From Anaerolineae bacterium (GTDB lineage: Bacteria > Chloroflexota > Anaerolineae > B4-G1 > SLSP01), in NCBI GenBank assembly GCA_026645815.1, contig JAPKMR010000001.1:1-64000 (forward strand): DNA of 64,000 bases, read 5' to 3'. The position numbers and the translations under genes are program-made. The stretch's first letter is position 1, and the number at the start of each line of letters is the position of its first letter. Shown in pieces: positions 1-64,000 of the stretch. The notes under the pieces were generated by a model. That model was not told where the DNA came from. It ran no database searches and was given only the letters and a program-made list of their open reading frames with translations.

Positions 1-201
1 TTGGTTGGACGACCACCGTGAAAGCTGTGGAGGCGCTTACAACACGTGTGGCAAAGCGAGCAAGCGCCACACACCCTTGAGCTGGAGAGTGCTCCCGGTA
101 CGGAGACGGGAGTAAAACCATTGAGACGCTTTCCTTACGAGTACGATGTGAGTCTAGTCAATTGGCATCCGGGTTTGAGCACTACTCGCCTTTTCACACT
201 G
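1..201. other. leading region with no assigned gene
   Basis: No convincing complete gene is visible here. A short open frame from 3 to the TGA at 78-80 could be the last 25 codons of a gene entering from outside the window, but I cannot identify it. Two small hairpins are present: GTGTGGC (46-52) with GCCACAC (66-72), and CTCCCG (92-97) with CGGGAG (107-112). The second may be a weak terminator for such an upstream gene, although no T-run follows it. The hairpins do not match an RNA family I know. Confidence 0.3.
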
Positions 202-210
202 TGGTATAAT
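202..210 (+). promoter_or_regulatory. extended -10 promoter of the mre operon
   Basis: TGG-TATAAT is a perfect -10 with a TGn extension. No good -35 lies 16-18 bases upstream. Transcription would begin near 217, giving a leader of about 70 bases before the chosen mreB start. Confidence 0.6.
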
Positions 211-286
211 CTCAGTAGTATGCACAGAAGAAGCAACAATCTAGCCGGGCTTTGTGCCTGGAGCAACGACAAAAATAGAGGCTACC

Positions 287-1360
287 TTGCGTAATCCGTT
301 TGACGCGTTACTTGGGCTGTTCTCCCTGGACATCGGCATTGATTTGGGTACAGCTAACACCCTGGTCTACGTTCGGGGACGCGGCATCGTTATCAATGAA
401 CCCTCATGGGTCGCTGTAGACCGGAAAAATCCGCGGATTGTTCTGGCAATTGGCGCCGAAGCCAAGGAAATGGTCGGCAAGACCCCCTCACACATCGTCG
501 CTATTCGCCCACTGCGGGATGGAGTGATCTCGGAATTCGACATCACCCAGGCAATGCTCAAGTATTTCATCAAACGTGCCCACCAGGAGATTTTCATTCC
601 GGTGCCACGCCCGAGGGTCGTCATCGGCATTCCTAGCGGCGTGACCGAGGTTGAGAAACGCGCTGTGCGCGAAGCCGCATTGGAAGCTGGCGCACGAGAA
701 GCGCACCTGATCGAAGAGCCCATGGCGGCAGCGATAGGCGCCGGGTTACCGGTAACCGAAGCGCAGGGCAGCATGATCGTGGACATCGGCGGCGGCACTA
801 CGGAAGTAGGCGTCTTTGCCCTGGGCGGCATCGTCGTCAGCCGCAGTATGCGCATTGCCGGCGACGAACTGGATGACGATATCGTCCAGTATGCACGGCA
901 GAAATACAATCTGGCGATTAGCGAACGCATGGCAGAGCGCGTGAAAATCAACATTGGCTCCGCGTATCCCCTACCGGAAGAGCAGGTAATGAGCATGCGC
1001 GGGCGCAACCTTATCTCCGGGTTGCCAGAACAGGTGGAAATCAGCAGTATCGAAATTCGCGAGGCGCTCTCGCGTTCCGTCAACATCATCACCGATATGG
1101 TGCGCGATACCCTGGATGAAACACCGCCCGAGCTGGTCGCCGACCTGATGGAAACCGGTATTTGCCTGGCAGGCGGCGGCGGGCAATTGAAGGGGTTGGC
1201 AGAACGCATCAGCGAGGAAATGCACATTCGCGCATGGGTCGCGCAAGACGCACTGACCTGTGTCGCACGCGGCGCCGGCAAAGTGCTCGAAAACTTTGAG
1301 GCCATGCGCCAAACCCTCGCCAACGACGATCGTCAAAATCCCGGAGGCTCTGCCTCTTAA
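287..1360 (+). CDS. mreB: rod shape-determining protein MreB
   Basis: MreB is the bacterial actin that polymerises under the membrane and positions the elongasome. The actin-fold ATP-binding motifs are visible: DIGIDLGTANTLVY near residue 15, VIGIPSGVTEVE, IVDIGGGTTEVGV (phosphate 2) and GICLAGGGGQLKGL (adenosine). Length (357 aa) is slightly above the usual 330-345. I chose the TTG at 287 because TAGAGG (276-281) sits five bases upstream and the protein then begins close to where MreB proteins normally do. A GTG at 254 is in frame but has no ribosome-binding site and would add 11 atypical residues. It is the first gene of mreB-mreC-mreD-mrdA. Confidence 0.96.
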   Translation: MRNPFDALLGLFSLDIGIDLGTANTLVYVRGRGIVINEPSWVAVDRKNPRIVLAIGAEAKEMVGKTPSHIVAIRPLRDGVISEFDITQAMLKYFIKRAHQEIFIPVPRPRVVIGIPSGVTEVEKRAVREAALEAGAREAHLIEEPMAAAIGAGLPVTEAQGSMIVDIGGGTTEVGVFALGGIVVSRSMRIAGDELDDDIVQYARQKYNLAISERMAERVKINIGSAYPLPEEQVMSMRGRNLISGLPEQVEISSIEIREALSRSVNIITDMVRDTLDETPPELVADLMETGICLAGGGGQLKGLAERISEEMHIRAWVAQDALTCVARGAGKVLENFEAMRQTLANDDRQNPGGSAS

Positions 1361-1431
1361 CCGGTGCGATCAACGCGCTGTGCTGGGGATATTCCCCGAC
1401 CAGATAATACGATGCACATGATGAGGGCGCT

Positions 1432-2322
1432 ATGACACGGCGAGAACGTCCGTGGTTGCCCTATATATTGATTGTTATAGCCCTGATCCTCCTCACACTC
1501 AATGGGACAGGTTTGCTGCGCCCTGTTGAAGAAGCCCTCGGTCTGATAATTGCCCCGGCAGAGCGCGGTATAGCCGGCTTTATTCGCAGCATCGGCGACC
1601 TGTTCCAGGGCGGACAAGAAATCAGCGAACTACAGAGACTCAATGAGACACTACAAAAGGAGAACGAGTCTCTGCGGATCGAGAATATCCGATTACAAGA
1701 GCAGTATGTAGCAGAGAACGAACAACTGCGTGGCTTGTTGGATTTCAAAAACGCCAATCCCACCTTCAACCTGGTCGGCGGCGATGTGGTGGCTCGAGGG
1801 CAGAGCGCCATTGTCGTGGGGCAGGATACCAATCCATATCTACGCTATCTGATTATCAATGTTGGTTCCCGCGATGGCGTGGCGATTGGAATGCCCGTCG
1901 TGGCAAGCGGGGCAGTGTTGGTCGGCAGGGTCGCGGGCGTCTCGCCCCACCTGGCATATATACAGCTTATCAACGATCCAACCAGTCAGGTAGCTGCATT
2001 GCTCCAAGGGTCGCGCATCTCCGGCATGGTCGTCGGGCGCGAAGACCCCGAACAGGGCAATTTACTCGTCATGACCGAAATTCTGCCCAACGAGACACTC
2101 ACTGAGAACGAGATTGTCATCACTTCCGGATTGGGTGGGATTCTCCCCAAAGGGCTGATCTTGGGACAAATCGAGAACCTGAGCTACCAGGAAGCAGCGC
2201 TCTTCCAAGAAGCCGTGCTGCGCCCAGCGTTGGATTACCGCCGGTTGGAAGCTGTAGTCGTGATCCTCGATTTCGAACGCCCGGCGGCAGATGAGTTGGA
2301 GGACTTGCTCCAGGAGCCATGA
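1432..2322 (+). CDS. mreC: rod shape-determining protein MreC
   Basis: MreC is the single-pass scaffold that links MreB to the periplasmic elongation enzymes. The 296-residue protein has one N-terminal membrane segment (about residues 8-27), a long heptad-rich coiled coil (about 62-105, containing LQRLNETLQKENESL), then the beta-rich MreC domain with the conserved pattern GVAIGMPVVASGAVLVGRV and a late ITSGLGGILPKGLILG motif. The ATG at 1432 follows GAGGG. It lies 71 bases after mreB, and its stop overlaps the mreD start by four bases, so the two are probably translationally coupled. Confidence 0.93.
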   Translation: MTRRERPWLPYILIVIALILLTLNGTGLLRPVEEALGLIIAPAERGIAGFIRSIGDLFQGGQEISELQRLNETLQKENESLRIENIRLQEQYVAENEQLRGLLDFKNANPTFNLVGGDVVARGQSAIVVGQDTNPYLRYLIINVGSRDGVAIGMPVVASGAVLVGRVAGVSPHLAYIQLINDPTSQVAALLQGSRISGMVVGREDPEQGNLLVMTEILPNETLTENEIVITSGLGGILPKGLILGQIENLSYQEAALFQEAVLRPALDYRRLEAVVVILDFERPAADELEDLLQEP

Positions 2323-2822
2323 GCCTTTATTTCGGCATCCCCATTTTGTTGACAGCTGCGGTGCTGCAAAGCGTCTGGCTCGAGAATGTGCGCATCCTGG
2401 GTGGGCGTCCGGACCTGGTATTGTTATTGGTCATCACGTGGTCCATCATTCGCGGCGCCAGTGAGGGGGTGCTCTGGGGCTTCATCGGGGGGATCTTCTG
2501 TGATTTGCTCTCCGGAGGTCCCTTCGGCCTCTGGACGGTAGTGTTGACATTCGTGGCGTTCATCACAGGACAATCCTGGGTACACCGCCTCGGACCTACC
2601 AGCATCCGGTTGGCATTGATGGCAGCCTTGGGCACGCTCACCGGACACGGCTTGCTCCTGATTTTGATGACCCTGCTGGGTTACCCCATCAATCCTGAAC
2701 GTGCCCTCACCACCCTCATTGGAACGGCGGCATTACTGAATTTCGTGCTCACACCGTTCAGTTTTGGCTTCCTGGTGTGGTTTCACCGTCGTGCACTGCC
2801 GAGCGGAAACATCGGCGCATGA
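2319..2822 (+). CDS. mreD: rod shape-determining protein MreD
   Basis: This is a small integral membrane protein of 167 residues with about five hydrophobic segments, the usual size and profile of MreD. The pattern RPDLVLLLVITWSIIRG near the N terminus and GFIGGIFCDLLSGGPFG after it are typical of the family. It starts at an ATG that overlaps the mreC stop (ATGA) and ends by overlapping the mrdA start in the same way. Assignment rests on position between mreC and mrdA as well as on these motifs. Confidence 0.9.
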   Translation: MSLYFGIPILLTAAVLQSVWLENVRILGGRPDLVLLLVITWSIIRGASEGVLWGFIGGIFCDLLSGGPFGLWTVVLTFVAFITGQSWVHRLGPTSIRLALMAALGTLTGHGLLLILMTLLGYPINPERALTTLIGTAALLNFVLTPFSFGFLVWFHRRALPSGNIGA

Positions 2823-4915
2823 AGAACAGACCTTATACCCCCCTCAATTCGGGTGCTGAGCGCCCAGGCTGGATCGAGCGCAGCCCACGGTTAGCGTTGA
2901 TGGGCTGGGTCATCATTCTGTTACTGGGATTGTATCTGGTACGGTTATGGCAGCTGCAATTTGTAGAGCAAGGCTACTATAGCGCTCAGGCGATCGAGCA
3001 GCAATTCCGTATTGTCTCCATCTCCCCCCCGCGGGGCGTCATTTATGATCGCAACGGGGAATTGCTCGTGCGCAATATTCCCGCGTACAACGTCACCGTG
3101 ACCCCGGGTTACCTGCCGGAGGATGCCGAACGCGAGCGCGCCATTCTGGAACGATTAGCGCGCCTGATTGAGATTCCCTATAGCGGCGCTGCTGTGGCGG
3201 CGCCCTACCGGTTGGAATTGGACACCGTAGGTCGCGCCAATCTCCCGCCTTTCGGCGAGCCCCCGGGCGATGGGCTGATCGAGATGATTGAGCGCGTGCG
3301 TTACCTCGATCCCTACGCACCACTGGTAGTTAAAGAAAACATCGAACGCGAGTTAGCGCTGCTCGTTGCGCAGGAGGGCAGTGTGGCGATGCCAGGCATC
3401 GGCGTCGAGATCGTTCCCCGCAGAACGTATCCCACGGGCGAACTGACCTCACAGGTCATCGGATTTCTGGGCAAGATTCCTCCCGAACAAGTCGAGGCGT
3501 ACTCGCTTCAGGGCTACAACACCAATGTAGATCGCATCGGTTACGCCGGAATTGAAGCAGCCATGGAAGAAAGCTTGCGCGGTGTGCCCGGACGCAAGAA
3601 CGTGGAGAAGGATTTCCTCGGTAAGGAGATTCGCACGGTCGGGGACATCATCGAGCCGATTACGGGCGATAGTGTGTACCTGACGCTGGATCTGGAGTTG
3701 CAGCAGGTTGCGGATGTCGCGCTCAGAGAAGCCCTGGCGGAGGTAGGTTCACCCCGCGGAGTCGTCATCGCCCTCGATCCGCGTGATGGGCAGATACTGG
3801 CACTGGTAAGCCTGCCCACTTACGATAACAACTTCTTCGCCAAAGGCATTAGCACACCAGAAGACCTGGCACAGCTTGAAGCAATCTCTGATGACCCTCA
3901 CGGGCCACTATTCAACCACGCGATTGCCGACCAGGTGCCACCCGGATCGGTTTTCAAGATTATCCCCGCTACAGCGGCGCTGCAGGAAGGCGTCATCAAT
4001 CGCTATACCGTCCTCGACTGTCCAGGACGCATGTTGCTGCCCAATCGCTTTGCGCCCGACAATCCCAGCCTTGCACAACCGTTTGTCTGCTGGATCTACC
4101 TGCAGTACGGCGGGGGACATGGTCCCGTGAATGTGACCGAGGCGCTCGCACAATCATGTGATATCTTCTTCTACAAGTTAGGCGGCGGTTTTGAGCCAGC
4201 CAACTTCGAGGGCTTAGGCATCGCGCGATTGGTGGAATGGACCGAACGTTTTGGGTTGGGTGAAATCACTGGCATTGATATTCCCGGAGAATATGCTGTA
4301 CCGGTCTTCGGACCTAAATCCAAGCGCGATATCTACCAGGAGACCTGGACCACAGGGGATACCTACAATATGTCCATCGGACAGGGCTTTCTGACCATTT
4401 CGCCGCTGCAGATGGCAAATGTGATGGCGGCAGTAGCTAATAACGGGGTGGTTTACAAACCCAGATTGGTCCATCATGTGGTAGATGCCGAAGGGAATAT
4501 GGTAGCCCCCTTCCAACCCGAAGTACTGCGCCAGATGGAAGTAGATGCCTCCGTTTGGGCACTGGTACAGGAGGGCTTGGAAGGTGCAGTCTATGGCGGC
4601 ACGGCGCCCCGGGCGCAAGTCGAAGGGGTACGAGTCGCAGGTAAGACCGGGACGGCAGAATACTGCGACAATCTGGCACAAAAAGCGGGTCTGTGCCCGG
4701 TGCCCGAGGGGAAGACCCTGCCTACACACGCCTGGTTCATCTCTTATGCACCTGTGGAAGCGCCGGAGATTGTCGTGGTCGCGTGGGTCTACAACGGGGG
4801 TGAAGGCTCAACAGTCTCGGCGCCCATCGCGCAAAAAGTACTTGATTTCTATTTCAAGCGTGCCAGTGGACAGCTTGAAGTCCCCACGCCGGAGACAGAG
4901 ACAGCGACACCGTAA
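2819..4915 (+). CDS. mrdA: penicillin-binding protein 2 (peptidoglycan transpeptidase)
   Basis: PBP2 cross-links peptidoglycan during side-wall elongation as partner of RodA and MreC. Visible in order: a short cytoplasmic tail, a membrane anchor (about residues 24-45), the PBP dimerisation domain starting with PPRGVIYDRNGELLV, and the transpeptidase domain with the nucleophile motif SVFK (Ser377), SCD (Ser446) and KTGT (Lys609). The start is the ATG overlapping the mreD stop. An in-frame codon at 2777 would overlap mreD by 46 bases and is less likely. Length 698 aa is normal for PBP2. No rodA follows; the next gene is convergent, so RodA must be encoded elsewhere. Confidence 0.95.
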   Translation: MKNRPYTPLNSGAERPGWIERSPRLALMGWVIILLLGLYLVRLWQLQFVEQGYYSAQAIEQQFRIVSISPPRGVIYDRNGELLVRNIPAYNVTVTPGYLPEDAERERAILERLARLIEIPYSGAAVAAPYRLELDTVGRANLPPFGEPPGDGLIEMIERVRYLDPYAPLVVKENIERELALLVAQEGSVAMPGIGVEIVPRRTYPTGELTSQVIGFLGKIPPEQVEAYSLQGYNTNVDRIGYAGIEAAMEESLRGVPGRKNVEKDFLGKEIRTVGDIIEPITGDSVYLTLDLELQQVADVALREALAEVGSPRGVVIALDPRDGQILALVSLPTYDNNFFAKGISTPEDLAQLEAISDDPHGPLFNHAIADQVPPGSVFKIIPATAALQEGVINRYTVLDCPGRMLLPNRFAPDNPSLAQPFVCWIYLQYGGGHGPVNVTEALAQSCDIFFYKLGGGFEPANFEGLGIARLVEWTERFGLGEITGIDIPGEYAVPVFGPKSKRDIYQETWTTGDTYNMSIGQGFLTISPLQMANVMAAVANNGVVYKPRLVHHVVDAEGNMVAPFQPEVLRQMEVDASVWALVQEGLEGAVYGGTAPRAQVEGVRVAGKTGTAEYCDNLAQKAGLCPVPEGKTLPTHAWFISYAPVEAPEIVVVAWVYNGGEGSTVSAPIAQKVLDFYFKRASGQLEVPTPETETATP

Positions 4916-4981
4916 GCATTCCGGGGATCCAAGAGCGTAGCCCCAAGCGGGTTATTGCTGAAATGAATGCCTCTGAATACC

Positions 4982-5022
4982 ATGCAAAACACGGACGCGC
5001 TAAGCGCGTCCGTGTTTTGCAT
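4982..5022. terminator. bidirectional terminator hairpin
   Basis: A perfect inverted repeat of 19 bp per arm (4982-5000 with 5004-5022) encloses a TAA loop between the convergent ends of mrdA and the next gene. The arm bases are rich in A on one side and T on the other, so both strands give a GC hairpin flanked by a TTTT run. Confidence 0.8.
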
Positions 5023-5043
5023 CATCAAATCGCGTAAGCCAGT

Positions 5044-6804
5044 CTACTTGGCTTCGAGCAGGAAATCATCAAAGCGGGATTCGACCGGTGTCCACTGCCA
5101 GGATCCCGTAATCAAGCCCACCCGGCGATGGCTGCGGAGCGCATCATCGGTAAAGACATGAATCTGAGTCTTGGTGCTGTTATTGTAGACGAAGATCCTG
5201 GCAACATTATCGCGTACCTCAACTAACAACCGGTTACCCTGGTTGTAGTTGTTGCCAGCAAGATTGGTGCAAGGCGCCCAGTTACGGATGGGCGTTGTTA
5301 CCATCGAGCCACCGAAACCCTGGTAACCGGAGACGGGCCAGGAGAAACCGGTGTAATGGTTGATGGCGCACAGGCCCTCCCAGTTCCACTCGAAGATGTA
5401 GAGACTGGTATAATCGGTGTTCGCAGCGAAGACCAAACCCGCCTTGCCCTCAGAGGGCTTGTAACCCGAGAAAGGCATCTCCGCCTGAGCGAAATAATGG
5501 GTGACCGCAAGATCATAGTTGGGGCCCGCGGGAATGAAACGATCGGGCGCTTTGGCCAGGCCCATTTTGTAGTTGTTCTGGTCAGATGTCGCAAGCAAAA
5601 TCTTCATGCGGTAGGTGCCGCCTGCGTAATCTACATTCATCAAATCGCCGCCATCGCTGCGTTTGTAGGTAGCCCGCGCCCAGCCAGAATTTACATCGGA
5701 GAAGTTGTCCACGACAGTAGCCGCTACCACTGCTGATACAACGTTGCTCCATTCGCCCTCACCCTCGCTACTATTACCACGCACGCGGTAATAGTAAGTA
5801 CCGGAGAGTTTGCCAGTAACATTGATGGCATATACACTGGCTGCTGCAGGATATTGCTGCAAGTTGGTGCTGAAATCGGCGCTGGTAGATTCCTGTAGTG
5901 TGTAGCTGGTCGGTACAGGCACGTCATAGGGACCGTTGTAGGCCCAGCTGACAGTATACTCACCATTGAGATCAGCGTTGCTAATCTCATTCAGTACGGG
6001 TGCATACGGCACCGGGGGATAACGGCGCATAACCAAAGGCAGATAGACCAGGTAGATATTGTTGTCCACGGTGACGGTGATGCTATCTTCGAGGCCCATT
6101 TCCGCGCCCATCTGTCCGCGCGCTCGAATAGTGTAGACAGTCTGATCGGCTTCTGGCAACACCCAGTTATAGCTCCAGACCCAATAGCCATCCGCGTGGG
6201 CAGCCACCGCGACCGGTTGCCAGGCTTCACCATTGATGCTCACCTCAATGACCGGAAGATCGAGCTGCGTCACTGCACCGGCGATTGCCGTCCCAACCGT
6301 GGTCGAGACGGAGTTGCTCCAACGGCTAGGACCATCAGTGTTGAAAGCTTGCAACCGATAGTAATAAACACCATTCGCCTTGTTGCTGATGAAGTATGGC
6401 GAGGTTGCATTGGAATAGGTGACAAGAGCCTCATCGAAATAGGGGCTTGTGGATTCGACCAACACATAGGAAAGCGCTCCAGGAGTAGCCGCCCAGGTCA
6501 CATAGAAAAAGCCTGCATTGGTAGGATTCGAAATGGGATTCAAAACGGGGTCATCAGGGAAGCCGGGATTATTGGTGCTATCCCAGGCAAAGCCGCTGAT
6601 AGTGACCACTGTACCGGCAGACTGCGTGATCAATTCATCCTTCTCAGGTGCACGAATCTGCACGATGGGGGCTTCCTGAATTGACGGTTCCGCCAAGAGT
6701 GGTGTCAAAGGTGCTGCGGCAGTAGCCAGCAGCCCTAGCAAAGCTCCAAAGAGCACCAAAGAAAATACACCTCTGAGTGAAAACTTACGTAAACGGTTGT
6801 TCAT
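5044..6804 (-). CDS. secreted protein with FN3-like repeats and a LamG-like C-terminal domain
   Basis: The 586-residue protein begins with a basic n-region and a clear signal peptide (cleavage probably after LLAEP). Two fibronectin type III-like segments follow, recognisable by YYYRLQAFNTDGPSRWSNSV and YYYRVRGNSSEGEGEWSNVV. Between them is a hydrophobic motif VYLPLVMRRYPP that resembles the C-terminal tails of two other secreted proteins in this window. The last 200 residues look like a concanavalin-like jelly roll ending in RFDDFLLEAK, similar to the two lipoproteins at 8259-9501. I chose the ATG at 6804, preceded by AAAGGAG, over an in-frame codon 24 codons upstream. The function is probably cell-surface binding, and no enzyme motif is seen. 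Confidence 0.7.
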   Translation of the reverse strand: MNNRLRKFSLRGVFSLVLFGALLGLLATAAAPLTPLLAEPSIQEAPIVQIRAPEKDELITQSAGTVVTISGFAWDSTNNPGFPDDPVLNPISNPTNAGFFYVTWAATPGALSYVLVESTSPYFDEALVTYSNATSPYFISNKANGVYYYRLQAFNTDGPSRWSNSVSTTVGTAIAGAVTQLDLPVIEVSINGEAWQPVAVAAHADGYWVWSYNWVLPEADQTVYTIRARGQMGAEMGLEDSITVTVDNNIYLVYLPLVMRRYPPVPYAPVLNEISNADLNGEYTVSWAYNGPYDVPVPTSYTLQESTSADFSTNLQQYPAAASVYAINVTGKLSGTYYYRVRGNSSEGEGEWSNVVSAVVAATVVDNFSDVNSGWARATYKRSDGGDLMNVDYAGGTYRMKILLATSDQNNYKMGLAKAPDRFIPAGPNYDLAVTHYFAQAEMPFSGYKPSEGKAGLVFAANTDYTSLYIFEWNWEGLCAINHYTGFSWPVSGYQGFGGSMVTTPIRNWAPCTNLAGNNYNQGNRLLVEVRDNVARIFVYNNSTKTQIHVFTDDALRSHRRVGLITGSWQWTPVESRFDDFLLEAK

Positions 6805-6984
6805 ACTTCGCTCCTTTTGAACATGGATGTCAGTTACCCATACACCAACCAACGAAAAACCGCACAGGGCGGTCATCTTTCGTATACCACATTTGCCCGG
6901 AATGCCAAATCACTCGCGCTTCCGCTAACCGGCAAAGTTCCCATCCCGAGATGGAATACTCAGCTTCTCTTCAGACGTACTTCG

Positions 6985-8262
6985 TTAATAGAAAGTTCCC
7001 TGCTCACTGTCCTCAACCTGCACGCCGGTGAATAACTCGCCGGCGCCAGGAAGTAGTCGCACAGCAGTGAGGGTATTGTGCAGGTCGGCAGCACTCTCGA
7101 GAATAACTTCAAGGTAATTGCTGGTGAACCCGCGCCAACGACCGGCGCGATCCCGGCGTTCCCAGAGCACCGGCAAGATGTCTCCGGCAAAGTGCGCCCG
7201 GTATGCTGCTGCCAGCGAATCGCCCAGAGCGCGCATCTGCGCCGCACGCGCTGTACGGAGCTGCGGCGACACAGACCCAGGAAGCCGTGTTGCCGCCGTA
7301 CCGCGTCGCTCAGAGTAAGGAAAGACGTGCAACCGCGCAAATCCCAACTCTTCAACAAAACCCAGGCTCGCAGCAAAATCCGCCTCGGTCTCGCCAGGAA
7401 AACCGGTGATAATATCCGTCGTCACGGCAATCTCCGGGCAGATAGCGCGTGCATACGCCACCCTTGCCGCGAACTCCGCCGTGGTATGCCGCCGTCCCAT
7501 GCGCCGCAAAGTCGCATCACACCCCGACTGCAACGGGAGGTGCAGTTGCTGGCACAGGCGGGGATTTTCCCAGAGTTGCAATAGGCGCTCGTCCACATCC
7601 CAAGGCTCGACCGAAGAAAGCCGCAGGCGCGGCACAGTCGTCTGTTCCAATAGCGCCGCCACGAGATCCGCCAGTTGCACATGACCGGACAAGTCATGCC
7701 CATAAGCGCCCAGACTCACGCCAGTGAGAACGATTTCCTGTGCGCCTTGCGCGGTCATAGATTGCGCCTGCGCCAACACCGCGGCAAGAGGTGTACTGTG
7801 TGCCGGTCCGCGCAACACACGCGTGTAGCAGTAGGTGCAGGCCGAATCGCAACCATCCTGCACAGGGAGAAAGGCGCGGGTGTGGCGCCAGAGACCCGGG
7901 ACCCATGGGACAGGCGCCACAGGCGACCCCAGAATCTGATCAGCTGCGCGGGCTTTTTCAGCATTGGGCACGACCCAATTGACGCCAGGTTGTGCACCTG
8001 CCACTTCAGACTCAGCCGTTACCCAGCAACCTAATACAGCAATAGCGGCGTGAAGATTTCGGCGATGCAGCAGATTCAGGCGACGCCGGCTCTTGCGTGC
8101 GGCTTCAGCGGTGACGGCACAGGTGTTAAGCACCAATACGTCTGCCTCTTCCACACTTGCAGCTGGAGTAAAACCGCCACCCAACAGCTGGCAGCCCAGC
8201 TGTTCAATCTCGGCAGCGTTGAGACGACACCCGAGGGATTCCAGATAGACTTTCAAAGTCAA
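6985..8262 (-). CDS. mtaB: tRNA (t6A37) methylthiotransferase MtaB-like
   Basis: This is a radical SAM methylthiotransferase of the MiaB/RimO/MtaB family, which converts t6A37 to ms2t6A37 in tRNAs reading ANN codons. The N-terminal UPF0004 domain carries its three cluster cysteines (Cys12, Cys48, Cys79), and the radical SAM cluster is Cys138-x3-Cys142-x2-Cys145. The C terminus fits a TRAM domain. Length 425 aa is normal. The start is a TTG whose TTGA overlaps the stop of the lipoprotein upstream; no strong Shine-Dalgarno is visible, which suggests translational coupling. MtaB is favoured over MiaB because the protein opens directly with the YLESLGCRLNAAE type of start, but this is a family-level call. 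Confidence 0.82.
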   Translation of the reverse strand: MTLKVYLESLGCRLNAAEIEQLGCQLLGGGFTPAASVEEADVLVLNTCAVTAEAARKSRRRLNLLHRRNLHAAIAVLGCWVTAESEVAGAQPGVNWVVPNAEKARAADQILGSPVAPVPWVPGLWRHTRAFLPVQDGCDSACTYCYTRVLRGPAHSTPLAAVLAQAQSMTAQGAQEIVLTGVSLGAYGHDLSGHVQLADLVAALLEQTTVPRLRLSSVEPWDVDERLLQLWENPRLCQQLHLPLQSGCDATLRRMGRRHTTAEFAARVAYARAICPEIAVTTDIITGFPGETEADFAASLGFVEELGFARLHVFPYSERRGTAATRLPGSVSPQLRTARAAQMRALGDSLAAAYRAHFAGDILPVLWERRDRAGRWRGFTSNYLEVILESAADLHNTLTAVRLLPGAGELFTGVQVEDSEQGTFY

Positions 8263-8876
8263 GGCAAGGGTTCAATGCGAAGGTTATCGAAAGCCAGCTG
8301 CACTTCGCCCTCATTGAAAGCGCCGGCGTAGAGGCCGACATCACCGTGAGCCAATTCTGCATCCGAGAGTTCCACAACCAACTCCCCATTCACCCAGAAC
8401 TTGAATTGTGCCCCCTGAGCTTCGAGCTCCAGGCGATTGGTAACCATACCCTGAAGGATGGCAGGATGAGAGAACCAATCTGCCGAAAGCAAGGTCCACT
8501 GCCCATCCGCATAACGCGCTGCACGAGCATAACCGTCAGCACTGATAGAGAAAGCGTAAAAGTGCTCGTCCCCATCCATGCGGATCAGGATACCGTATTC
8601 ATTATCCACCGGACCCGCAACAGGCGTAGCCTCCACAGCCAGTCGCAGATTGGATAAACGCTTCCCCGCCACAGCCCAGGCGACCTGCCCCGGCTCATGA
8701 ATAACTACCAGCAACTGCCCATCCTCAACGCGCGTCTCGGCAGCAGCATCAGAGCTCAACTGCCAGGTGCCTGCTACATCAAAAGGCTCTTCCCAAAGCT
8801 CCGTTTCTATCCGGGGGCCACAGGCTGTAACGCCCAACAACAACACCAAAAACAAAATTCGCAATGAAGCACGCAT
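8259..8876 (-). CDS. putative lipoprotein with concanavalin-like domain
   Basis: A 205-residue protein opens with a lipoprotein signal, lipobox VTACG. The rest is a beta-rich jelly-roll-type domain of the kind found in DUF1080/LamG proteins, with YGILIRMDGDEHFYAFSIS and a terminal FDNLRIEPLP. It is a clear sister of the next upstream lipoprotein: both have the HYG/EYG...YYFAVSADGY block and an FxVNGELV strand. The ATG at 8876 has GAGGG in front; upstream in-frame codons would remove the signal peptide. It is probably cotranscribed with its sister (10-base gap) and with mtaB (overlap). Role unknown; surface sugar or wall binding is possible. Confidence 0.72.
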   Translation of the reverse strand: MRASLRILFLVLLLGVTACGPRIETELWEEPFDVAGTWQLSSDAAAETRVEDGQLLVVIHEPGQVAWAVAGKRLSNLRLAVEATPVAGPVDNEYGILIRMDGDEHFYAFSISADGYARAARYADGQWTLLSADWFSHPAILQGMVTNRLELEAQGAQFKFWVNGELVVELSDAELAHGDVGLYAGAFNEGEVQLAFDNLRIEPLP

Positions 8877-8886
8877 GTACCCTCGC

Positions 8887-9501
8887 TTAAGGCTTACTCG
8901 CTTTGAAATCATCGAACCAGACCAAAGTAGTCTGCCCATACTCCACCGTGCCTGCGGCAAAGCCCATAGCCCCCCCCGTCAATTCGGTGTCTTCCAAACG
9001 CGCAACCAATTCACCATTGACGTAGAAGGTCAGCGTAGTGCCCTGGCAGACCCCCAGTAAGCGGTTCACACTGCCATCACGGTGGATGACGGGCGAGCGC
9101 AGCATAGCTGGGCCCGTCAGAGGTTCAAGCGGTTGATCCTCCAGTCGCCGGAACACGGCATAGTAACCATCCGCACTTACGGCGAAGTAGTAGAAACCTT
9201 TGGAACTGTAACGGCAGATCACGCCGTAATGGTTGTCATTACTGCCTTCGGAATTAGCAAGCACTTCAACGGCCACATCTTTGTGGTTGCGATCCAAAGT
9301 GGTCCAAACGAACCAATGTGGGACGTCAATACGAATTAAGTACCTGCCGCTGTCGTAGCCGCGCACGTAGCTCTCAGTAGAAGCCGCACCCCAGCCGCTC
9401 GCCGGATCGGAGAAATCATCGGTGAACGGGCTAGAACCGCTGGCACATCCTGCCAATAACAGCAAGCCTAAGCATAGCAGCAGCCCACGTCTTAGCTTCA
9501 T
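8887..9501 (-). CDS. putative lipoprotein, sister of the adjacent gene
   Basis: A 204-residue lipoprotein with lipobox LLAGCASG, then DDFSDPASGW, a motif often seen at the start of concanavalin-like domains of secreted Chloroflexota proteins, and a terminal WFDDFKASKP. It aligns over its full length with the gene at 8259-8876, so the pair arose by tandem duplication. The start at 9501 is supported by GGGAGG six bases upstream. It is the first gene of a three-gene unit ending in mtaB. Confidence 0.72.
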   Translation of the reverse strand: MKLRRGLLLCLGLLLLAGCASGSSPFTDDFSDPASGWGAASTESYVRGYDSGRYLIRIDVPHWFVWTTLDRNHKDVAVEVLANSEGSNDNHYGVICRYSSKGFYYFAVSADGYYAVFRRLEDQPLEPLTGPAMLRSPVIHRDGSVNRLLGVCQGTTLTFYVNGELVARLEDTELTGGAMGFAAGTVEYGQTTLVWFDDFKASKP

Positions 9502-9577
9502 ATCCGCCTCCCGCAATAACAACCTGCATTGATTATACCCTGAAAGTTCCTCCAGCAAAAGGGAACCTTCAAAGTGG

Positions 9578-9675
9578 GTGCATTTCGTGCCGGGGGCGAC
9601 AATCTCAAACACCCCAGCAGGGCGTGTTAGAAAGGTGATTTTTTCGGCGTGGCGCAGCCACGCCGAAAAAATCAC
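9578..9675. repeat. divergent copy E of the type 1 palindromic repeat
   Basis: GTGCATTTCGTGCCGGGGGC resembles the left end of the type 1 elements at 15105 and 15274. It is followed by an AATCTCA block and a perfect hairpin (9635-9653 with 9657-9675, loop GCA) in the same relative position. No matching right terminal repeat remains. It lies between a divergent lipoprotein gene and the tRNA gene. Confidence 0.55.
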
Positions 9676-9725
9676 TCAGCAGAAATCCCATCCTCTTTCT
9701 CCACAGAGGAACACACCTACATACC

Positions 9726-9753
9726 TTGTGCAATCGGCTGTTTATGGTAGAAT
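9726..9753 (+). promoter_or_regulatory. promoter of tRNA-Arg
   Basis: TTGTGC (-35, 9726-9731) and TAGAAT (-10, 9748-9753) are 16 bases apart, and the -10 has a TGG extension. The -10 ends 11 bases before the tRNA. Confidence 0.6.
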
Positions 9754-9764
9754 GCTTCGTGCAT

Positions 9765-9840
9765 GCCCCTGTAGCTCAGATGGATAGAGCACTGGCCTCC
9801 GAAGCCAGTGGCCCGCGTTCAATTCGCGGCAGGGGTACCA
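9765..9840 (+). tRNA. tRNA-Arg (anticodon CCG)
   Basis: The cloverleaf is complete: acceptor GCCCCTG (9765-9771) pairs with CAGGGGT (9830-9836, one G-U), anticodon stem CTGGC/GCCAG encloses loop CTCCGAA with anticodon CCG at 9799-9801, and the T loop is TTCAATT. The discriminator base is A9837 and CCA is encoded at 9838-9840. It reads the CGG codon. Confidence 0.96.
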
Positions 9841-9866
9841 AAAGCCCGGCGCTCAAGCCGGGCTTT
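9841..9866. terminator. terminator shared by tRNA-Arg and the rarD-like gene
   Basis: AAAGCCCGGC (9841-9850) pairs with GCCGGGCTTT (9857-9866) around a GCTCAA loop. It begins directly after the tRNA CCA. The stop codon of the convergent exporter gene (9853-9855) lies in the loop, so the two genes share this structure. Confidence 0.75.
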
Positions 9867-10758
9867 GTGATTCAAATCCGCCGCGCGCTCGCTGCGCACG
9901 GTGCGCCAGCCAACCCTCGACCCCAAAAATCAATAGCGCGACCCAGATGATGCTGAATCCCAGAAGTCGCTCCATATCAAAAGGCTCATCATACACAAAG
10001 ACGCCTATGAGGAATTGCAGGGTTGGCGCGATATACTGCAATATCCCAACCAGCGAGAGTGGAATACGCCGCGCCGCCGACGCAAAGAGCAACATCGGCA
10101 CGCTCGTCACCACACCCGTACCTATGATGAGAACCGCTGTAAGCAGCCCTGTGTGCAGGAAAGCACCCTCTCCCGTCCATTCCATCGCCAGCAGATAGAT
10201 TAGCACTAACGGCGAGAGAATTGCCGTTTCCAAAGTTAACCCGTAAAAAGAGCCTAGCGGCGCAACCTTCTTGAGCAAACCATAGAAACCAAAGGCAAAT
10301 GCCAACGTCAGAGCAATCCAGGGTAAGGCCCCATAGATGACGGTGAGATACAGCACCCCGATAGTGGCAAGCCCTATCGGTAGCCACTGCCAGGGCCGCA
10401 GCCGTTCTCGCAAGAAGAGAACCCCCAATGCGACGCTGACCAGCGGGTTGATGAAATAGCCCAAGCTGGTTTCGACAATAAAATCGGCGTTGACCGCCCA
10501 GACGTAAACAAACCAGTTCACGCCAATCAATGCCGCGGCGCCGAGATAAATGCCCAATACCCGCGGTTGCCGTATTGCCGACCGGAACTTCCACCATTGA
10601 CCGGAGAGCACCAGCGCCGCGCACAAAAGCACACAGGACCACACAATACGGTGGCTCACGATTTGCAAAGCAGGCACGTGCTGCAACAATTTCCAAAAGA
10701 TAGGCAGGACCCCCCAGATTACATAGGCGCCAATACCGTACCAGACTCCCTTGTTCAA
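9853..10758 (-). CDS. rarD: EamA family exporter, RarD-like
   Basis: This is a drug/metabolite-superfamily membrane protein with about ten transmembrane helices in two EamA halves. The N terminus (KGVWYGIGAYVIWGVLPIFW) and the following VSHRIVWS match RarD, a family linked to chloramphenicol sensitivity; its real substrate is not known. Length 301 aa fits. The start is a TTG, supported by AAGGAG six bases upstream. It is a single-gene unit. The symbol indicates family, not proven function. Confidence 0.85.
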   Translation of the reverse strand: MNKGVWYGIGAYVIWGVLPIFWKLLQHVPALQIVSHRIVWSCVLLCAALVLSGQWWKFRSAIRQPRVLGIYLGAAALIGVNWFVYVWAVNADFIVETSLGYFINPLVSVALGVLFLRERLRPWQWLPIGLATIGVLYLTVIYGALPWIALTLAFAFGFYGLLKKVAPLGSFYGLTLETAILSPLVLIYLLAMEWTGEGAFLHTGLLTAVLIIGTGVVTSVPMLLFASAARRIPLSLVGILQYIAPTLQFLIGVFVYDEPFDMERLLGFSIIWVALLIFGVEGWLAHRAQRARGGFESQSPA

Positions 10759-10848
10759 GAAATGCTCCTTCTCACATGGCTAAGAATCTATCCGAAAAAT
10801 ACCAGTGCGAGGCGATGCTCCACTAAGCCTTGCTGCTAGACCCCCTTT

Positions 10849-11688
10849 TTAGACCACGAAGCGCCCCACCCCCCACACAAAGTAGGCAATGAAAGCCAGA
10901 AATAGAAACACCATCACGCCGCCAATAAGGACATAGTCAGCGACACACAACCGCGTTTCGTGCAGATACGTACGCAGTGGATCACCCGTGAACGCCTTGG
11001 CCTGCAATGCAATCTCCAGTTGCTGCGACCTGACCAGCGCACCCAAAATCAGCGGTACCGCCACACGGGCATAGAGATCAATCCTGCGGTAGAACGATAG
11101 ACGATCCACGTCCAACCCACGCAAACGCTGCGCCTCCAAAATGGTTCGAAGTTCCATAGCCAGTAGCGGGAAGAAACGCAACGCCGAGGAAAACACAAAG
11201 GCAATCTTGTAAGGGATGCGCAATTGCACCAAACTGACCAACATCGCATTGACATCGGTGGTGAAAATTGCCAATGGCGTCACCAAGACCATCGTCAGCG
11301 TTTTGAAGATGATGTTCAGTCCATAGATCAAACCCTCAACAGAAAGCGTAACGCCGCCAAGCAAAGGCCAATGTTCCGGTAAACGTAGCAAGGGCGTCAA
11401 CACCGTCTGTCCGGTGCGCGCCGCAATCAAAGGACCGGCAAAGAAACCCTGCATCAGAAGCATGAAGAGGAAAAAGGGCATCAAAAGCCGGAAGATGCCC
11501 CACAAATAACGTGACGTTACTCCCGCCGCCAGACAAGCGAGCAAAACCCCAGCAGTAAGCGCGCCCCCCCACCATGGACTTTCCCACAGGAAAGCCACCG
11601 TGGTCACGCCCAGCATCAGTGCCAGTTTGGAGCGAAAATCCAACCGCGTAAAGAGAGATGACCGCGAGACGGTCTGCCAGGCTAGCAT
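10849..11688 (-). CDS. ecfT: ECF transporter transmembrane component EcfT
   Basis: EcfT couples the two ATPase domains of an energy-coupling-factor transporter to the substrate-binding S component. The 279-residue protein has the family plan: about five membrane helices and two coupling helices with short charged motifs, EAQRLRGLD and ALQAKAFTGD, standing where the conserved Ala-Arg-Gly motifs normally occur. The second reads AKA rather than ARG. The ATG at 11688 overlaps the stop of the upstream ATPase by seven bases. An in-frame start further upstream would read deep into that gene and is rejected. Confidence 0.87.
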   Translation of the reverse strand: MLAWQTVSRSSLFTRLDFRSKLALMLGVTTVAFLWESPWWGGALTAGVLLACLAAGVTSRYLWGIFRLLMPFFLFMLLMQGFFAGPLIAARTGQTVLTPLLRLPEHWPLLGGVTLSVEGLIYGLNIIFKTLTMVLVTPLAIFTTDVNAMLVSLVQLRIPYKIAFVFSSALRFFPLLAMELRTILEAQRLRGLDVDRLSFYRRIDLYARVAVPLILGALVRSQQLEIALQAKAFTGDPLRTYLHETRLCVADYVLIGGVMVFLFLAFIAYFVWGVGRFVV

Positions 11689-13391
11689 AGAGCGTCTCCG
11701 AAGATCTGAGAGTCTGCCAGGCAGCGCGCAATCTCCTCCGGCGTGAGCAACTGCGCCGCCGGGCAGAGATACTGCCCCAACAACACCGCCTGCGGCGGGC
11801 AAAGCTGTGTATCGCGTAACACATCCAGGGCATGGTAAGCCTGGCGCAATGGCGCATCCAGCAGCACCCTGCCCTTACCCATCACAATGACACGCTCCGC
11901 ATAGCCGGGCATCAAATATAGCTGGTGCGTGATCACGATGACGGTCTTGCCCTGCGCGTGCAAAGTCCGACTGAGCTCCAAAATCGCGCGCGCGCCGGCA
12001 TAATCCTGCCCGGTCGTCGGTTCATCAAGGATGATAACCTGTGGCTGCAGCGCCAACATAGCGGCGATAATCACCCTTGCCCGATCGCCCTTAGGCAACG
12101 AAAGCGGGTGCCGATCCGCCACGGCTTCCAAGCCCAAAAGACCCAGAGATTCAGCCGTGCGCGAGGCGATTTCTCCCGGCGGGAAACGTAGTTGCCGCAG
12201 CGCAAAAGCAATTTCCTCCCGCACGGTGGCATTGAACAGCTGTTGGTCGGGGTTCTGCGCAACATAGCCGATATGTCGCGCCAATGCTCCCACAGTCCAC
12301 TCTCGAGTATCACGCCCAAGCACAAGGACCTGCCCCTGGGTGGGTTCCAGAAGCCGCAGCAGGTGCTTGACGAGCGAGGTCTTTCCAGCGCCATTCTGAC
12401 CAACAATCAACGCGTATTCCCCGGGATAAAACGCCAGATCAATCCCGGCTAGCGCCAGCGTCCCATCGGTAAAACGATGGTGCACTCCCTTAACAGCAAT
12501 CACTGGCGCACCACGTGTAGGCTGAAGCGCCAGCGCGGGAGGCGTACACTGCGCGGAATAGCTGGACAATGCCGCGACCCCCTCTTCAAGGCGGATAGGC
12601 AATCGCGCTGGAGGATGGGGAAGCAGGGAAAAGGTCTTAACGACCTGCGGGGGACGAAGCTGGTGCGCTTCAAGCAGCGCGACCTGGCTATAGATTTCGG
12701 CAGGACTGCCCTCTGCCACCAATTCACCTGCATCAAGCAATAACAAGCGATCTGCGTATTCAGCCAGCTCTTCAGCTGCGTGACTCGCCAGCACCACCGT
12801 CATCCCTTGATCACGGTTGAGCGCACGCAAGACGTTGAAGACCTCAGCAGCGCCTGCGGGATCAAGCTGCGAGGTCGCTTCATCAAGCACCAAGAGTGCG
12901 GGTTCCACAGCGAGCGCAGCAGCAATTGCCAGGCGCTGCTTTTGGCCACCAGAGAGTTCATGGGGATGGCGGTGTTCCAATCCTGCCAGGCCCACTATAG
13001 CTAACACGCGAGTGATACGCTCACGCATCACGGCACGCGGTATGCTGAGGTTTTCCAGTGCAAAAGCGATTTCGTTTTCTACAGAGGTCGCGGTCAGCTG
13101 CGTCTCAGGGTCCTCGAAAACCATGCCTACGCGCGACGCAAGCAAACTGACAGGCTGCTCAACCGTATCCAATCCCGCCACCAGAGCACGTCCGAAGAAA
13201 CGCCCCCCGTAAAACTGGGGCACAATGCCGTTCAATGCCAGGCAGAAAGTGCTCTTACCCGCGCCGGTGGGACCGATTAAACCGACAAATTCTCCCTGCC
13301 GAATTTCCAAAGAAATATCATGCAGAGCCAGGGTCTCGGAGCGAGGATATTGATAGGAAAGGCGCTCCAACCAAACAAGGGGAGCTGTCAT
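11682..13391 (-). CDS. ecfA: ECF transporter ATPase, fused A1-A2 subunits
   Basis: One 569-residue chain holds two ABC ATPase domains that are usually separate EcfA1 and EcfA2. Domain 1 has Walker A GPTGAGKST, signature LSGGQKQR and Walker B LLVLDEATSQLD. Domain 2 has Walker A GQNGAGKTS and Walker B VIILDEPTTGQD, but its signature is LSLPKGDR instead of LSGGQ. The domains are joined by a linker of about 50 residues. The ATG at 13391 gives a start near the first beta strand; it lies ten bases after the S-component stop, with only a weak ribosome-binding site. It works with the flanking S and T genes. Confidence 0.9.
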   Translation of the reverse strand: MTAPLVWLERLSYQYPRSETLALHDISLEIRQGEFVGLIGPTGAGKSTFCLALNGIVPQFYGGRFFGRALVAGLDTVEQPVSLLASRVGMVFEDPETQLTATSVENEIAFALENLSIPRAVMRERITRVLAIVGLAGLEHRHPHELSGGQKQRLAIAAALAVEPALLVLDEATSQLDPAGAAEVFNVLRALNRDQGMTVVLASHAAEELAEYADRLLLLDAGELVAEGSPAEIYSQVALLEAHQLRPPQVVKTFSLLPHPPARLPIRLEEGVAALSSYSAQCTPPALALQPTRGAPVIAVKGVHHRFTDGTLALAGIDLAFYPGEYALIVGQNGAGKTSLVKHLLRLLEPTQGQVLVLGRDTREWTVGALARHIGYVAQNPDQQLFNATVREEIAFALRQLRFPPGEIASRTAESLGLLGLEAVADRHPLSLPKGDRARVIIAAMLALQPQVIILDEPTTGQDYAGARAILELSRTLHAQGKTVIVITHQLYLMPGYAERVIVMGKGRVLLDAPLRQAYHALDVLRDTQLCPPQAVLLGQYLCPAAQLLTPEEIARCLADSQIFGDALC

Positions 13392-13401
13392 CGGTAATAC
13401 T

Positions 13402-14193
13402 TCAATAAGCCGCGTGAAGAGGCTTGAGAATCCCTGTAGCCCGCAACCCGGCGATAACACCGGTGCCTACAATGGCGCCGATAACACAACGGGCAAGGTG
13501 CTCCAGAGGCGCCGCAGGCGCCATCAACCACCAATTCTCGGCGGGCCAATTACTGACAAAATAAACCCAGGTCGCCGAGGTGAGATGCGCTAATCCACTG
13601 CTGATCCAAGTACCAAAGAAGAGGGCCATTGTAACATAGCGCAAGTTCGTATGGCGTAGCCAACGGGCACAGAGTGCGCGCAGCGGCGAGATGAAGAGAA
13701 ATAGGGCCGACCAGTTGATAAAAGAACCCGCAAGAACAGCGCGCGCATCCGCGCCGTTTTGCACAACAGCGCGCCCCCCGTAGAGCAGATATTCCAACAC
13801 GAAGAGCAGCGCTAGAGGCAGCACCCAACGCCGGCGTAATCCTGTGGCCCCCAGCACACCCGCCGCCAATGCGCCCGCCATCGCTCCGGCAACCGAAGCG
13901 CCGGGGATAGTGGTGTTTTGTGGATTGATGAAAACGCCGATGAGCACACCAATGCCATTTGCCAGAGCGCCCGCCCAAGGGCCTAGTAGCCAACCGACCA
14001 AACCGTAAAGCCCCTGGCTGAGAGGAAAGCTTCTACCAAAACCGATAACAACGGACAGCGGCAAGGGGACAAGCGTGAAAGCAATCATCACCGCTGTAAG
14101 TGCCACAACATAGGCTACCGGCGCGCCATCGAGCGTTGCGCCGCCACGGCGCTCGATGCGCCGCTCCTCACCAGAAGGGATCAAGGTACTCAT
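13402..14193 (-). CDS. ECF transporter substrate-binding (S) component, substrate unknown
   Basis: A 263-residue membrane protein with six or more hydrophobic segments. The segment SQGLYGLVGWLLGPWAGALANGIGVLIG is the kind of Gly-rich early region seen in S components, and the gene sits directly in front of the ECF ATPase and T genes. I do not recognise a substrate-specific motif (it is not obviously RibU, BioY, ThiT or CbiM). The start at 14193 avoids overlap with pcs. Its immediate upstream neighbour is phosphatidylcholine synthase, which uses free choline, so choline or a related amine is a reasonable guess but only a guess. Confidence 0.75.
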   Translation of the reverse strand: MSTLIPSGEERRIERRGGATLDGAPVAYVVALTAVMIAFTLVPLPLSVVIGFGRSFPLSQGLYGLVGWLLGPWAGALANGIGVLIGVFINPQNTTIPGASVAGAMAGALAAGVLGATGLRRRWVLPLALLFVLEYLLYGGRAVVQNGADARAVLAGSFINWSALFLFISPLRALCARWLRHTNLRYVTMALFFGTWISSGLAHLTSATWVYFVSNWPAENWWLMAPAAPLEHLARCVIGAIVGTGVIAGLRATGILKPLHAAY

Positions 14194-14224
14194 AGGTTGG
14201 CCACCATGCAGGTCAATTTCTCCC

Positions 14225-14992
14225 TCAATAAGCGGGTGTTGAAGGCTTGCGACTGATACCAGCAATATAGAAAGCGAAGGTCAGAGCAAAATAATATATG
14301 GGGAATAAAAAACTGCCCCACAGCAACAACACCGGCGCCTTCTCAAAAGCGATAAGCAATGCCAGCAAGCTGAGCGCCCACAGCAAGCTCAGGCCAAAGG
14401 TAACGCGGCGCAAAGGTTTACTCTTCCAGGTGGGGTATTTGAGCGGGATCCAAACCATGATGGCAAGAATTCCCAGCGCCACCGCAGCAAAGATTGGATG
14501 AACATGGAAGAGGTAGAGATAGAAAACGGCAATATTCCAATACGAAGGAAAGCCGGTGAAGTAGCCATCATCAGTCTTTGCCGCTTCCTGACAGAAGCCG
14601 TAGGCAGAAGCAATGAGAACCAGCCCCAATACCCAGGCGCCCGCGCCCACCACCACCCCAAAACGATAGGCAAACAGTACGGGGATGAAGGTATAGTTGA
14701 TGTAATCGGTGATATCATCCAGCTTGCGGCCATTGAAATCAGGCGTCCAATGCCGCACCCGCCAACGCCGGGCAAGAGGACCATCGCTAGCATCAATAAA
14801 CAGAGCCACACCCAGCCATGCAAAGACCTCCTGGGGATTGCCCAGGAAGAGCGCTCGCAATGCCAGAAAGGCAGCAAGCAAGCCCAGACTGGTATAAATA
14901 TGCACCGCCCAGGCACGCAGCACCGGAAAGCGCTCCTGAAAGCGCGCGGGAAGTTTAATGGCAGGTATAGCTATGAAATTCTGAGCGCTCAA
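14225..14992 (-). CDS. pcs: phosphatidylcholine synthase (CDP-diacylglycerol:choline type)
   Basis: Pcs condenses choline with CDP-diacylglycerol to make phosphatidylcholine in one step. The 255-residue protein has about seven or eight membrane helices and the CDP-alcohol phosphotransferase signature DGPLAR...G...D...D. The spacing between AR and G is twelve residues, which is the Pcs-specific form; most other family members have eight. The start is a TTG with GAGAGG seven bases upstream. The gene is first in an apparent unit with the ECF transporter, 31 bases ahead of the S gene. The alternative is another CDP-alcohol phosphatidyltransferase. Confidence 0.8.
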   Translation of the reverse strand: MSAQNFIAIPAIKLPARFQERFPVLRAWAVHIYTSLGLLAAFLALRALFLGNPQEVFAWLGVALFIDASDGPLARRWRVRHWTPDFNGRKLDDITDYINYTFIPVLFAYRFGVVVGAGAWVLGLVLIASAYGFCQEAAKTDDGYFTGFPSYWNIAVFYLYLFHVHPIFAAVALGILAIMVWIPLKYPTWKSKPLRRVTFGLSLLWALSLLALLIAFEKAPVLLLWGSFLFPIYYFALTFAFYIAGISRKPSTPAY

Positions 14993-15104
14993 CTTTTAAC
15001 CTCTCAATATCAACTAATGAATAGACACTACGGTCGAGAGAAAATCATGCACCACGTATTATAACGCAATTTTCACTCACTTGCCATGACAGAAGATATA
15101 AGGG

Positions 15105-15261
15105 GTGCGTTTCAAAACGGGGGCAAAAATCTCAGGCGCTCCTACAGGGCGCAGGAAAAAATGGATTTTTGGCGGTGGGGCAAAGCCCCACCGCCAAAAA
15201 TCAATCAAAGAAAGGCATTTGTATGATGGTAGTCTTGCTTTTACCCCGTTTTGAAACGCAC
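15105..15261. mobile_element. MITE-like type 1 element, copy A
   Basis: The element is 157 bp and has terminal inverted repeats: GTGCGTTTCAAAACGGGG at the left and CCCCGTTTTGAAACGCAC at the right. Inside is a perfect 18-bp hairpin (15164-15181 with 15185-15202, loop AAA). No coding capacity is present. With copy B it forms a tandem pair bounded by the direct repeat ATATAAGGGG (15096-15105 and 15437-15446), as expected for a target-site duplication. Confidence 0.72.
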
Positions 15262-15273
15262 TCAGATATAAGA

Positions 15274-15432
15274 GTGCGTTTCAAAACGGGGGTGAAAATC
15301 TCAGGCGCCCCTACAGGGCGCAGGAGAAAGGTAATTTTTTGCGGTGTGGCTGCGCCACGCCGCAAAAAATTACTCAAAGAAAAGGCATTTGTATGATAGT
15401 CGCCTTACTTTCACCCCAAAATTGAAACGCAG
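15274..15432. mobile_element. MITE-like type 1 element, copy B
   Basis: This has the same layout as copy A: left end GTGCGTTTCAAAACGGGG, a conserved block around TCTCAGGCGCCCCTACAGG, a 20-bp hairpin with one G-U pair (15331-15350 with 15354-15373, loop TGC), then AAAGGCATTTGTATGAT, and a degenerate right terminal repeat ending TTGAAACGCAG. The hairpin arms differ in sequence from copy A while staying paired. The spacer before it repeats GATATAAG, the flank of copy A. Confidence 0.72.
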
Positions 15433-15468
15433 CCATATATAAGGGGTATAGGACAAATTATTGGGAAG

Positions 15469-15595
15469 TTGGGCATTCGTAGCAGTTCAGCAGGCTTCGC
15501 CTCCCCTGTGAGGCTCGCAGTGCAGATTGGCTGCTTCATCAACGTGTTGACGCGTCAACGTGTTGACGCGTCAACGGGCTGCTACGAAATCCCAA
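15469..15595. repeat. type 3 inverted-repeat element with tandem 16-mers
   Basis: TTGGGCATTCGTAGCAG (15469-15485) and CTGCTACGAAATCCCAA (15579-15595) form 17-base arms with two mismatches. Between them lie two exact copies of AACGTGTTGACGCGTC (15541-15556 and 15557-15572), each containing the palindrome TTGACGCGTCAA. The arm sequence recurs in the hairpin at 33292-33333. Confidence 0.6.
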
Positions 15596-15620
15596 GTTCA
15601 AAGGTCAGATTGGTGAGACC

Positions 15621-15714
15621 ATGCATTTAGACACTTTGACGCGCCAAAGCGACGCAGGGGTGGGGTTTTCTGTGATTTTCGTGGACGGGCCAAGTCCCGT
15701 CCACAAAAATCACA
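15621..15714. repeat. type 2 palindromic repeat, copy 1
   Basis: A conserved head (ATGCATTTAGACACTTTGAC, then GCGCCAAA) precedes a 19-base hairpin (15671-15689 with 15696-15714) with one C-A mismatch. The second copy is at 20886-20977. Confidence 0.65.
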
Positions 15715-15796
15715 CTTGCAGAAAGAATCGCCGAGTACGGCGGCGCAGAGAATCGTATACCCTTTCGATATTTCTATAGCAATTCTGCTCTGAGCA

Positions 15797-15805
15797 TGGT
15801 ACAAT
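15797..15805 (+). promoter_or_regulatory. extended -10 promoter of the DUF1385 gene
   Basis: TGG-TACAAT lies 35 bases before the GTG start; no good -35 is present. The leader holds a doubled AAGAGGAC sequence that includes the ribosome-binding site. Confidence 0.5.
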
Positions 15806-15840
15806 GGGCACATTAGACAAGAGGACAAGAGGACAAAAAA

Positions 15841-16746
15841 GTGACAGAACAATCTGAAGAACGCAAGACCTTGGGATGGAACTACGGTGGACAGGCGCTG
15901 ATTGAGGGGGTATTGATGCGCGGACCCCACGTCGCAGCAGTTGCCGTGCGGCATCCCGATGGGACGATTGATGTAAAGACACAGAATCTAGGCAAGCTCT
16001 ATACCGGTCCACTTAGTAAAATCCCCTTTATTCGGGGCCTCCCTATGTTGTGGGACTCCTTGGGCTTAGGGATGAAGGCTCTGTTTTATTCAGCAGAGGT
16101 CGCCGGGCAAGAAGAGGATCCAAACTTCTCCCTACAAGGCGCTGCCGGTATTGGCATGGGGGCTTTTTCCATGTTGTTAGGTGTAGGCCTCTTCATGCTG
16201 CTCCCCTCGCTTATCGCAGGACTGCTGGTCACCGGAGAAAGAGCGTTGCTCTTCAATCTAGTAGAAGGGGCAATCCGGTTGGCACTGCTGGTTGGCTATA
16301 TGGCAGCGGTCGGGCAGATGCCAGAGATTCGCCGGGTCTTTGCCTATCATGGCGCGGAGCACAAGACTATCAATGCGCACGAAGCCGGGGCGCCCCTAAC
16401 CGTTGAAGGTATCCGTCCCTTCACCACGGCTCACCCCCGTTGCGGCACCGCTTTTCTGTTGATGGTGGTGTTGATTTCGATCCTGGTCTTTGCCCCGCTG
16501 GGAAAACCAGCGCTGCTAATTCGCCTGGCTTCACGCCTGCTGTTAGTTCCCGTCATCTCCGGCATCGCTTATGAGTTGTTGCGCTTCACCGGAAAGCACG
16601 CAGATAATCCGCTCGTGCGCACGCTAATTGCGCCCAATCTGGCGCTTCAGAGACTCACCACCCGCGAACCGGATGACTCGATGCTGGAAGTTGCCCTTAC
16701 ATCCCTCAAAGCCGTTCTGGCAGGAGAAGCAGCGGCACAAGGATAG
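15841..16746 (+). CDS. DUF1385 (YqhQ-type) membrane protein
   Basis: The 301-residue protein shows the DUF1385 hallmarks: YGGQALIEGVLMRGP near the N terminus, FIRGLPMLWDSLGLGMKAL, FAYHGAEHKTINAHE, and FTTAHPRCGTAFLL before membrane helices. About four hydrophobic segments are seen. The family is widespread in Firmicutes and Chloroflexota but has no established biochemical function. The conserved His and Glu residues suggest a metal site. It starts with GTG behind GAGGA and seems to be monocistronic, reading away from the repeat cluster at 15105-15714. Confidence 0.88.
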   Translation: MTEQSEERKTLGWNYGGQALIEGVLMRGPHVAAVAVRHPDGTIDVKTQNLGKLYTGPLSKIPFIRGLPMLWDSLGLGMKALFYSAEVAGQEEDPNFSLQGAAGIGMGAFSMLLGVGLFMLLPSLIAGLLVTGERALLFNLVEGAIRLALLVGYMAAVGQMPEIRRVFAYHGAEHKTINAHEAGAPLTVEGIRPFTTAHPRCGTAFLLMVVLISILVFAPLGKPALLIRLASRLLLVPVISGIAYELLRFTGKHADNPLVRTLIAPNLALQRLTTREPDDSMLEVALTSLKAVLAGEAAAQG

Positions 16747-16930
16747 GTCAGGGTGATTTGCCGGCTATTCAGGCTAGACTTTCTTCTATACGGGTGATTC
16801 TCTGCCGTCTGTCAGGTTTGCTTTCGCCGGACCGAGTCGGCAAATTCGTAACGCCTCAAATAGAGTACCTTACAACAAATAATCTACTCTATACCCGTTA
16901 AATGGCGCTTTCGTAGAATAGAACCCAAGA

Positions 16931-16936
16931 TACAAT
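16931..16936 (+). promoter_or_regulatory. -10 element directly in front of the histidine kinase
   Basis: TACAAT ends six bases before the first ATG (16943) and no Shine-Dalgarno lies between them. Transcription would therefore begin at or next to that ATG, giving either a leaderless message or a 45-base leader for the alternative ATG at 16988. Confidence 0.4.
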
Positions 16937-16942
16937 AATCTC

Positions 16943-19162
16943 ATGGCTAATCCTAGAGCAGCACACAATTGTGAATCCAGAGCAGCAATGCAGCGCTGGC
17001 AACTGGTTGTGAGCTTAATCCTTGCCAGTCTCAGCGTGCTGGTCTTCGCTGCCGCGCCAACGGCAGCGCAAACGCCCCCGCCCGACACACTGGTGGTCCG
17101 TGGCGATCACGCTTACCCACCTTATGAGTTTGTGCAAGACGGCCAACCCTCCGGCTTCAATGTAGAGCTGATGCAGGCTGTGGCCAGAGTGATGGACTTG
17201 AAGATTGACATCAGCCTGGGACCATGGGCAGAGGTACGCCAACAACTGGAGACTGGTGAGATTGACGCACTGGTAGGAATGGCCTATTCAGAGGAACGCG
17301 AGAAGACAGTGGATTTTACCACCCCGCATTCCACGCTGTTCTTTGACCTGTTTGTGCGCCGCAGCAGCAACCTACGAGACCTGGAGACACTGGCTGATAG
17401 GAGTATCATCGTCCAAGAGGGTGGGCTGATGCACGATTATTTGCTCAATAACCACCCTGAAGCCAAAGTCATTACCGTTCAAGATGTCCCCGATGCGCTG
17501 CGCCTGCTCGCCTCCGGGCAACACGACGGGGCGCTTCTCAATAAAATGCAGGGTCTGTACTTTGTCCACGAATTGCAGTTGGAAAATATCAGGATAGCAG
17601 ATCTCGACCTCTTACCCCGGCGGTATAGCTTTGCAGTTGTAGAGGGCAATGCGCAGCTCCAACATACCCTGGATGTAGGGCTTTCCATCCTCAAGGAAAC
17701 CGGCGAATATCGCGAGATCTACGACAAATGGTTTGGAGCCTACGAAGAAGCAGAGCAGCTGGCAATCCTACGCGCTTACTGGTGGGTGCCGGTGCTTATC
17801 CTCGCGTTGCTGGGCGTAAGTGTCATCTGGTCCATCACCCTACGACGCCAGGTAATGCTCCGCACCCGTGACTTACAGATGCGGCACCAGGAACTGGCGC
17901 TGCTGAACCGTATCATCATGACAGCCGCCTCCACACTGGATGTGCCGAGAGTGCTCGAGGTGCTATGTCGCGAACTTGCCCTGGCTCTCAAATTGCCGCA
18001 AGTAGCCGCAAGCCTGGTCCTCATTGACAAGGATTACGTGGAAATCGTAGCAGAATACTGCGAACCCGGTCGCCCTAGCGCCCTGGGTGATCGAATTCCC
18101 ATCACCGTACCCTCCACCACTTACCTGCTGGAACATAAGAAACCTCTCGTCATCGAGGATAGTCGTCGCGACCCTGGCATGAAGGGTTTGCAAGAACTCA
18201 TCTCCAGGCGAGGCATCAAGTCCATGCTCCTGGTGCCCATTGTGGTACGCCACCGGGTGATCAGCACTCTAGGGTTGGATTCCACGACCCCGCGCAAGTT
18301 CACACCCGAAGAGCTGGCACTGGTTCAGAGCGCAGCTACGGCAGTAGGGCAAGCCCTTGAAACCGCGGAACTCCACGGTGAGTTACAGCACCGCGCAGAC
18401 GAACTCGAAGTTACTGTAGCACAACGCACCGAGGAATTGCAGATGGCCCTCAAGGCAGCACAAACCGCGGATCGCGCCAAGTCGGAATTTGTCAGCAATG
18501 TGAGCCATGAGCTTCGTACTCCGCTGACCAGCATCCTCCTATATCTGCGACTGCTCGAGCAGGGAGGCCCAGCGCAACGTCTGACCTACCAGCAGGCGCT
18601 GGTTCGAGAAGCCAAACGCCTGCAATATTTGATCGAAAGTCTGTTGCAGATCTCGCGACTCGATCTGGGGAAAGTAGAACCGCACTTCGAGACGGTAGAC
18701 CTGAACCGCATGATCGCGACCCTGGTCAAAGATCGCGAACAGCTCTTTGACAGCCGAAAACAGAAACTAAGCTACGCCAGTAACCCCAGATTGATCCCTA
18801 TCGCCGCAGACCCACGCTTGCTGGAACAGGTGATTACCAACCTGCTGACCAACGCGATGAATTATACGCCCGCGGGCGGTGAGGTAGATATCAAGACACA
18901 TCTGCTCGAAGAGAATGAGCAGCTCTGGGTCACCATTGCCATAAAAGACACCGGTGTAGGCATCAAACCAGAGGATCAATCCAAGTTGTTCCAGCGTTTC
19001 CAGCGTGGGAGCGCCAGTGAAACTTTGAATATTCCAGGGACGGGATTAGGGCTGCCCATCAGCGCTGAGATTGTCAAACTACACGGGGGCCATATCACGG
19101 TAGAAAGCAACGTCGGAGCAGGTAGCCTTTTTACTATCTGGTTGCCGGTGAACCGTTCATAG
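16943..19162 (+). CDS. hybrid sensor histidine kinase with periplasmic amino-acid-binding-type domain
   Basis: The 739-residue sensor has a signal sequence, a family-3 solute-binding domain (about residues 50-270, with YPPYEFVQDGQPSGFNVELM and the MAYSEEREKTVDFT strand), one membrane helix near 282-303, a GAF domain (about 330-470), a short coiled coil, HisKA with phospho-acceptor His522 in SHELRTPL, and a HATPase domain with DTGVGI and GTGLGL. It probably senses a small ligand such as an amino acid. No response regulator is adjacent, so it is an orphan. The ATG at 16988 would give a more ordinary signal peptide and is a possible start. Confidence 0.9.
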   Translation: MANPRAAHNCESRAAMQRWQLVVSLILASLSVLVFAAAPTAAQTPPPDTLVVRGDHAYPPYEFVQDGQPSGFNVELMQAVARVMDLKIDISLGPWAEVRQQLETGEIDALVGMAYSEEREKTVDFTTPHSTLFFDLFVRRSSNLRDLETLADRSIIVQEGGLMHDYLLNNHPEAKVITVQDVPDALRLLASGQHDGALLNKMQGLYFVHELQLENIRIADLDLLPRRYSFAVVEGNAQLQHTLDVGLSILKETGEYREIYDKWFGAYEEAEQLAILRAYWWVPVLILALLGVSVIWSITLRRQVMLRTRDLQMRHQELALLNRIIMTAASTLDVPRVLEVLCRELALALKLPQVAASLVLIDKDYVEIVAEYCEPGRPSALGDRIPITVPSTTYLLEHKKPLVIEDSRRDPGMKGLQELISRRGIKSMLLVPIVVRHRVISTLGLDSTTPRKFTPEELALVQSAATAVGQALETAELHGELQHRADELEVTVAQRTEELQMALKAAQTADRAKSEFVSNVSHELRTPLTSILLYLRLLEQGGPAQRLTYQQALVREAKRLQYLIESLLQISRLDLGKVEPHFETVDLNRMIATLVKDREQLFDSRKQKLSYASNPRLIPIAADPRLLEQVITNLLTNAMNYTPAGGEVDIKTHLLEENEQLWVTIAIKDTGVGIKPEDQSKLFQRFQRGSASETLNIPGTGLGLPISAEIVKLHGGHITVESNVGAGSLFTIWLPVNRS

Positions 19163-19169
19163 CGCGCCT

Positions 19170-19724
19170 TCAGCGCGACTGCACGCGTTTCGCCATACAA
19201 ATATCGGGTTTTCCAGGACCGTTAGCGTCCGGCACCACCCCCACAATGCTATACCCCAGCCTGGCGTAAAAAGAGTATGGATGCCCCTTAAGGTTCTGGA
19301 TGTGCGCAATGCGCCCCCACAAGTCATCATAAAGATCCACCCCGCTAAGAGTGGTCATATCATCCTCATCATCAGTGCCCAGATAGATAGTTAGTCCGCC
19401 ACGTGCGGCAACCTGTGCCTCCAGGTCCTCAACAAGTGCCCGCCCGATGCCGCACCCACGGGCATCAGCGCGGACCACAAGCGGGTGCAATTCCCACACA
19501 TGTCCATCATATTGGGGAATGCCACCGATCCAGCCAACCACGGTCTCCTCCAACATTGCAATCCGGCAAATCCGCTCTGCGCTCAAACATTCGCGCACCT
19601 CATCCAAAGCGGCTTCCAGTGTGGGCCAGGCATTGGGCCAGTGTTCACGGAAGCCCTCAACCAACAATTGCGCCGCCTGCACAATAGCAGCTTCGGCATC
19701 AGGACGCAAATCGCAAATAACCAC
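19170..19724 (-). CDS. GNAT acetyltransferase, aminoglycoside 6'-acetyltransferase-like
   Basis: A 184-residue GNAT protein. The acetyl-CoA loop is RADARGCGIGRALV, preceded by WELHPLVV, and the C terminus has FYARLGYSIVGVVPDANGPG followed by PDICMAKRV, a combination typical of the AAC(6')-like subgroup. It could acetylate an aminoglycoside or, more likely in an environmental genome, another amine. The start is a GTG with GGGAGG in front. It is convergent with the histidine kinase, seven bases apart. Confidence 0.78.
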   Translation of the reverse strand: MVICDLRPDAEAAIVQAAQLLVEGFREHWPNAWPTLEAALDEVRECLSAERICRIAMLEETVVGWIGGIPQYDGHVWELHPLVVRADARGCGIGRALVEDLEAQVAARGGLTIYLGTDDEDDMTTLSGVDLYDDLWGRIAHIQNLKGHPYSFYARLGYSIVGVVPDANGPGKPDICMAKRVQSR

Positions 19725-19767
19725 AAGAACCTCCCTGAGAAGCTAGATATCACCAGTCACTGCAAGA

Positions 19768-20035
19768 TTAATCCGCCTTCGACAAGTCCGCCAGCGCCAT
19801 CCGTGCGGCAACGCCGCCAGAGAGCGTTACCATGGGCACACCTCCGTCGGGATGAGTGGCGCCACCCGCAAAGATGAAGAACTGTCCGGCAACGCGGCGC
19901 AAGGGTGGTTATCTACCGGAGCATGTCAGGCGAATCGCGCGTCGCATCGAAGGCCGTTCCATCAGGGTAGAAGTAGCGGGTCAGAGGTGCTACGGGCAGC
20001 AATGTAACACAATCGGCCAAGCAACGCCCTGCAAA
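19768..20035 (-). pseudogene. remnant of a CrtI/CrtD-type carotenoid desaturase
   Basis: Translating the minus strand gives two disconnected pieces of a phytoene-desaturase-family flavoprotein. From 20035 down to the TAG at 19913-19915 reads LADCVTLLPVAPLTRYFYPD then GTAFDATRDSPDM, which matches the region soon after the FAD fold. From about 19900 to the TAA at 19768-19770, in another frame, reads GQFFIFAGGATHPDGGVPMV then TLSGGVAAR, the conserved C-terminal motif of the family. The FAD-binding N terminus and several hundred central residues are missing. This is an internally deleted, frameshifted gene. Confidence 0.78.
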
Positions 20036-20054
20036 AGTAAATGTCAACACAAAA

Positions 20055-20081
20055 CAGCGGGGCAACTGAGTTGCCCCGCTG
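20055..20081 (-). terminator. terminator of the RRM protein gene
   Basis: CAGCGGGGCAAC pairs with GTTGCCCCGCTG around a three-base loop, followed on the minus strand by TTTTGTGTT. It lies 22 bases past the stop codon of the RRM gene. Confidence 0.85.
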
Positions 20082-20103
20082 AGGTTGAATTCGGACTAGC
20101 GAC

Positions 20104-20472
20104 CTACCAGGAACGGCCGCCGCCACCGCTGCCACGACGATCGCCGCCGCGGTCGCGATCCCCACCACGGGGACGCCCACCACCGCCACTGCGGAAACCG
20201 CCGCCGCCGCCGCCACCGCGATCCTCGCGCGGGCGCGCGATATTCACGGTAAGGTTGCGACCCTGATATTCGTAGTTGTTGAATTTAGCGATAGCTGCCT
20301 GAGCATCCGCCGCAGATTCCATCTCAACGAAACCGAAGCCCTTGGAGCGACCCGAATCGCGATCCTTAATCAATGCTACGGACGTTACCGCACCGGCCTG
20401 GGAGAAAAGCTCGCGCAAATCCTCTTCAGTGGTCGAATAGGGCAAATTACCAACGTACAGTTTAGACTCCAT
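20104..20472 (-). CDS. RRM RNA-binding protein with Gly/Arg-rich tail
   Basis: The 122-residue protein is a single RNA recognition motif with RNP2 LYVGNL and RNP1 KGFGFVEM, followed from about residue 83 by a glycine- and arginine-rich tail (RGG-like repeats ending GGGGRSW). Such proteins are common in cyanobacteria and Chloroflexota and are often cold-induced RNA chaperones. The start at 20472 follows GAGGAA; an upstream in-frame codon lacks a site and would add 23 unrelated residues. Its own promoter and terminator flank it, with an unusually long leader of about 260 bases. Confidence 0.9.
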
Positions 20473-20741
20473 TTCCTCAATTCTCCAATTTTGTTTGATG
20501 TTTCGCCGGCCGGTGCTGTGGATGGCAGATTCGACTTTCACCTACTCCTGACATACGACATGCTCATCCGGTACGGGCGCTTGACTGACAAGATTAACCG
20601 ATGGTAAAAACAAACAACTCTCAAGAGCGCTCACTTCTGCGCTGTACGAATCAAGCCATAAAACTCCTTTCGCTCAAACCAACGGCCCTTGTCCTGCGCG
20701 CCTCATAGCTGCTGCTTGACAGCGTCAGTCCAACAAGAACT

Positions 20742-20769
20742 ATTGTACATCAAACTGCTATAAACACAA
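20742..20769 (-). promoter_or_regulatory. promoter of the RRM protein gene
   Basis: On the minus strand TTGTGT and TACAAT are separated by 16 bases. Transcription would begin near 20735, leaving about 260 bases before the start codon. I see no named riboswitch in that leader, but its length fits a cold-shock-type 5' region. Confidence 0.5.
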
Positions 20770-20786
20770 GCGCCGCTTAACTGCGG

Positions 20787-20887
20787 CTGCGTTTCAAAAC
20801 AGGGGTGAAAATCTCAGGCACCCCTACAAGGCGCAGGAAAAAATTGATATTTGGCGGTGGGACTTTGCCCCACCGCCAAATATCAAT
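20787..20887. repeat. type 1 palindromic repeat, copy C (right end replaced)
   Basis: The left end CTGCGTTTCAAAACAGGGGT, the TCTCAGGCACCCCTACAAGG block and a hairpin of about 19 bp (20843-20887) match copies A and B. The normal right half is missing and is replaced by a type 2 repeat that begins inside the last bases of the hairpin. Confidence 0.65.
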
Positions 20888-20977
20888 GCATTTAGACACT
20901 TTGACGCGCCAAATAGACGCAGTGGTAGGTCTTTGTGATTTTTGTGGACGGGCGAAGTCCCGTCCACAAAAATCACA
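20886..20977. repeat. type 2 palindromic repeat, copy 2
   Basis: The head ATGCATTTAGACACTTTGAC is identical to copy 1 at 15621. The hairpin is perfect over 19 bp (20934-20952 with 20959-20977). It is joined directly to type 1 copy C. Confidence 0.65.
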
Positions 20978-20996
20978 AGTAGAAAAATACGCAGAA

Positions 20997-21266
20997 TCAA
21001 AAAGACTTTAACACCAGCGGCAGATACAGAGAATAGCTCTCCGCATGACACCAGAAACCGGCGCACAGTGTATAGATGCCCAGCTCTCCAACCCCGGTCA
21101 CTGCCTGCCCTATTGCCGCACGCACCTCATAGGCGCCCGTGGAGACCATGCCGCCTCCCGCCGCAATGTGATAGCGCGGCGTACTGAATCCAGCCGCCGC
21201 CAACACCGGACCGACCAGTAGCAATGCGGCAATCAGCGCCAGCCACAGAAGTGTTCTGGATTTCAT
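20997..21266 (-). CDS. small secreted protein with C-terminal YLPLVLK tail
   Basis: An 89-residue exported protein has a signal peptide (cleavage probably after VLAAA). The mature part has a spaced pattern of GGGMVSTGAYEVRAAIGQAV then YTLCAGFW, which I recognise as a degenerate single unit of a Gly-Gly/IGQ/GFW repeat common in secreted Chloroflexota proteins. It ends SLYLPLVLKSF. The ATG at 21266 is preceded by GAGGAGGT. It follows the 508-residue secreted protein after 11 bases and is probably cotranscribed. Function unknown. Confidence 0.72.
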   Translation of the reverse strand: MKSRTLLWLALIAALLLVGPVLAAAGFSTPRYHIAAGGGMVSTGAYEVRAAIGQAVTGVGELGIYTLCAGFWCHAESYSLYLPLVLKSF

Positions 21267-21277
21267 AGCGCACCTCC

Positions 21278-22804
21278 TCATTGCAACGTGACGAGCATAC
21301 GAATCACGCCCTCGCCATCCGGCAGAGCCTCAAGAGCCTTGCCAATCACAGTTCCAACAGGAGGGTTAGCGCCCGCGTGCATGGCATGTCCAGGAACCTC
21401 GGAAGCCACCAGAAGGTCGCCGGGTTGAATAGCGCCGTTGGCCGCAGTCGCTTTTACCGGCACGATACCGACTACCGCCAAGGGCACCTTGTCACCATAA
21501 CACGCGGTCGCATCCGCACCCCCCAGGAATCCAGGCTGCGTAGAATAAACGCCCACGACAGTCGGTTCAAAAGCTGCCGAACTGCGCAGCAGCTGCCCGT
21601 CAAGCCCGATGACCAGTACATCGCCGGGTTCAAGCCCCTCAACAGCAGGCAGCAATTCAGCAAAATCCGCAGCAGGTGAAGTAAACGTCCCGTCGGCGTA
21701 AACATAGCCATTGGCGCTGACGCGAAAATCCACATCAGTGTCGGAGGAGGAATTTCCATTCGCCCAGATGAGATCACCACTGCCAGTGTTCTCCATCCAG
21801 ACCGCCGCGTCGTATTGAGAACTGGGCGTGCTAGTGCTGTTATAGAAGCCCCCAGCGTATTTTGACCCCACTCCCGAAGCGACAGCAAAGATTCCGGCAA
21901 AACCGCCCTCAAACTGCCCCCCAGCTCCAGCCGTGCTCTTGCCCAAAACGCCAGGACCGGCATTCGGCGAAGCACCGTTGTTCTCACCGTGAACACCAGG
22001 GGCGCGTCCGGTGCTGCGCCCGAAAACGCCCGCATCGCCAGGCCAGGAATTGCTCGAAGTCGAGCCATAGACACCGCTGCCGGTGCTCGAACCGTAACCG
22101 CCTACCGCCGGACCCTCGCCCCCATGAAAACCCTCTACAGCGGGATAGGCGCCAGAAGTGTAGCCATAGATAGCGGGACCATCTCCTTTGTGCCAAGCGT
22201 GAATCGTAGGCACGGTTGGCGCCTGGCTATGCGCCACAAGTGCGGAACCAGCCGTTGTGCCCGAACTGTACGTGTTTTTCAGCGTCACCAGGCTGCCGGG
22301 ATATAGCGTATCCACCTGCAAGCCTGGCTGCAAGCCCCAGGCATAGGGCGCACCTGCAACTGGTTGGCGCGGTAGTGTGGTATACGCCCCGGCACTCGCC
22401 GGACGCACCTGCACCTGCACCCAACGCTCATTGCCGTTGAAGACGTTCGCCAAAGAAATGTTGGGAATCAAGTGAAAACTGAAGAAACCGTTCACTACCG
22501 GGTGATTGATCAGAGAAGAGCTGGGATCACTGCATGTCGCAATCTGTGTACCCATACCGGCAGCACCCGTGTCCCAGATCGTGACGATGAAGTCGTAATT
22601 GCCATTTGCAGGTCCCCCATCCCGTTCCAGATAGCCCTGATATGTGAACGAGTAAGTAAGAGAACCACCGGCGATGACCGCCTGAGCCTCGCCCACTTCC
22701 AGATCGCCCCCTGGAACTGGCGCCTGAGCCTGCATCACGCCCATAGGCAATCCTAAAAGCATCACCAATACCGTCAAACCTGCCATCCACCAATGCCGTT
22801 TCAT
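21278..22804 (-). CDS. large secreted protein with Gly-rich repeats and Peptidase_G2-like C terminus
   Basis: The 508-residue protein has a signal peptide (after MQAQA), a beta-rich N-terminal domain (about 45-170, with FTYQGYLERDGGPANGNYDF), a central repeat region of short GVYG/GVHG/GVLGKS units (about 210-330) like those of tail-fibre stalks, and a C-terminal domain starting ADFAELLPAVEGLEPGDVL that resembles Peptidase_G2/endosialidase-type intramolecular chaperones. It is probably a surface or fibre protein. GAGGAGG precedes the ATG. The small YLPLVLK protein follows in the same direction. Confidence 0.68.
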   Translation of the reverse strand: MKRHWWMAGLTVLVMLLGLPMGVMQAQAPVPGGDLEVGEAQAVIAGGSLTYSFTYQGYLERDGGPANGNYDFIVTIWDTGAAGMGTQIATCSDPSSSLINHPVVNGFFSFHLIPNISLANVFNGNERWVQVQVRPASAGAYTTLPRQPVAGAPYAWGLQPGLQVDTLYPGSLVTLKNTYSSGTTAGSALVAHSQAPTVPTIHAWHKGDGPAIYGYTSGAYPAVEGFHGGEGPAVGGYGSSTGSGVYGSTSSNSWPGDAGVFGRSTGRAPGVHGENNGASPNAGPGVLGKSTAGAGGQFEGGFAGIFAVASGVGSKYAGGFYNSTSTPSSQYDAAVWMENTGSGDLIWANGNSSSDTDVDFRVSANGYVYADGTFTSPAADFAELLPAVEGLEPGDVLVIGLDGQLLRSSAAFEPTVVGVYSTQPGFLGGADATACYGDKVPLAVVGIVPVKATAANGAIQPGDLLVASEVPGHAMHAGANPPVGTVIGKALEALPDGEGVIRMLVTLQ

Positions 22805-23061
22805 GATATCCTCCTCTCAGATTTGAACACACACCACACCAACCCATTGCAAGCTTCGAATGTGCACAGATGTGGGGCGAAGAAGTCGTTGAGGATGGAG
22901 TATGGCGACAAAAGCCGCTGCACAGACAAGACCTCAACTTCGGGATAGTTGCCCAAAGAGATCAGACGCGTCTCTCAAGGCTGCACGAAGAACAGGGGAA
23001 AGGCGAACGTCTTCGATGATTGTGGATCGGACGAAGGTGTACGAAGCCTGGCGCTTTGAGT
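22805..23061. other. gene-free spacer
   Basis: No gene, tRNA or repeat is recognised in these 257 bases. Short open frames on the plus strand lack ribosome-binding sites and familiar motifs. The promoter of the secreted-protein gene must lie here but no consensus pair stands out. Confidence 0.4.
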
Positions 23062-23811
23062 TTACCGGAGAGGTTCGGCAGGTAATGCAGTTGGGTCAGG
23101 CGAGAAAGCGACGCGGGGCTGCTCACTTGTCAGCAATGCGACCCTTGTCCATCCACCACAGAAGCGCGTCACGAGTTCCGAGACCTCTTGGCAAATGGAT
23201 TCGACCTCATCACCTATGACCGGCGGTAAACCATCCACGTTGAACTCCAGAGCGCGGGTCTCCGGCATCACTAGCGTATGCTGCGCCTGCCGCCAGCTCC
23301 AACGCCGGGTAAGGATGACCTCGCCTTCGACAAAGATGAACTCCCCGGGCGCGGGATGCTCCAGCTCTTCGGCGCCAAAAGCCGTGAAGCGTTCCATCCC
23401 TGTCGCGGGACGCAACGCAATATCCTCGGTCAGAGTATCAATGGCGTGACCGCCGATGGGGAGCAGATGCCGCAAGGAAATGACCGTGCCGATATCCACG
23501 AGAGCACTAATAGAGGGCAGGTCTTGACCCCGCAACACGCGCCGCAGCAAGGCCTCGATTGAGGGCCTGAAATCGCCCGGTTTGTAACCCAGGGTACGGA
23601 AAGCCTCCCGCCATGCGGCAATGCGCGGAGTCGTTGTGAGAGATTCAAGGGCAAGTCGCTCACGGGCGGCAGTTTCCGCAGCGCGCAACAACTCGACCAA
23701 CGCGGGAGGCGTAGCGCCGTTGTGCACCCCATAGGCAAAAACCACGCCGCGCACGTAGCCGGGAAAAGCGGTGAATATCGCCGGATCAATGGTGTAATGA
23801 AGCTCAGACAT
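23062..23811 (-). CDS. B3/B4 domain protein (PheT-like fold)
   Basis: A 249-residue protein of the B3/4 tRNA-binding-domain family, named after the editing region of phenylalanyl-tRNA synthetase beta. Supporting features are WREAFRTLGYKPGDFRPSIE, ALLRRVLRGQDLPSISALVD and LPIGGHAIDTL, a series typical of free-standing B3/B4 proteins. The family may hydrolyse mischarged aminoacyl-tRNA, but for free-standing members this is inference. The ATG at 23811 follows GAGAGA; a TTG one codon upstream is possible. It is monocistronic. Confidence 0.8.
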   Translation of the reverse strand: MSELHYTIDPAIFTAFPGYVRGVVFAYGVHNGATPPALVELLRAAETAARERLALESLTTTPRIAAWREAFRTLGYKPGDFRPSIEALLRRVLRGQDLPSISALVDIGTVISLRHLLPIGGHAIDTLTEDIALRPATGMERFTAFGAEELEHPAPGEFIFVEGEVILTRRWSWRQAQHTLVMPETRALEFNVDGLPPVIGDEVESICQEVSELVTRFCGGWTRVALLTSEQPRVAFSPDPTALPAEPLR

Positions 23812-23934
23812 CAATCTCTCACGTGGTATGTATCTAACATCACAGCGCGTTAGCCCTTAACCAGAGCCAGGGGCTGATAAGCGGTATCCCGCGACTATCA
23901 CATCAGACATTCACAAAGATGAAGGTGTTCTATC

Positions 23935-23949
23935 TATACTTCAAGTATA
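23935..23949. promoter_or_regulatory. 15-bp dyad upstream of the B3/B4 gene
   Basis: TATACTT-C-AAGTATA is perfectly symmetrical and carries a TATACT -10-like hexamer on both strands. It may be an operator or a divergent -10 pair; no partner -35 is convincing. Confidence 0.3.
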
Positions 23950-24000
23950 CAGCTGAACAGGGCGAGACACAATAAACCAAAGACCCTCAAAACCGGCAGC

Positions 24001-24046
24001 GTGAGCGGAACTTTGTGGCGAAGCCTCGCTACAAAGTTCCGCTCAC
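24001..24046. terminator. long intergenic hairpin
   Basis: A 20-bp stem (24001-24020 with 24027-24046, one G-U pair, loop AAGCCT) sits just past the end of the glycosyltransferase remnant. No T-run follows on either strand, so it is a hairpin rather than a proven terminator. Confidence 0.5.
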
Positions 24047-24050
24047 ACTC

Positions 24051-24369
24051 TCATGCAGACGAGGTCGGAACCGTGCGCCCCTTCCAGCGAACGCCACCGT
24101 AGCGCAGCTGCCACCAAATGGCTCGCGAGGCAATCACTGTTATGAGGATAACGGAGACCGCCAACAGCGCCGCATCGCCCAAACACTGTTGGCTGAAAAC
24201 TGCCGTCAGCGCACGAATACCCACTCCCAAACCCACCATAACCAGGGGCCATCCGGGCAGCCCACCCAATCACCCTAATGCCAGCCAAAACCAGGGCGTG
24301 AGGAAGAGCACCCAATGAAAAGCCCAGGAGAGGAGAGGAGCAGCAGCTACAATGATGAGCCTCGTGAAG
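24051..24369 (-). pseudogene. C-terminal remnant of a family-2 glycosyltransferase
   Basis: One minus-strand frame reads FTRLIIVAAAPLLSWAFHWV and LFLTPWFWLALG, then a TGA at 24270-24272, then GWPLVMVGLGVGIRALTAVF and finally AIWWQLRYGGVRWKGRTVP. Hydrophobic segments ending in a WxxRxGGxRWKGR motif are the C-terminal membrane part of HpnB/CrtQ-type GT2 enzymes, which modify hopanoids or carotenoids. The whole catalytic N-terminal domain is absent and the remaining 105 codons carry an in-frame stop. It may derive from the same lost carotenoid locus as the desaturase remnant 4 kb away. Confidence 0.62.
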
Positions 24370-24423
24370 CACCCACAAGCCCGGTTTTCGGTCACCGGTT
24401 GAAATAGCCACCCGAGAGCAACA

Positions 24424-25101
24424 TCAGCGCGTCACATAGACTACACTGCGCCCGCGCCGCCCGGCAGGGGCGAGAATATCCATCTCGCGCAAACAATAGG
24501 CCATTTTTCCGGCGAAACCACGAGTACGATGCAACGCAGTCGCCAGGTCAGCCGTGGTAAAGGGCTGCGGTAAATCCGGTGGAAGCAACGCTGCAAAAGC
24601 AGCTGGGGTCTCAAAACACTGCCCACGCAGCACCTCCAACAGACAGCGCTCGTGGATGATCCAACCGCCGCGCCGCCAACCACGACGCGCATGGGGAATC
24701 CAGCGCTCCTCCTCACGAATCAGCAACACTTCCAGAGAGAAGTTAGGGTGCTTAACGTGCCGGGCAATGCTGACCAGGGGGACAAAGGCATCGAGCACGT
24801 CGCCGCGTTTGGGGGATTTGCGTCGCCCAAGCACTTCGCCGTCCGGCGTGAGACGCACAATCCATTTTTCCTGCGCCACAGGGAAGACGATACGCACACG
24901 ATGCTGTGGCAGTAATGCCGCAAGCTTGGACTTGAGCGGCGTAAACCCGCCCGTCTGAATCTCAATGAGCTGCTCCCCATGAACAACGTCAATCACATAG
25001 CCATCCAGAGGTGTTTCGAGAACATCGCCGGGCTGCGCAACCCAGGCTTTGAGGGCTGCATGTAACGACTTTTCATTCAGTTCGCCGATGGTGGAGGGCA
25101 T
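24424..25101 (-). CDS. conserved hypothetical protein, nuclease-like N terminus
   Basis: A 225-residue soluble protein. The first 110 residues contain VIDVVHGEQLIEIQTGGFTP and KLAALLPQHRVRIVFPVAQE followed by KWIV; the D...EIQT arrangement is reminiscent of a restriction-endonuclease-like fold, with D and ExQ as possible metal ligands. The second half resembles a winged helix (TTADLATALHRTRGFAGKMA then YCLREMDIL). I recognise the type as a recurring Chloroflexota hypothetical but know no function. The ATG at 25101 has only a weak purine-rich site. Confidence 0.6.
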   Translation of the reverse strand: MPSTIGELNEKSLHAALKAWVAQPGDVLETPLDGYVIDVVHGEQLIEIQTGGFTPLKSKLAALLPQHRVRIVFPVAQEKWIVRLTPDGEVLGRRKSPKRGDVLDAFVPLVSIARHVKHPNFSLEVLLIREEERWIPHARRGWRRGGWIIHERCLLEVLRGQCFETPAAFAALLPPDLPQPFTTADLATALHRTRGFAGKMAYCLREMDILAPAGRRGRSVVYVTR

Positions 25102-25189
25102 AGTTTCTTTTTAGCACCTGTACTGTAGTCATGCATCCCAGATATTATCTGCTGAAAACAGGAAACGTGCAATGTGGAGTGGGGATCGG

Positions 25190-25290
25190 GTGCGCTTCAA
25201 AACGGGGGTGAAAACCTCAGGCGCCCCCACAGAGCGCAGTATAAAATTGATTTTTGGCGGCGGGGCAAAGCCCCGCCGCCAAAAATCAAT
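25190..25290. repeat. type 1 palindromic repeat, copy D
   Basis: The left end GTGCGCTTCAAAACGGGGGT, the CCTCAGGCGCCCCCACAG block and a perfect 21-bp hairpin (25246-25266 with 25270-25290, loop AAA) match copies A and B. A degenerate version of the 3' block (GGAAATGCATCTGCATGAT) follows to about 25312, but the right terminal repeat is lost. Confidence 0.68.
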
Positions 25291-25345
25291 CGAAGGAAAT
25301 GCATCTGCATGATAGTGGGAACACCAAACAGCCACAGAGTGAAAG

Positions 25346-26644
25346 TTAGAAGGCTGCATCGGCGGGCATGCCGGGTTTGAGTGCTCCGTCGGGATTCTCC
25401 AAACGAATCCGCACCGCATAGAAGGTATTGAGGCGCTCCTCAGCCGTCGCAACGTTGCGCGGCGTGAATTCTGGCTCATCGGCAATGCGCAGCACCTGCC
25501 CCGAAAAGTCACGCCCGGGATAAGCATCCACAGTCACCCGCACCGTCTGCCCAGGCTGTACCGCGCCAATACGGTTTTCCGGCACATAGACCTCCAGGAT
25601 GACATCACTGAGATCCGCGATGGTCAGAATGGTCGCTGCCGGGGCTGCAAGCTCTCCCACACGCGAAACCTTAGTGACCACCACACCATTGATGGGACTG
25701 ATGAGCGTGCATTTCGCTACCTTCACCCGTAGGACATTTGCCTCGGCCTCAGCTTGACGCACTTTGGCTTCAGCGACCGCCAGTTCTTCTGGCGTAGGCC
25801 CAGCGAGCAGGTCCTCCAGTTTCGCCTGCGCCACGAGGACGCCGGTCTCAGCCGCACGGAGTTTTCCTTGGGCAGCATTCGCCTGAACCTGATAGCCCAG
25901 CGGATTCTGTCGAATCGCCAGCAGCTGCGATAGGAGCGTCTTTGCAGTGCGCTCATCCGCCTGCGCAGCTGCCAGAGCTGCCTGCGCCGCGCGCAATTCC
26001 CAATCCGTGGCACGCTGCCGGTCATAGCGGTATTGCACGTTCCGTAAATCCGAGTCAGCCTTCGCCACACCCTGAGCAGCCAGCGCCACCTGCGTCCGCG
26101 CCGTAACAATCTGCGTTTCCAATTCCTGCGGATGCTCCACCTGCGCGAGCGCTTCTTCCAAAGCACGTTGCGCACCATCGCGTTCAGATTCAGCCAGCGC
26201 TACCGCTGCCCGGACAGCAGCAATCTCCGCCGGGTGTGCGCCCGCACGTAATGCCTCCAGATCCGCTTGTGCCACTGCCACCCCCGCTTCAGCAGGTCCA
26301 AGTTGCAACTCCCAAGGTGTGGCATCCAACTGCACCAGCACATCGCCCACCTGCACCGTCTGCCCGAGTTGCACAGGCATCCCCACCAAACGCCCGCCGA
26401 GTTCGGTAGCGATGCGCACCTCGGTCGCCCGAATCGTTCCCGAGGCTGTAAGCGCCTCATCAGAAACGCTCCCCAAGTTGCCCACACAACCGGTGAGCAA
26501 CAGCGCGGCAAGCACTACCAAAACAAGCGGCAACCCGAAGAACATAGAGCGTCGTCTGCTCGTCACAATTCGGGAGCGGATAATCATCAAGCAGTAGGAC
26601 GTGCTTGTGGCGCCAAAGGGTTTGTTGCGGTAGAATCGTTTCAT
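25346..26644 (-). CDS. membrane fusion protein of ABC efflux system (lipoprotein type)
   Basis: This HlyD-family adaptor (432 aa) has a long basic N terminus, a hydrophobic stretch with lipobox LLTGCVG, a split biotinyl-lipoyl domain (AATELGGRLVGMPVQLGQTV-like and SPINGVVVTKVSRVGELAAP), a long alanine-rich coiled coil between the halves, and a beta-barrel ending DGALKPGMPADAAF. It would link the ABC exporter to the cell exterior. The ATG at 26644 has GGAGGAA five bases upstream. It is last in the efflux operon and is a homologue of the gene before it. Confidence 0.85.
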   Translation of the reverse strand: MKRFYRNKPFGATSTSYCLMIIRSRIVTSRRRSMFFGLPLVLVVLAALLLTGCVGNLGSVSDEALTASGTIRATEVRIATELGGRLVGMPVQLGQTVQVGDVLVQLDATPWELQLGPAEAGVAVAQADLEALRAGAHPAEIAAVRAAVALAESERDGAQRALEEALAQVEHPQELETQIVTARTQVALAAQGVAKADSDLRNVQYRYDRQRATDWELRAAQAALAAAQADERTAKTLLSQLLAIRQNPLGYQVQANAAQGKLRAAETGVLVAQAKLEDLLAGPTPEELAVAEAKVRQAEAEANVLRVKVAKCTLISPINGVVVTKVSRVGELAAPAATILTIADLSDVILEVYVPENRIGAVQPGQTVRVTVDAYPGRDFSGQVLRIADEPEFTPRNVATAEERLNTFYAVRIRLENPDGALKPGMPADAAF

Positions 26645-26682
26645 CGAGTTCCTCCAGCTGGCAGCACTACCATCGCATCCCC

Positions 26683-28116
26683 TCATGGTAGCACCAAATC
26701 CGCAGGCATACCCGGTTTGAGCGCGCCATCGGGGTTAGGGACTTCCAGTGTGACTGCAAAGACGAGATTCACGCGCTCCTCCTTGGTCGCCACATTGCGC
26801 GGCGTGAACTCCGCCGTATCCGCAATATGGCTCACCGAACCAGCGAAGACGCGTCCGGGGAAACTATCCACCGTGATCGTGGCGGGTTGCCCCAGATAGA
26901 CCTGTCCCAGCTGTGTCTGCGGCACATAAACCGTGAGCGTCAAATGGCTCAAATCGGCGAGCATCATCAAAGTGGCACCTGCAGCAGCAACCTCGCCCGG
27001 ATGCACGGCAAGGCTGACCATCGTACCCGAAACCGGCGCGTGAAGCGTCAGCATCTCCCGCTTCTCCTGCAGCGCGACCAGCCCAGCCTGCGCCTGCGCT
27101 AATCGGGCTTCCAGTGCTGCAAGGTCAGCGGGCTGAAGCCCGGTTTCCATCCCCATGACCTGGGCTTGCGCCATGGCAACCTGCGCTTCCAGCTGCTCCT
27201 GTGCGGTCAGGGCCGTATTTGCCGCGGAGATCAAAGTTTGTGGATTAGCACGCTGCGCATAGAGGTTTGCGAGTTGCGCCTCCAAGCCCTCGCGGGTGAT
27301 GTTGGCGGCAGTCACACCGATCCATGCCTGCCAGGCATAATGTGGCGCAAGGTGCGCCATCTCCGGCACGGTGACGTTGACCCATTTGTATAGCTGCGGC
27401 TCCCCACCCTCAACAATCAGTTCCCAATCCCCCAAGGTATAGTCGCCATCGGGAATGCTTCCGGGTGGAATCGAAGGGTCCCCCGGCAACAGCGCCACCA
27501 GCTCTGGGGGCAGCTGGTCGAGCACATCTTGCCAACTCACAGGGAAACGATAACGCCCGCCTTCACCATACTCCGCTACGGCTGCCGCAGCCTGGGGTAG
27601 AGCACTCTCAGCATAATCCTTGAGCGCCGCCGACTGCTCCTCACGGTGGCGCGCCGCCGCAATTTGTGCACGGGTGACGGCAATCTGTAAGTCCAGATCC
27701 TGCGGTGACGAAATCAGGGTCTCTGTATCACTCACCGCCTGTCGCGCGGCAAGCAGACCGTTTTCAGCCTGCGCCAGCTGCGCCTCAGCCACAGCGAGCT
27801 GCGTGGGGCGCGCGCCAGCATAAGCCTGTGCGACGCCTGCCTGCGCAACGGCAACCAAAGCCGCCATGGACTCAATTTCAGCATCCACCACAGCAGTATC
27901 GAAGTTTAACAGCACATCCCCTTGCTGAACGGCGTCTGTCTCCGCCACAGCGAGCTCGGCAACCAAACCTCCAAATTCACTGGCGATCAAGACCTGTTCT
28001 GCCTGAATGATGCCCGACGCTTCCAGAACTGCACCCTCAGAAGAGGGAATCAGAGCCCCCTGACACCCGCTCAACAACAACATGGAACACCATAGAACAA
28101 CGATAAACCTTCGCAT
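26683..28116 (-). CDS. second membrane fusion protein of the efflux operon
   Basis: A 477-residue HlyD-family lipoprotein (lipobox LLSGCQG). Its lipoyl halves are SEFGGLVAELAVAETDAVQQ and HAPVSGTMVSLAVHPGEVAA, and its C terminus DGALKPGMPADLVLP is nearly that of the next gene. An unusual insert of about 90 residues rich in Pro, Gly and Trp (around residues 185-275) interrupts the coiled coil and is absent from the sister protein. GAGGTGG precedes the ATG. Having two different adaptors suggests a hetero-oligomer or two variants for two permease pairs. Confidence 0.85.
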   Translation of the reverse strand: MRRFIVVLWCSMLLLSGCQGALIPSSEGAVLEASGIIQAEQVLIASEFGGLVAELAVAETDAVQQGDVLLNFDTAVVDAEIESMAALVAVAQAGVAQAYAGARPTQLAVAEAQLAQAENGLLAARQAVSDTETLISSPQDLDLQIAVTRAQIAAARHREEQSAALKDYAESALPQAAAAVAEYGEGGRYRFPVSWQDVLDQLPPELVALLPGDPSIPPGSIPDGDYTLGDWELIVEGGEPQLYKWVNVTVPEMAHLAPHYAWQAWIGVTAANITREGLEAQLANLYAQRANPQTLISAANTALTAQEQLEAQVAMAQAQVMGMETGLQPADLAALEARLAQAQAGLVALQEKREMLTLHAPVSGTMVSLAVHPGEVAAAGATLMMLADLSHLTLTVYVPQTQLGQVYLGQPATITVDSFPGRVFAGSVSHIADTAEFTPRNVATKEERVNLVFAVTLEVPNPDGALKPGMPADLVLP

Positions 28117-28157
28117 ATACCACCTCAAACAACGAGCTCTGCAACCAGACCTCACGC

Positions 28158-29138
28158 TTATTCCTCGCGCGGTTTCACAGAAGAGATAAAAACATCCTCC
28201 AACGTCGGCGCGATCCATTCAATCGCGGTGACCGGAGCACCCTGACGATCCAGATAATCCTGCAGCTGCGATTTTCCGGCGAGCGCATCTGCGACCACAA
28301 CGTGCAGCTGTGCACCATAGAGCGCCACGTCTATCAGCGCTAATTCGCCTCGTGCTGCCAGCAACGCCTGCATCACGCGATCTGGGGCAGGCGTGTTCAC
28401 CTCCAAAATCTGCCCGTGCATCGCGGTAGATTTGAGTCGCTCCGGAGAATCCAAAGCGATAAGCCGCCCTTCGCTGATGAAAGCCACACGCTGACAGAGC
28501 TCGGCTTCATCCATGTAATGCGTTGTGACCAAAATAGTGACCCCCTTCTTCGCCATGGCGTAGATCAAACCCCAAAACTCGCGGCGACTGATAGGGTCCA
28601 CGCCGGCTGTAGGTTCATCCAAAAAGACCACCCGGGGGTTATGGACAATAGCACAACCCAAAGCCAGACGCTGCTTCCAACCACCAGAGAGGTGCGCCGT
28701 GAGCTCGTTTTCACGCCCCTCCAAACCCGCCATAGCGATGATCTCCTGCTGACGCTGGCGCAACATCTCCCGCGATAAACCATAAGCCAGGCCGTAGAAG
28801 CGGATGTTCTCCGCCGCGGTCAAGTCTTCATAGAGCGTGAAGAGCTGGGACATGTAACCCACATGCTCCTGCATGGCTTTCGTCTGTGTCGTCGGGTCGT
28901 AACCCAGCACCCGCATCCTCCCGGATGTGGGCGCCATCAAGCCGAGCAACATGCGAATGGTCGTGGTCTTTCCCGCCCCATTAGGTCCCAACCAGCCATA
29001 GACCTCGCCCGCGTTGACGTGAAAGCTGACCTCATCCACCGCCAGGAAATTGCCGAAGCGCTTGGTGAGCTGCTCAACAACGATGGGGTGCTCAAGGGTT
29101 TCCGGTTCAACGCTACGACGCTGCCAGGGAAGTCTCAT
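28158..29138 (-). CDS. ABC transporter ATPase (multidrug type)
   Basis: A 326-residue ABC ATPase with Walker A GPNGAGKTTT, signature LSGGWKQR, Walker B RVVFLDEPTAGVD and a switch histidine in VTTHYMDEAE. The extended C-terminal domain after residue 240 is typical of the DrrA/YbhF exporter class. It begins at an ATG overlapping the stop of the preceding ATPase (ATGA). It forms the ATPase pair of the operon with that gene. Confidence 0.92.
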   Translation of the reverse strand: MRLPWQRRSVEPETLEHPIVVEQLTKRFGNFLAVDEVSFHVNAGEVYGWLGPNGAGKTTTIRMLLGLMAPTSGRMRVLGYDPTTQTKAMQEHVGYMSQLFTLYEDLTAAENIRFYGLAYGLSREMLRQRQQEIIAMAGLEGRENELTAHLSGGWKQRLALGCAIVHNPRVVFLDEPTAGVDPISRREFWGLIYAMAKKGVTILVTTHYMDEAELCQRVAFISEGRLIALDSPERLKSTAMHGQILEVNTPAPDRVMQALLAARGELALIDVALYGAQLHVVVADALAGKSQLQDYLDRQGAPVTAIEWIAPTLEDVFISSVKPREE

Positions 29139-30124
29139 CGCTCTACGCCCTCCTGCGCCAGGGTTGTCGCGGCGACGGCGTCGCGGCGACGGCGAATTAA
29201 AGAAATAAAGGCTTCCTCCATACGAGGTTCGATTTCACGGCAACCCTCGTAGTGAACGCCCGCTGCCTGCAGCGCGGTCTCGAGCTGCGGCAGGCGCAAT
29301 GCCACATCATCCACAAAAACGTGCAGTTGTGCACCGTAAGTTTGCACTTCCAACACACCCTCCATACCGGTGACAAGCCGTTGCGCCAGTGGAAAAGGTT
29401 GCGGCGCGAATTGCAGTAGCCGTCCGGGAACCATGCGCTTGATAGTCGCAGGCGTATTACGGGCGATGATTTGCCCTTCATAAAGCAGCCCCACCCAATC
29501 ACAGCGCTCGGCTTCATCCATATAAGGCGTGCAAACAAAGATGGTCAACCCCTGTTCAGCGCGCAGCCGGCCCAAGAGATTCCAGAACTCACGGCGACTC
29601 ACGGGATCCACACCGAGCGTCGGTTCATCGAGCATCACCACCTGCGGCTCGTGAACCAGGCTACACGCCAACGCCAATTTCTTCTTCATGCCGCCGGAAA
29701 GCCTTCCCCCCAAGCGTCCGGTAAAAGCGGTCAATCCGGCAAATTCCAACAACTCTGGGATGCGACGCTTCTGCTCGGCGAGGCTTACACCGTGAATATC
29801 AGCAAAGAAACGCATGCTCTCCAGCACGGTGAGATCGGCGGGCAGGGCGAATTTCTGCGCGATATAACCCACTCGTTCACGGATAGCGTAGGTATCGCGC
29901 ATAGAATCAAAGCCCAGAATCGCGCTTTCGCCAGATGTGCGGCGCAACAAGCCCAGGATCACGCGTGTGGTCGTCGTCTTGCCGGAGCCATCTGGTCCGA
30001 TGAGACCAAACGTCTCCCCGCGACGCACCTCCAGGGTCACGCCAGCAACGGCTTGCACTATCCCCCGTCGTGTGCGAAAGGTTTTAACCAGGTTTTGTGC
30101 GGTGATGGTAACATCGGATTGCAT
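29135..30124 (-). CDS. ABC transporter ATPase (multidrug type), paralogue
   Basis: A 329-residue ATPase with Walker A GPDGSGKTTT, signature LSGGMKKK and Walker B VVMLDEPTLGVD. The switch position is a proline: the sequence reads VCTPYMDEAE where the sister has VTTHYMDEAE, so the catalytic-switch histidine is missing. In heterodimeric ABC exporters this would make the site degenerate. The start is placed at the ATG 30124; a GTG five codons upstream is possible. In E. coli YbhF the two domains are fused; here they are separate genes. Confidence 0.9.
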   Translation of the reverse strand: MQSDVTITAQNLVKTFRTRRGIVQAVAGVTLEVRRGETFGLIGPDGSGKTTTTRVILGLLRRTSGESAILGFDSMRDTYAIRERVGYIAQKFALPADLTVLESMRFFADIHGVSLAEQKRRIPELLEFAGLTAFTGRLGGRLSGGMKKKLALACSLVHEPQVVMLDEPTLGVDPVSRREFWNLLGRLRAEQGLTIFVCTPYMDEAERCDWVGLLYEGQIIARNTPATIKRMVPGRLLQFAPQPFPLAQRLVTGMEGVLEVQTYGAQLHVFVDDVALRLPQLETALQAAGVHYEGCREIEPRMEEAFISLIRRRRDAVAATTLAQEGVER

Positions 30125-30180
30125 ACAAATAAACCCCACTCGAAACTCATCGGTCAGAGAGATGCGACCGGCTCATAGCT

Positions 30181-31317
30181 TCAATCCAGGCGCTTCTTGA
30201 AAGTACGGGCAGAGATGATAACCACCACAAGCGCATAGATGATGAGCACTACCACATCCCGCCACAGAAAAGACATTCCCACCCCTTTAGTGATGATCCC
30301 CCGAGCGATACGGATGAAATAAGTTGCCGGGATGAGGTCGCCCACACGCTGCACAATCTTGGGCATGGTAAGGCGCGTATAGACGACGCCGCTCAGAAGC
30401 ATGGTAATGAGCATCAATAAGGTCGAGAGTTGCTGTGCCTGCCGCTGGTTTTTAGCGATGGTGGACATCAGCAAGCCCAGGCCCAACCCCGAGATGATGA
30501 AAATTAGCGATAGCCAGATGAAGAGCCAGATTGACCCCTGAAAGGGCACCCGGAACCACAAGATACCAATGGCCAGGATCACCGCCATAATGGCCCCCGT
30601 GACCAATATACCGGGGACCATCTTGCCAATGATGATCTCCACAGGGCGCGCAGGCGTTGCCAGCAGCTGCTCCATTGTGCCCAGCTCGAGCTCGCGCACC
30701 ACCGTCATCGCCGCAGTGGTGATGGCCTGAATCTGCAACACCAGCGCCACGATGCCTGGTACCAGGAAAATCACAGTCGTCATATTCGGGTTGTAGAGGA
30801 TGCGCGTTGAAGTGGAAATAGGGAGCGTTCCCAGCCCTTCCATGCCCTGCCGCGCGGCGGTTTCCAACAGCAACGCCATGCCGTGGGTCTGGGCGATGGC
30901 ATTTGCAGCAGCATAGCCCGACTGCACCAGAAAGGGGTCATTGCCATCAATGATGATCAGCGCTTGCGCGTTCCCCCGTTCTACCTGCTCCGCAAAACGC
31001 GGTGGAATCACGATTCCAGCTTGCGCGACGCCATCATCAATGGCATGAATCACGTCGGTCTCACTACCTACATAAGCTTGCACATCAAAGAAACCCGAAA
31101 TCGTGAGTGCGGTGACGAAATCTCGGCTGCGTGTATCGCGACTCATATCCGCAACCACGGTGGGAATGTGCTCGACGGTCATATTGCCGATGTAAGCAAT
31201 GATAAAGAGCTCCAATATCGGCAGCATCAAGGTCAGAACCAGCGTCTGCCAGTCCCGGAACGTCTGGATCAATTCCTTGCGCATGATGGCGGCAATACGT
31301 TTTAGTGACATGGTCAT
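30181..31317 (-). CDS. ABC-2 type permease (YbhR/YbhS-like)
   Basis: A 378-residue permease with one N-terminal membrane helix (after FRDWQTLVLTLMLPILE), a large extracytoplasmic domain (about residues 45-180) and five C-terminal helices, the standard ABC-2 plan. The conserved cytoplasmic segment ELGTMEQLLATPARPVEIIIGK is present. The start is ATG 31317 or the ATG two codons later; neither has a strong ribosome-binding site. It is a paralogue of the next upstream gene, the likely heterodimer partner. Confidence 0.9.
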   Translation of the reverse strand: MTMSLKRIAAIMRKELIQTFRDWQTLVLTLMLPILELFIIAYIGNMTVEHIPTVVADMSRDTRSRDFVTALTISGFFDVQAYVGSETDVIHAIDDGVAQAGIVIPPRFAEQVERGNAQALIIIDGNDPFLVQSGYAAANAIAQTHGMALLLETAARQGMEGLGTLPISTSTRILYNPNMTTVIFLVPGIVALVLQIQAITTAAMTVVRELELGTMEQLLATPARPVEIIIGKMVPGILVTGAIMAVILAIGILWFRVPFQGSIWLFIWLSLIFIISGLGLGLLMSTIAKNQRQAQQLSTLLMLITMLLSGVVYTRLTMPKIVQRVGDLIPATYFIRIARGIITKGVGMSFLWRDVVVLIIYALVVVIISARTFKKRLD

Positions 31318-31357
31318 TCACAAAGAGGACTAGAATGGGCGGTTGCTGAGCGCCATA

Positions 31358-32482
31358 CTAAAGGCGCTGCCGGAAAAGCCGCGCTGCCAGGATCATCATT
31401 CCCAGGCTATACAATCCCAAAGCGATCACGTGACTCCACAAAGAATCCACCCCCACCCCTTTGGTCACAATACCCCGGGCAATGGGGATGAAGAACGTCA
31501 TCGGGAACAGATTCCCTGCCCATTGTAAAAGCTGCGGCATACTGTGTCGCGGAAACAAGAAGCCTCCTAATACCGTACCGATCATAATAATCATCGTGAT
31601 TAACTGCTGCGCCTGCTTCAAATTCTTGGAAATGGTGGAAATGAAAAGCCCCAACCATAGACCCGAAAACACATATAACAACGAGAGCATGAAGAAAAGC
31701 CAGAAACTTCCGCGGAATGGCACGCCAAAGATGGTTACACCCGCCGCAACGACGGTCAGCATATTGATCATGGCAATCACCAGATTGGGCGCCATCTTTC
31801 CAAGCATCAATTCCAGCGGGCGGATGGGTGTCACCAACAGCTGCTCCATCGTGCCCGCCTCACGCTCGCGAACCACGGCGAGCGCCGTCATCGCCACGCT
31901 TGCCGTCTGCAGCAGCATCGCCGTCATACTGGGAATCACGAGCCAAATCTGGATCTGATCGGGGTTATAGAGGATGCGCACACGGGTATCCAGGGGCAAC
32001 GCACCGGTGATAGGCAATCCAGAGCGCGCCACACGCTCCATCACCAACTCGGAAGCGTGCGTCTGAGCAATGACTGTGGCGACATTGAAAGCCGCCATCG
32101 TGGTAAAAAGGTCTGAGCCATCAATGAGCATCAGAGCCTGCGCCTCACCGCGCGCCACCAACGCCGCAAAGTCTGTGGGAATGATCAGAGCTACCTGCGC
32201 CTCACCCGCATCAATCACGCGGGTGGCTTCAGCCTCACTGTTGACTACCATCGTCACATCAAAGTAGCCCGAGTTTTGCATCGCCGCCACAAAAGCGTAA
32301 CTCGCTGAATCGAGGCTCTGATCGGCTACCGCCATCGGTATATGGCTGATATTGATATCAATGGCGAAGCCAAACAGAAAGAGCTGCAGCAAAGGTAGTG
32401 TGAGCAGCAGCCCCAATGTGCTTCGATCGCGCAGGGTATGGATGAATTCCTTTTGTGTGATCGCCCAGATGCGTTTCCACAT
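31358..32482 (-). CDS. ABC-2 type permease (YbhR/YbhS-like), paralogue
   Basis: A 374-residue ABC-2 permease with N-terminal RDRSTLGLLLTLPLLQLFLF, a large outer domain and the segment EAGTMEQLLVTPIRPLELML. It aligns with the permease at 30181 over its whole length. It follows tetR after 13 bases and precedes the second permease after 40 bases, so all are read from the tetR promoter. Confidence 0.9.
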   Translation of the reverse strand: MWKRIWAITQKEFIHTLRDRSTLGLLLTLPLLQLFLFGFAIDINISHIPMAVADQSLDSASYAFVAAMQNSGYFDVTMVVNSEAEATRVIDAGEAQVALIIPTDFAALVARGEAQALMLIDGSDLFTTMAAFNVATVIAQTHASELVMERVARSGLPITGALPLDTRVRILYNPDQIQIWLVIPSMTAMLLQTASVAMTALAVVREREAGTMEQLLVTPIRPLELMLGKMAPNLVIAMINMLTVVAAGVTIFGVPFRGSFWLFFMLSLLYVFSGLWLGLFISTISKNLKQAQQLITMIIMIGTVLGGFLFPRHSMPQLLQWAGNLFPMTFFIPIARGIVTKGVGVDSLWSHVIALGLYSLGMMILAARLFRQRL

Positions 32483-32495
32483 AGTTATTCAGGGA

Positions 32496-33134
32496 TCAAG
32501 AATCAGAGCGGACACGAATACCATCGAGAATGAGATCCACAAGTTCCTCTGCCAGAAGCTGACGTTCCTCGGCGGTCGGTGGTGATGCAATGCCGCGCAA
32601 CACAGGAATCACTGCCGCAGCGAACATTCCCATCAGCATTCGTGAAACCAACGCCGGCTCAACGGCACGATAGGCGCCTGCGGCAATCCGCTCGACGATA
32701 AAACTCTGAATCTGCTGGTCAAGTTGCCGCGTGCGTTCGATAACGAAATCCTGCAGGATCAGGTTATCAAGCCAGGCTTCAGTCAGCAGCGTGCGGACAA
32801 AGGCCAACCGCGAGACCACCAGATCAAAGAGCGTCGCCACCACTTCAACAATATCCGAACGTTGTTGAAGTGCGCCACTGCCGCTCAGCACCTTTTCGAT
32901 GGCAGATTGAGTCTCGCTGATCACTGCGAGCAGAATTTCGCGTTTGCCAGCAAAGTAGTTATAGAGCGTACCCTCTGCCACATCGGCAGCTTCGGCAATC
33001 TCTTTGGTGGTGGTGTTAATGTAACCCTTGACAGCAAAAAGATGCACCGCCGCCGCCATGATTTCCTGCCGGCGCCGTTCAATGCGTCGTTGCCGGCGCG
33101 CCCGCAATGTATGATCCCCAAGTTTTACACTCAT
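32496..33134 (-). CDS. TetR family repressor of the efflux operon
   Basis: A 212-residue TetR regulator. The N-terminal helix-turn-helix spans AVHLFAVKGYINTTTKEIAE and AADVAEGTLYNYFAGKREIL; the C-terminal ligand domain is less conserved. The ATG at 33134 follows AAGGGTGG. It is the first gene of a seven-gene minus-strand operon. The large palindrome at 33212-33247 lies in its own leader, so autorepression and drug-induced release are likely. Confidence 0.9.
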   Translation of the reverse strand: MSVKLGDHTLRARRQRRIERRRQEIMAAAVHLFAVKGYINTTTKEIAEAADVAEGTLYNYFAGKREILLAVISETQSAIEKVLSGSGALQQRSDIVEVVATLFDLVVSRLAFVRTLLTEAWLDNLILQDFVIERTRQLDQQIQSFIVERIAAGAYRAVEPALVSRMLMGMFAAAVIPVLRGIASPPTAEERQLLAEELVDLILDGIRVRSDS

Positions 33135-33211
33135 CAAGCCACCCTTTCGTAGCGCCAGATAGCACTGAGTAACACGCGCAGCTCCGCGGTGCACACATCT
33201 CTTTTAGAACA

Positions 33212-33247
33212 TGCTCATAAAATGAGCGAATACTCATTTTATGAGCA
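33212..33247. promoter_or_regulatory. operator palindrome for the TetR repressor
   Basis: TGCTCATAAAATGAG (33212-33226) and CTCATTTTATGAGCA (33233-33247) are exact inverted copies separated by six bases. Each arm is itself nearly symmetrical (CTCAT-AAA-ATGAG). It lies immediately downstream of the -10 of the operon promoter, across the expected start site. Confidence 0.82.
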
Positions 33248-33248
33248 G

Positions 33249-33277
33249 ATTATACATTAATCCGGGATGGTTGTCAA
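33249..33277 (-). promoter_or_regulatory. consensus promoter of the tetR-efflux operon
   Basis: On the minus strand the sequence is TTGACA (33277-33272), a 17-base spacer, then TATAAT (33254-33249): a perfect sigma-70 consensus. Such strength is consistent with the tight operator placed just after it. Confidence 0.9.
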
Positions 33278-33291
33278 TGACTCGGCGTCGC

Positions 33292-33333
33292 GGGCATTCG
33301 TGGCAGATGAAAGGGCATCTGCTACGAATGCCC
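33292..33333. repeat. type 3 hairpin between divergent promoters
   Basis: GGGCATTCGTGGCAGATG (33292-33309) pairs with 33316-33333 with one G-U pair. Its arm shares GGGCATTCGT(A/G)GCAG with the element at 15469. It lies between the efflux promoter and the carboxypeptidase promoter. Confidence 0.6.
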
Positions 33334-33346
33334 ATAAAGATTTCTT

Positions 33347-33374
33347 TTGACAGCTTCCCGGGCAGGTGTACACT
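33347..33374 (+). promoter_or_regulatory. promoter of the M14 carboxypeptidase
   Basis: A perfect TTGACA -35 (33347-33352) is followed after 16 bases by TACACT (33369-33374). Confidence 0.75.
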
Positions 33375-33458
33375 ACAGCAACGATGAGGATAATCTCCCC
33401 CAAAATCGTGTAGCTGTGCCCGGCGCCAGTTACAATCTCAGCGCAAAGGATTCCAGTC

Positions 33459-35858
33459 ATGAGCAAGTTTGGCAACCGAGTTCTCGTGCTTCTAGTACTG
33501 TTGGCTCTGATCTTCCAACCGGCGAACGGACAGGCGCGCCCCATAGACCCACCGGAGGTGCAGGAACCAGGTGTCGAACCGGTGGTCATCCAGCTCTATG
33601 TGCGGGACAAAGCTCATCTCGATGCGGTAGCTGGAAGCCTTGATATCTGGGAAACGCACCAAGAGGAAGGCTATGTCGTTGCCGCCGTGACTGTGCAGCA
33701 GCAGCGCTGGCTTGAAAACCTGGGTTATGCCACCGTCGTGGACACTTTCAAAACTGCACAACTGCAGGGTGACCGCGCCGCGCTGGATAGTCGCTTTTAC
33801 TATTTCGATCAGATGTCGTATACCAATCCCAACCGCCGCTATGTCGTGAGTTTCCTCCAAACGATGAACAGCACCTATCCGGCGTTGACTGAGCTCTACG
33901 ATATCGGCAATGCCTGGCAGAACGCCCGCGACATCCTGGTCTTGCGCATCACCAACGAGGATCCTGCCTTTGGTGATATTGCCGATAAACCCACTTTCTT
34001 CCTCTATGCCACAGTGCATGCACGCGAGGTTGCCACACCAGAGCTCGCCATCCGCTACATCAAGCATCTACTTCCGGGCTACAACGGTGAAGGCGGTTAT
34101 GGCACGGACCCGGATGCCACCTGGTTGGTAGATCGCCACGTGCTCTATGTCCTGATTATGGCGAACCCCGATGGGCACCTGGTCAACGAGATGAACACCA
34201 GCGCCAACCGGCGCAAAAATCTGAATAACACGCTCTGCCCTACGGGTAGGTTCGGTGTGGACCTGAACCGCAATCACAGCTTCATGTGGGGCTGTTGTGA
34301 TGGCTCCAGCCCCGATCCCTGCGATGACACCTACCGGGGTTCCAGCGCCGCCTCCGAACCGGAGACGGTAGCCTTCCAGACGTTCTTCGCTTCCGTGATG
34401 CGCGATCAAAATGGCTCAACCGGCGACTACATCATTCCGCCGGCGGCGCCCGAGACCGCAATGGGCATTTTCGTCAGCCTGCACAGCTATAGCGACCTGG
34501 TACTCTGGCCCTGGGGCTTTGAAGACTACGGGAACTCACCCAATTTCGCGCAAATGCAAGCCATTGGGCGCAAATTTGCCTACTTCAACGGCTATAATCC
34601 TGATGGTTCCATCTGGTATGATGTGGATGGCGCCACCGATGACTGGACCTACGGCAGATTCGGCATCGCCTCGTTCACATTCGAGGTCGGTCCCGATGAT
34701 TACAGCGCTTGTAACGGCTTCTTCCCCCCCTACGGCTGTATTGAAGGCACCGATGGCATGTCGCGCAACTTCTGGGCAGAGAACAAGCCCGCCTTCATTT
34801 ACGCGCACAAAATCGCAGCCACGCCGTATCGCACCGTGTATGGACCCGACACGCTAACGATCAGCGTGACGCCACCTTCAGGAATACCCGGCGCCCCTAT
34901 CGCCCTGCAAGCCACCATCACCGACAGGCGCTATCAAAACTCGGGACTGCTCCCCATCACGGCAGCGGAGTATTTCGTGGATACTCCGGGTGACGAAGGC
35001 ACAGGGACCTCCATGACCCCGACCGACGGCGCCTGGGGTAGCGCCAGCGAAGGGGTGCAGGCGACCCTCGACACCAGCGCTCTGACGCCCGGACGGCATA
35101 CGGTCTTCGTTCGCGGGCGCAACAACCAGGAAAAATGGGGACCCTACACCGCCGTTTTCCTGAATATTGAGCCGCCTCCCCCACCCTGCGTCCCGGTGAC
35201 GGGTACGACACTCACCCTGATGACGTCGGCGCCCATCTACACGGATACGGTCACCACCTTCGAGGCCACGCTGGAACCTGAGGACTTCACAGCGCCCTAC
35301 ACCTACACACTCGATTTTGGCGCCGGACCCAGCGGCCCTGCCAGCGGCAGCGCAAATCCTCTTAGCGGCATCAACCACACCTTCGATATCACCGGAGTAC
35401 AAACGGCAACGATAGCCGTTTGGAACTGCGGCGCCCCACCCTCCGAGGCAATCACTGCTACCGCCACAGTTGAGGTGCAGGCTCGTCCCGTGACCATCAC
35501 TTACGGCATCATGCTCACCCCCACACACCTTGAGCAAAGCAGCATGCCCGGGAAACGGGTCGTTTATGAGCTGACAGCGCTGAATACCGGAAATGTAACT
35601 GCCACCTTTGATTTTGACACCACAGGTGAGGAAGCGTGGAGTACGGTTCTTAGTCCGAAGGCATGGACGCTGAATGCTGGAGAAACGGTGGCGCTGAGCG
35701 CTACCGTAACGCTGGACTTCAATGTTATAGGAACCGATGTGGTCACAGTGACGGCTACTTCCAGGACGGTTCCCGCGGTCACCGCCAGCGCCGTGATTCG
35801 CAGCACCGCCTTGCCATTGAAGCAGCTTTACCTGCCGCTCATTTTGAGTCTTGACTGA
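33459..35858 (+). CDS. secreted M14 zinc carboxypeptidase with Ig-like C-terminal domains
   Basis: The 799-residue exoenzyme has a signal peptide (cleavage near NGQA), a propeptide-like region, and an M14 peptidase domain of the carboxypeptidase T type. Zinc ligands are His187 and Glu190 in VHAREVATPE and His342 in SLHSYS; the catalytic glutamate is Glu409 in FTFEVG; NPDGH and DLNRNHSF are also present. Residues 470-790 form several Ig-like/PKD-like beta domains, and the chain ends in LYLPLILSLD. It probably digests peptides outside the cell while attached or sorted through its tail. Confidence 0.92.
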   Translation: MSKFGNRVLVLLVLLALIFQPANGQARPIDPPEVQEPGVEPVVIQLYVRDKAHLDAVAGSLDIWETHQEEGYVVAAVTVQQQRWLENLGYATVVDTFKTAQLQGDRAALDSRFYYFDQMSYTNPNRRYVVSFLQTMNSTYPALTELYDIGNAWQNARDILVLRITNEDPAFGDIADKPTFFLYATVHAREVATPELAIRYIKHLLPGYNGEGGYGTDPDATWLVDRHVLYVLIMANPDGHLVNEMNTSANRRKNLNNTLCPTGRFGVDLNRNHSFMWGCCDGSSPDPCDDTYRGSSAASEPETVAFQTFFASVMRDQNGSTGDYIIPPAAPETAMGIFVSLHSYSDLVLWPWGFEDYGNSPNFAQMQAIGRKFAYFNGYNPDGSIWYDVDGATDDWTYGRFGIASFTFEVGPDDYSACNGFFPPYGCIEGTDGMSRNFWAENKPAFIYAHKIAATPYRTVYGPDTLTISVTPPSGIPGAPIALQATITDRRYQNSGLLPITAAEYFVDTPGDEGTGTSMTPTDGAWGSASEGVQATLDTSALTPGRHTVFVRGRNNQEKWGPYTAVFLNIEPPPPPCVPVTGTTLTLMTSAPIYTDTVTTFEATLEPEDFTAPYTYTLDFGAGPSGPASGSANPLSGINHTFDITGVQTATIAVWNCGAPPSEAITATATVEVQARPVTITYGIMLTPTHLEQSSMPGKRVVYELTALNTGNVTATFDFDTTGEEAWSTVLSPKAWTLNAGETVALSATVTLDFNVIGTDVVTVTATSRTVPAVTASAVIRSTALPLKQLYLPLILSLD

Positions 35859-35979
35859 GTATCTATCCGAAAATCACCGTAGCTACGTTGAGTGTGCAAC
35901 CTGAGTGCCTGGTATCGAGCCGCAAAAGTGGCTTTCATTAGGGTGTGTTTGTGAAGTGTTTTCTCTCCCTGGCGCTTTC

Positions 35980-35988
35980 TGGTATACT
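35980..35988 (+). promoter_or_regulatory. extended -10 promoter of the cyclase-TPR gene
   Basis: TGG-TATACT has no recognisable -35. Its position rules out the in-frame TTG at 35988 as the start codon of the gene. Confidence 0.5.
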
Positions 35989-36053
35989 TGAACCGGAGTA
36001 TTTTCAACTCTGCGGCGTGGTTTTCAAAGACAACCATCACAGCGGGAGCAAAC

Positions 36054-39000
36054 ATGGAACAGCATCGCGAGAGCGAGACCATTCAAGCAGCCATCCTCGC
36101 GTTGGAACGCCAACGCAAACCCCTGGGCAATGCCATCGTGGATGCTGCTGTACTCGCCCTGCGCGAAAAGCTCGCCCGGCTCAAGGAACCTCTCCCTGCC
36201 GCAGAGAAACGTAAGCAAATCACGGTGCTCTTCGCAGACATCACCGACTTCACGCGCCTCTCCGAAAGTCTGGATGCCGAGGAAGTCACCGAATTACTGA
36301 ACCTGCTCTGGCAACACATTGACCGGCTCATTCTGCAGCGCGGGGGACGCATTGATAAGCACATGGGCGATGCCGTGATGGCATTCTGGGGGGCCGACCA
36401 GGCCCGCGAGGATGATGCCGAACAAGCCATCCGCACAGCCCTGGAGATCAAAGCCCTGATCCAGGAATTGCGCTCGCAGATCACCACGCCGATCCCACTC
36501 GACCTGTGCATCGGCATCAGCACGGGGCCTGTAGTGCTGGGAACGCTGAGCACCACAGGAGAGTACACGGCGATCGGGCCTACGGTGAATCTGGCGTACC
36601 GGTTGGAAGGCGTCGCGCCGGTTGGCGGCATCCTGATCTCACAAGACACCTATCAACACGTGCGAAACTTGTTTCAGAGCCATGCACTGCCCCCGCTCAA
36701 CCTCAAAGGCTTTGCCGACCTGATGCAGGCTTACCAGATTGTCGAGGCGCACCCGCAAGCCTACCAACGTGAGGCGCGCGGCATCGAGGGAATCACCCCA
36801 CAAATGGTCGGGCGACAGGCAGAGCTGGAACGGTTACAGACAGCGTATCAAGCCGCCAACACAGAGCGGCGTGCCCAAGTCATCTCCATCACAGGCGAGG
36901 CGGGTATCGGGAAATCGCGCCTGGTGCAGGAATTTGAGAACTGGACTCTGCAGCTGAACCCGCCCGCGCAGCGCTTCAAGAGCCGGGCGCGCCAGGAAAC
37001 GCAAGCGCTTCCCTATGCGATGTTGCGCGATATGCTCAGCTGGCGCTTTGGGATCTACGAAAATGACCGCAGCGCCACCGTCAGGAGCAAACTGGAAAAA
37101 GGCATCGGTGAATGCCTGGCAGATCCAGAACTTGCCACAGGCCAGGCGCACACCATTGGAGGCTTGCTGGGCTTTGGCATTGGGGATAGCCCCTACCTGG
37201 AGAGACTGCAAAACGACCCCGAACAACTGTACCACCGGGCAACCCTTGCTCTGCTAGAGTTCTTCAAGACAGCTTGTAGCCCCAACCCGCTGCTACTGGT
37301 GCTGGAAGACCTGCACTGGGCCGATAGCAGCTCGCTGCAGCTGCTCAACTGGCTCATCCATGCGCTTGCCGAAACCCCACTGCTGGTCATCAGTATCACT
37401 CGCACGGGAGAGGAAGAGGTCCCCCTGCAGCTTGACTCTTTGCCAGTACAACATCTGCCCCTAAAGCCGCTCGACCAGCAAGAAAGCCGGCGCCTGATCG
37501 CTGCCATCTTGAGCAGGATGCCCACTGTCCCGCTAGCATTGGAAGAATTGATCATCAACAAGGCGCAGGGCAACCCCTTCTACATCGAGGAGCTCATTCA
37601 AAGCCTCATTGAAAACCGCATCATTCTCAGAACGACGCCGCAATGGCAGGTGGACCCCAGTCGCCTGGTCGCCCTCAATGTACCACAGACGCTCACAGGG
37701 CTGCTACAAGCCCGCTTCGATGCCCTGCCCAAAGCCATGCAGGAGACCCTGCGACAGGCTGCCGTGATCGGTCCCCTTTTCTGGACCGCGGCAGTCCAGG
37801 CACTGCAAGTCGAGGCATCGGCAGGCGAAGCATCGGCGACCGGAGCGCAGGTAACCGAAAATCTCGGGCAAACAACATCTACCGGAAACAGAGAGGACTG
37901 CGCAGCGATTCTGGAATTGCTGGCACAGCGCGGCATCCTCATACGCCATCCAGACTCAACGTTTGTGGGTACCCAAGAATATGCCTTCCGGCATGTGCTG
38001 ATGCACGAAGTGGTCTACGAGAGCACACTGCACCGGTTGCGGCGCGCCTATCACGCTCGCGCTGCAAGATGGTTTAGCTCGCACAATGAAGAACGTGCCG
38101 GAGACCTTTCTGGATGGGTGGCTGAACACTTGCTCAACGCCGGAGCCAGGATTGAAGCCATCGCCGCGCTCCTGCAAGCCGGGCAACAAGCAGCAGCGCG
38201 TTTTGCGAATGAGCAAGCCATCGAGTATTTCACCCGCGCACTCACACTCACGCAGGATAGCGACAGTGAGCAACGGTATGCGTTATACCTGGCATTGGAA
38301 GCTACCTTTGAGGCCACTAGCGACAGCCGCGCACAACAACAGGCCCTTGTCACATTGGAGGGTCTCGTGGAAAGGCTAGATGACGACCACCGCCGCCTTG
38401 AAGTCGCACTGCGGCAAGCGCTATCCTCCGAAGCCACGGGAGCCTACCCCTCAGCCATTGCTGCTGCCAAACGCGCCATCACGCTGGCGCAAATGCTCCA
38501 ACTGCCCTGCAAGGAAGCGGAAGGGCAGTTGCTCTGGGGACGCGCGCTCACCCGTCAGGGACACTATGCGATGGCACAACAGCAGTTCGAGCAAGCGAGT
38601 GCGCTGTTGCAAACACTCGACCAATCAACAATCCAGTGCGACGGGACGACGGCAAGCCAAAGGCAAAAAGTCCTCGCTGATATCAATCGCGCACTGGGGG
38701 TGGTCCACTGGTATCAGGGGCAATACGACTTAGCCCGAACCTGCTATGAAACAGCCCTGCAACTCTACCGGGAAGTTTCTCACACTCGCGGCGAAGCCCA
38801 GTGTCTGAACAACCTGGGTGTGCTCGTCTCGGATAGCGCCCCTGATGAGGGATTAAACTTTCACCGGCAGGCGCTGGCGAAATACCGCGAGATCGGCAAT
38901 CGCTCCGGCGAGGGTAGCGCGCTGAGCAATATCGCCAGCTTATTGGTGACCCGTGGTGAGTTGGACACCGCACACACTGCTTATCTGCAGGCGCTGGAAT

Positions 39001-39848
39001 TGCGCCGCGCCGCAAAAGATCGCTGGGCTGAAACAGTGGTTCTAAGCAACCTGGGAGAGATCGCGCTCCAGCGAGGGCAGCTCGAGGAAGCGCGGAGCTA
39101 CTTTGAACAGAGTTCGCAGCTCAATCACGAAATTGGCAATCGCCAGGGCGTGGGCGGCAATCTCGGCAACCTCGGCGTAACCGCACTACAACGTGGGGAT
39201 TATGCCGCTGCAAGCGAGCTGCTGGAGAAGGCTCTTGAAAGCGCTAGAGAATTGGGACTACGACGCGCCGAATGTGATATCCTGTTGGCATTATGCCAGC
39301 TGCGCCATGAGCGTGGTGAGCTCCGGTTGGCGCACGAGGTTGGCGAACAGGCACTCCAAATTGCGCAAGAGTTGGACCATCGCGCTACTGAAGCAGAGGC
39401 GCTGATTGAGCTGGGCTACATCCGCCAGCATCTAGGTGAGGCCAAACTGGCAGGCGCCGATTTCCAAAAAGCTCTGGACATCCAACGCGGAATGGGGCAG
39501 TATCACCTGACCCTGAAAAGCCGCGCTGCATTAGCCCAGCTGGCACTGGAGCAAGGCACGACGCCAGGCGCGCTGACAATGGCACAGAAACACGCAGAGG
39601 ATATCTGGCATGCCTTGCAGAACCAGATGCTGAGCAACACGGATAGCGCGGCGCGGATTTATCTTGCCTGCTACCGGGTATTTGCAGCTTCGGAGGATGA
39701 ACGAGCAGACCTGGTACTCGAACAAGCCTATCAGCTGTTGCAGGGGCGCGCTGCAGGGCTGCAGAATGAGAATGACCGCAGACATTTCCTGGAAGCCATA
39801 CCTGCCAACCGGGATATTGTGATTGCCTGGCATAAACGCCATCCGTGA
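36054..39848 (+). CDS. class III cyclase-AAA ATPase-TPR signalling protein
   Basis: A 1264-residue soluble protein. Residues 50-225 form a class III nucleotide cyclase domain with both metal aspartates (FADITDFT and KHMGDAVMAFW) and the transition-state Asn/Arg in NLAYRLE, so it is likely active. An AAA/STAND ATPase follows with Walker A GEAGIGKSRL and Walker B LLLVLEDLHWAD. The C-terminal 550 residues are TPR repeats (for example LNNLGVLVSD, LSNLGEIALQRGQLEEARSY). The ATG at 36054 has GGGAG upstream. The layout resembles MalT/AfsR-like STAND regulators but with a cyclase output and no DNA-binding domain. Confidence 0.9.
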   Translation: MEQHRESETIQAAILALERQRKPLGNAIVDAAVLALREKLARLKEPLPAAEKRKQITVLFADITDFTRLSESLDAEEVTELLNLLWQHIDRLILQRGGRIDKHMGDAVMAFWGADQAREDDAEQAIRTALEIKALIQELRSQITTPIPLDLCIGISTGPVVLGTLSTTGEYTAIGPTVNLAYRLEGVAPVGGILISQDTYQHVRNLFQSHALPPLNLKGFADLMQAYQIVEAHPQAYQREARGIEGITPQMVGRQAELERLQTAYQAANTERRAQVISITGEAGIGKSRLVQEFENWTLQLNPPAQRFKSRARQETQALPYAMLRDMLSWRFGIYENDRSATVRSKLEKGIGECLADPELATGQAHTIGGLLGFGIGDSPYLERLQNDPEQLYHRATLALLEFFKTACSPNPLLLVLEDLHWADSSSLQLLNWLIHALAETPLLVISITRTGEEEVPLQLDSLPVQHLPLKPLDQQESRRLIAAILSRMPTVPLALEELIINKAQGNPFYIEELIQSLIENRIILRTTPQWQVDPSRLVALNVPQTLTGLLQARFDALPKAMQETLRQAAVIGPLFWTAAVQALQVEASAGEASATGAQVTENLGQTTSTGNREDCAAILELLAQRGILIRHPDSTFVGTQEYAFRHVLMHEVVYESTLHRLRRAYHARAARWFSSHNEERAGDLSGWVAEHLLNAGARIEAIAALLQAGQQAAARFANEQAIEYFTRALTLTQDSDSEQRYALYLALEATFEATSDSRAQQQALVTLEGLVERLDDDHRRLEVALRQALSSEATGAYPSAIAAAKRAITLAQMLQLPCKEAEGQLLWGRALTRQGHYAMAQQQFEQASALLQTLDQSTIQCDGTTASQRQKVLADINRALGVVHWYQGQYDLARTCYETALQLYREVSHTRGEAQCLNNLGVLVSDSAPDEGLNFHRQALAKYREIGNRSGEGSALSNIASLLVTRGELDTAHTAYLQALELRRAAKDRWAETVVLSNLGEIALQRGQLEEARSYFEQSSQLNHEIGNRQGVGGNLGNLGVTALQRGDYAAASELLEKALESARELGLRRAECDILLALCQLRHERGELRLAHEVGEQALQIAQELDHRATEAEALIELGYIRQHLGEAKLAGADFQKALDIQRGMGQYHLTLKSRAALAQLALEQGTTPGALTMAQKHAEDIWHALQNQMLSNTDSAARIYLACYRVFAASEDERADLVLEQAYQLLQGRAAGLQNENDRRHFLEAIPANRDIVIAWHKRHP

Positions 39849-39871
39849 TGCGTTTTCAGAAGACAAGAGCA

Positions 39872-39896
39872 TCAAGGGTTTACTAACGACCCTTGA
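39872..39896 (+). terminator. weak terminator after the cyclase gene
   Basis: TCAAGGGT pairs with ACCCTTGA around a nine-base loop, followed by GATTTAT. The stem is short. Confidence 0.4.
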
Positions 39897-39922
39897 GATT
39901 TATCGAAGTGATACAAAGCACG

Positions 39923-39971
39923 CCAGTTGCCGACTTGCAACCGGCAACTTCCAACTGAAACTTTCAACTGT
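39923..39971. repeat. degenerate period-7 repeat
   Basis: Seven consecutive heptamers of the type CCAACTT can be read: CCAGTTG, CCGACTT, GCAACCG, GCAACTT, CCAACTG, AAACTTT, CAACTGT. A second period-7 tract is at 58541-58611. Confidence 0.55.
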
Positions 39972-39988
39972 ATCGAGAGGAGATTACC

Positions 39989-40330
39989 ATGGAACTGGTC
40001 ACTTACATCATTGCTGCGGTGCTGGCGTTTTTTGGCTTGATGTTCGTTGTGGGCATGGAAGGGGAATTCATACGCCTGATCATCGGCCTGGTCCTGATGG
40101 CAGGAGCTGGCGTCATGGTCTATCTTACCAAAATGCGCCCGCGGAAACAAGAGACTACGATTGTTCAGAAGATTGATCTGAGCGGCGACGTCTCTCTGGA
40201 GCAAATGCGCTGCCGTTCCTGCAATGGCGCGCTGAGCAAAGATGCCATCGAGGTGCGAGCAGGCGCTATCTTCGTCAACTGCCCCTATTGCGGCACCAGC
40301 TATCAGATCGAAGAAGCTCCCAAGTGGTGA
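39989..40330 (+). CDS. small membrane protein with zinc ribbon
   Basis: A 113-residue protein with two N-terminal membrane helices (about residues 5-22 and 28-45) and a cytoplasmic C-terminal zinc ribbon: CRSCNGALS and CPYCGTSYQ provide two CxxC pairs. GAGAGGAG precedes the ATG. The next gene (radical SAM) begins 23 bases later on the same strand, so the two probably form one unit. Function unknown. Confidence 0.7.
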   Translation: MELVTYIIAAVLAFFGLMFVVGMEGEFIRLIIGLVLMAGAGVMVYLTKMRPRKQETTIVQKIDLSGDVSLEQMRCRSCNGALSKDAIEVRAGAIFVNCPYCGTSYQIEEAPKW

Positions 40331-40353
40331 GAAGTCACGACTATTGAGATGCA

Positions 40354-41766
40354 ATGTCACTAAAAGATTGGTTAGGGTGGGTGAAACCGCCCGCGCCAGG
40401 ACTCACGACGTACCGCCTCGATCTACCAGATGGGAAGAGGCGGTTACACTTGCGCGTGGAAGCTAACGGCGCAGGAGCACTTTTCGTGGACGTCAACGAG
40501 GTCATCCACCTCAACGCCACCGCCACGGAGATCGCTAAATGGGCGCTGGATGGGATGACGCCAGGGCAGGCACAGCGCACCCTCTGGCGCCGCTACGGAA
40601 ATACCACACGCGAGCAGCGCAATGAAGCGATTGCAAAGATTTACCTGCTCGTCGCGCGGCTAAAGAACCCCACCACAGAGTGTACCACCTGCGCCATCGC
40701 CGATTGGGTAGAATTCAAACCGGTGTTTAGCACACCGGTCAACGCGCCCTTCAAAGCCGATTTGGCGCTCACTTATGCCTGCAACAACGCCTGTGCGCAC
40801 TGCTACAACGAGGCGGGGCGATTCGAGATGGCATCGCTAAACCTGGCGGAATGGCAACAGGTACTCGACAAACTCGCTGCTTTGGGCGTCCCCCACATCA
40901 TCCTCACGGGCGGCGAACCCACGCTGCACCCCGACCTGCTCCCCATTATTCAGTACGCCGAGAGTCTGGGGCTTATGGTAGGTATGAACAGCAACGGGCG
41001 CCGGTTGGCGCAGCGCGCCTTTGCCGAGGCGCTGGCAGAAACCGGACTTGACCATGTGCAAGTTACCCTCGAATCAAGCCGCGCAGAGGTACACAACACG
41101 ATGGTGGGCTTCGTAGAAGCCAGGGCAGAGGCTTTCGCGCAGACCGTCGCGGGCATTCGGAATGCGGTCGCAAGCGGCTTGCACACCATCACCAATACCA
41201 CCCTCACCGCTGCCAACCGGGATCACGCTCTGGAGGTAGTAGACTTCGTCCACGAACTGGGCCTGCACACTTTCGCAATGAACGGGATGATTTATGCGGG
41301 TGGCGGCGCGAGCGCGCCGGACGCCCTACCGAGCGAGGACATGGCGGCGCTCCTGATGGCAGTGCGAGACCGTGCAGCGACGCTGGGCATGCGCTTCCTC
41401 TGGTATACCGTGACCGATTACTGCCGCCTTTCGCCCCTGGAACTGGGGTTGGACCCCAAACGCTGCAACGCCGGCGAATACTCCATCTGCATCGAGCCAA
41501 ACGGGGACGTGCTGCCGTGCCAATCCTATTACGTCAGCGCGGGGAATATCCTCAATGATCCCTGGGATGCCATCTGGAACAGCGCACTTTTCCGCAGCTT
41601 CCGCGACCGGGAAACGGACCCGCTTGCAGCAGGGCTATCGGAAGCCTGCTGGGACTGCCCCGACCTGCCGATGTGCGGCGGTGGTTGCCGCCTCGAGCAT
41701 GAACGCCAGGAGGCGCCACTCGCGCCGGAACGCGGGTGTGGGCGGGGAAGCGGAAGCAGGAAGTAA
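40354..41766 (+). CDS. radical SAM/SPASM peptide maturase with N-terminal PqqD-like domain
   Basis: A 470-residue enzyme. Residues about 30-105 look like a PqqD/RRE domain (FVDVNEVIHLNATATEIAKW, then a helix ending RLKNP), which in RiPP pathways binds a precursor peptide. The radical SAM cluster is Cys143-x3-Cys147-x2-Cys150 in CNNACAHC, with TGGEPTLHPD later. The C-terminal SPASM domain has CIEPNGDVLPCQS and CWDCPDLPMCGGGCR for auxiliary clusters. A fused recognition domain plus SPASM suggests modification of a peptide, or cofactor or heme processing as in AhbD/NirJ relatives. No certain precursor gene is next to it. Confidence 0.85.
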   Translation: MSLKDWLGWVKPPAPGLTTYRLDLPDGKRRLHLRVEANGAGALFVDVNEVIHLNATATEIAKWALDGMTPGQAQRTLWRRYGNTTREQRNEAIAKIYLLVARLKNPTTECTTCAIADWVEFKPVFSTPVNAPFKADLALTYACNNACAHCYNEAGRFEMASLNLAEWQQVLDKLAALGVPHIILTGGEPTLHPDLLPIIQYAESLGLMVGMNSNGRRLAQRAFAEALAETGLDHVQVTLESSRAEVHNTMVGFVEARAEAFAQTVAGIRNAVASGLHTITNTTLTAANRDHALEVVDFVHELGLHTFAMNGMIYAGGGASAPDALPSEDMAALLMAVRDRAATLGMRFLWYTVTDYCRLSPLELGLDPKRCNAGEYSICIEPNGDVLPCQSYYVSAGNILNDPWDAIWNSALFRSFRDRETDPLAAGLSEACWDCPDLPMCGGGCRLEHERQEAPLAPERGCGRGSGSRK

Positions 41767-41931
41767 GGTAGGTGGAAGTAAAGCGCCACACCGATAGCGT
41801 AGTGCATAAAGAGAGCACATGCATGCAGAGTGAGCGCAGATGAAGGGAACGTTGGGGGTGCGCTGCACCTTGCAGGCGGGTTCTGCCCTGGTGACAGGGC
41901 GAGGTTGTTGGCGGAGTGCATTTTGCGAAAG

Positions 41932-41947
41932 GAGAGAGAGAGAGAGA
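41932..41947 (+). repeat. (GA)8 microsatellite at a start codon
   Basis: Eight GA units fill the space between AAAG and the ATG of the next gene; the last A is the A of the start codon. The tract also serves as the Shine-Dalgarno region, so its length would affect spacing. Confidence 0.6.
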
Positions 41948-42264
41948 TGGCTACCATTACGAAGGAATTTGACACATACCGGATTTTCTATTACAGCGGG
42001 AGGATAGATGCCGCGCATATCTATTGCTATAAGGATGGTGCATGCGTGGGCAGGATCAGTTTCTTCAAGGAGGGAGAGGTCATCCCCGAGAATTCGACGT
42101 TCGAAAACGGTCCTGATTTGAAGTTCCCCATCAGCCGTTTCGGCGACGTGACCGGGATATTGCGCCACGAAAGGCCCCTGACATTGCACTTGAATCTCAG
42201 TAATCTAGTCGGGCTAATCGCAACGGGCGACCTTGAACCCATTGGGGAGGAAGAACAGCGCTAA
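41947..42264 (+). CDS. small conserved hypothetical protein
   Basis: A 105-residue soluble protein, mostly beta by pattern: IFYYSGRIDAAHIYCYKDGA, then VGRISFFKEGEVIPEN, and FPISRFGDVTGILRHERPLT. It ends GDLEPIGEEEQR. I recognise the overall type as a widespread small hypothetical but know of no function. The start at 41947 is chosen because the purine-rich GA tract precedes it and the conserved pattern begins there; longer in-frame versions to 41830 have low-complexity N termini. It follows the radical SAM gene by 180 bases. Confidence 0.62.
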   Translation: MATITKEFDTYRIFYYSGRIDAAHIYCYKDGACVGRISFFKEGEVIPENSTFENGPDLKFPISRFGDVTGILRHERPLTLHLNLSNLVGLIATGDLEPIGEEEQR

Positions 42265-42302
42265 GCCGGGAGGATCGCGCACACAAAGAGGGTCTTTTGT
42301 GG

Positions 42303-42337
42303 GTGCTGTCGGGCGCGCTCCGCGCGCCCGACAGCAC
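42303..42337. terminator. bidirectional terminator hairpin
   Basis: A perfect 16-bp stem (42303-42318 with 42322-42337, loop TCC), followed by TTATTTATT, lies between convergent genes. Confidence 0.8.
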
Positions 42338-42341
42338 TTAT

Positions 42342-43604
42342 TTATTCGTAACGCAATGCCTCAATAGGGTTCAAACTCGCAGCACGGTTAGCAGGATAAA
42401 TGCCGAAGAAGAGCCCGGTTGCCAAGGCAAAGCTGACCGCGAGAATGACAGAACCGCTGGTAACCACGGCGGTGACCACACCAGTAAGGCTCGCGGCGGA
42501 GGCAATCGCCCAGCCCAAGCCAATCCCAAACAAGCCGCCCAGACCACTCAACAGAATGGCTTCCATGAGGAATTGAAGCAGAATGTCGCCCTTGCGCGCC
42601 CCAAGCGCCTTGCGTAAACCGATCTCGTGGGTGCGCTCGGTGACGGAGACGAGCATGATATTCATGATACCGATACCGCCGACGAAGAGGGAAATCCCGG
42701 CGATGGCGCCGAGGAAAGCGGTGAGCGTGCTGGTGATGCTGGTCGCCATCTCCAGTATTGCCGCCTGATTGGTGATGTTGAAATCCGCGTCATCCTCAAC
42801 TTCTAAATCGTGCGCCTCACGCAGCGTGGCATCAATCTGCGTCTCCGCAGCGTCTACGAGCTCCTCTGACTTCGCCATGATGTTGATCCGGCTCACGCGC
42901 AGTGCGCCGACCGAGTTGCGCGCGTTGAAGAGCTTGGTCTGCGCGGTGGAGATGGGCACGAAGACACTGCTATCGGCGCTGTTCAACATCGAACCACCCT
43001 GTTCTGCCAGCACTCCGATCACGGTGAGAGTGGTCTTGGAACCCGTTGCGTCGGCAAGCTTGATTTTCTGTCCTACGGGGTTGAAATCGCCGAAAAGCTC
43101 ATCGGCAATGGTCGCGCCAAGCACGACGACCTTGGAACGCTTATCCACATCCGCCTCGGTAATGAATGCGCCACGCGCCAGCGTGAGCTCATGGAGGTCC
43201 AGATACTCCGGTGGCACACCGGAGACGGTGGCATTGAGATTGACATCGCCATAGACCAACTGCCCGTTGCCATCATACTGCGGCACGACCATCGCCGCCG
43301 CCGACACATTGTTGGAGTCGGCAAGGGCTTCGACGTCGTCCATGGTGACCCCCATCGAACCGCCGCCGGGACCGCCAATCCGCCCGAATCCACCTGAGGT
43401 GACGATGAGCATGTTGGTGCCGATGCTATTGATTTCCTGCGTAATCGAAGCCTGCGCGCCGTTACCGATAGACATGAGCGCAATCACCGCGGCGACGCCA
43501 ATGATAACACCCAGCATCGTAAGCAGCGAGCGCATCTTGTTCGCCAGTAACCCGTCCAGCGCCACTTTGATATTCTCCAATAAATCCGCAAATTGTGTGA
43601 GCAT
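42342..43604 (-). CDS. MacB-type ABC transporter permease
   Basis: A 420-residue FtsX/MacB-family permease: N-terminal helix in LTMLGVIIGVAAVIALMSIG, a large periplasmic domain with GTNMLIVTSGG, and three C-terminal helices with the conserved TERTHEIGLRKALGARKGDI. It lacks a fused ATPase; that is the separate gene before it. GAGGAAG precedes the ATG. It is last in a four-gene unit (two adaptors, ATPase, permease). Such systems export lipopeptides, antimicrobial peptides or other amphipathic substrates. Confidence 0.92.
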   Translation of the reverse strand: MLTQFADLLENIKVALDGLLANKMRSLLTMLGVIIGVAAVIALMSIGNGAQASITQEINSIGTNMLIVTSGGFGRIGGPGGGSMGVTMDDVEALADSNNVSAAAMVVPQYDGNGQLVYGDVNLNATVSGVPPEYLDLHELTLARGAFITEADVDKRSKVVVLGATIADELFGDFNPVGQKIKLADATGSKTTLTVIGVLAEQGGSMLNSADSSVFVPISTAQTKLFNARNSVGALRVSRINIMAKSEELVDAAETQIDATLREAHDLEVEDDADFNITNQAAILEMATSITSTLTAFLGAIAGISLFVGGIGIMNIMLVSVTERTHEIGLRKALGARKGDILLQFLMEAILLSGLGGLFGIGLGWAIASAASLTGVVTAVVTSGSVILAVSFALATGLFFGIYPANRAASLNPIEALRYE

Positions 43605-43643
43605 ACGCTTCCTCTCTTAATCCTGCCGTCTGCGATGGCGCGG

Positions 43644-44327
43644 TTATTCGACAATCAAACCATCTTTGAGATGGATGATCCGCTCAGCCTCGTTTGCCAG
43701 GCTCTGGTCGTGGGTCACCATCACGATGGTCATGCCCTGCTCACTATGAAGACGGTGCAGGATTTCCATGATTTCGGCGCCGGAGGTAGAATCCAGGTTA
43801 CCGGTTGGCTCGTCCGCCATCAAAATCTGTGGTTCGTTAACGAGAGCGCGCGCAATAGCCACCCGCTGTCGCTGCCCGCCGGAGAGCTCAGAAGGGCGGT
43901 GCTCCATACGATCCACCAACCCCACTTCCGACAAGGCCTTTTCGGCGCGGCGCCGACGTTCGGCTGGCGGCACGCGATTGCCGTTGCGACTGTATTGCAG
44001 GGGCAACATCACCTGCTTGCGGGCAGTAGCGCGCGCTAGCAGGTTGAAGGATTGGAAGACAAAACCGATCTCGCGATTCCGCACTTGTGCCAGTTCGTTT
44101 TCGCGCATGCGGCTGACATCCATACCATTAAGAACGTAAGTCCCTTCGGTTGGCGTATCCAGGCAGCTGATGAGGTGCATCAGCGTAGATTTTCCCGAAC
44201 CCGAAGGGCCCATAACCGCCACCCACTCACCCTTTTCAATCTTGAGAGAGACGCCGCGCAGCGCATGCACCTGAACCTGCCCCATCAAATACACCTTGGT
44301 TATTGCCGTCACTTCAATCAGGCTCAT
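43644..44327 (-). CDS. MacB/LolD-type ABC transporter ATPase
   Basis: A 227-residue ATPase with Walker [10 protein letters not shown], signature LSGGQRQR, Walker [14 protein letters not shown] and switch His in MVTHDQSL. The [10 protein letters not shown] and [10 protein letters not shown] motifs are typical of the LolD/MacB/FtsE class. GGGAGG overlaps the end of the preceding adaptor gene, whose stop is one base before the ATG. It powers the adjacent permease. Confidence 0.93.
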
Positions 44328-44328
44328 C

Positions 44329-45735
44329 TTAACGCCTCCCCCCTAGGAGCGCACCCATGCCGGGGAACTGCATCCCATTGCCATTCTCCGCCTCCCCATC
44401 CGCCGCCGCAACTTCGATCACGACGCCAACGACATCGCCTTCAGCCAGACCGGAGAGAATCTCCACGTTTCCTGCCAGGCTCCGCCCCAACGTCACCGGT
44501 GTGGTGACGAATTCACCCGAATCTGTCTGCTGCATCACGTAGGCAGCATCGCCATCCAGAAGCACCGCGCGCTGCGGCAGGTAGAGCACATCCGCCAATA
44601 CTTCGGTAATCACTTCCACATCAGCGGACATGCCCACGCGTACCCGCTCCGGAATCTGTTGCAGCTGCACGGTCACCGGGTAGAGCGGGACACCGGATTG
44701 CAGTGTCGCGACGGGCGCAATCGCCGTCACCGTGCCCGGCAGGGCTGCGTCGTCCACAGCGCTCACACTCACCCGCGCGGTTTCCCCCACCGCCACCAGG
44801 GTGATATCAGATTCGTCGAGAATGAACTTGACCTCAAGCGTCGCCAAATCCGCCAACGTGACCGCTACGCCGGAAGCTGCTTCTCCCGACGCAACGTTCA
44901 CCGCGGTGACGACGCCAGCGAAGGGCGCGACGAGCGTCGCCGCCTCGAGGTTGCGACGCGCCTGATCCAGCGATAGCTGCACCTGTTGCACCTTGAGCTC
45001 CGCGGCGGTCACTGTGTCCGCGTCGGGTCCGGCAAGCAAAGCGTCGAGGCTAGCTTGCGCCTGTTCGACCTGGCTCCACGCGGAGATGATGCTGCTACTG
45101 GCGGGTCCCGAGGCGGCAATCTCATAGGCGAGTTTCGCCGCTTCATACGCCATCGTAGCATCCTGAAGCGAGACTGCCATTCTTTCGCCATAGCGATCAT
45201 AATTGCCTTGCGCCTGCTGTACTTTCTTCGCTGCCAGTTCCATATTGCCCTTGAGTTGGGTGAGCTGCTGTTCAGAGGTGCCTTCTTTGGCTCGGACATA
45301 GCTGGCTTGGGCAGCACTCAAAGCCGCCTCGGCTTTGGCGATTTCAGCCGCTGTAGCCGGTTCGAGTACCTGCGCCAGCTGAATCTGCGCCTGTTCCAGG
45401 CTCAGCTCGGCTTTTGCGACAGACAGCTCAAGGTTAGTGGTGTCCAGACGCGCGAGAGGCTGCCCCTCGGTCACGATGTCGCCGACCGCGACCCATACCT
45501 CAGCGACCTGCCCGGAGCTGCCAAATGCCAGCGATTGCTCCTGCGCCGCCGCGAGGTTGCCGCTACCCTCAATCGAATCCTGCAACGCGCCGCGCGTCAC
45601 CAAGACGAGCTCGGTGACCTGCTCGGTGGCGGTCGTTTGCACAGCACCGGGCTGGAGGTAGGTGGTGTAGATCCAGATTCCAGCCGCTCCGAGAGCGGCT
45701 AAGACTAAAATAAGTACCCACCAGGCTTTTTTCAT
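44329..45735 (-). CDS. membrane fusion protein (MacA-like adaptor)
   Basis: A 468-residue adaptor anchored by one N-terminal helix, with lipoyl halves GSSGQVAEVWVAVGDIVTEG and VAPFAGVVTAVNVASGEAAS, a coiled coil with several Ala/Gln-rich heptads, and a beta-barrel with RVGMSADVEV. AGGAG precedes the ATG. It is the second adaptor of this operon and is directly coupled to the ATPase gene. Confidence 0.88.
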   Translation of the reverse strand: MKKAWWVLILVLAALGAAGIWIYTTYLQPGAVQTTATEQVTELVLVTRGALQDSIEGSGNLAAAQEQSLAFGSSGQVAEVWVAVGDIVTEGQPLARLDTTNLELSVAKAELSLEQAQIQLAQVLEPATAAEIAKAEAALSAAQASYVRAKEGTSEQQLTQLKGNMELAAKKVQQAQGNYDRYGERMAVSLQDATMAYEAAKLAYEIAASGPASSSIISAWSQVEQAQASLDALLAGPDADTVTAAELKVQQVQLSLDQARRNLEAATLVAPFAGVVTAVNVASGEAASGVAVTLADLATLEVKFILDESDITLVAVGETARVSVSAVDDAALPGTVTAIAPVATLQSGVPLYPVTVQLQQIPERVRVGMSADVEVITEVLADVLYLPQRAVLLDGDAAYVMQQTDSGEFVTTPVTLGRSLAGNVEILSGLAEGDVVGVVIEVAAADGEAENGNGMQFPGMGALLGGRR

Positions 45736-45777
45736 TTTGAACTCCTGATATTATGATGAAGGAAGAAAATGTATGGT

Positions 45778-45818
45778 GGTTTTTGCGCATCGCAGCGGTA
45801 CTGCGATGCGCAAAAACC
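45778..45818. terminator. hairpin between the two adaptor genes
   Basis: An 18-bp perfect stem (45778-45795 with 45801-45818, loop CGGTA) with A5 and T5 runs at its base lies inside the apparent operon. It may act as a partial terminator that sets the ratio of the first adaptor to the downstream genes. Confidence 0.6.
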
Positions 45819-45832
45819 GCCGGTAGAATCAC

Positions 45833-47455
45833 TCAAGGTTGAGGGGCGCCGCCACCTGGGGCACCGCCCATGCCAGGAAGCAGCATCCTCCCGCCGCCAA
45901 AGAGGGGCTCGAAGCCCTCTTCAGCCGTGGTGACGGTACTCAGGCTGATCACGTCACCCTCTTCCAAACCGCTGAGGACGATGACCTCGCTACTGGTTTG
46001 CGCGCCGAGCTCGACAAGCACCGGCACGAAGCCGCCCGTGCTCAGCTGCTGCCGGAAACCTCCGCCGGCGGTTGGGGTACCGTTCGATCCCCGGCGCCCT
46101 AGCTTTGCCCCATTTCCCGGTTGCTGGGCGTTCTGCCCGGTTTCCGGTTGCGACGGCTGTTGCCATACACCGCCCATGCCTTGCGCCATCGCCGATTCCA
46201 TCATCTCACCTTCGCGCAGCTGGCGCAATACGATGGTCCGTCCGGCAAAGGTCTGCACGGCATTCAAGGGAATCAGCAGCGCATCCTCGACGTTCACCGT
46301 GACAATCTCGACATCGGCGGTCATGCCGATGCGCACCGCCGCGCCAGTCGGGTCGAGCGCCACCTTGACCGGATACAACGCCACCCCGGATTGAACCGTG
46401 GCTACGGGCGCCACCGTGACCACGACACCGGAGAGTGTCAGGTCATCAAAGGCATCCAGGGTAATCGTGGCGGCTTGCCCGGTGCTCACTTGCACAACAT
46501 CGTTCTCATCCAGGGTAATCTCCACTTCCAGTGCATCCAGGTCGCCGAGTACCACGGCGGTTCCAGAGGCGTTACCGCCCACCTCGATATTCACCGACGT
46601 CACCGTGCCGGCAATGGGCGCCTCCAGGGTCGCCTGAGTCAATGCTCGCTGCGCCTTCTGCAGATCCAGCTGTGCCTGCTCCACCGAGATTTCTGCCAGG
46701 CGCAGCGTATTGGTGGTGACGCTAGTCTGTAAGGCGTCGAGGTTGGCTTGCGCTTGCTGCACCTTTGCCCAAGCCGTCCAGCGTTCGGTATCTGTACCGC
46801 CCGCGACCAGGGTGTTATAGGAAGCGAGCTCAGTTTCGTAGTTGAGCTGTGCTTGCCACAAGCTGGTGGCAGTGTTGGAATACTCCACCTCAATGCGCCA
46901 ACCGCCGCCCGCGCGGTCGTAGGATGCCTGCGCTGATTCTAGCGCCAGCTTAACTTCTTCAAGCCCAAGCTGTGCCTGCGCGAGCTCGGCGGCGCTGGGC
47001 TTCAACTCGTTATACGCAACCTGAGCGCTTTTAAGCGATGCTTCCGCCGCAGCAAGGTCCGTGGTATCGGGACCCTCGCGCGTCTGCGCTAGCTGGAGCT
47101 CCGCCTGGGTGAGGTTGATCTGCGCCTGCTTAACGGCGTCTTCCAGGTCTTGAGTTTCAAGACGCGCCAGGGGTTGACCTGCCTGCACCGTATCGCCGGC
47201 GACAACCAGCACTTCCGCCACTTTGCCGCCAGAATCAAACGCCAGATTAAGAGAGGTCACTGAAGCAATATTGCCGCTCCCTTCCACAGTACCGCGCAGG
47301 GCGCCACGGGTCACAACGGCTGTCTGCATCGTGGTTTCCGAAGCAGCAGTGCTTGCTATAGCATCGGCGGTGCGGTTTTGGTGCCATTGCCAACCAGCAT
47401 AGCCTGCGCCAACGAGCACGAACAATAACGGGATAAATACCCACTTTTTCTTCAT
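45833..47455 (-). CDS. membrane fusion protein, larger adaptor with Gly-rich tail
   Basis: A 540-residue MacA-like adaptor: N-terminal helix, lipoyl halves DSGGKVAEVLVVAGDTVQAG and EAPIAGTVTSVNIEVGGNAS, coiled coil, beta-barrel with RIGMTADVEI, then a Gln/Gly-rich low-complexity insert (around residues 435-480) and a tail ending LPGMGGAPGGGAPQP. The ATG at 47455 has AGGAGGT six bases upstream; a longer reading frame upstream covers the intergenic promoter region and is rejected. It is the first gene of the MacAB-like unit, divergent from the giant-protein pair. Confidence 0.87.
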   Translation of the reverse strand: MKKKWVFIPLLFVLVGAGYAGWQWHQNRTADAIASTAASETTMQTAVVTRGALRGTVEGSGNIASVTSLNLAFDSGGKVAEVLVVAGDTVQAGQPLARLETQDLEDAVKQAQINLTQAELQLAQTREGPDTTDLAAAEASLKSAQVAYNELKPSAAELAQAQLGLEEVKLALESAQASYDRAGGGWRIEVEYSNTATSLWQAQLNYETELASYNTLVAGGTDTERWTAWAKVQQAQANLDALQTSVTTNTLRLAEISVEQAQLDLQKAQRALTQATLEAPIAGTVTSVNIEVGGNASGTAVVLGDLDALEVEITLDENDVVQVSTGQAATITLDAFDDLTLSGVVVTVAPVATVQSGVALYPVKVALDPTGAAVRIGMTADVEIVTVNVEDALLIPLNAVQTFAGRTIVLRQLREGEMMESAMAQGMGGVWQQPSQPETGQNAQQPGNGAKLGRRGSNGTPTAGGGFRQQLSTGGFVPVLVELGAQTSSEVIVLSGLEEGDVISLSTVTTAEEGFEPLFGGGRMLLPGMGGAPGGGAPQP

Positions 47456-47625
47456 AAACCTACCTCCTGAGGAATCAAATAGATAATAACGCACAATTAT
47501 GAAGAAAGTGTGAAGATTGGGGAGGAAGATACTGAACGGGGTTTCTGGCAGTTTCGGTGAGGCTTTTGCGACACAATCGAAATTTGCGTCGCAGAGAATC
47601 ACAGAAATCCCTAATAGTCCAGATA

Positions 47626-47653
47626 TTGACTTTTGAAATTGGCATTGTATACT
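47626..47653 (+). promoter_or_regulatory. sigma-70-type promoter of the giant-protein pair
   Basis: TTGACT (-35) and TATACT (-10) are separated by 16 bases. The start near 47660 leaves a 220-base leader in which I see no named RNA element. The rest of the 47456-47879 spacer contains no gene. Confidence 0.75.
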
Positions 47654-47879
47654 GAAATAGAGTTGTAAATCTAAGCTTGCAGGACCCCAGAGCCCCACCT
47701 CCACCCGGATGCGTAGCTCTTGCCGGACCCGCACTTGCTTGCTGTGCCAACGCTCGATTTCCTGACACCTATTCCACTCATGTCCAGCGCGTGTTGACCA
47801 GCGAATCACCGACTACGCGTGATCCCACCTTGGTCCGTGACACAACCTATCGCTGCATGACACAATAACTGGAGGGGCT

Positions 47880-50819
47880 ATGGCTAATGAGATTCCCGCG
47901 CCCGTTGCCGTACTGCGCTCAGATGACCTGTTGCTGGTGCGTTTCCATTTCCATGGGCTGACGTTGCAGGAATTGCCTGGGTTAGGACAACCTGCGCAGT
48001 TGATCAAGGCTCCCCGTGCTGATACCTCCATCATCGTGGTGGAGTTCCCGCCGCAGAGCATCGGTGAGGAAGCGTTCTTCGAGTCGCCCTCCCCTCCCAT
48101 TCCACCACCCACAGGCGACCCGGCGCCTTCCGACGCGAACGAGACACCTACGTTTCCAGTGCGCGCGTTCGTAAGCGGTCCCACGTGGCTGGTTTTCCAG
48201 GTTTCCACCACACCCCCCATTCCATATACTCTCGCCGGGATTTTCGCCGCCTGCGTGAACGGCACACAGGTGGTCGCCACGAGCAGGAAACAGCCACCCG
48301 AAACCCTCCATAGCCTGGGAGAGTATCTGCAAATGGGAAGGCTTTTCAGCCGCATTGAAGCGCCCTATCACCTCGTGCTCTCACCCGAAACCGGGACAAC
48401 ATGGCTTGGGCAAGTAGCGCCCACCTTCAACGCAACAGACACGCGCGCAGCGCTGTGGCACGTGACGATGCAGGGTAAGAAACTGCGCGCAGTATGGGCT
48501 ACAGATTTCCAAGATTGGCCCTCCGATGCCAACGCGCCGAATCCCAATAATTTGCCGTTCCGCATGTCGTTGGATAGCGCCGACCGCTACGAGCTGGTGC
48601 GGTTGACGACGGATAGCGGCGCCTACGCTCGCCCAGTGGAAGCGGACCAACTGCTGCTCAGTGCACTGGGCGCGTGGCTCAAGGTCGCCGGCAAGTGGGA
48701 ACCTCCTTCAAATCTGAATGTCACCGAGTGGAAACACCTGATGACGATGGGGCGGGATCATTTCGTGCGTGTCGTCCGCAAGGGCTACCTGTTCCCCTTC
48801 GGTCACGAAGCCGCATTGGTCAAAATCACGGAGCGCAAGACCCAGGCTGTGCCCTCCGGCGGAGGCAGGCGCGCCGCCTATCTCCGCACACGGTTGTTCG
48901 TCATCGTGCGCCAACCGGTTCGCGAGGGTTACACTCACAACGGTTTCCCATTCACCCGTGTAACTTTGAAAACACTGATCACACCCGATATCAATCCTCC
49001 AGAACAGAGCGAGCTGGTCGCCAGTTTTAACGCCAACGGCTTCTGGATCCGTTCGGGAGGGGGGCATGTGAAATTCCAGGTCGTCGCCAGGGATTCTGTG
49101 GGACGAGAGATCGAATTCGTGACGCCGCTGGCGTTTGTTGCCAACAGCAAAGCCTGCGACCCCACAGAGGTGCAGAAAATCATCGAGGATGCGTGGAAAC
49201 CCCCGCCCAGTCCCAAGGTGGCGCGTCCCTCGCCCAAGGTCACACTCGGCGGGCAAGCGCTGGCTTTTATGCCAGAGGCAAATCCAGGCGATACAACATT
49301 GGAAGCTAAGAGTCTCAATCTGGGCGCAAGGACCCACAGCAGCGGTGAACCACGCTTTTTGCCGATGGTGGTGGAAGCCGAAGTGGATGTTCCCATCATC
49401 AAGCAGCTGGTGGGCGGCGCCGCCCAATGGACAACAATCGAGTATGAACAGACCTTTGTCAAGGCAGACCCGGGCAAATTCGCCTCGGGCACGGATAAGA
49501 ATCCCGCTGCCATCTTTGCGCGCGTGAAATCCGCCGCCACCCCACAAATCGCCTTCTCCCCAGAACAGGGCGGTGGGCTTGCCCGCCCCAATTTCTCCAT
49601 CGAGGGGCTTTCGCGCGATCTAGGACCGGTGCCCACCGTTGATGCGATGATGACGGGCAGTTTCGATCCCGCGACCATCTTTCCCGAGATCACGCTGCTT
49701 GGGGGGCTCAAACTGACCGATATCGTCAATCTGGTGCGCTTCGGCGGCGCGCCGGAGAAGGGTGAGCTGCTTCCGCAGCTGGTCACCACGCTGGAAGGCG
49801 ACGTGCCGATCACCCGTTATCGCTGGCATCTGCTCAAGACGATCGCAGATGACCCTACGAAGCCAGATGAATCGCGCGGGGAACTGCGCGACACGGGTCT
49901 GTTCCTCTCCGACATAGGCGCAGAGTTCGAGATTATTTCTGAGGTACGCCGTCCACCCAACGGTGCGCCCTCGTTCATGTCGCAGGGGCGACTCAGCCGT
50001 TTCCACCTGGTACTGCTCCCCGGAATGGAGCTAGTGGACCTGGCTTTCGATTCCGTTACCTTCACAAGCCGCTCCGGGCAGAAGCTTGATGTAGCGGTTG
50101 TGCTGAAGGAAATCACTTTCCTCGGACCGCTCAGCTTTGTCAACGCGCTGATGCAGGTGGTGCCGCTAGACGGTTTCGCCGACCCACCCTATCTGAATAT
50201 TGACACAAAGGGAGTAGGCTTAGGCTACACGCTGGCCATTCCGAGCGTGGGCATCGGGGTTTTCTCGCTGCAGAACCTCAGCCTTTCCGCCGAGTTCTAC
50301 CTGCCGTTCGTCAATGAATCGGTCAGCATGACGCTGGCATTCTGCACCCGCGAGAATCCGGGGCAGGTATTGGTGAGCCTGTTCGGCGGCGGTATCTTCT
50401 TCGGCATCACGTTGACTACCAACGGGGTGCAACTGGTCGAGATGGCGCTGGAGTTCGGGGCGGGCATCAGCCTAAACCTGGGTGTCGCCAGCGGGTCGGT
50501 CACCGTGATGGGCGGCGTGTACTTCCAAAAATCCGGCGAAGGTGCGTTGCTCTCAGCCTACATCCGCATGGTGGGCAAACTGAGCGTGCTGGGGCTGATT
50601 TCCGTAACCGTGGAATTCTACCTAGGGTTGAATTACGAACCCTCACCGATTGATATGCTCTCCGGCGATGCCTCGCTGAAAGTGAAGGTAAAAATCGCCT
50701 TCTTCAGCAAAACGGTCTCGTTGACAGTACACCGGGAGTTCAAGGGTAGCGACCCCACCTTCCGCGATGTGCTGGCGCCGCCAGATTGGCAAACCTATTG
50801 CAACGCCTTTGGAGATTGA
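47880..50819 (+). CDS. giant protein of unknown function, 979 aa
   Basis: I do not recognise this protein. It has no signal peptide and no membrane helix at the N terminus, so it is probably cytoplasmic. The first 700 residues are a mixture of beta-rich segments with many prolines. From about residue 750 to 945 there is a nearly continuous run of alternating hydrophobic/polar strands (for example LGYTLAIPSVGIGVFSLQNL, FFGITLTTNGVQLVEMALEF, SGSVTVMGGVYFQKSGEG), as in beta-solenoids, lipid-transfer grooves or barrels. The C terminus is DWQTYCNAFGD. GGAGGGG precedes the ATG. The next gene starts three bases after the stop, so the products probably act together. Confidence 0.6.
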   Translation: MANEIPAPVAVLRSDDLLLVRFHFHGLTLQELPGLGQPAQLIKAPRADTSIIVVEFPPQSIGEEAFFESPSPPIPPPTGDPAPSDANETPTFPVRAFVSGPTWLVFQVSTTPPIPYTLAGIFAACVNGTQVVATSRKQPPETLHSLGEYLQMGRLFSRIEAPYHLVLSPETGTTWLGQVAPTFNATDTRAALWHVTMQGKKLRAVWATDFQDWPSDANAPNPNNLPFRMSLDSADRYELVRLTTDSGAYARPVEADQLLLSALGAWLKVAGKWEPPSNLNVTEWKHLMTMGRDHFVRVVRKGYLFPFGHEAALVKITERKTQAVPSGGGRRAAYLRTRLFVIVRQPVREGYTHNGFPFTRVTLKTLITPDINPPEQSELVASFNANGFWIRSGGGHVKFQVVARDSVGREIEFVTPLAFVANSKACDPTEVQKIIEDAWKPPPSPKVARPSPKVTLGGQALAFMPEANPGDTTLEAKSLNLGARTHSSGEPRFLPMVVEAEVDVPIIKQLVGGAAQWTTIEYEQTFVKADPGKFASGTDKNPAAIFARVKSAATPQIAFSPEQGGGLARPNFSIEGLSRDLGPVPTVDAMMTGSFDPATIFPEITLLGGLKLTDIVNLVRFGGAPEKGELLPQLVTTLEGDVPITRYRWHLLKTIADDPTKPDESRGELRDTGLFLSDIGAEFEIISEVRRPPNGAPSFMSQGRLSRFHLVLLPGMELVDLAFDSVTFTSRSGQKLDVAVVLKEITFLGPLSFVNALMQVVPLDGFADPPYLNIDTKGVGLGYTLAIPSVGIGVFSLQNLSLSAEFYLPFVNESVSMTLAFCTRENPGQVLVSLFGGGIFFGITLTTNGVQLVEMALEFGAGISLNLGVASGSVTVMGGVYFQKSGEGALLSAYIRMVGKLSVLGLISVTVEFYLGLNYEPSPIDMLSGDASLKVKVKIAFFSKTVSLTVHREFKGSDPTFRDVLAPPDWQTYCNAFGD

Positions 50820-50822
50820 GCC

Positions 50823-53800
50823 ATGAAAAAGACCACCATCACCTTTACGTCCCTACCCTATCGCGCGACCGGCACCCCCGGCGTCGATGGGAAACTGCAG
50901 ATTTCGGTATTCATCGCTCCGAGGCTCTGGATCACAGACTCTGAGGAGCAGACTCAGATTCTGCATCTGAAAGACTACCCCCCGTTGTTCAAGAATTTCC
51001 CAAACAAGGTTGCCGCATTGAAGTTCGGGGTGAGCTTCAACGGGGGGGCGCCACTGCCCGCCACGCCGGTCAGTGCAGGTGACCTGCGCGATGATCTGTG
51101 GGCGGCGCTCTTTCCGCAGACAATCCCGGTCAAGCCATATCGCTTCGACAATCTGGCAGAGATTCCTATCCAATCCATTGATTCGATTTTTCTCTACGAT
51201 TGGCTACGCGACCTTTACCGCAAGGTGGGTACCGATCCCGCTTACGGCTTAGGCGCCAGCAAACCCTCGCGCGATATCTTGCTACGTGACCCCGACCTGG
51301 CGCAAATCGCGCGTCCCAGCAAACCTGAACCACCCTATGAACCGCCCGCCAAACGCCGCGTGCCAATCTATTACCAACCAGGAGCTACCGGGGAAGAAGA
51401 AGGAACCGAGAAGAAAGGCTGTCTGCAGCTGCTCCTGGATGTGCTCAACGCCATCACCAAAGCGTTGGGGTTGGGACAGCCCTTCCATGCTTCGGCAGCC
51501 AATCAGGCGACAGCCCCCCAACCGCCGGCATTGCACCCCACACTCCCGCCCACAGGAGCAAACATCACCCCGCCAGCACCGCTCCAGGTCAAACCGCAAG
51601 CAGGGAGACCCGCCGTTCCCACCGGCGGCACACAGGCAACCAATCCCGTCATGGCAGCATTCAATGCAGTCACGGATTTCGTGACACCCTTCGATCCGGC
51701 GCCCACACCGGCGGTGCATCTCTCTGATGAGCAACTGGAAGCGCTGCTGGATTTTCATGAGGCAGTATCGCTGTTGGCGGATACCCCCACCCTGCTGCGT
51801 GCGCTGGGGTTGGTGGTGGACCTGGAAGTGGATTGGGCTCCCGGAGTCCCGGCGGAGGGAACAGTAGCCGTCACAATCACGCCGCCCTCGGTAGCAGGCG
51901 CCGTCTTCTACCCGTTGCGAACTCACTACACGCTCTCCGGCACGCATTTCCTGCCCGCACCGCGCACGCCCAAACCCAAAGAAACGGCAGAAATGCGCCA
52001 GGGGCTGTTGCGCCTCAGCGACGAAGAACGCTATCGCATCATTCAGCTCGATGTGGTGGGCGCCGCGCTCAAGGAACAAAACACCGCGACCCTCCTCGCG
52101 TCGCAACAAGTTCAGGGCTTGCAGCTCATCAACCCGCCGGAGGAGGAATCGCTCCCGGCGACCCGCAGCGCAGGGCTTGCCATCGTCCAGCGCGATCTGG
52201 CGACCCAGCTCCAAACTACCTACGTGCAAGCGGCGGCGCTGAACAACGCCGTGGCAGATGTGGATGGGTCGCCAGAGGTTACCCTCTCCACAACGCCCGC
52301 GCAACTACAGCCCACTAACGAACTCTGGGCTGAGGATGTCATCCGCGGTTATCGCATGGATGTACGCGACCTGGATAGCGTCAGCAAGAAATGGCGTTCG
52401 CTGCACCAGCGCCAGGGGACCTGCCGTTTCACCGGGGTGCACCCCGAGATTGCCGTCCCGGTGGAGGATGAGGGTTTCGTGGAGCTGGGCGTGACAGAGC
52501 CTGTGAGCGACCCACCCGACGTACAGCGGATTCCTGACACCATCGTAACGTGGACCGGTTGGAGCCTCAGCGCCGTGCGCCCTGGCAAAACTATCGGGGA
52601 GAACCCTGAGCCCAGCGAGGCCGCGGAGACCCCCACCAACGAAGCGAAGACCGCGTTCAAACTGCAAGTTGATTTCACCCCCGTCAGCGGGTCACTGCCG
52701 CGACTGCGCTTCGGGCACCGCTACGTGGTGCGCATGCGCACGGTAGACCTGGCAGGTAACAGTGTCTTCGGTCCCGCGGACGCCGAATTCCAGCAGGCGC
52801 ACCCGGATGACAGCGAGATCCACGTCTACCGCCGCTTCGAACCGGTACCGGCGCCCGCGGTGGTACTCCGCGAGAAACCGGTCGAGGGTGAATCGGTGGA
52901 GCGCCTGGTGCTGCGCAGCGCCGCCGGTAGCGCCGACCCCCATCACGTAAACCGGCAGGTGACTGAGCGGCACATCGTCCCGCCCAAGAGTTCGCAGTTG
53001 CTGGCAGAGCATCACGGCAAGTTCGATGGCAACGGGGGCAAGCCAAAAGCCGATGCTGCGACGTATGAACAGGCGGCGCTCGAAGCTAACACGCTCTCGC
53101 AGCGCTGGGCGCCGATCAACAACAAATGGGTGCTGCTGCCGCTCCCCGGCACAGAGACGTTCCCGGACGCGGAAGAGCGCAAGGACCCGACCTTCTGGCA
53201 GACCAAAGAGGCCTTCCCATTGACCTACCTGCCCGATGAGCTGGCGCGCCGGGCGGTGTTCCACAATCTACCCGGTCCGGCAGAAGGCGTGACCTCCAGC
53301 TACCCCTTCAACGGCGAATGGCTCTCCCGGCTACCGTTCCGGCTCAAAGTGGTGGGCATCCCGGCAGGGCAAACACCCAATGCACCCGTATGGGCTCCGC
53401 AGAAGGGCGAGCTGGTGGTAGAGCTGCCGCAGGGCGAGAGCCGCGTGGTCCGCTTGAATAGCGGCACGGACGAGAGCGATCTTCCGGAATTGGGCGTGTG
53501 GGAATGGGAGACCAATCCCCCGGCGCCCACCCATGCCACCATTGCGTCGAACACGGCGCTGGGGCTCAATTGGCTATTGATGCCCCCACGCGAGATGCAC
53601 CTGATACACGCGACCCAGAAGCCATTGGAGCTGCCGAAGATAACCATCACCAAAGCCGAGAAAGCCCTGGGGGATACGACCGCCGCGGTCAGCGGCAGCA
53701 TCCAACCGCATAGCCAGACCACGGGCAAAGTGGATGTACTGGCATTGTGGACGGACCCGGAGGACGATATCGCCAAAGATGCCCCCGGCGAGCACAGAAG

Positions 53801-55055
53801 CCGCGCCACCCTGTGTGAAATCCACGTACCCGAGCCTGACGCGACCTCCGTCGCAGTCAAAACGACGCACAGCCTGGGGGACACGCACTACCACCGCGTG
53901 GTCTATGTAGCGCGCGGCGCCACCCGCTTCCGGGAGTATATGCCCGAGGCGCTACTGGCGCCCGACAAAGAAGACCTGATCACGGCGCCCACAGGAGTAG
54001 AGATCAAGACGCTGGCGAGCAAGACCCTGGCACAAATCGAAGGCGAGATTGCCGGGGGAACGTTGCGGCATGCCGCAGTGCAGGATGTGAAGAACTCCGC
54101 CCGACCGCTGGCGCCCGTGATAGCATATATCATGCCCACGTTGGGCGCCGCGATCGAGACGCCCGTAGAGCAGACCGCCAAGGTGAAGGTCATCACCCGG
54201 ACGCGGCACAACAGCGGTTTGCGCGTCTACCTGGAGCGCCCGTGGTTCTCCTCCGGCGCGGGTGAATTGTTGGGGGTAGTGTTCCGCGATGAGACCTTTG
54301 CGACACTGGATGAAGCCCTGCGACCTTACGTGACCGAGTGGGCTGATGACCCGCTGTGGAACGGTCCGGTCGCCGACCTGGCAGCTGGCATCGGGAATTT
54401 CACCCATTATGCCGCCAGTTCAAACGATGTCATTGCCCCGTTGACGCTGGAGGAAACCAATGCCCCCGTGAAAGTCGTGGGCTACCCGGTTGAATTTGAT
54501 GCCGCTAAAAAACTGTGGTTTGCGGATATCGAATTCACCATGAACAGCTTGAAAGCCTATATGCCGATGGTGCGATTGGCACTAGCACGCTTCCAGCCCA
54601 TCTCGGTGCCGCCTACGTATCTTTCGCGTGTAACCCGCGCCGATTTCGTCCAACCGCTTCCGGACCGGACGCTGACCATCAGCCGCCTGGTTTCCAACCC
54701 GATGCACATCACGATGGCGCTGACCGGCGTAGCGCCCTCCGGTCCACGACCGGTGCAAGCGTGGATGGAAAAACTGACGGCGCCCGCGCAGGGCGAGCTC
54801 GGCTGGACGCGGCTTGAAGGCGACGCCTTCAAGCCGGCGATCAACACAGAGAGCACCGCGCTGTGGGAAGGCACGTTCAATCCGGGACTGTTGCCGCCGA
54901 GTGGACGTTACCGCATGGTTATCCAGGAAATGGAGCCGTTGCTTCCAGGAGGCTTCGCTGGCACTCTGCCGGATGGTGGAGTTAGCGCTGACCTGCAGAT
55001 ATCCACCGGCCCAACCTTAGGACGGACGGTGTACGCCGACAGCTGGGAACTCTAG
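50823..55055 (+). CDS. giant protein of unknown function, 1410 aa
   Basis: I do not recognise this protein either. It has no signal sequence. The N-terminal 150 residues start with a compact domain (LQISVFIAPRLWI, YDWLRDLYRKVG), then comes a proline-rich linker (about 160-290), then a series of beta-rich, probably Ig/FN3-like modules, for example FGHRYVVRMRTVDLAGNSVF near residue 640 and THSLGDTHYHRVVYVARGAT near 1020. The end is RTVYADSWEL. No enzyme motif, Walker motif, metal-binding pattern or repeat is visible. The composition matches neighbouring genes, so recent transfer is not obvious. GGAGAT precedes the ATG. Confidence 0.6.
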   Translation: MKKTTITFTSLPYRATGTPGVDGKLQISVFIAPRLWITDSEEQTQILHLKDYPPLFKNFPNKVAALKFGVSFNGGAPLPATPVSAGDLRDDLWAALFPQTIPVKPYRFDNLAEIPIQSIDSIFLYDWLRDLYRKVGTDPAYGLGASKPSRDILLRDPDLAQIARPSKPEPPYEPPAKRRVPIYYQPGATGEEEGTEKKGCLQLLLDVLNAITKALGLGQPFHASAANQATAPQPPALHPTLPPTGANITPPAPLQVKPQAGRPAVPTGGTQATNPVMAAFNAVTDFVTPFDPAPTPAVHLSDEQLEALLDFHEAVSLLADTPTLLRALGLVVDLEVDWAPGVPAEGTVAVTITPPSVAGAVFYPLRTHYTLSGTHFLPAPRTPKPKETAEMRQGLLRLSDEERYRIIQLDVVGAALKEQNTATLLASQQVQGLQLINPPEEESLPATRSAGLAIVQRDLATQLQTTYVQAAALNNAVADVDGSPEVTLSTTPAQLQPTNELWAEDVIRGYRMDVRDLDSVSKKWRSLHQRQGTCRFTGVHPEIAVPVEDEGFVELGVTEPVSDPPDVQRIPDTIVTWTGWSLSAVRPGKTIGENPEPSEAAETPTNEAKTAFKLQVDFTPVSGSLPRLRFGHRYVVRMRTVDLAGNSVFGPADAEFQQAHPDDSEIHVYRRFEPVPAPAVVLREKPVEGESVERLVLRSAAGSADPHHVNRQVTERHIVPPKSSQLLAEHHGKFDGNGGKPKADAATYEQAALEANTLSQRWAPINNKWVLLPLPGTETFPDAEERKDPTFWQTKEAFPLTYLPDELARRAVFHNLPGPAEGVTSSYPFNGEWLSRLPFRLKVVGIPAGQTPNAPVWAPQKGELVVELPQGESRVVRLNSGTDESDLPELGVWEWETNPPAPTHATIASNTALGLNWLLMPPREMHLIHATQKPLELPKITITKAEKALGDTTAAVSGSIQPHSQTTGKVDVLALWTDPEDDIAKDAPGEHRSRATLCEIHVPEPDATSVAVKTTHSLGDTHYHRVVYVARGATRFREYMPEALLAPDKEDLITAPTGVEIKTLASKTLAQIEGEIAGGTLRHAAVQDVKNSARPLAPVIAYIMPTLGAAIETPVEQTAKVKVITRTRHNSGLRVYLERPWFSSGAGELLGVVFRDETFATLDEALRPYVTEWADDPLWNGPVADLAAGIGNFTHYAASSNDVIAPLTLEETNAPVKVVGYPVEFDAAKKLWFADIEFTMNSLKAYMPMVRLALARFQPISVPPTYLSRVTRADFVQPLPDRTLTISRLVSNPMHITMALTGVAPSGPRPVQAWMEKLTAPAQGELGWTRLEGDAFKPAINTESTALWEGTFNPGLLPPSGRYRMVIQEMEPLLPGGFAGTLPDGGVSADLQISTGPTLGRTVYADSWEL

Positions 55056-55077
55056 ACACCAAAAGCCAAGACATGTG

Positions 55078-55112
55078 TTATGGTTGGGCACGCTCCGTGC
55101 GCCCAACCATAA
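55078..55112. terminator. bidirectional terminator hairpin
   Basis: TTATGGTTGGGC (55078-55089) pairs with GCCCAACCATAA (55101-55112), with a further ACG/CGT pairing inside after a two-base bulge. It lies between convergent genes. Confidence 0.65.
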
Positions 55113-55153
55113 GTGCGTGTTTTGCCTGCCAAGATGAAATGGTAAGCAAGAGG

Positions 55154-56308
55154 TCAATCTCGCACAACACCGCGCGCAAAGAGCACGCGCAAGCCTCCAT
55201 TGACCCAAGACTGCGGCGGTTCCAGTTGCAGTCGAGCTTGCTGCAAGAGCGGTAGGCCATTGCAGAGCAGGGCAACCTGCCAGCGGGGGCAATGCATCCT
55301 CAGGACATTTCCCAACTGCGCGTAAAGGTTGCGCAGGTCCTTATCGGCGCTCACCCGCACACCGTAAGGTGGATTGGTGACCACCCAACCTGGTCCCAGC
55401 GGCGGTGTGACGGCGGATACTGCCTGGCAGGTGAAAGTAATGGCGCCGCTAACGCCGGCGCGCCCGGCGTTAGCTTCTGCTGCACGAATCGCGCCCGCAT
55501 CCCGGTCCGAAGCCAACAGCAACGGCATCACCTCGCGTTCAGCAGCAAGCGCGGCAGCGTGTTCCTCAGCCCACAAATCAGCCGCAAAGGAAGTCCAATC
55601 CATGAAAGCAAAGCGACGTATTTTGCCGGGCGCGATCTGCCGCGCCAGCAACGCCGCCTCGATGGGGATGGTGCCCGAACCACAGAAAGGGTCAAGCAGC
55701 GGCGCTTCCATATCCCATTCCGAGGCAAGCAACATCGCCGCCGCGAGAGTTTCGCGCAACGGTGCTTTCGCCGTCGCCAGGCGATAGCCCCGGCGGTGCA
55801 ACAATGCACCGGAGGAATCCATGCTTACCGTAGCCATGTTGTTTGATAAGCGCACCACCACGCCCTGCGGAGGAGTCTCCGGGGAGTCCTCATCCCATGC
55901 CGCTAGCTCCGCAGGGGCGCCCATGCGATCCCCAATAGCGCCCAATACGCGCTCGGCAACAGCATCCGAGTGATAGAGCTTCGACTGGTGGCAGGTCGCC
56001 CGCACAGCAACAGGCTGACCGGGGCGTAGATAGCGCTCCCAGGGCAAATAGCTCGCCTTCTTGCGCAGCTCCGAGAAAGCCGCCGCGTAAAACTCGCCCA
56101 GGCGCACAATGACTCGGCTAGCAGTGCGCAGGTGCAGGTTGAGGCGGTAAAGGTCACGTAGGGAACCGGCGAACTCCAACCCTCCGACGGTAGGTTGCCC
56201 CACCCGCCTGCCTGCCAGCCCCAAGGCGCGCATTTCACGCGCGGTAATGGCCTCCAGACCGGGAGCTGTGACCACAAAGAGACGCTGCTCAGTTTCTAGA
56301 TTCGACAT
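55154..56308 (-). CDS. THUMP-domain rRNA (guanine-N2) methyltransferase, RlmL-like
   Basis: A 384-residue methyltransferase with an N-terminal ferredoxin-like plus THUMP region (about 1-165) and a Rossmann methyltransferase domain with SAM motif LLDPFCGSGTIPIEAALLA and catalytic NPPYG. This is the arrangement of the N-terminal half of RlmL, which methylates G2445 of 23S rRNA, and of Firmicutes YpsC-type enzymes. The ATG at 56308 follows AGGTGA. It is last of a possible minus-strand run with the kinase and aldolase-like genes, though the functions do not obviously connect. Confidence 0.87.
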   Translation of the reverse strand: MSNLETEQRLFVVTAPGLEAITAREMRALGLAGRRVGQPTVGGLEFAGSLRDLYRLNLHLRTASRVIVRLGEFYAAAFSELRKKASYLPWERYLRPGQPVAVRATCHQSKLYHSDAVAERVLGAIGDRMGAPAELAAWDEDSPETPPQGVVVRLSNNMATVSMDSSGALLHRRGYRLATAKAPLRETLAAAMLLASEWDMEAPLLDPFCGSGTIPIEAALLARQIAPGKIRRFAFMDWTSFAADLWAEEHAAALAAEREVMPLLLASDRDAGAIRAAEANAGRAGVSGAITFTCQAVSAVTPPLGPGWVVTNPPYGVRVSADKDLRNLYAQLGNVLRMHCPRWQVALLCNGLPLLQQARLQLEPPQSWVNGGLRVLFARGVVRD

Positions 56309-56330
56309 AAATGTTCACCTGTGAACAGAT

Positions 56331-57479
56331 TCACGGTTGAGATTCAATGAGGCTGTCTGTTTTGTACCAGACACCTGCTGCCCCGCGACGCCATCCCGGC
56401 AGGGTAATCTCAAGCGGGTATTGTTCCCATCCCGCCGCTATTCGAGCCTGCACGGTTTCCCAAGACGGAATATCCTCCGCGTTGCGGGCGCTTGCGACGT
56501 TGAAAGCGCCGACTGCCGCCGAACTCAGCGCAACCTGCTCCGGTGAAAGCCCGCGCAACAGTCCGGTGAGAAAACCTGCTATCGTGCAATCCCCAGCGCC
56601 CGTGGTGCCCACCACGGGGACACGAAATGCCGGAACACGCAATTCGCGCCCCACCCACGCGGCGCCCAGAACCGGCAGGCGAGCAGGATCAGGTGTGGTG
56701 CGGAGATAGAGACCCGCCGCACCTAATTTGATCGCCACAACCGCGACACCCAGGTCAAGGATGCGTCCGGCAAGCATGTGCAGTAAGCTTTCATCCACCT
56801 GTGTGATATCCGCTGCAGCACGAGGACAGTCAAAAAAGAACAACACCTCATCGAGGTTAGGAATGAAAATATCCACGTTTGGAAAGACACGCGCGCACCA
56901 GACATCCCAATCCACAAGCCCAGCCTCGGAGTCGGAATCAGGGCACACCACATCTAAAGAGGTCAGCAGCCCAGCACCTCGGGCACGCCGTAACAGCGTC
57001 GCCGCTTCCACACCACCGTCCGCGTAGAAACGGCGCATAATCGAGGGATAACCAAAGTGCAACAATGCCGCCTCGGCCAAAGTTGCTGCATCCACATCTG
57101 CCGCAGTGAAGGTAGCGTTATGGCCCTCCCAGTGGATGAAGAGGCGTGGCACACCCGGCGGTTCGATGACGAGAGTATACGAGGTTGCCGTCGCAGGGTC
57201 CACGATCATGTTATCCACCAGCATTGGCCCGTGCGCGCGCAACAGATCGAGGATGGCGGCGCCGAAACGATCCGCACCCACCTTGGCGACGAGTCGCACG
57301 GGCGTCCCCAAGCGGTGCAGGGCAAGCCCGGTGTTAGCGACCGCACCTCCGGTGGTGACCGTCGCGGGACCCACGTTGACGAAGCGCCCCGGTTCCAACA
57401 CCGCGCCGGTTTCCAGCGCCGGGATGATATCGAGGCAGATGTGTCCCGCAACAACCACAGCACCAGAGAAGCTATTCAA
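56331..57479 (-). CDS. PfkB family carbohydrate kinase
   Basis: A 382-residue ribokinase-like enzyme. N-terminal VAGHICLDIIP, the substrate-binding GGAVANTGLALHRLG, NLDEVLFFF and the anion-hole/catalytic motif VVGTTGAGDCTIAGFLTG near residue 300 are all present. The family phosphorylates sugars or nucleosides; the substrate cannot be told. The start is a TTG behind GGGGT. The aldolase-like gene ends 25 bases upstream on the same strand, suggesting a kinase-aldolase pair for sugar breakdown. Confidence 0.9.
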   Translation of the reverse strand: MNSFSGAVVVAGHICLDIIPALETGAVLEPGRFVNVGPATVTTGGAVANTGLALHRLGTPVRLVAKVGADRFGAAILDLLRAHGPMLVDNMIVDPATATSYTLVIEPPGVPRLFIHWEGHNATFTAADVDAATLAEAALLHFGYPSIMRRFYADGGVEAATLLRRARGAGLLTSLDVVCPDSDSEAGLVDWDVWCARVFPNVDIFIPNLDEVLFFFDCPRAAADITQVDESLLHMLAGRILDLGVAVVAIKLGAAGLYLRTTPDPARLPVLGAAWVGRELRVPAFRVPVVGTTGAGDCTIAGFLTGLLRGLSPEQVALSSAAVGAFNVASARNAEDIPSWETVQARIAAGWEQYPLEITLPGWRRGAAGVWYKTDSLIESQP

Positions 57480-57504
57480 TTATGACCCCACAGAAGCCGT
57501 TGAT

Positions 57505-58527
57505 TTAGAGCAGCCCTGGTGAGGTGAGCTGCATATCTTCTTCCAGGCTGCGGCGGGGCGGAATCCCCAACCGCTCCAGTTCGCCGCGGTAAGCACGCAC
57601 CGCCTCTTCGGGAAAAATTGCCTCATCCACCACAGCTCGCAACATCCGCACAAAAGAAAGCGGGTGTTCGGCGTTTTTTATGCGCCGCCCGAAAAGCGCC
57701 AAACGAGCGCCATGCTGTTTCGCCTCGGCGATGAGCTTGAAAGCATCATAGCTGGTACTTGAGGAACCTCCCAGAATTCCTACCACCAGACTGGAATCAT
57801 AGTGCGCGAGTTCCTCCATTGCGGTGGGACCGTTATAAGCTACTTTGAGGAATTCGGGACGCGAGGCACGTGGAATACCTGCCAGCATTCTTGCGATTTG
57901 ATCGTTGACGTATTGCGGAACCTGTTCTGGCGCTAAGCCCAAGCTGGCACTGTTGGGGTTAAAGACCTCAAGGAAGTAGCGGAAGCCCGCGCGCACCGCG
58001 GAGATACGAAAGGCCTTGAACGCTTCCAGGCTACGCAAGTCAGCTTCAAGGTCGTTATTGAAGGTCACAGAGTAAAGCCCCAGGTTCACATCAGGCAGCT
58101 GCCCGGGAGCAGGCAACAGTGTACCGAAGCGCGCTTCCTCCAGGGTGGTAGTAGCAAAGGGATGTGAAGGAGACTGCGCATAACGCGCCCCGCGTCCTAC
58201 CCAGATATCGGTCGTATCGTTGGCGCGGATAGCAGGCGTGACCGAAGACTCATCAAAGAGGCGTTTCTCGCGTGCCAGCACGTCCATCGCCGAAACCGAG
58301 GCGAGCAGCACCTCAACAGCCTCCTCGCGAACCAGTTCTTCGAGGTGCAGATAGAAATCCTGTATCGAAGGGTAGGCATAACGCGCCCCGGGTTGAGGGG
58401 GATAGGTCGCTCCCGGCGTAGGGATGCCGTACGCCATGTCCGCGTCGGCGGCATAGACCAGAATGAACTCCCGGCACTCAGGGTTGTTGCGAATGTTTTC
58501 CAATTTAGCATCGAGAGCCTTATGCAT
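57505..58527 (-). CDS. aldolase-like protein (class I TIM barrel), unproven
   Basis: A 340-residue protein whose C-terminal half resembles class I aldolases of the DhnA/LacD type: Lys228 in EFLKVAYNGP is placed where the Schiff-base lysine of strand six would be, followed by VVGILGGSSSTSYDAFKLIA (strand seven phosphate loop) and ALFGRRIKNAE. The N-terminal half is less familiar. AAGGAG precedes the ATG. Next to a PfkB kinase it could cleave a sugar bisphosphate, in analogy with the LacC-LacD pair. The enzymatic role is inference. Confidence 0.6.
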   Translation of the reverse strand: MHKALDAKLENIRNNPECREFILVYAADADMAYGIPTPGATYPPQPGARYAYPSIQDFYLHLEELVREEAVEVLLASVSAMDVLAREKRLFDESSVTPAIRANDTTDIWVGRGARYAQSPSHPFATTTLEEARFGTLLPAPGQLPDVNLGLYSVTFNNDLEADLRSLEAFKAFRISAVRAGFRYFLEVFNPNSASLGLAPEQVPQYVNDQIARMLAGIPRASRPEFLKVAYNGPTAMEELAHYDSSLVVGILGGSSSTSYDAFKLIAEAKQHGARLALFGRRIKNAEHPLSFVRMLRAVVDEAIFPEEAVRAYRGELERLGIPPRRSLEEDMQLTSPGLL

Positions 58528-58540
58528 GGATTTGCTCCTT

Positions 58541-58611
58541 ATGAATTACGAATCATGAGTTATGAGTACAGAATCGGAATCTGGGTCCGTGACTTGTGAT
58601 TCCTGACTCTT
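58541..58611. repeat. degenerate period-7 repeat within the end of the MFS gene
   Basis: About ten heptamers related to ATGAGTT/ACGAATC can be read (ATGAATT, ACGAATC, ATGAGTT, ATGAGTA, CAGAATC and so on). The tract encodes the last residues of the MFS protein and reaches to within 14 bases of the next start codon. Confidence 0.5.
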
Positions 58612-59844
58612 GTCTTCCGCGGGCGGAGGGCTTCCGCGTCCGGGAGTCTTGAATTTGAGCCATACAGGAATAACACTCAAAAGCACAGCGCCTGCGGTAA
58701 TCTGAAAGGGGAAGCGCGGACTGACCCGTTCCCACAATTGCGCACCGATGGCGGGCGCCGGCAGAGAAAAGACGCCCAGGCTGGAGCGCAGCACGCCAAA
58801 GGCAGTGCCGCGCAAGTTGTCGGGGACCGCCTTGCTGATAAGTGCCTGGTAAGCAGGCGCCATCATTGCCACGCCAATACCGAAGAGCGCCCAGCTCGCC
58901 GCGAAACCCCAGAAACTACCCGCGTAAAGGAAAACGAGCAGGGCGACGAATTGGATGGCGAAACCCGCAGCAATCGCCAGACGCTCACTGGTCTTATCTG
59001 CCAGGGTGCCTGCCGGAATCGTCATCGCCATGTTGCTGATGCCAAAGATGGATTGCAACCAGCCAATCTGTTGAATCGAAAGAGACCCAAAGTCCTCAAG
59101 ATAGAGCGGCATGAGCTGAAAAGACATAGAGAACGCCACATCGCGCACACCATCGGTGAGGAAAATCCAGGTGAGCAACCCGCCCGCCGTCAACAACGCC
59201 GCCATCGCGCCGAGATTGGACTTAAGACCGGCAACGGAGAGTGCGCGAGGATGCGCTTCTGCCCCGCGCGAGGCGTGACGCGCCATGCGCACACGAATCA
59301 CCGCAGCGACGAGATAGAAACAGCCCGCCACAATCAGCATCAGTTTGAAGCCATAGGTATCCGCCAACCAGCCTCCAAGGGGGGGACCCACGATAGTTAC
59401 TACAGTGAACAAGGTATCGGTGATGGCAAAAACGCGCGAGCGGTGCTCCTCAGCCGATTGCTCGGCGATGAAGGCGCCGTAACTGGGTCCAATCAGAGAG
59501 CGCGTGACGGCGTTAAGCCCTTCCCCCAAGAGCAACCACTGCCAGGTCGGCGCAAGAATCAATGCGACATAGGAAAGCACGCCTGCAACACTGCCCATGG
59601 CAATGCTGCGCAGACGCCCAAGATTATCCGAAATCCACCCCCCAATAATCTGCAGGATGAGTGGGAAAATCTGAAGGAGCGTGAAGAATAGACCAATCTG
59701 CACCACGTTGGCGTCAAGAGATTTGAGGTACAGCGGCAGCAGCGGTCCATACATATTGCCGCCGATATTGGCAAGCGTCATCGCCAGCATGAAGAGTTGC
59801 AGCTGTGGGGTCAGCAGGAAAGGCTTGCGTCGCGTCTCGGACAT
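58546..59844 (-). CDS. MFS transporter
   Basis: A 432-residue major facilitator with 12 predicted helices. The loop 2-3 motif is GGWISDNLGRLRSI, and the matching loop 8-9 motif is GTLADKTSERLAI; QTIGxxxGP-like TIVGPPLGGWLAD marks helix 5. It is most like drug/H+ antiporters of the DHA1 type. The ATG at 59844 has GGAGG seven bases upstream; an upstream in-frame codon would cover the promoter. The C-terminal tail after helix 12 is hydrophilic and is encoded by a period-7 repeat, so it is unlikely to be a conserved part of the protein. Confidence 0.88.
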   Translation of the reverse strand: MSETRRKPFLLTPQLQLFMLAMTLANIGGNMYGPLLPLYLKSLDANVVQIGLFFTLLQIFPLILQIIGGWISDNLGRLRSIAMGSVAGVLSYVALILAPTWQWLLLGEGLNAVTRSLIGPSYGAFIAEQSAEEHRSRVFAITDTLFTVVTIVGPPLGGWLADTYGFKLMLIVAGCFYLVAAVIRVRMARHASRGAEAHPRALSVAGLKSNLGAMAALLTAGGLLTWIFLTDGVRDVAFSMSFQLMPLYLEDFGSLSIQQIGWLQSIFGISNMAMTIPAGTLADKTSERLAIAAGFAIQFVALLVFLYAGSFWGFAASWALFGIGVAMMAPAYQALISKAVPDNLRGTAFGVLRSSLGVFSLPAPAIGAQLWERVSPRFPFQITAGAVLLSVIPVWLKFKTPGRGSPPPAEDKSQESQVTDPDSDSVLITHDS

Positions 59845-59851
59845 CAGGGCA

Positions 59852-59874
59852 ACCTCCGTTATACAAACGGAGGT
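59852..59874. promoter_or_regulatory. palindrome over the start site and ribosome-binding site of the MFS gene
   Basis: ACCTCCGTT (59852-59860) and AACGGAGGT (59866-59874) are exact inverted copies with five bases between. The gene-proximal arm holds the Shine-Dalgarno GGAGG and the distal arm adjoins the -10, so it may be an operator or an RNA hairpin hiding the ribosome-binding site. Confidence 0.6.
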
Positions 59875-59902
59875 AGTGTAACATAAAACAGAAGAGAGAC
59901 AA
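59875..59902 (-). promoter_or_regulatory. promoter of the MFS gene
   Basis: On the minus strand TTGTCT (59902-59897) and TACACT (59880-59875) are 16 bases apart, and a TGT extension precedes the -10. The start site near 59868 falls inside the palindrome. Confidence 0.55.
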
Positions 59903-60003
59903 ACATCATCATCGTCGAAGTTCACAGGCAGAGAGAAACTCACGCTAGCGTTCAGTCGCGATCTCTTCCCGGTTTGAGGTATCCTCTCGCCCCCAAAAGA
60001 CAC

Positions 60004-60032
60004 TGGTCATCCTAACAATCCTCACGTATAAT
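60004..60032 (+). promoter_or_regulatory. promoter of the slipin operon
   Basis: TGGTCA (60004-60009), a 17-base spacer and a perfect TATAAT (60027-60032). Confidence 0.6.
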
Positions 60033-60112
60033 AAGTGAGTATCAAGCAGTTGACACGGTTAGCAACGTGCAAGCCTGCAAGATTCAACTCTCACCATCGA
60101 AAGGAGCTTTGC

Positions 60113-60901
60113 ATGAACGAATCCATTTTTGCCATCCTCGGCTGTATTGTCATCCCCGCAGGGATCATCCTCATCACCCTGGCGTTGCGCTCAGTGCGCG
60201 TCATCTACCAGTATGAACGGGGTGTGGTCTTCCAATTGGGCAAGTACATCGGCACGCGCGAGCCAGGGCTGACATTCATTGTCCCCATCTACCAGAACAT
60301 GCGCAAAGTGGATATGCGCATCAAGACCGCCGATATTCCCCGGCAAGAGGTGATGACTCGCGATAACATCCCGATGCTCGTCAACGCTGTGGTCTATTTC
60401 AGGGTAGTAGACCCTGAAGCGGTAATCATCAAAATCGAGGATCACGCCTTTGCGGTGCGACAATACACGCAAGCGGCGCTGCGCGATGTCATCGGCAATG
60501 CCGAGATGGACTTCGTGCTCACCGAGCGCGAGCAGATTGCCAACAGCATCCGCGAGATTGTGGACACCGAGACCAGCGGTTGGGGTGTGGATGTAGAATC
60601 CATCAAGATTCAGGAAGTGGAATTGCCCGCAGAGATGAAACGTGCGATGGCGAAGCAAGCCGAGGCTGAGCGTGAACGCCGCGCCATGATCATCAACTCT
60701 CAGGGCGAGCTCTCCGCCTCAGAGAACCTGCGACAAGCCGCGGAGAATCTCGCTGTCAATCCGGCAGCTCTCCACCTGCGCACCCTCCAGACGCTTCGCG
60801 ACATCGCCGCCGATCCTTCGGAGAAGATTGTACTCTTCGTTCCGTCGGATATGGGGAAGGCGCTGGGAACGCTGGCGGGCCAAGAGCCACCCAAAGAATA
60901 A
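60113..60901 (+). CDS. slipin (stomatin-like SPFH domain protein)
   Basis: A 262-residue SPFH protein with an N-terminal membrane segment (about residues 5-25), then VRVIYQYERGVVFQLGKYIG, GLTFIVPIYQNMRKVDMR and TRDNIPMLVNAVVYFRVVDP, which are stomatin/slipin signatures, and a C-terminal coiled coil rich in Ala, Glu and Arg. Slipins form membrane microdomain scaffolds; many are paired with an NfeD protease-like gene, which is absent here. AAGGAG precedes the ATG; a longer frame would begin past the -10 without a site. It is cotranscribed with the OMPDC-like gene 9 bases later. Confidence 0.92.
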   Translation: MNESIFAILGCIVIPAGIILITLALRSVRVIYQYERGVVFQLGKYIGTREPGLTFIVPIYQNMRKVDMRIKTADIPRQEVMTRDNIPMLVNAVVYFRVVDPEAVIIKIEDHAFAVRQYTQAALRDVIGNAEMDFVLTEREQIANSIREIVDTETSGWGVDVESIKIQEVELPAEMKRAMAKQAEAERERRAMIINSQGELSASENLRQAAENLAVNPAALHLRTLQTLRDIAADPSEKIVLFVPSDMGKALGTLAGQEPPKE

Positions 60902-60910
60902 GGCGGAGCA

Positions 60911-61576
60911 ATGCTCGACAATAACGTCCGGTATTTGCAGCTCGCCTTCAATTATGATAACGCGCTGGTTGCGCGCATCCTACCGCGCATCCGGCTCAAC
61001 GAGCGCATTCTCATCGAGGCAGGGACGCCCTTTCTGAAACGCGAGGGCATGGGCGGTATCCGCACCATGCGCGCGTTGTGGAAGGGTCACATTGTCGCCG
61101 ACCTGAAAATCGCCGATGGCGCAGTGGGTGAGGTGGAAATGGCGCGCGCGGCAGGCGCCACCGCCATCACCGCGTTGGGTAGTTCCCCAACGGAGACGCT
61201 GGATCTTTTCGTTAACCACTGTGCCAATCTGGGGATGCTCTCGATGATTGACATGATTGGGGTAACGGACCCGCTGGCAGTTGTCCGACCGTTGAAACGC
61301 CCTCCCAATGTCGTCATCCTTCACCGGGGGCGAGATGAGGAATCCACACGCGGCAAGATGATCCAGTATCGCCACATCAACCGGCTACGCAGCAAATACG
61401 ATGTCTTCATCGCTGCCGCCGGAGGGATTGACCTGAAGGAAGCCCGCAGCGCAGTCTTCAACGGCGCAGGTCTGGTAGTAGTGAATCTGGTGCAGCCCGG
61501 TGATGACTGGGTGGGTATTCCCACTAATAGCAATGTGCCAGGGGTTGTAGAGCAGTATCTGGCAACGCTGGCATAA
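60911..61576 (+). CDS. orotidine-5'-phosphate decarboxylase/HUMPS-family protein
   Basis: A 221-residue TIM barrel with the superfamily motif D-x-K-x-x-D at Asp64-Lys66-Asp69 (VADLKIADG). The rest, including GGIRTMRALW before it and FIAAAGGIDLKEA for the phosphate loop, fits the hexulose-6-phosphate synthase / 3-keto-gulonate-6-phosphate decarboxylase side of the family better than canonical PyrF. It could take part in formaldehyde fixation or sugar-acid metabolism. No hexulose isomerase is next to it. It follows slipin closely, an unusual partner. Confidence 0.82.
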   Translation: MLDNNVRYLQLAFNYDNALVARILPRIRLNERILIEAGTPFLKREGMGGIRTMRALWKGHIVADLKIADGAVGEVEMARAAGATAITALGSSPTETLDLFVNHCANLGMLSMIDMIGVTDPLAVVRPLKRPPNVVILHRGRDEESTRGKMIQYRHINRLRSKYDVFIAAAGGIDLKEARSAVFNGAGLVVVNLVQPGDDWVGIPTNSNVPGVVEQYLATLA

Positions 61577-61592
61577 AGACTGTTGACCCTGG

Positions 61593-61646
61593 ACAGCGGA
61601 CCACGGGAAACCGTTTAGGCAATAGTGGCGCCCCATGGTCCGCTGT
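61593..61646. terminator. bidirectional terminator with long loop
   Basis: ACAGCGGACCA (61593-61603) pairs with TGGTCCGCTGT (61636-61646); further GGG/CCC pairing is possible inside. It lies between the convergent OMPDC-like gene and dnaE. Confidence 0.5.
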
Positions 61647-61652
61647 TGGATA

Positions 61653-64000
61653 TCAGCACGGGCACACTGACGCTGTCTCAACCTGCAGCCAGGTCATACC
61701 CCAACCATCGGTCTGGCGCATGCCGGTGATGAGGAGTGGTTCCCAGGCAGGCGGAAGCGCCTGCCTGGGAGCAAGTTTTGCCAGCAACCAGGTCACACCA
61801 TCCCATAGGAAGAAATCCGGTCCACGGCTCCAACCGGGAAGGCGCACTCCGATGACCCTGACACGCTGCCGCTCAGGCAGCTCTGTGAGCGGTAGCGTGC
61901 CTGCATAAGTTGTGCGCAGCTGTGGCAAAAGCTCCTGCAAGGTAGCAAGCGGGTAGCCCATAACCGAGCGTTCCCATACCAGGCGCTGCATCACCGTCTC
62001 CGGAAGCGCAGTAGATTCCATGACCAATAAAGGCAATTGCCGTGCGCTGCCAGCGCGGCGAATCCTGCTTAGCTCTTCCAACAACGCTGCACGATGGGGT
62101 CCCAAACCATCAAGCGCTCCCGCCTGAATCAGGTGCACAATCTCCAGTTCCTGGAGAGGTACACGCGAAAGCAGGTCACGCAAATTCGCGAAAGGGGCCA
62201 CTTTTCGCGCGGCAAGGAGCGCGGTCAAAGCGCGCTCCCGCAAATCGGAAATCAAGTGCAGCCCCAACCAGATGACGGGTTGCAAACCCTCCCAGAGCAA
62301 CACGGGGCGCCTGGCGCTAACATTCAAGTGTGGCGGACGAACAGCAATCCCCCACCGCACAGCTTCGGCCATGTAAACCGCCGGATGGTGATAACCGCCC
62401 CAGTCCTGCAGTCGCGCACAGAAGAAAGCGGGCGCCCAATGCGCCTTGAGATACGCCGAACGATAGCTCACATCGGCATAGGCGGTCGCATGTCCCTGGT
62501 TGAAGCCGTAGCCGGCAAAAACCTCGACTTGCTGCCACAGGCGCCGCGCCTGCTCAGCAGTCAGACCTGGACCCTCGGGAGGCCGGCGCTGGCATCCCGC
62601 CTCGAATTCAGCCGCCATCTGCACCATCGCCTCGGGGTTCATCTTACTCATGCCGCGCCGCAGGTGATCCGCTTGCGCCCAACTGAGACCCGCAATCTCT
62701 GTCGCTACCCGTAGGATTTGCTCCTGAAAGATGAGTACTCCCTTGGTCGGTCCCAAAATCGATGCCAAAGCAGGGTGCAAATAGGTCACACGCTCCTGCC
62801 CCCGGTAACGTCGCACAAAGGCGTCCGCCATCCCGCCCGTGGCGGGACCGGGCTTAAAAAAGGCGTTGGCAATCGCCAGGTCGGCGATGGTCTTGGCGCG
62901 TAATTTGCACAGCGTTCGCCGGGCGCCCTCGGAGTCGCACTGGAAGACGCCGATGGTATCGCCCCGCGCCAGCATTGCCGCTGTCGTCGGGTCATCCAGG
63001 GGAATCTCCACCAGACGGAAAGCGGGATCGCAGTCACGACGCACCAATTCCACCGCATCGGCAAGTACAGTGAGCGCGCGCACGCCCAGCAAATCCATCT
63101 TGGCGACGCCCACTGCCTCCACATCGGTATGGTCGAATTGTGTGACCAGGAAGCCCTTGGGCGACCATTGCAGGGGAAGGTAATCGGTCAGAGGACCAGG
63201 GGTGACAACGATCCCACCTGCGTGAACACTGAGATGATCGGGAAAACCGGTGATGCTATACGCATCACGGGCTACCTCACGCAGGTGCGGGTCCTCAATG
63301 GCGGCAACAATCTCCTCCGCCGGGCGTTGATCCTGCATCCAGCGGCGGTGTGAATGACGCGGCAGCGCCGCTAATAAGCGCTTGAGCACGCTCTCATCCA
63401 ACCCGTGCGCTTTGATTACCTCGCGCGCCGCCGAACGGAGTTGCAAGGTGTTCAGCGCACCTACAAGCGCCACATGCTCCGCGCCATAGGTATGGCGAAC
63501 GTAGTCGAGCACCTCATCACGGCGGCGGCTACAAAAGTCCAGATCAATGTCGGGTGGATCGCGCCGCGCCGGGCTGAGAAAACGCTCAAAGAGCAAGTCG
63601 TGGGCCATGGGGTCTACGGTGGTGATGCCCAGACAATAAGCCACGAGCGAATTGGCGACGCTGCCCCGCGTGCTCACGGGAATCTCCTGCTCGCGGGCAT
63701 ATCGCACGATATCAGCAACCACCAGAAACAGTGGTGCATAACCGTGCCGGCAGATGACCTCGATCTCATGTTCCAAACGAGTGCTCGCAAGTTCGGGACT
63801 GGGCAACCCAAAACGGGTTATCAAACCGGCGCGCGCAGCCTCCCCAAGTGCCAGCTCTGGGGTGACCTTTGGCGGCAAATCAACGGCAGGCCAGATTCGC
63901 TCACCCGTGGGCAATGCCGGAGCGCAGGCTTCCGTAAGCACACCCGCACGTTCTAGTGCCTCAGGAAAAGCGGCGAAGCGCTGCGCCAGCTGGCGTGGGG
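61653..64000 (-). CDS. error-prone DNA polymerase DnaE (3' part, runs off the window)
   Basis: About 782 codons of a C-family DNA polymerase alpha subunit are present. The frame stays open to the window edge, so the N-terminal PHP domain lies outside. The palm has the catalytic PDIDLDF (after FLSPARRDP) and the third acidic residue in VAKMDLLGVRAL. Fingers and helix-hairpin-helix regions follow, with GFNQGHATAYADVSYRSAYL and a helix-hairpin-helix/OB-type C terminus. The short C terminus and motif details fit DnaE2-like error-prone polymerases rather than replicative DnaE1, but without the N terminus this is not certain. Confidence 0.85.
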   Translation of the reverse strand, partial: PRQLAQRFAAFPEALERAGVLTEACAPALPTGERIWPAVDLPPKVTPELALGEAARAGLITRFGLPSPELASTRLEHEIEVICRHGYAPLFLVVADIVRYAREQEIPVSTRGSVANSLVAYCLGITTVDPMAHDLLFERFLSPARRDPPDIDLDFCSRRRDEVLDYVRHTYGAEHVALVGALNTLQLRSAAREVIKAHGLDESVLKRLLAALPRHSHRRWMQDQRPAEEIVAAIEDPHLREVARDAYSITGFPDHLSVHAGGIVVTPGPLTDYLPLQWSPKGFLVTQFDHTDVEAVGVAKMDLLGVRALTVLADAVELVRRDCDPAFRLVEIPLDDPTTAAMLARGDTIGVFQCDSEGARRTLCKLRAKTIADLAIANAFFKPGPATGGMADAFVRRYRGQERVTYLHPALASILGPTKGVLIFQEQILRVATEIAGLSWAQADHLRRGMSKMNPEAMVQMAAEFEAGCQRRPPEGPGLTAEQARRLWQQVEVFAGYGFNQGHATAYADVSYRSAYLKAHWAPAFFCARLQDWGGYHHPAVYMAEAVRWGIAVRPPHLNVSARRPVLLWEGLQPVIWLGLHLISDLRERALTALLAARKVAPFANLRDLLSRVPLQELEIVHLIQAGALDGLGPHRAALLEELSRIRRAGSARQLPLLVMESTALPETVMQRLVWERSVMGYPLATLQELLPQLRTTYAGTLPLTELPERQRVRVIGVRLPGWSRGPDFFLWDGVTWLLAKLAPRQALPPAWEPLLITGMRQTDGWGMTWLQVETASVCPC

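Follow-up and report, generated by a model that had tools for sequence, protein, structure and literature searches.

What two very large, unrecognised proteins encoded side by side might do, and whether they act as one unit, is the question raised by a pair of genes in the window, the whole stretch of 64,000 nucleotides of DNA that was analysed. The upstream gene, P1 (positions 47880-50819), encodes a protein of 979 aa (106 kDa) with a beta-rich core, and the downstream gene, P2 (50823-55055), encodes a protein of 1410 aa (153 kDa). The two genes are separated by three bases, so that the layout described in an earlier, sequence-only reading of this locus was confirmed by the gene coordinates. 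These genes, and the promoter, leader, and hairpin described below, are placed on the forward strand. The pair is flanked by an HlyD/MacB-type transporter on one side and an RlmL methyltransferase on the other side, both of which look unrelated to P1-P2.

The pair possesses its own putative control elements. A sigma-70-like promoter, TTGACT-16-TATACT, is located at 47626-47653 with 10 matches among the 12 hexamer positions, and is followed by an untranslated leader of approximately 220 bases (47660-47879, read from the sequence) and by a GGAGG Shine-Dalgarno motif immediately 5' of the P1 ATG. The promoter scan was weak by itself, because 4 sites were found against 2.3 expected from shuffling, but both hexamers are identical in a relative with 92% identity (L043), in which the surrounding intergenic sequence has diverged. 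The promoter and the 220-base leader, both of which had been pointed out previously, were retained. At 55078-55113, between the convergent P2 and rlmL-like genes, RNA folding predicts a strong hairpin with a 12-bp stem (-36.9 kcal/mol, z -6.1). This hairpin had been read as a terminator; the hairpin was confirmed, but because no T-run follows it immediately, it resembles a terminator without being an intrinsic one of the textbook type.

To what extent the two genes depend on each other can be judged from their relatives. A search through the species genomes of GTDB, guided by a profile, gave 436 P2 relatives among 459 pattern matches, and the best 80 of the 436 were fetched. The fetched loci cover 15 phylum-level groups, including Chloroflexota, Pseudomonadota, Actinomycetota, Bacillota, Acidobacteriota, Armatimonadota, and Bacteroidota-related lineages, and the identity across these some 15 groups is approximately 30-38%. 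Together with plasmid copies, 89 P2 loci were available, 4 of which start inside P2 at a contig end, leaving 85 testable loci. P1 is located immediately 5' of P2 in 84 of these 85 loci, mostly with gaps of -8 to +30 bases, and in the sole exception (L086) P1 is found elsewhere in the same genome. In a set of 400 same-phylum genomes, all ten genomes with a strong P2 match also have a strong P1 match (Fisher p about 4e-19, kinship uncorrected). Strong P1 matches occur in 11 genomes in total; the extra one is truncated where its contig ends, and two further, weaker matches to P1 are fragments. Furthermore, the trees of P1 and P2 are parallel (Mantel r 0.81, p 0.001). The proposal that this is a two-gene locus is strongly supported by the adjacency and by the co-occurrence of homologues of both genes across genome neighbourhoods, and it is near certain that P1 and P2 belong together.

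The P2 tree shows 30 phylum changes against a minimum of 14. This excess fits horizontal transfer, with binning errors and paralogues adding further changes, and indicates that the pair has probably spread horizontally across bacteria. The pair is uncommon among the close relatives of the window's genome, being present in 1 of 59 others. No conserved neighbour genes were found around the loci beyond close-lineage synteny, which marks the pair as a self-contained two-gene module. A conserved lipid gene was likewise absent from the surroundings of the loci, and the lipase genes seen near a few of them are an anecdotal observation.

No match to window P1 or P2 was obtained from Pfam, NCBIfam, or PHROGs. 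Pfam searches with 16 P1 and 18 P2 homologues revealed no shared domain; apart from a marginal TAT_signal hit, the matches were limited to low-complexity or coiled-coil segments of the helical spacers. Neither single sequences nor deep profiles gave a significant match to PDB sequences; an HmuY-like match (E 0.06) was disregarded. Foldseek searches against the PDB and viral models gave no match to a whole fold for either protein. P1 gave weak echoes of ushers, LptD, MTP, apoB, and P47/OrfX (TM below 0.2), of which the last four all contain amphipathic sheets; these lipid-related matches are marginal, most with E above 0.02 and none covering a whole domain. The best matches of P2 are multi-sandwich chains, e.g., alpha-2-macroglobulin and complement C5 (TM about 0.1). 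Annotated plasmid homologues in RefSeq/GenBank are labelled "hypothetical protein", and no account of the pair came up in the literature searched. The sequence-only reading had regarded both proteins as unrecognised, a view that is strongly supported by the lack of a confident match to any characterised family in the databases searched. Although the putative route of export (see below) is one already known, no described family, fold, or system that would accommodate the two proteins was found. Two proteins of approximately 1000 and 1400 residues that are found only together, without an assigned family, fold, or function, represent a large annotation gap, and the module is open to study in laboratory organisms, e.g., Cupriavidus metallidurans CH34, Streptomyces, and rhizobia.

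The anatomy of P1 is based on an AlphaFold2 model, which is fairly confident (pLDDT 84.5), and a 69-row alignment (A3); the AlphaFold2 model of P2 residues 307-1410 is also fairly confident (pLDDT 85.6). Neither window protein has a Walker A motif, a signal peptide, or a transmembrane helix (the highest 19-residue KD mean is 1.6), in agreement with what had been reported on signal peptides and Walker motifs. According to the model and strand analysis, the C-terminal domain of P1 (residues 664-957; 49869-50750) comprises 13 strands with a mean length of 13.8 aa, of which one face is strongly hydrophobic and the other polar. The moment z of these strands is 2.9 and their hydrophobic face reaches +2.0, whereas the moment z of control strands is 0.3 for the rest of P1 and 0.4 for P2. 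Alternating strands at this end had been noticed before; the strands themselves stand, but the domain extends over about 290 residues instead of about 200. Immediately N-terminal to this domain, at a position that is constant in a comparison of lineages (residues ~626-646; 49755-49817), P1 proteins of other lineages have an inserted amphipathic helical spacer, the length of which falls into discrete classes of 117-165, about 255, or 650-956 aa. Window P1 has no helical spacer and only ~20 aa at that site, and it also lacks an extra N-terminal region of ~330-520 aa that is present in many P1 proteins. P2 consists of an N-terminal domain, a variable linker (residues 170-310), and a multi-beta-sandwich region (307-1410). 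The linker is not conserved and contains 17% Pro, as its earlier description as Pro-rich had implied; of the Ig/FN3-like modules proposed for P2, a multi-domain beta-sandwich similarity is supported and nothing more specific. Scattered W, R, D, and H residues are strongly conserved across phyla. In P1, the block of residues 275-325 is among the most conserved parts, and the conserved residues include W193-H194, W284-x-H286, R292-D293, and E318-R319.

Where the two proteins might act is suggested by their N-termini. Twin-arginine (Tat) signals, called by motif, are present in 33 of 72 full-length P1 homologues, e.g., ISRRKFLSYAG and LSRRQVLGLAG, compared with a background of 22 in 707 neighbouring proteins (3%) and 0.7% of internal P1 segments (p 9e-24). 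At the N-termini of P2 the motif occurs at background level, with no convincing signal. The P1 tree requires at least six changes of the signal, which is absent from window P1 and from the copy of Cupriavidus metallidurans CH34; in the window, a hidden upstream signal was excluded, since the frame is open just 13 codons 5' of the ATG (992-aa open frame). The window's host genome has TatC. The presence of a Tat signal on P1 and not on P2 suggests that the two proteins are assembled first and then exported as a folded complex. Such folded Tat export is likely in the signal-bearing lineages, and the simplest reading is that P2 would be exported there as a hitchhiker on P1. For hydrogenases (PMC10924467) and PaoABC (PMC4273604), it is established that partners without a signal are exported as hitchhikers. 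Because window P1 has no Tat signal, the complex of the window probably stays inside, and a cytoplasmic location in the window's clade is likely. The cytoplasmic location put forward in the sequence-only reading accordingly agrees with the window copy, but approximately half of the homologues bear a Tat signal. Since the other half, approximately, carries no export signal, an envelope role cannot be general.

Enlarged pairs are found on plasmids of Sinorhizobium, Rhizobium, Agrobacterium, and Ruegeria. The giant P1 proteins are 2277-3311 aa in length, and the giant P2 proteins are 1560-1899 aa in the four pairs with an uninterrupted P2, the P2 of Agrobacterium vitis being annotated as two genes; the largest plasmid pair is 3311 + 1899 aa. 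All five giant P1 proteins (5/5) carry Tat signals, and on the Sinorhizobium plasmid pC a gene for a 55-aa TatA (tatA) is located directly 3' of the giant pair. If the Tat reading is true, the plasmid giants would test the maximum size of a folded complex for Tat and the need for a dedicated TatA. A bolder and rather doubtful conjecture is an unnamed envelope machine, in which a giant two-protein carrier would be preassembled in the cytoplasm and exported whole via Tat with a hydrophobic ligand in the P1 sheet. If this were true, the plasmid giants (over 4800 residues, one with its own TatA) would be among the largest folded Tat cargoes. Extra genes adjoin the pair in seven Bacteroidota-related loci (L051, L067, L077, L081, L083, L113, and L114). 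One neighbour encodes a protein of ~600 aa, which in the examples read carries a signal peptide and ends in a tryptophan, like the proteins of outer-membrane barrels, and another encodes a secreted protein, with RCC1 repeats shown in three loci. By sequence inference, these barrel-like and RCC1 neighbours support an envelope role in Bacteroidota-related lineages, in several of which the pair seems to work together with a secreted RCC1-propeller protein and a protein resembling outer-membrane barrels.

Based on these results, a possible mechanism for the P1-P2 pair is tentatively favoured, in which a self-contained transferred operon encodes one folded complex that is exported by Tat where signalled and handles a lipid or other hydrophobic ligand. 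A physical complex of P1 and P2 is in itself likely. This large complex would be assembled and folded while still in the cytoplasm; in signal-bearing lineages, P2 would hitchhike on P1 through Tat, and in the window's clade the complex would remain cytoplasmic. P2 may act as a multi-domain scaffold that docks the hydrophobic-ligand part of P1. In the least certain step, the one-sided C-terminal sheet of P1, together with the helical spacer in some lineages, would shield the lipid or other hydrophobic ligand. The modelled amphipathic C-terminal sheet and the helical spacers would fit a function in lipid binding, and a role of the predicted complex as a hydrophobic-ligand carrier serves as the working hypothesis. 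Alternatively, the amphipathic sheet of P1 could just be buried in a sandwich or barrel.

The beta-rich blocks could instead form a structural or adhesive assembly, such as a surface coat, stalk, or scaffold, in which the spacer would set the reach and no ligand would be involved. The resemblance of P2 to the multi-beta-sandwich chains of alpha-2-macroglobulin and complement C5, the discrete spacer classes at a fixed site in P1, and the barrel-like and Ig/RCC1 secreted proteins that adjoin the pair in Bacteroidota-related loci agree with such an assembly. It is nevertheless unlikely, because Tat instead of Sec is an unusual route for surface adhesins, a signal is wholly absent from many copies, and the strong conservation of W, R, D, and H residues from phylum to phylum looks more like that of a precise machine than that of a variable adhesin. 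The same Tat route, of which folded cofactor enzymes are the usual cargo, and the well-conserved P1 block 275-325 are in accordance with a two-component enzyme or cofactor protein that would fold in the cytoplasm and build a new active site from conserved P1 residues. However, neither a conserved cysteine or metal motif, nor a recurring cofactor or maturation gene beside the pair, nor a Foldseek fold match to any enzyme was found, and this alternative is distinctly improbable.

A mobile module for conflict, either interbacterial antagonism or defence, would explain the patchy, transferred distribution and the plasmid-borne copies (several of these plasmids are conjugative), as well as the restriction/modification genes and the Tle1-like and other phospholipase genes near some copies. 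On the other hand, no PADLOC model of known anti-phage defence matches P1-P2, no nuclease or toxin domain was found, half of the members have Tat export, and the nearest neighbours are diverse, with no recurrent immunity-like small gene; a conflict role is thus very unlikely. A phage or contractile-particle origin was rejected in view of the lack of a PHROG match, of a phage-genome match for P2, and of a capsid or tail fold, and the released particle imagined in the earlier reading finds no support. One ambiguous "viral" contig (IMG/VR) carries P2, and its nearest relative is bacterial.

Compared with known systems, the favoured ligand-handling, Tat-exported complex combines features of several. 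Members of DUF6603 are giant, Gly-rich, beta-rich bacterial proteins of unknown function and are similar to P1 and P2 in these respects; kinship with DUF6603 (PF20248) was rejected, with an hhalign probability of 0.4% from a shallow DUF6603 alignment. Like alpha-2-macroglobulin and complement chains, P2 is predicted to be a row of beta-sandwich domains, but the TM to alpha-2-macroglobulin is about 0.1, and no A2M, bait-region, or thioester Pfam domain was found in 18 P2 proteins. Lipid carriers such as MTP, apoB, LptD, TULIP-type P47/OrfX, and AsmA/VPS13 share with P1 the long strands with one strongly hydrophobic face and, in some lineages, amphipathic helices beside the strands. Alternation is strong in the strands of the P1 C-terminus, which may form a continuous one-sided hydrophobic sheet of the kind expected of a lipid carrier. 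In contrast to these carriers, P1-P2 show no Pfam sequence match, no membrane anchor, and no whole-domain fold match (TM <0.2). AsmA, chorein, and TamB domains gave no Pfam match to the window proteins at E up to 10 and none in A1/A2 members, and the vitellogenin N-terminal domain of the apoB, MTP, and vitellogenin type also gave no Pfam match. The window copies have no transmembrane helix that could be a membrane-end anchor of the AsmA/VPS13/TamB type, and the Foldseek matches of P1 to 6i7s and 9bdt are marginal (probability 0.04-0.15). Tat hitchhiker complexes, including NiFe hydrogenases, formate dehydrogenases, and PaoABC, differ from P1-P2 in that the latter have no metal or cofactor motifs, are much larger (up to 3311 + 1899 aa), and include many members, the window's among them, that lost or never had the signal; a twin-arginine signal on exactly one subunit is seen in the 33 of 72 P1 homologues and not in window P1. 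Both nevertheless have adjacent partner genes and a twin-arginine signal on one partner, and both would be exported in the folded state as a preformed complex, as we infer for P1-P2.

In the window, P1, the first gene of the adjoining giant-protein pair P1-P2, is divergent from a minus-strand group (42342-47809) that comprises a MacB-like permease, an ABC ATPase and two consecutive HlyD-type adaptor genes. The plus strand also carries an M14 zinc carboxypeptidase with an Ig-like/DUF7507-like C-terminal region (33459-35858) and a 1286-aa protein (35988-39848) in which a class III guanylate/adenylate cyclase domain is combined with a STAND-type AAA ATPase and TPR repeats.

Among homologous loci fetched from other genomes and plasmids, phospholipase genes of the Tle1-like, patatin and zinc-dependent PLC types are located near the pair (L117, 13321-15693; L025, 24632-27145; L135, 6678-8480), and the Tle1-like domain was detected in 2 of the 128 nearest neighbours scanned. 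The surroundings of plasmid copies, which contain dpdE/dpdF and genes for a WYL regulator, a DNA methylase and a helicase/nuclease (L030, 26696-31209; L134, 4474-8929), are defence-island-like. In Sinorhizobium meliloti LMB1 plasmid pC (L029), a 55-aa TatA/TatE-like gene (25697-25861) lies immediately 3' of an enlarged version of the pair, the 3052-aa P1 of which bears a motif-called twin-arginine export signal. P1 of Rhizobium ruizarguesonis TP23 (L025, 14797-19120) is broken into two overlapping frames, reflecting either a frameshift or an assembly error.

In L119, the pair is convergent with a minus-strand gene (13686-19676) whose product, about 1996 aa long, is a bacterial alpha-2-macroglobulin containing Big_5 domains. 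In seven Bacteroidota-related loci (L051, L067, L077, L081, L083, L113 and L114), it is adjoined by extra genes encoding a barrel-like protein with a C-terminal W, a secreted RCC1-propeller protein, or both.

The pair was also found on a contig labelled viral (L123, IMG/VR 3300004093_000021). Because the nearest relative of its P2 is a Myxococcota copy, this contig is probably bacterial or misclassified.
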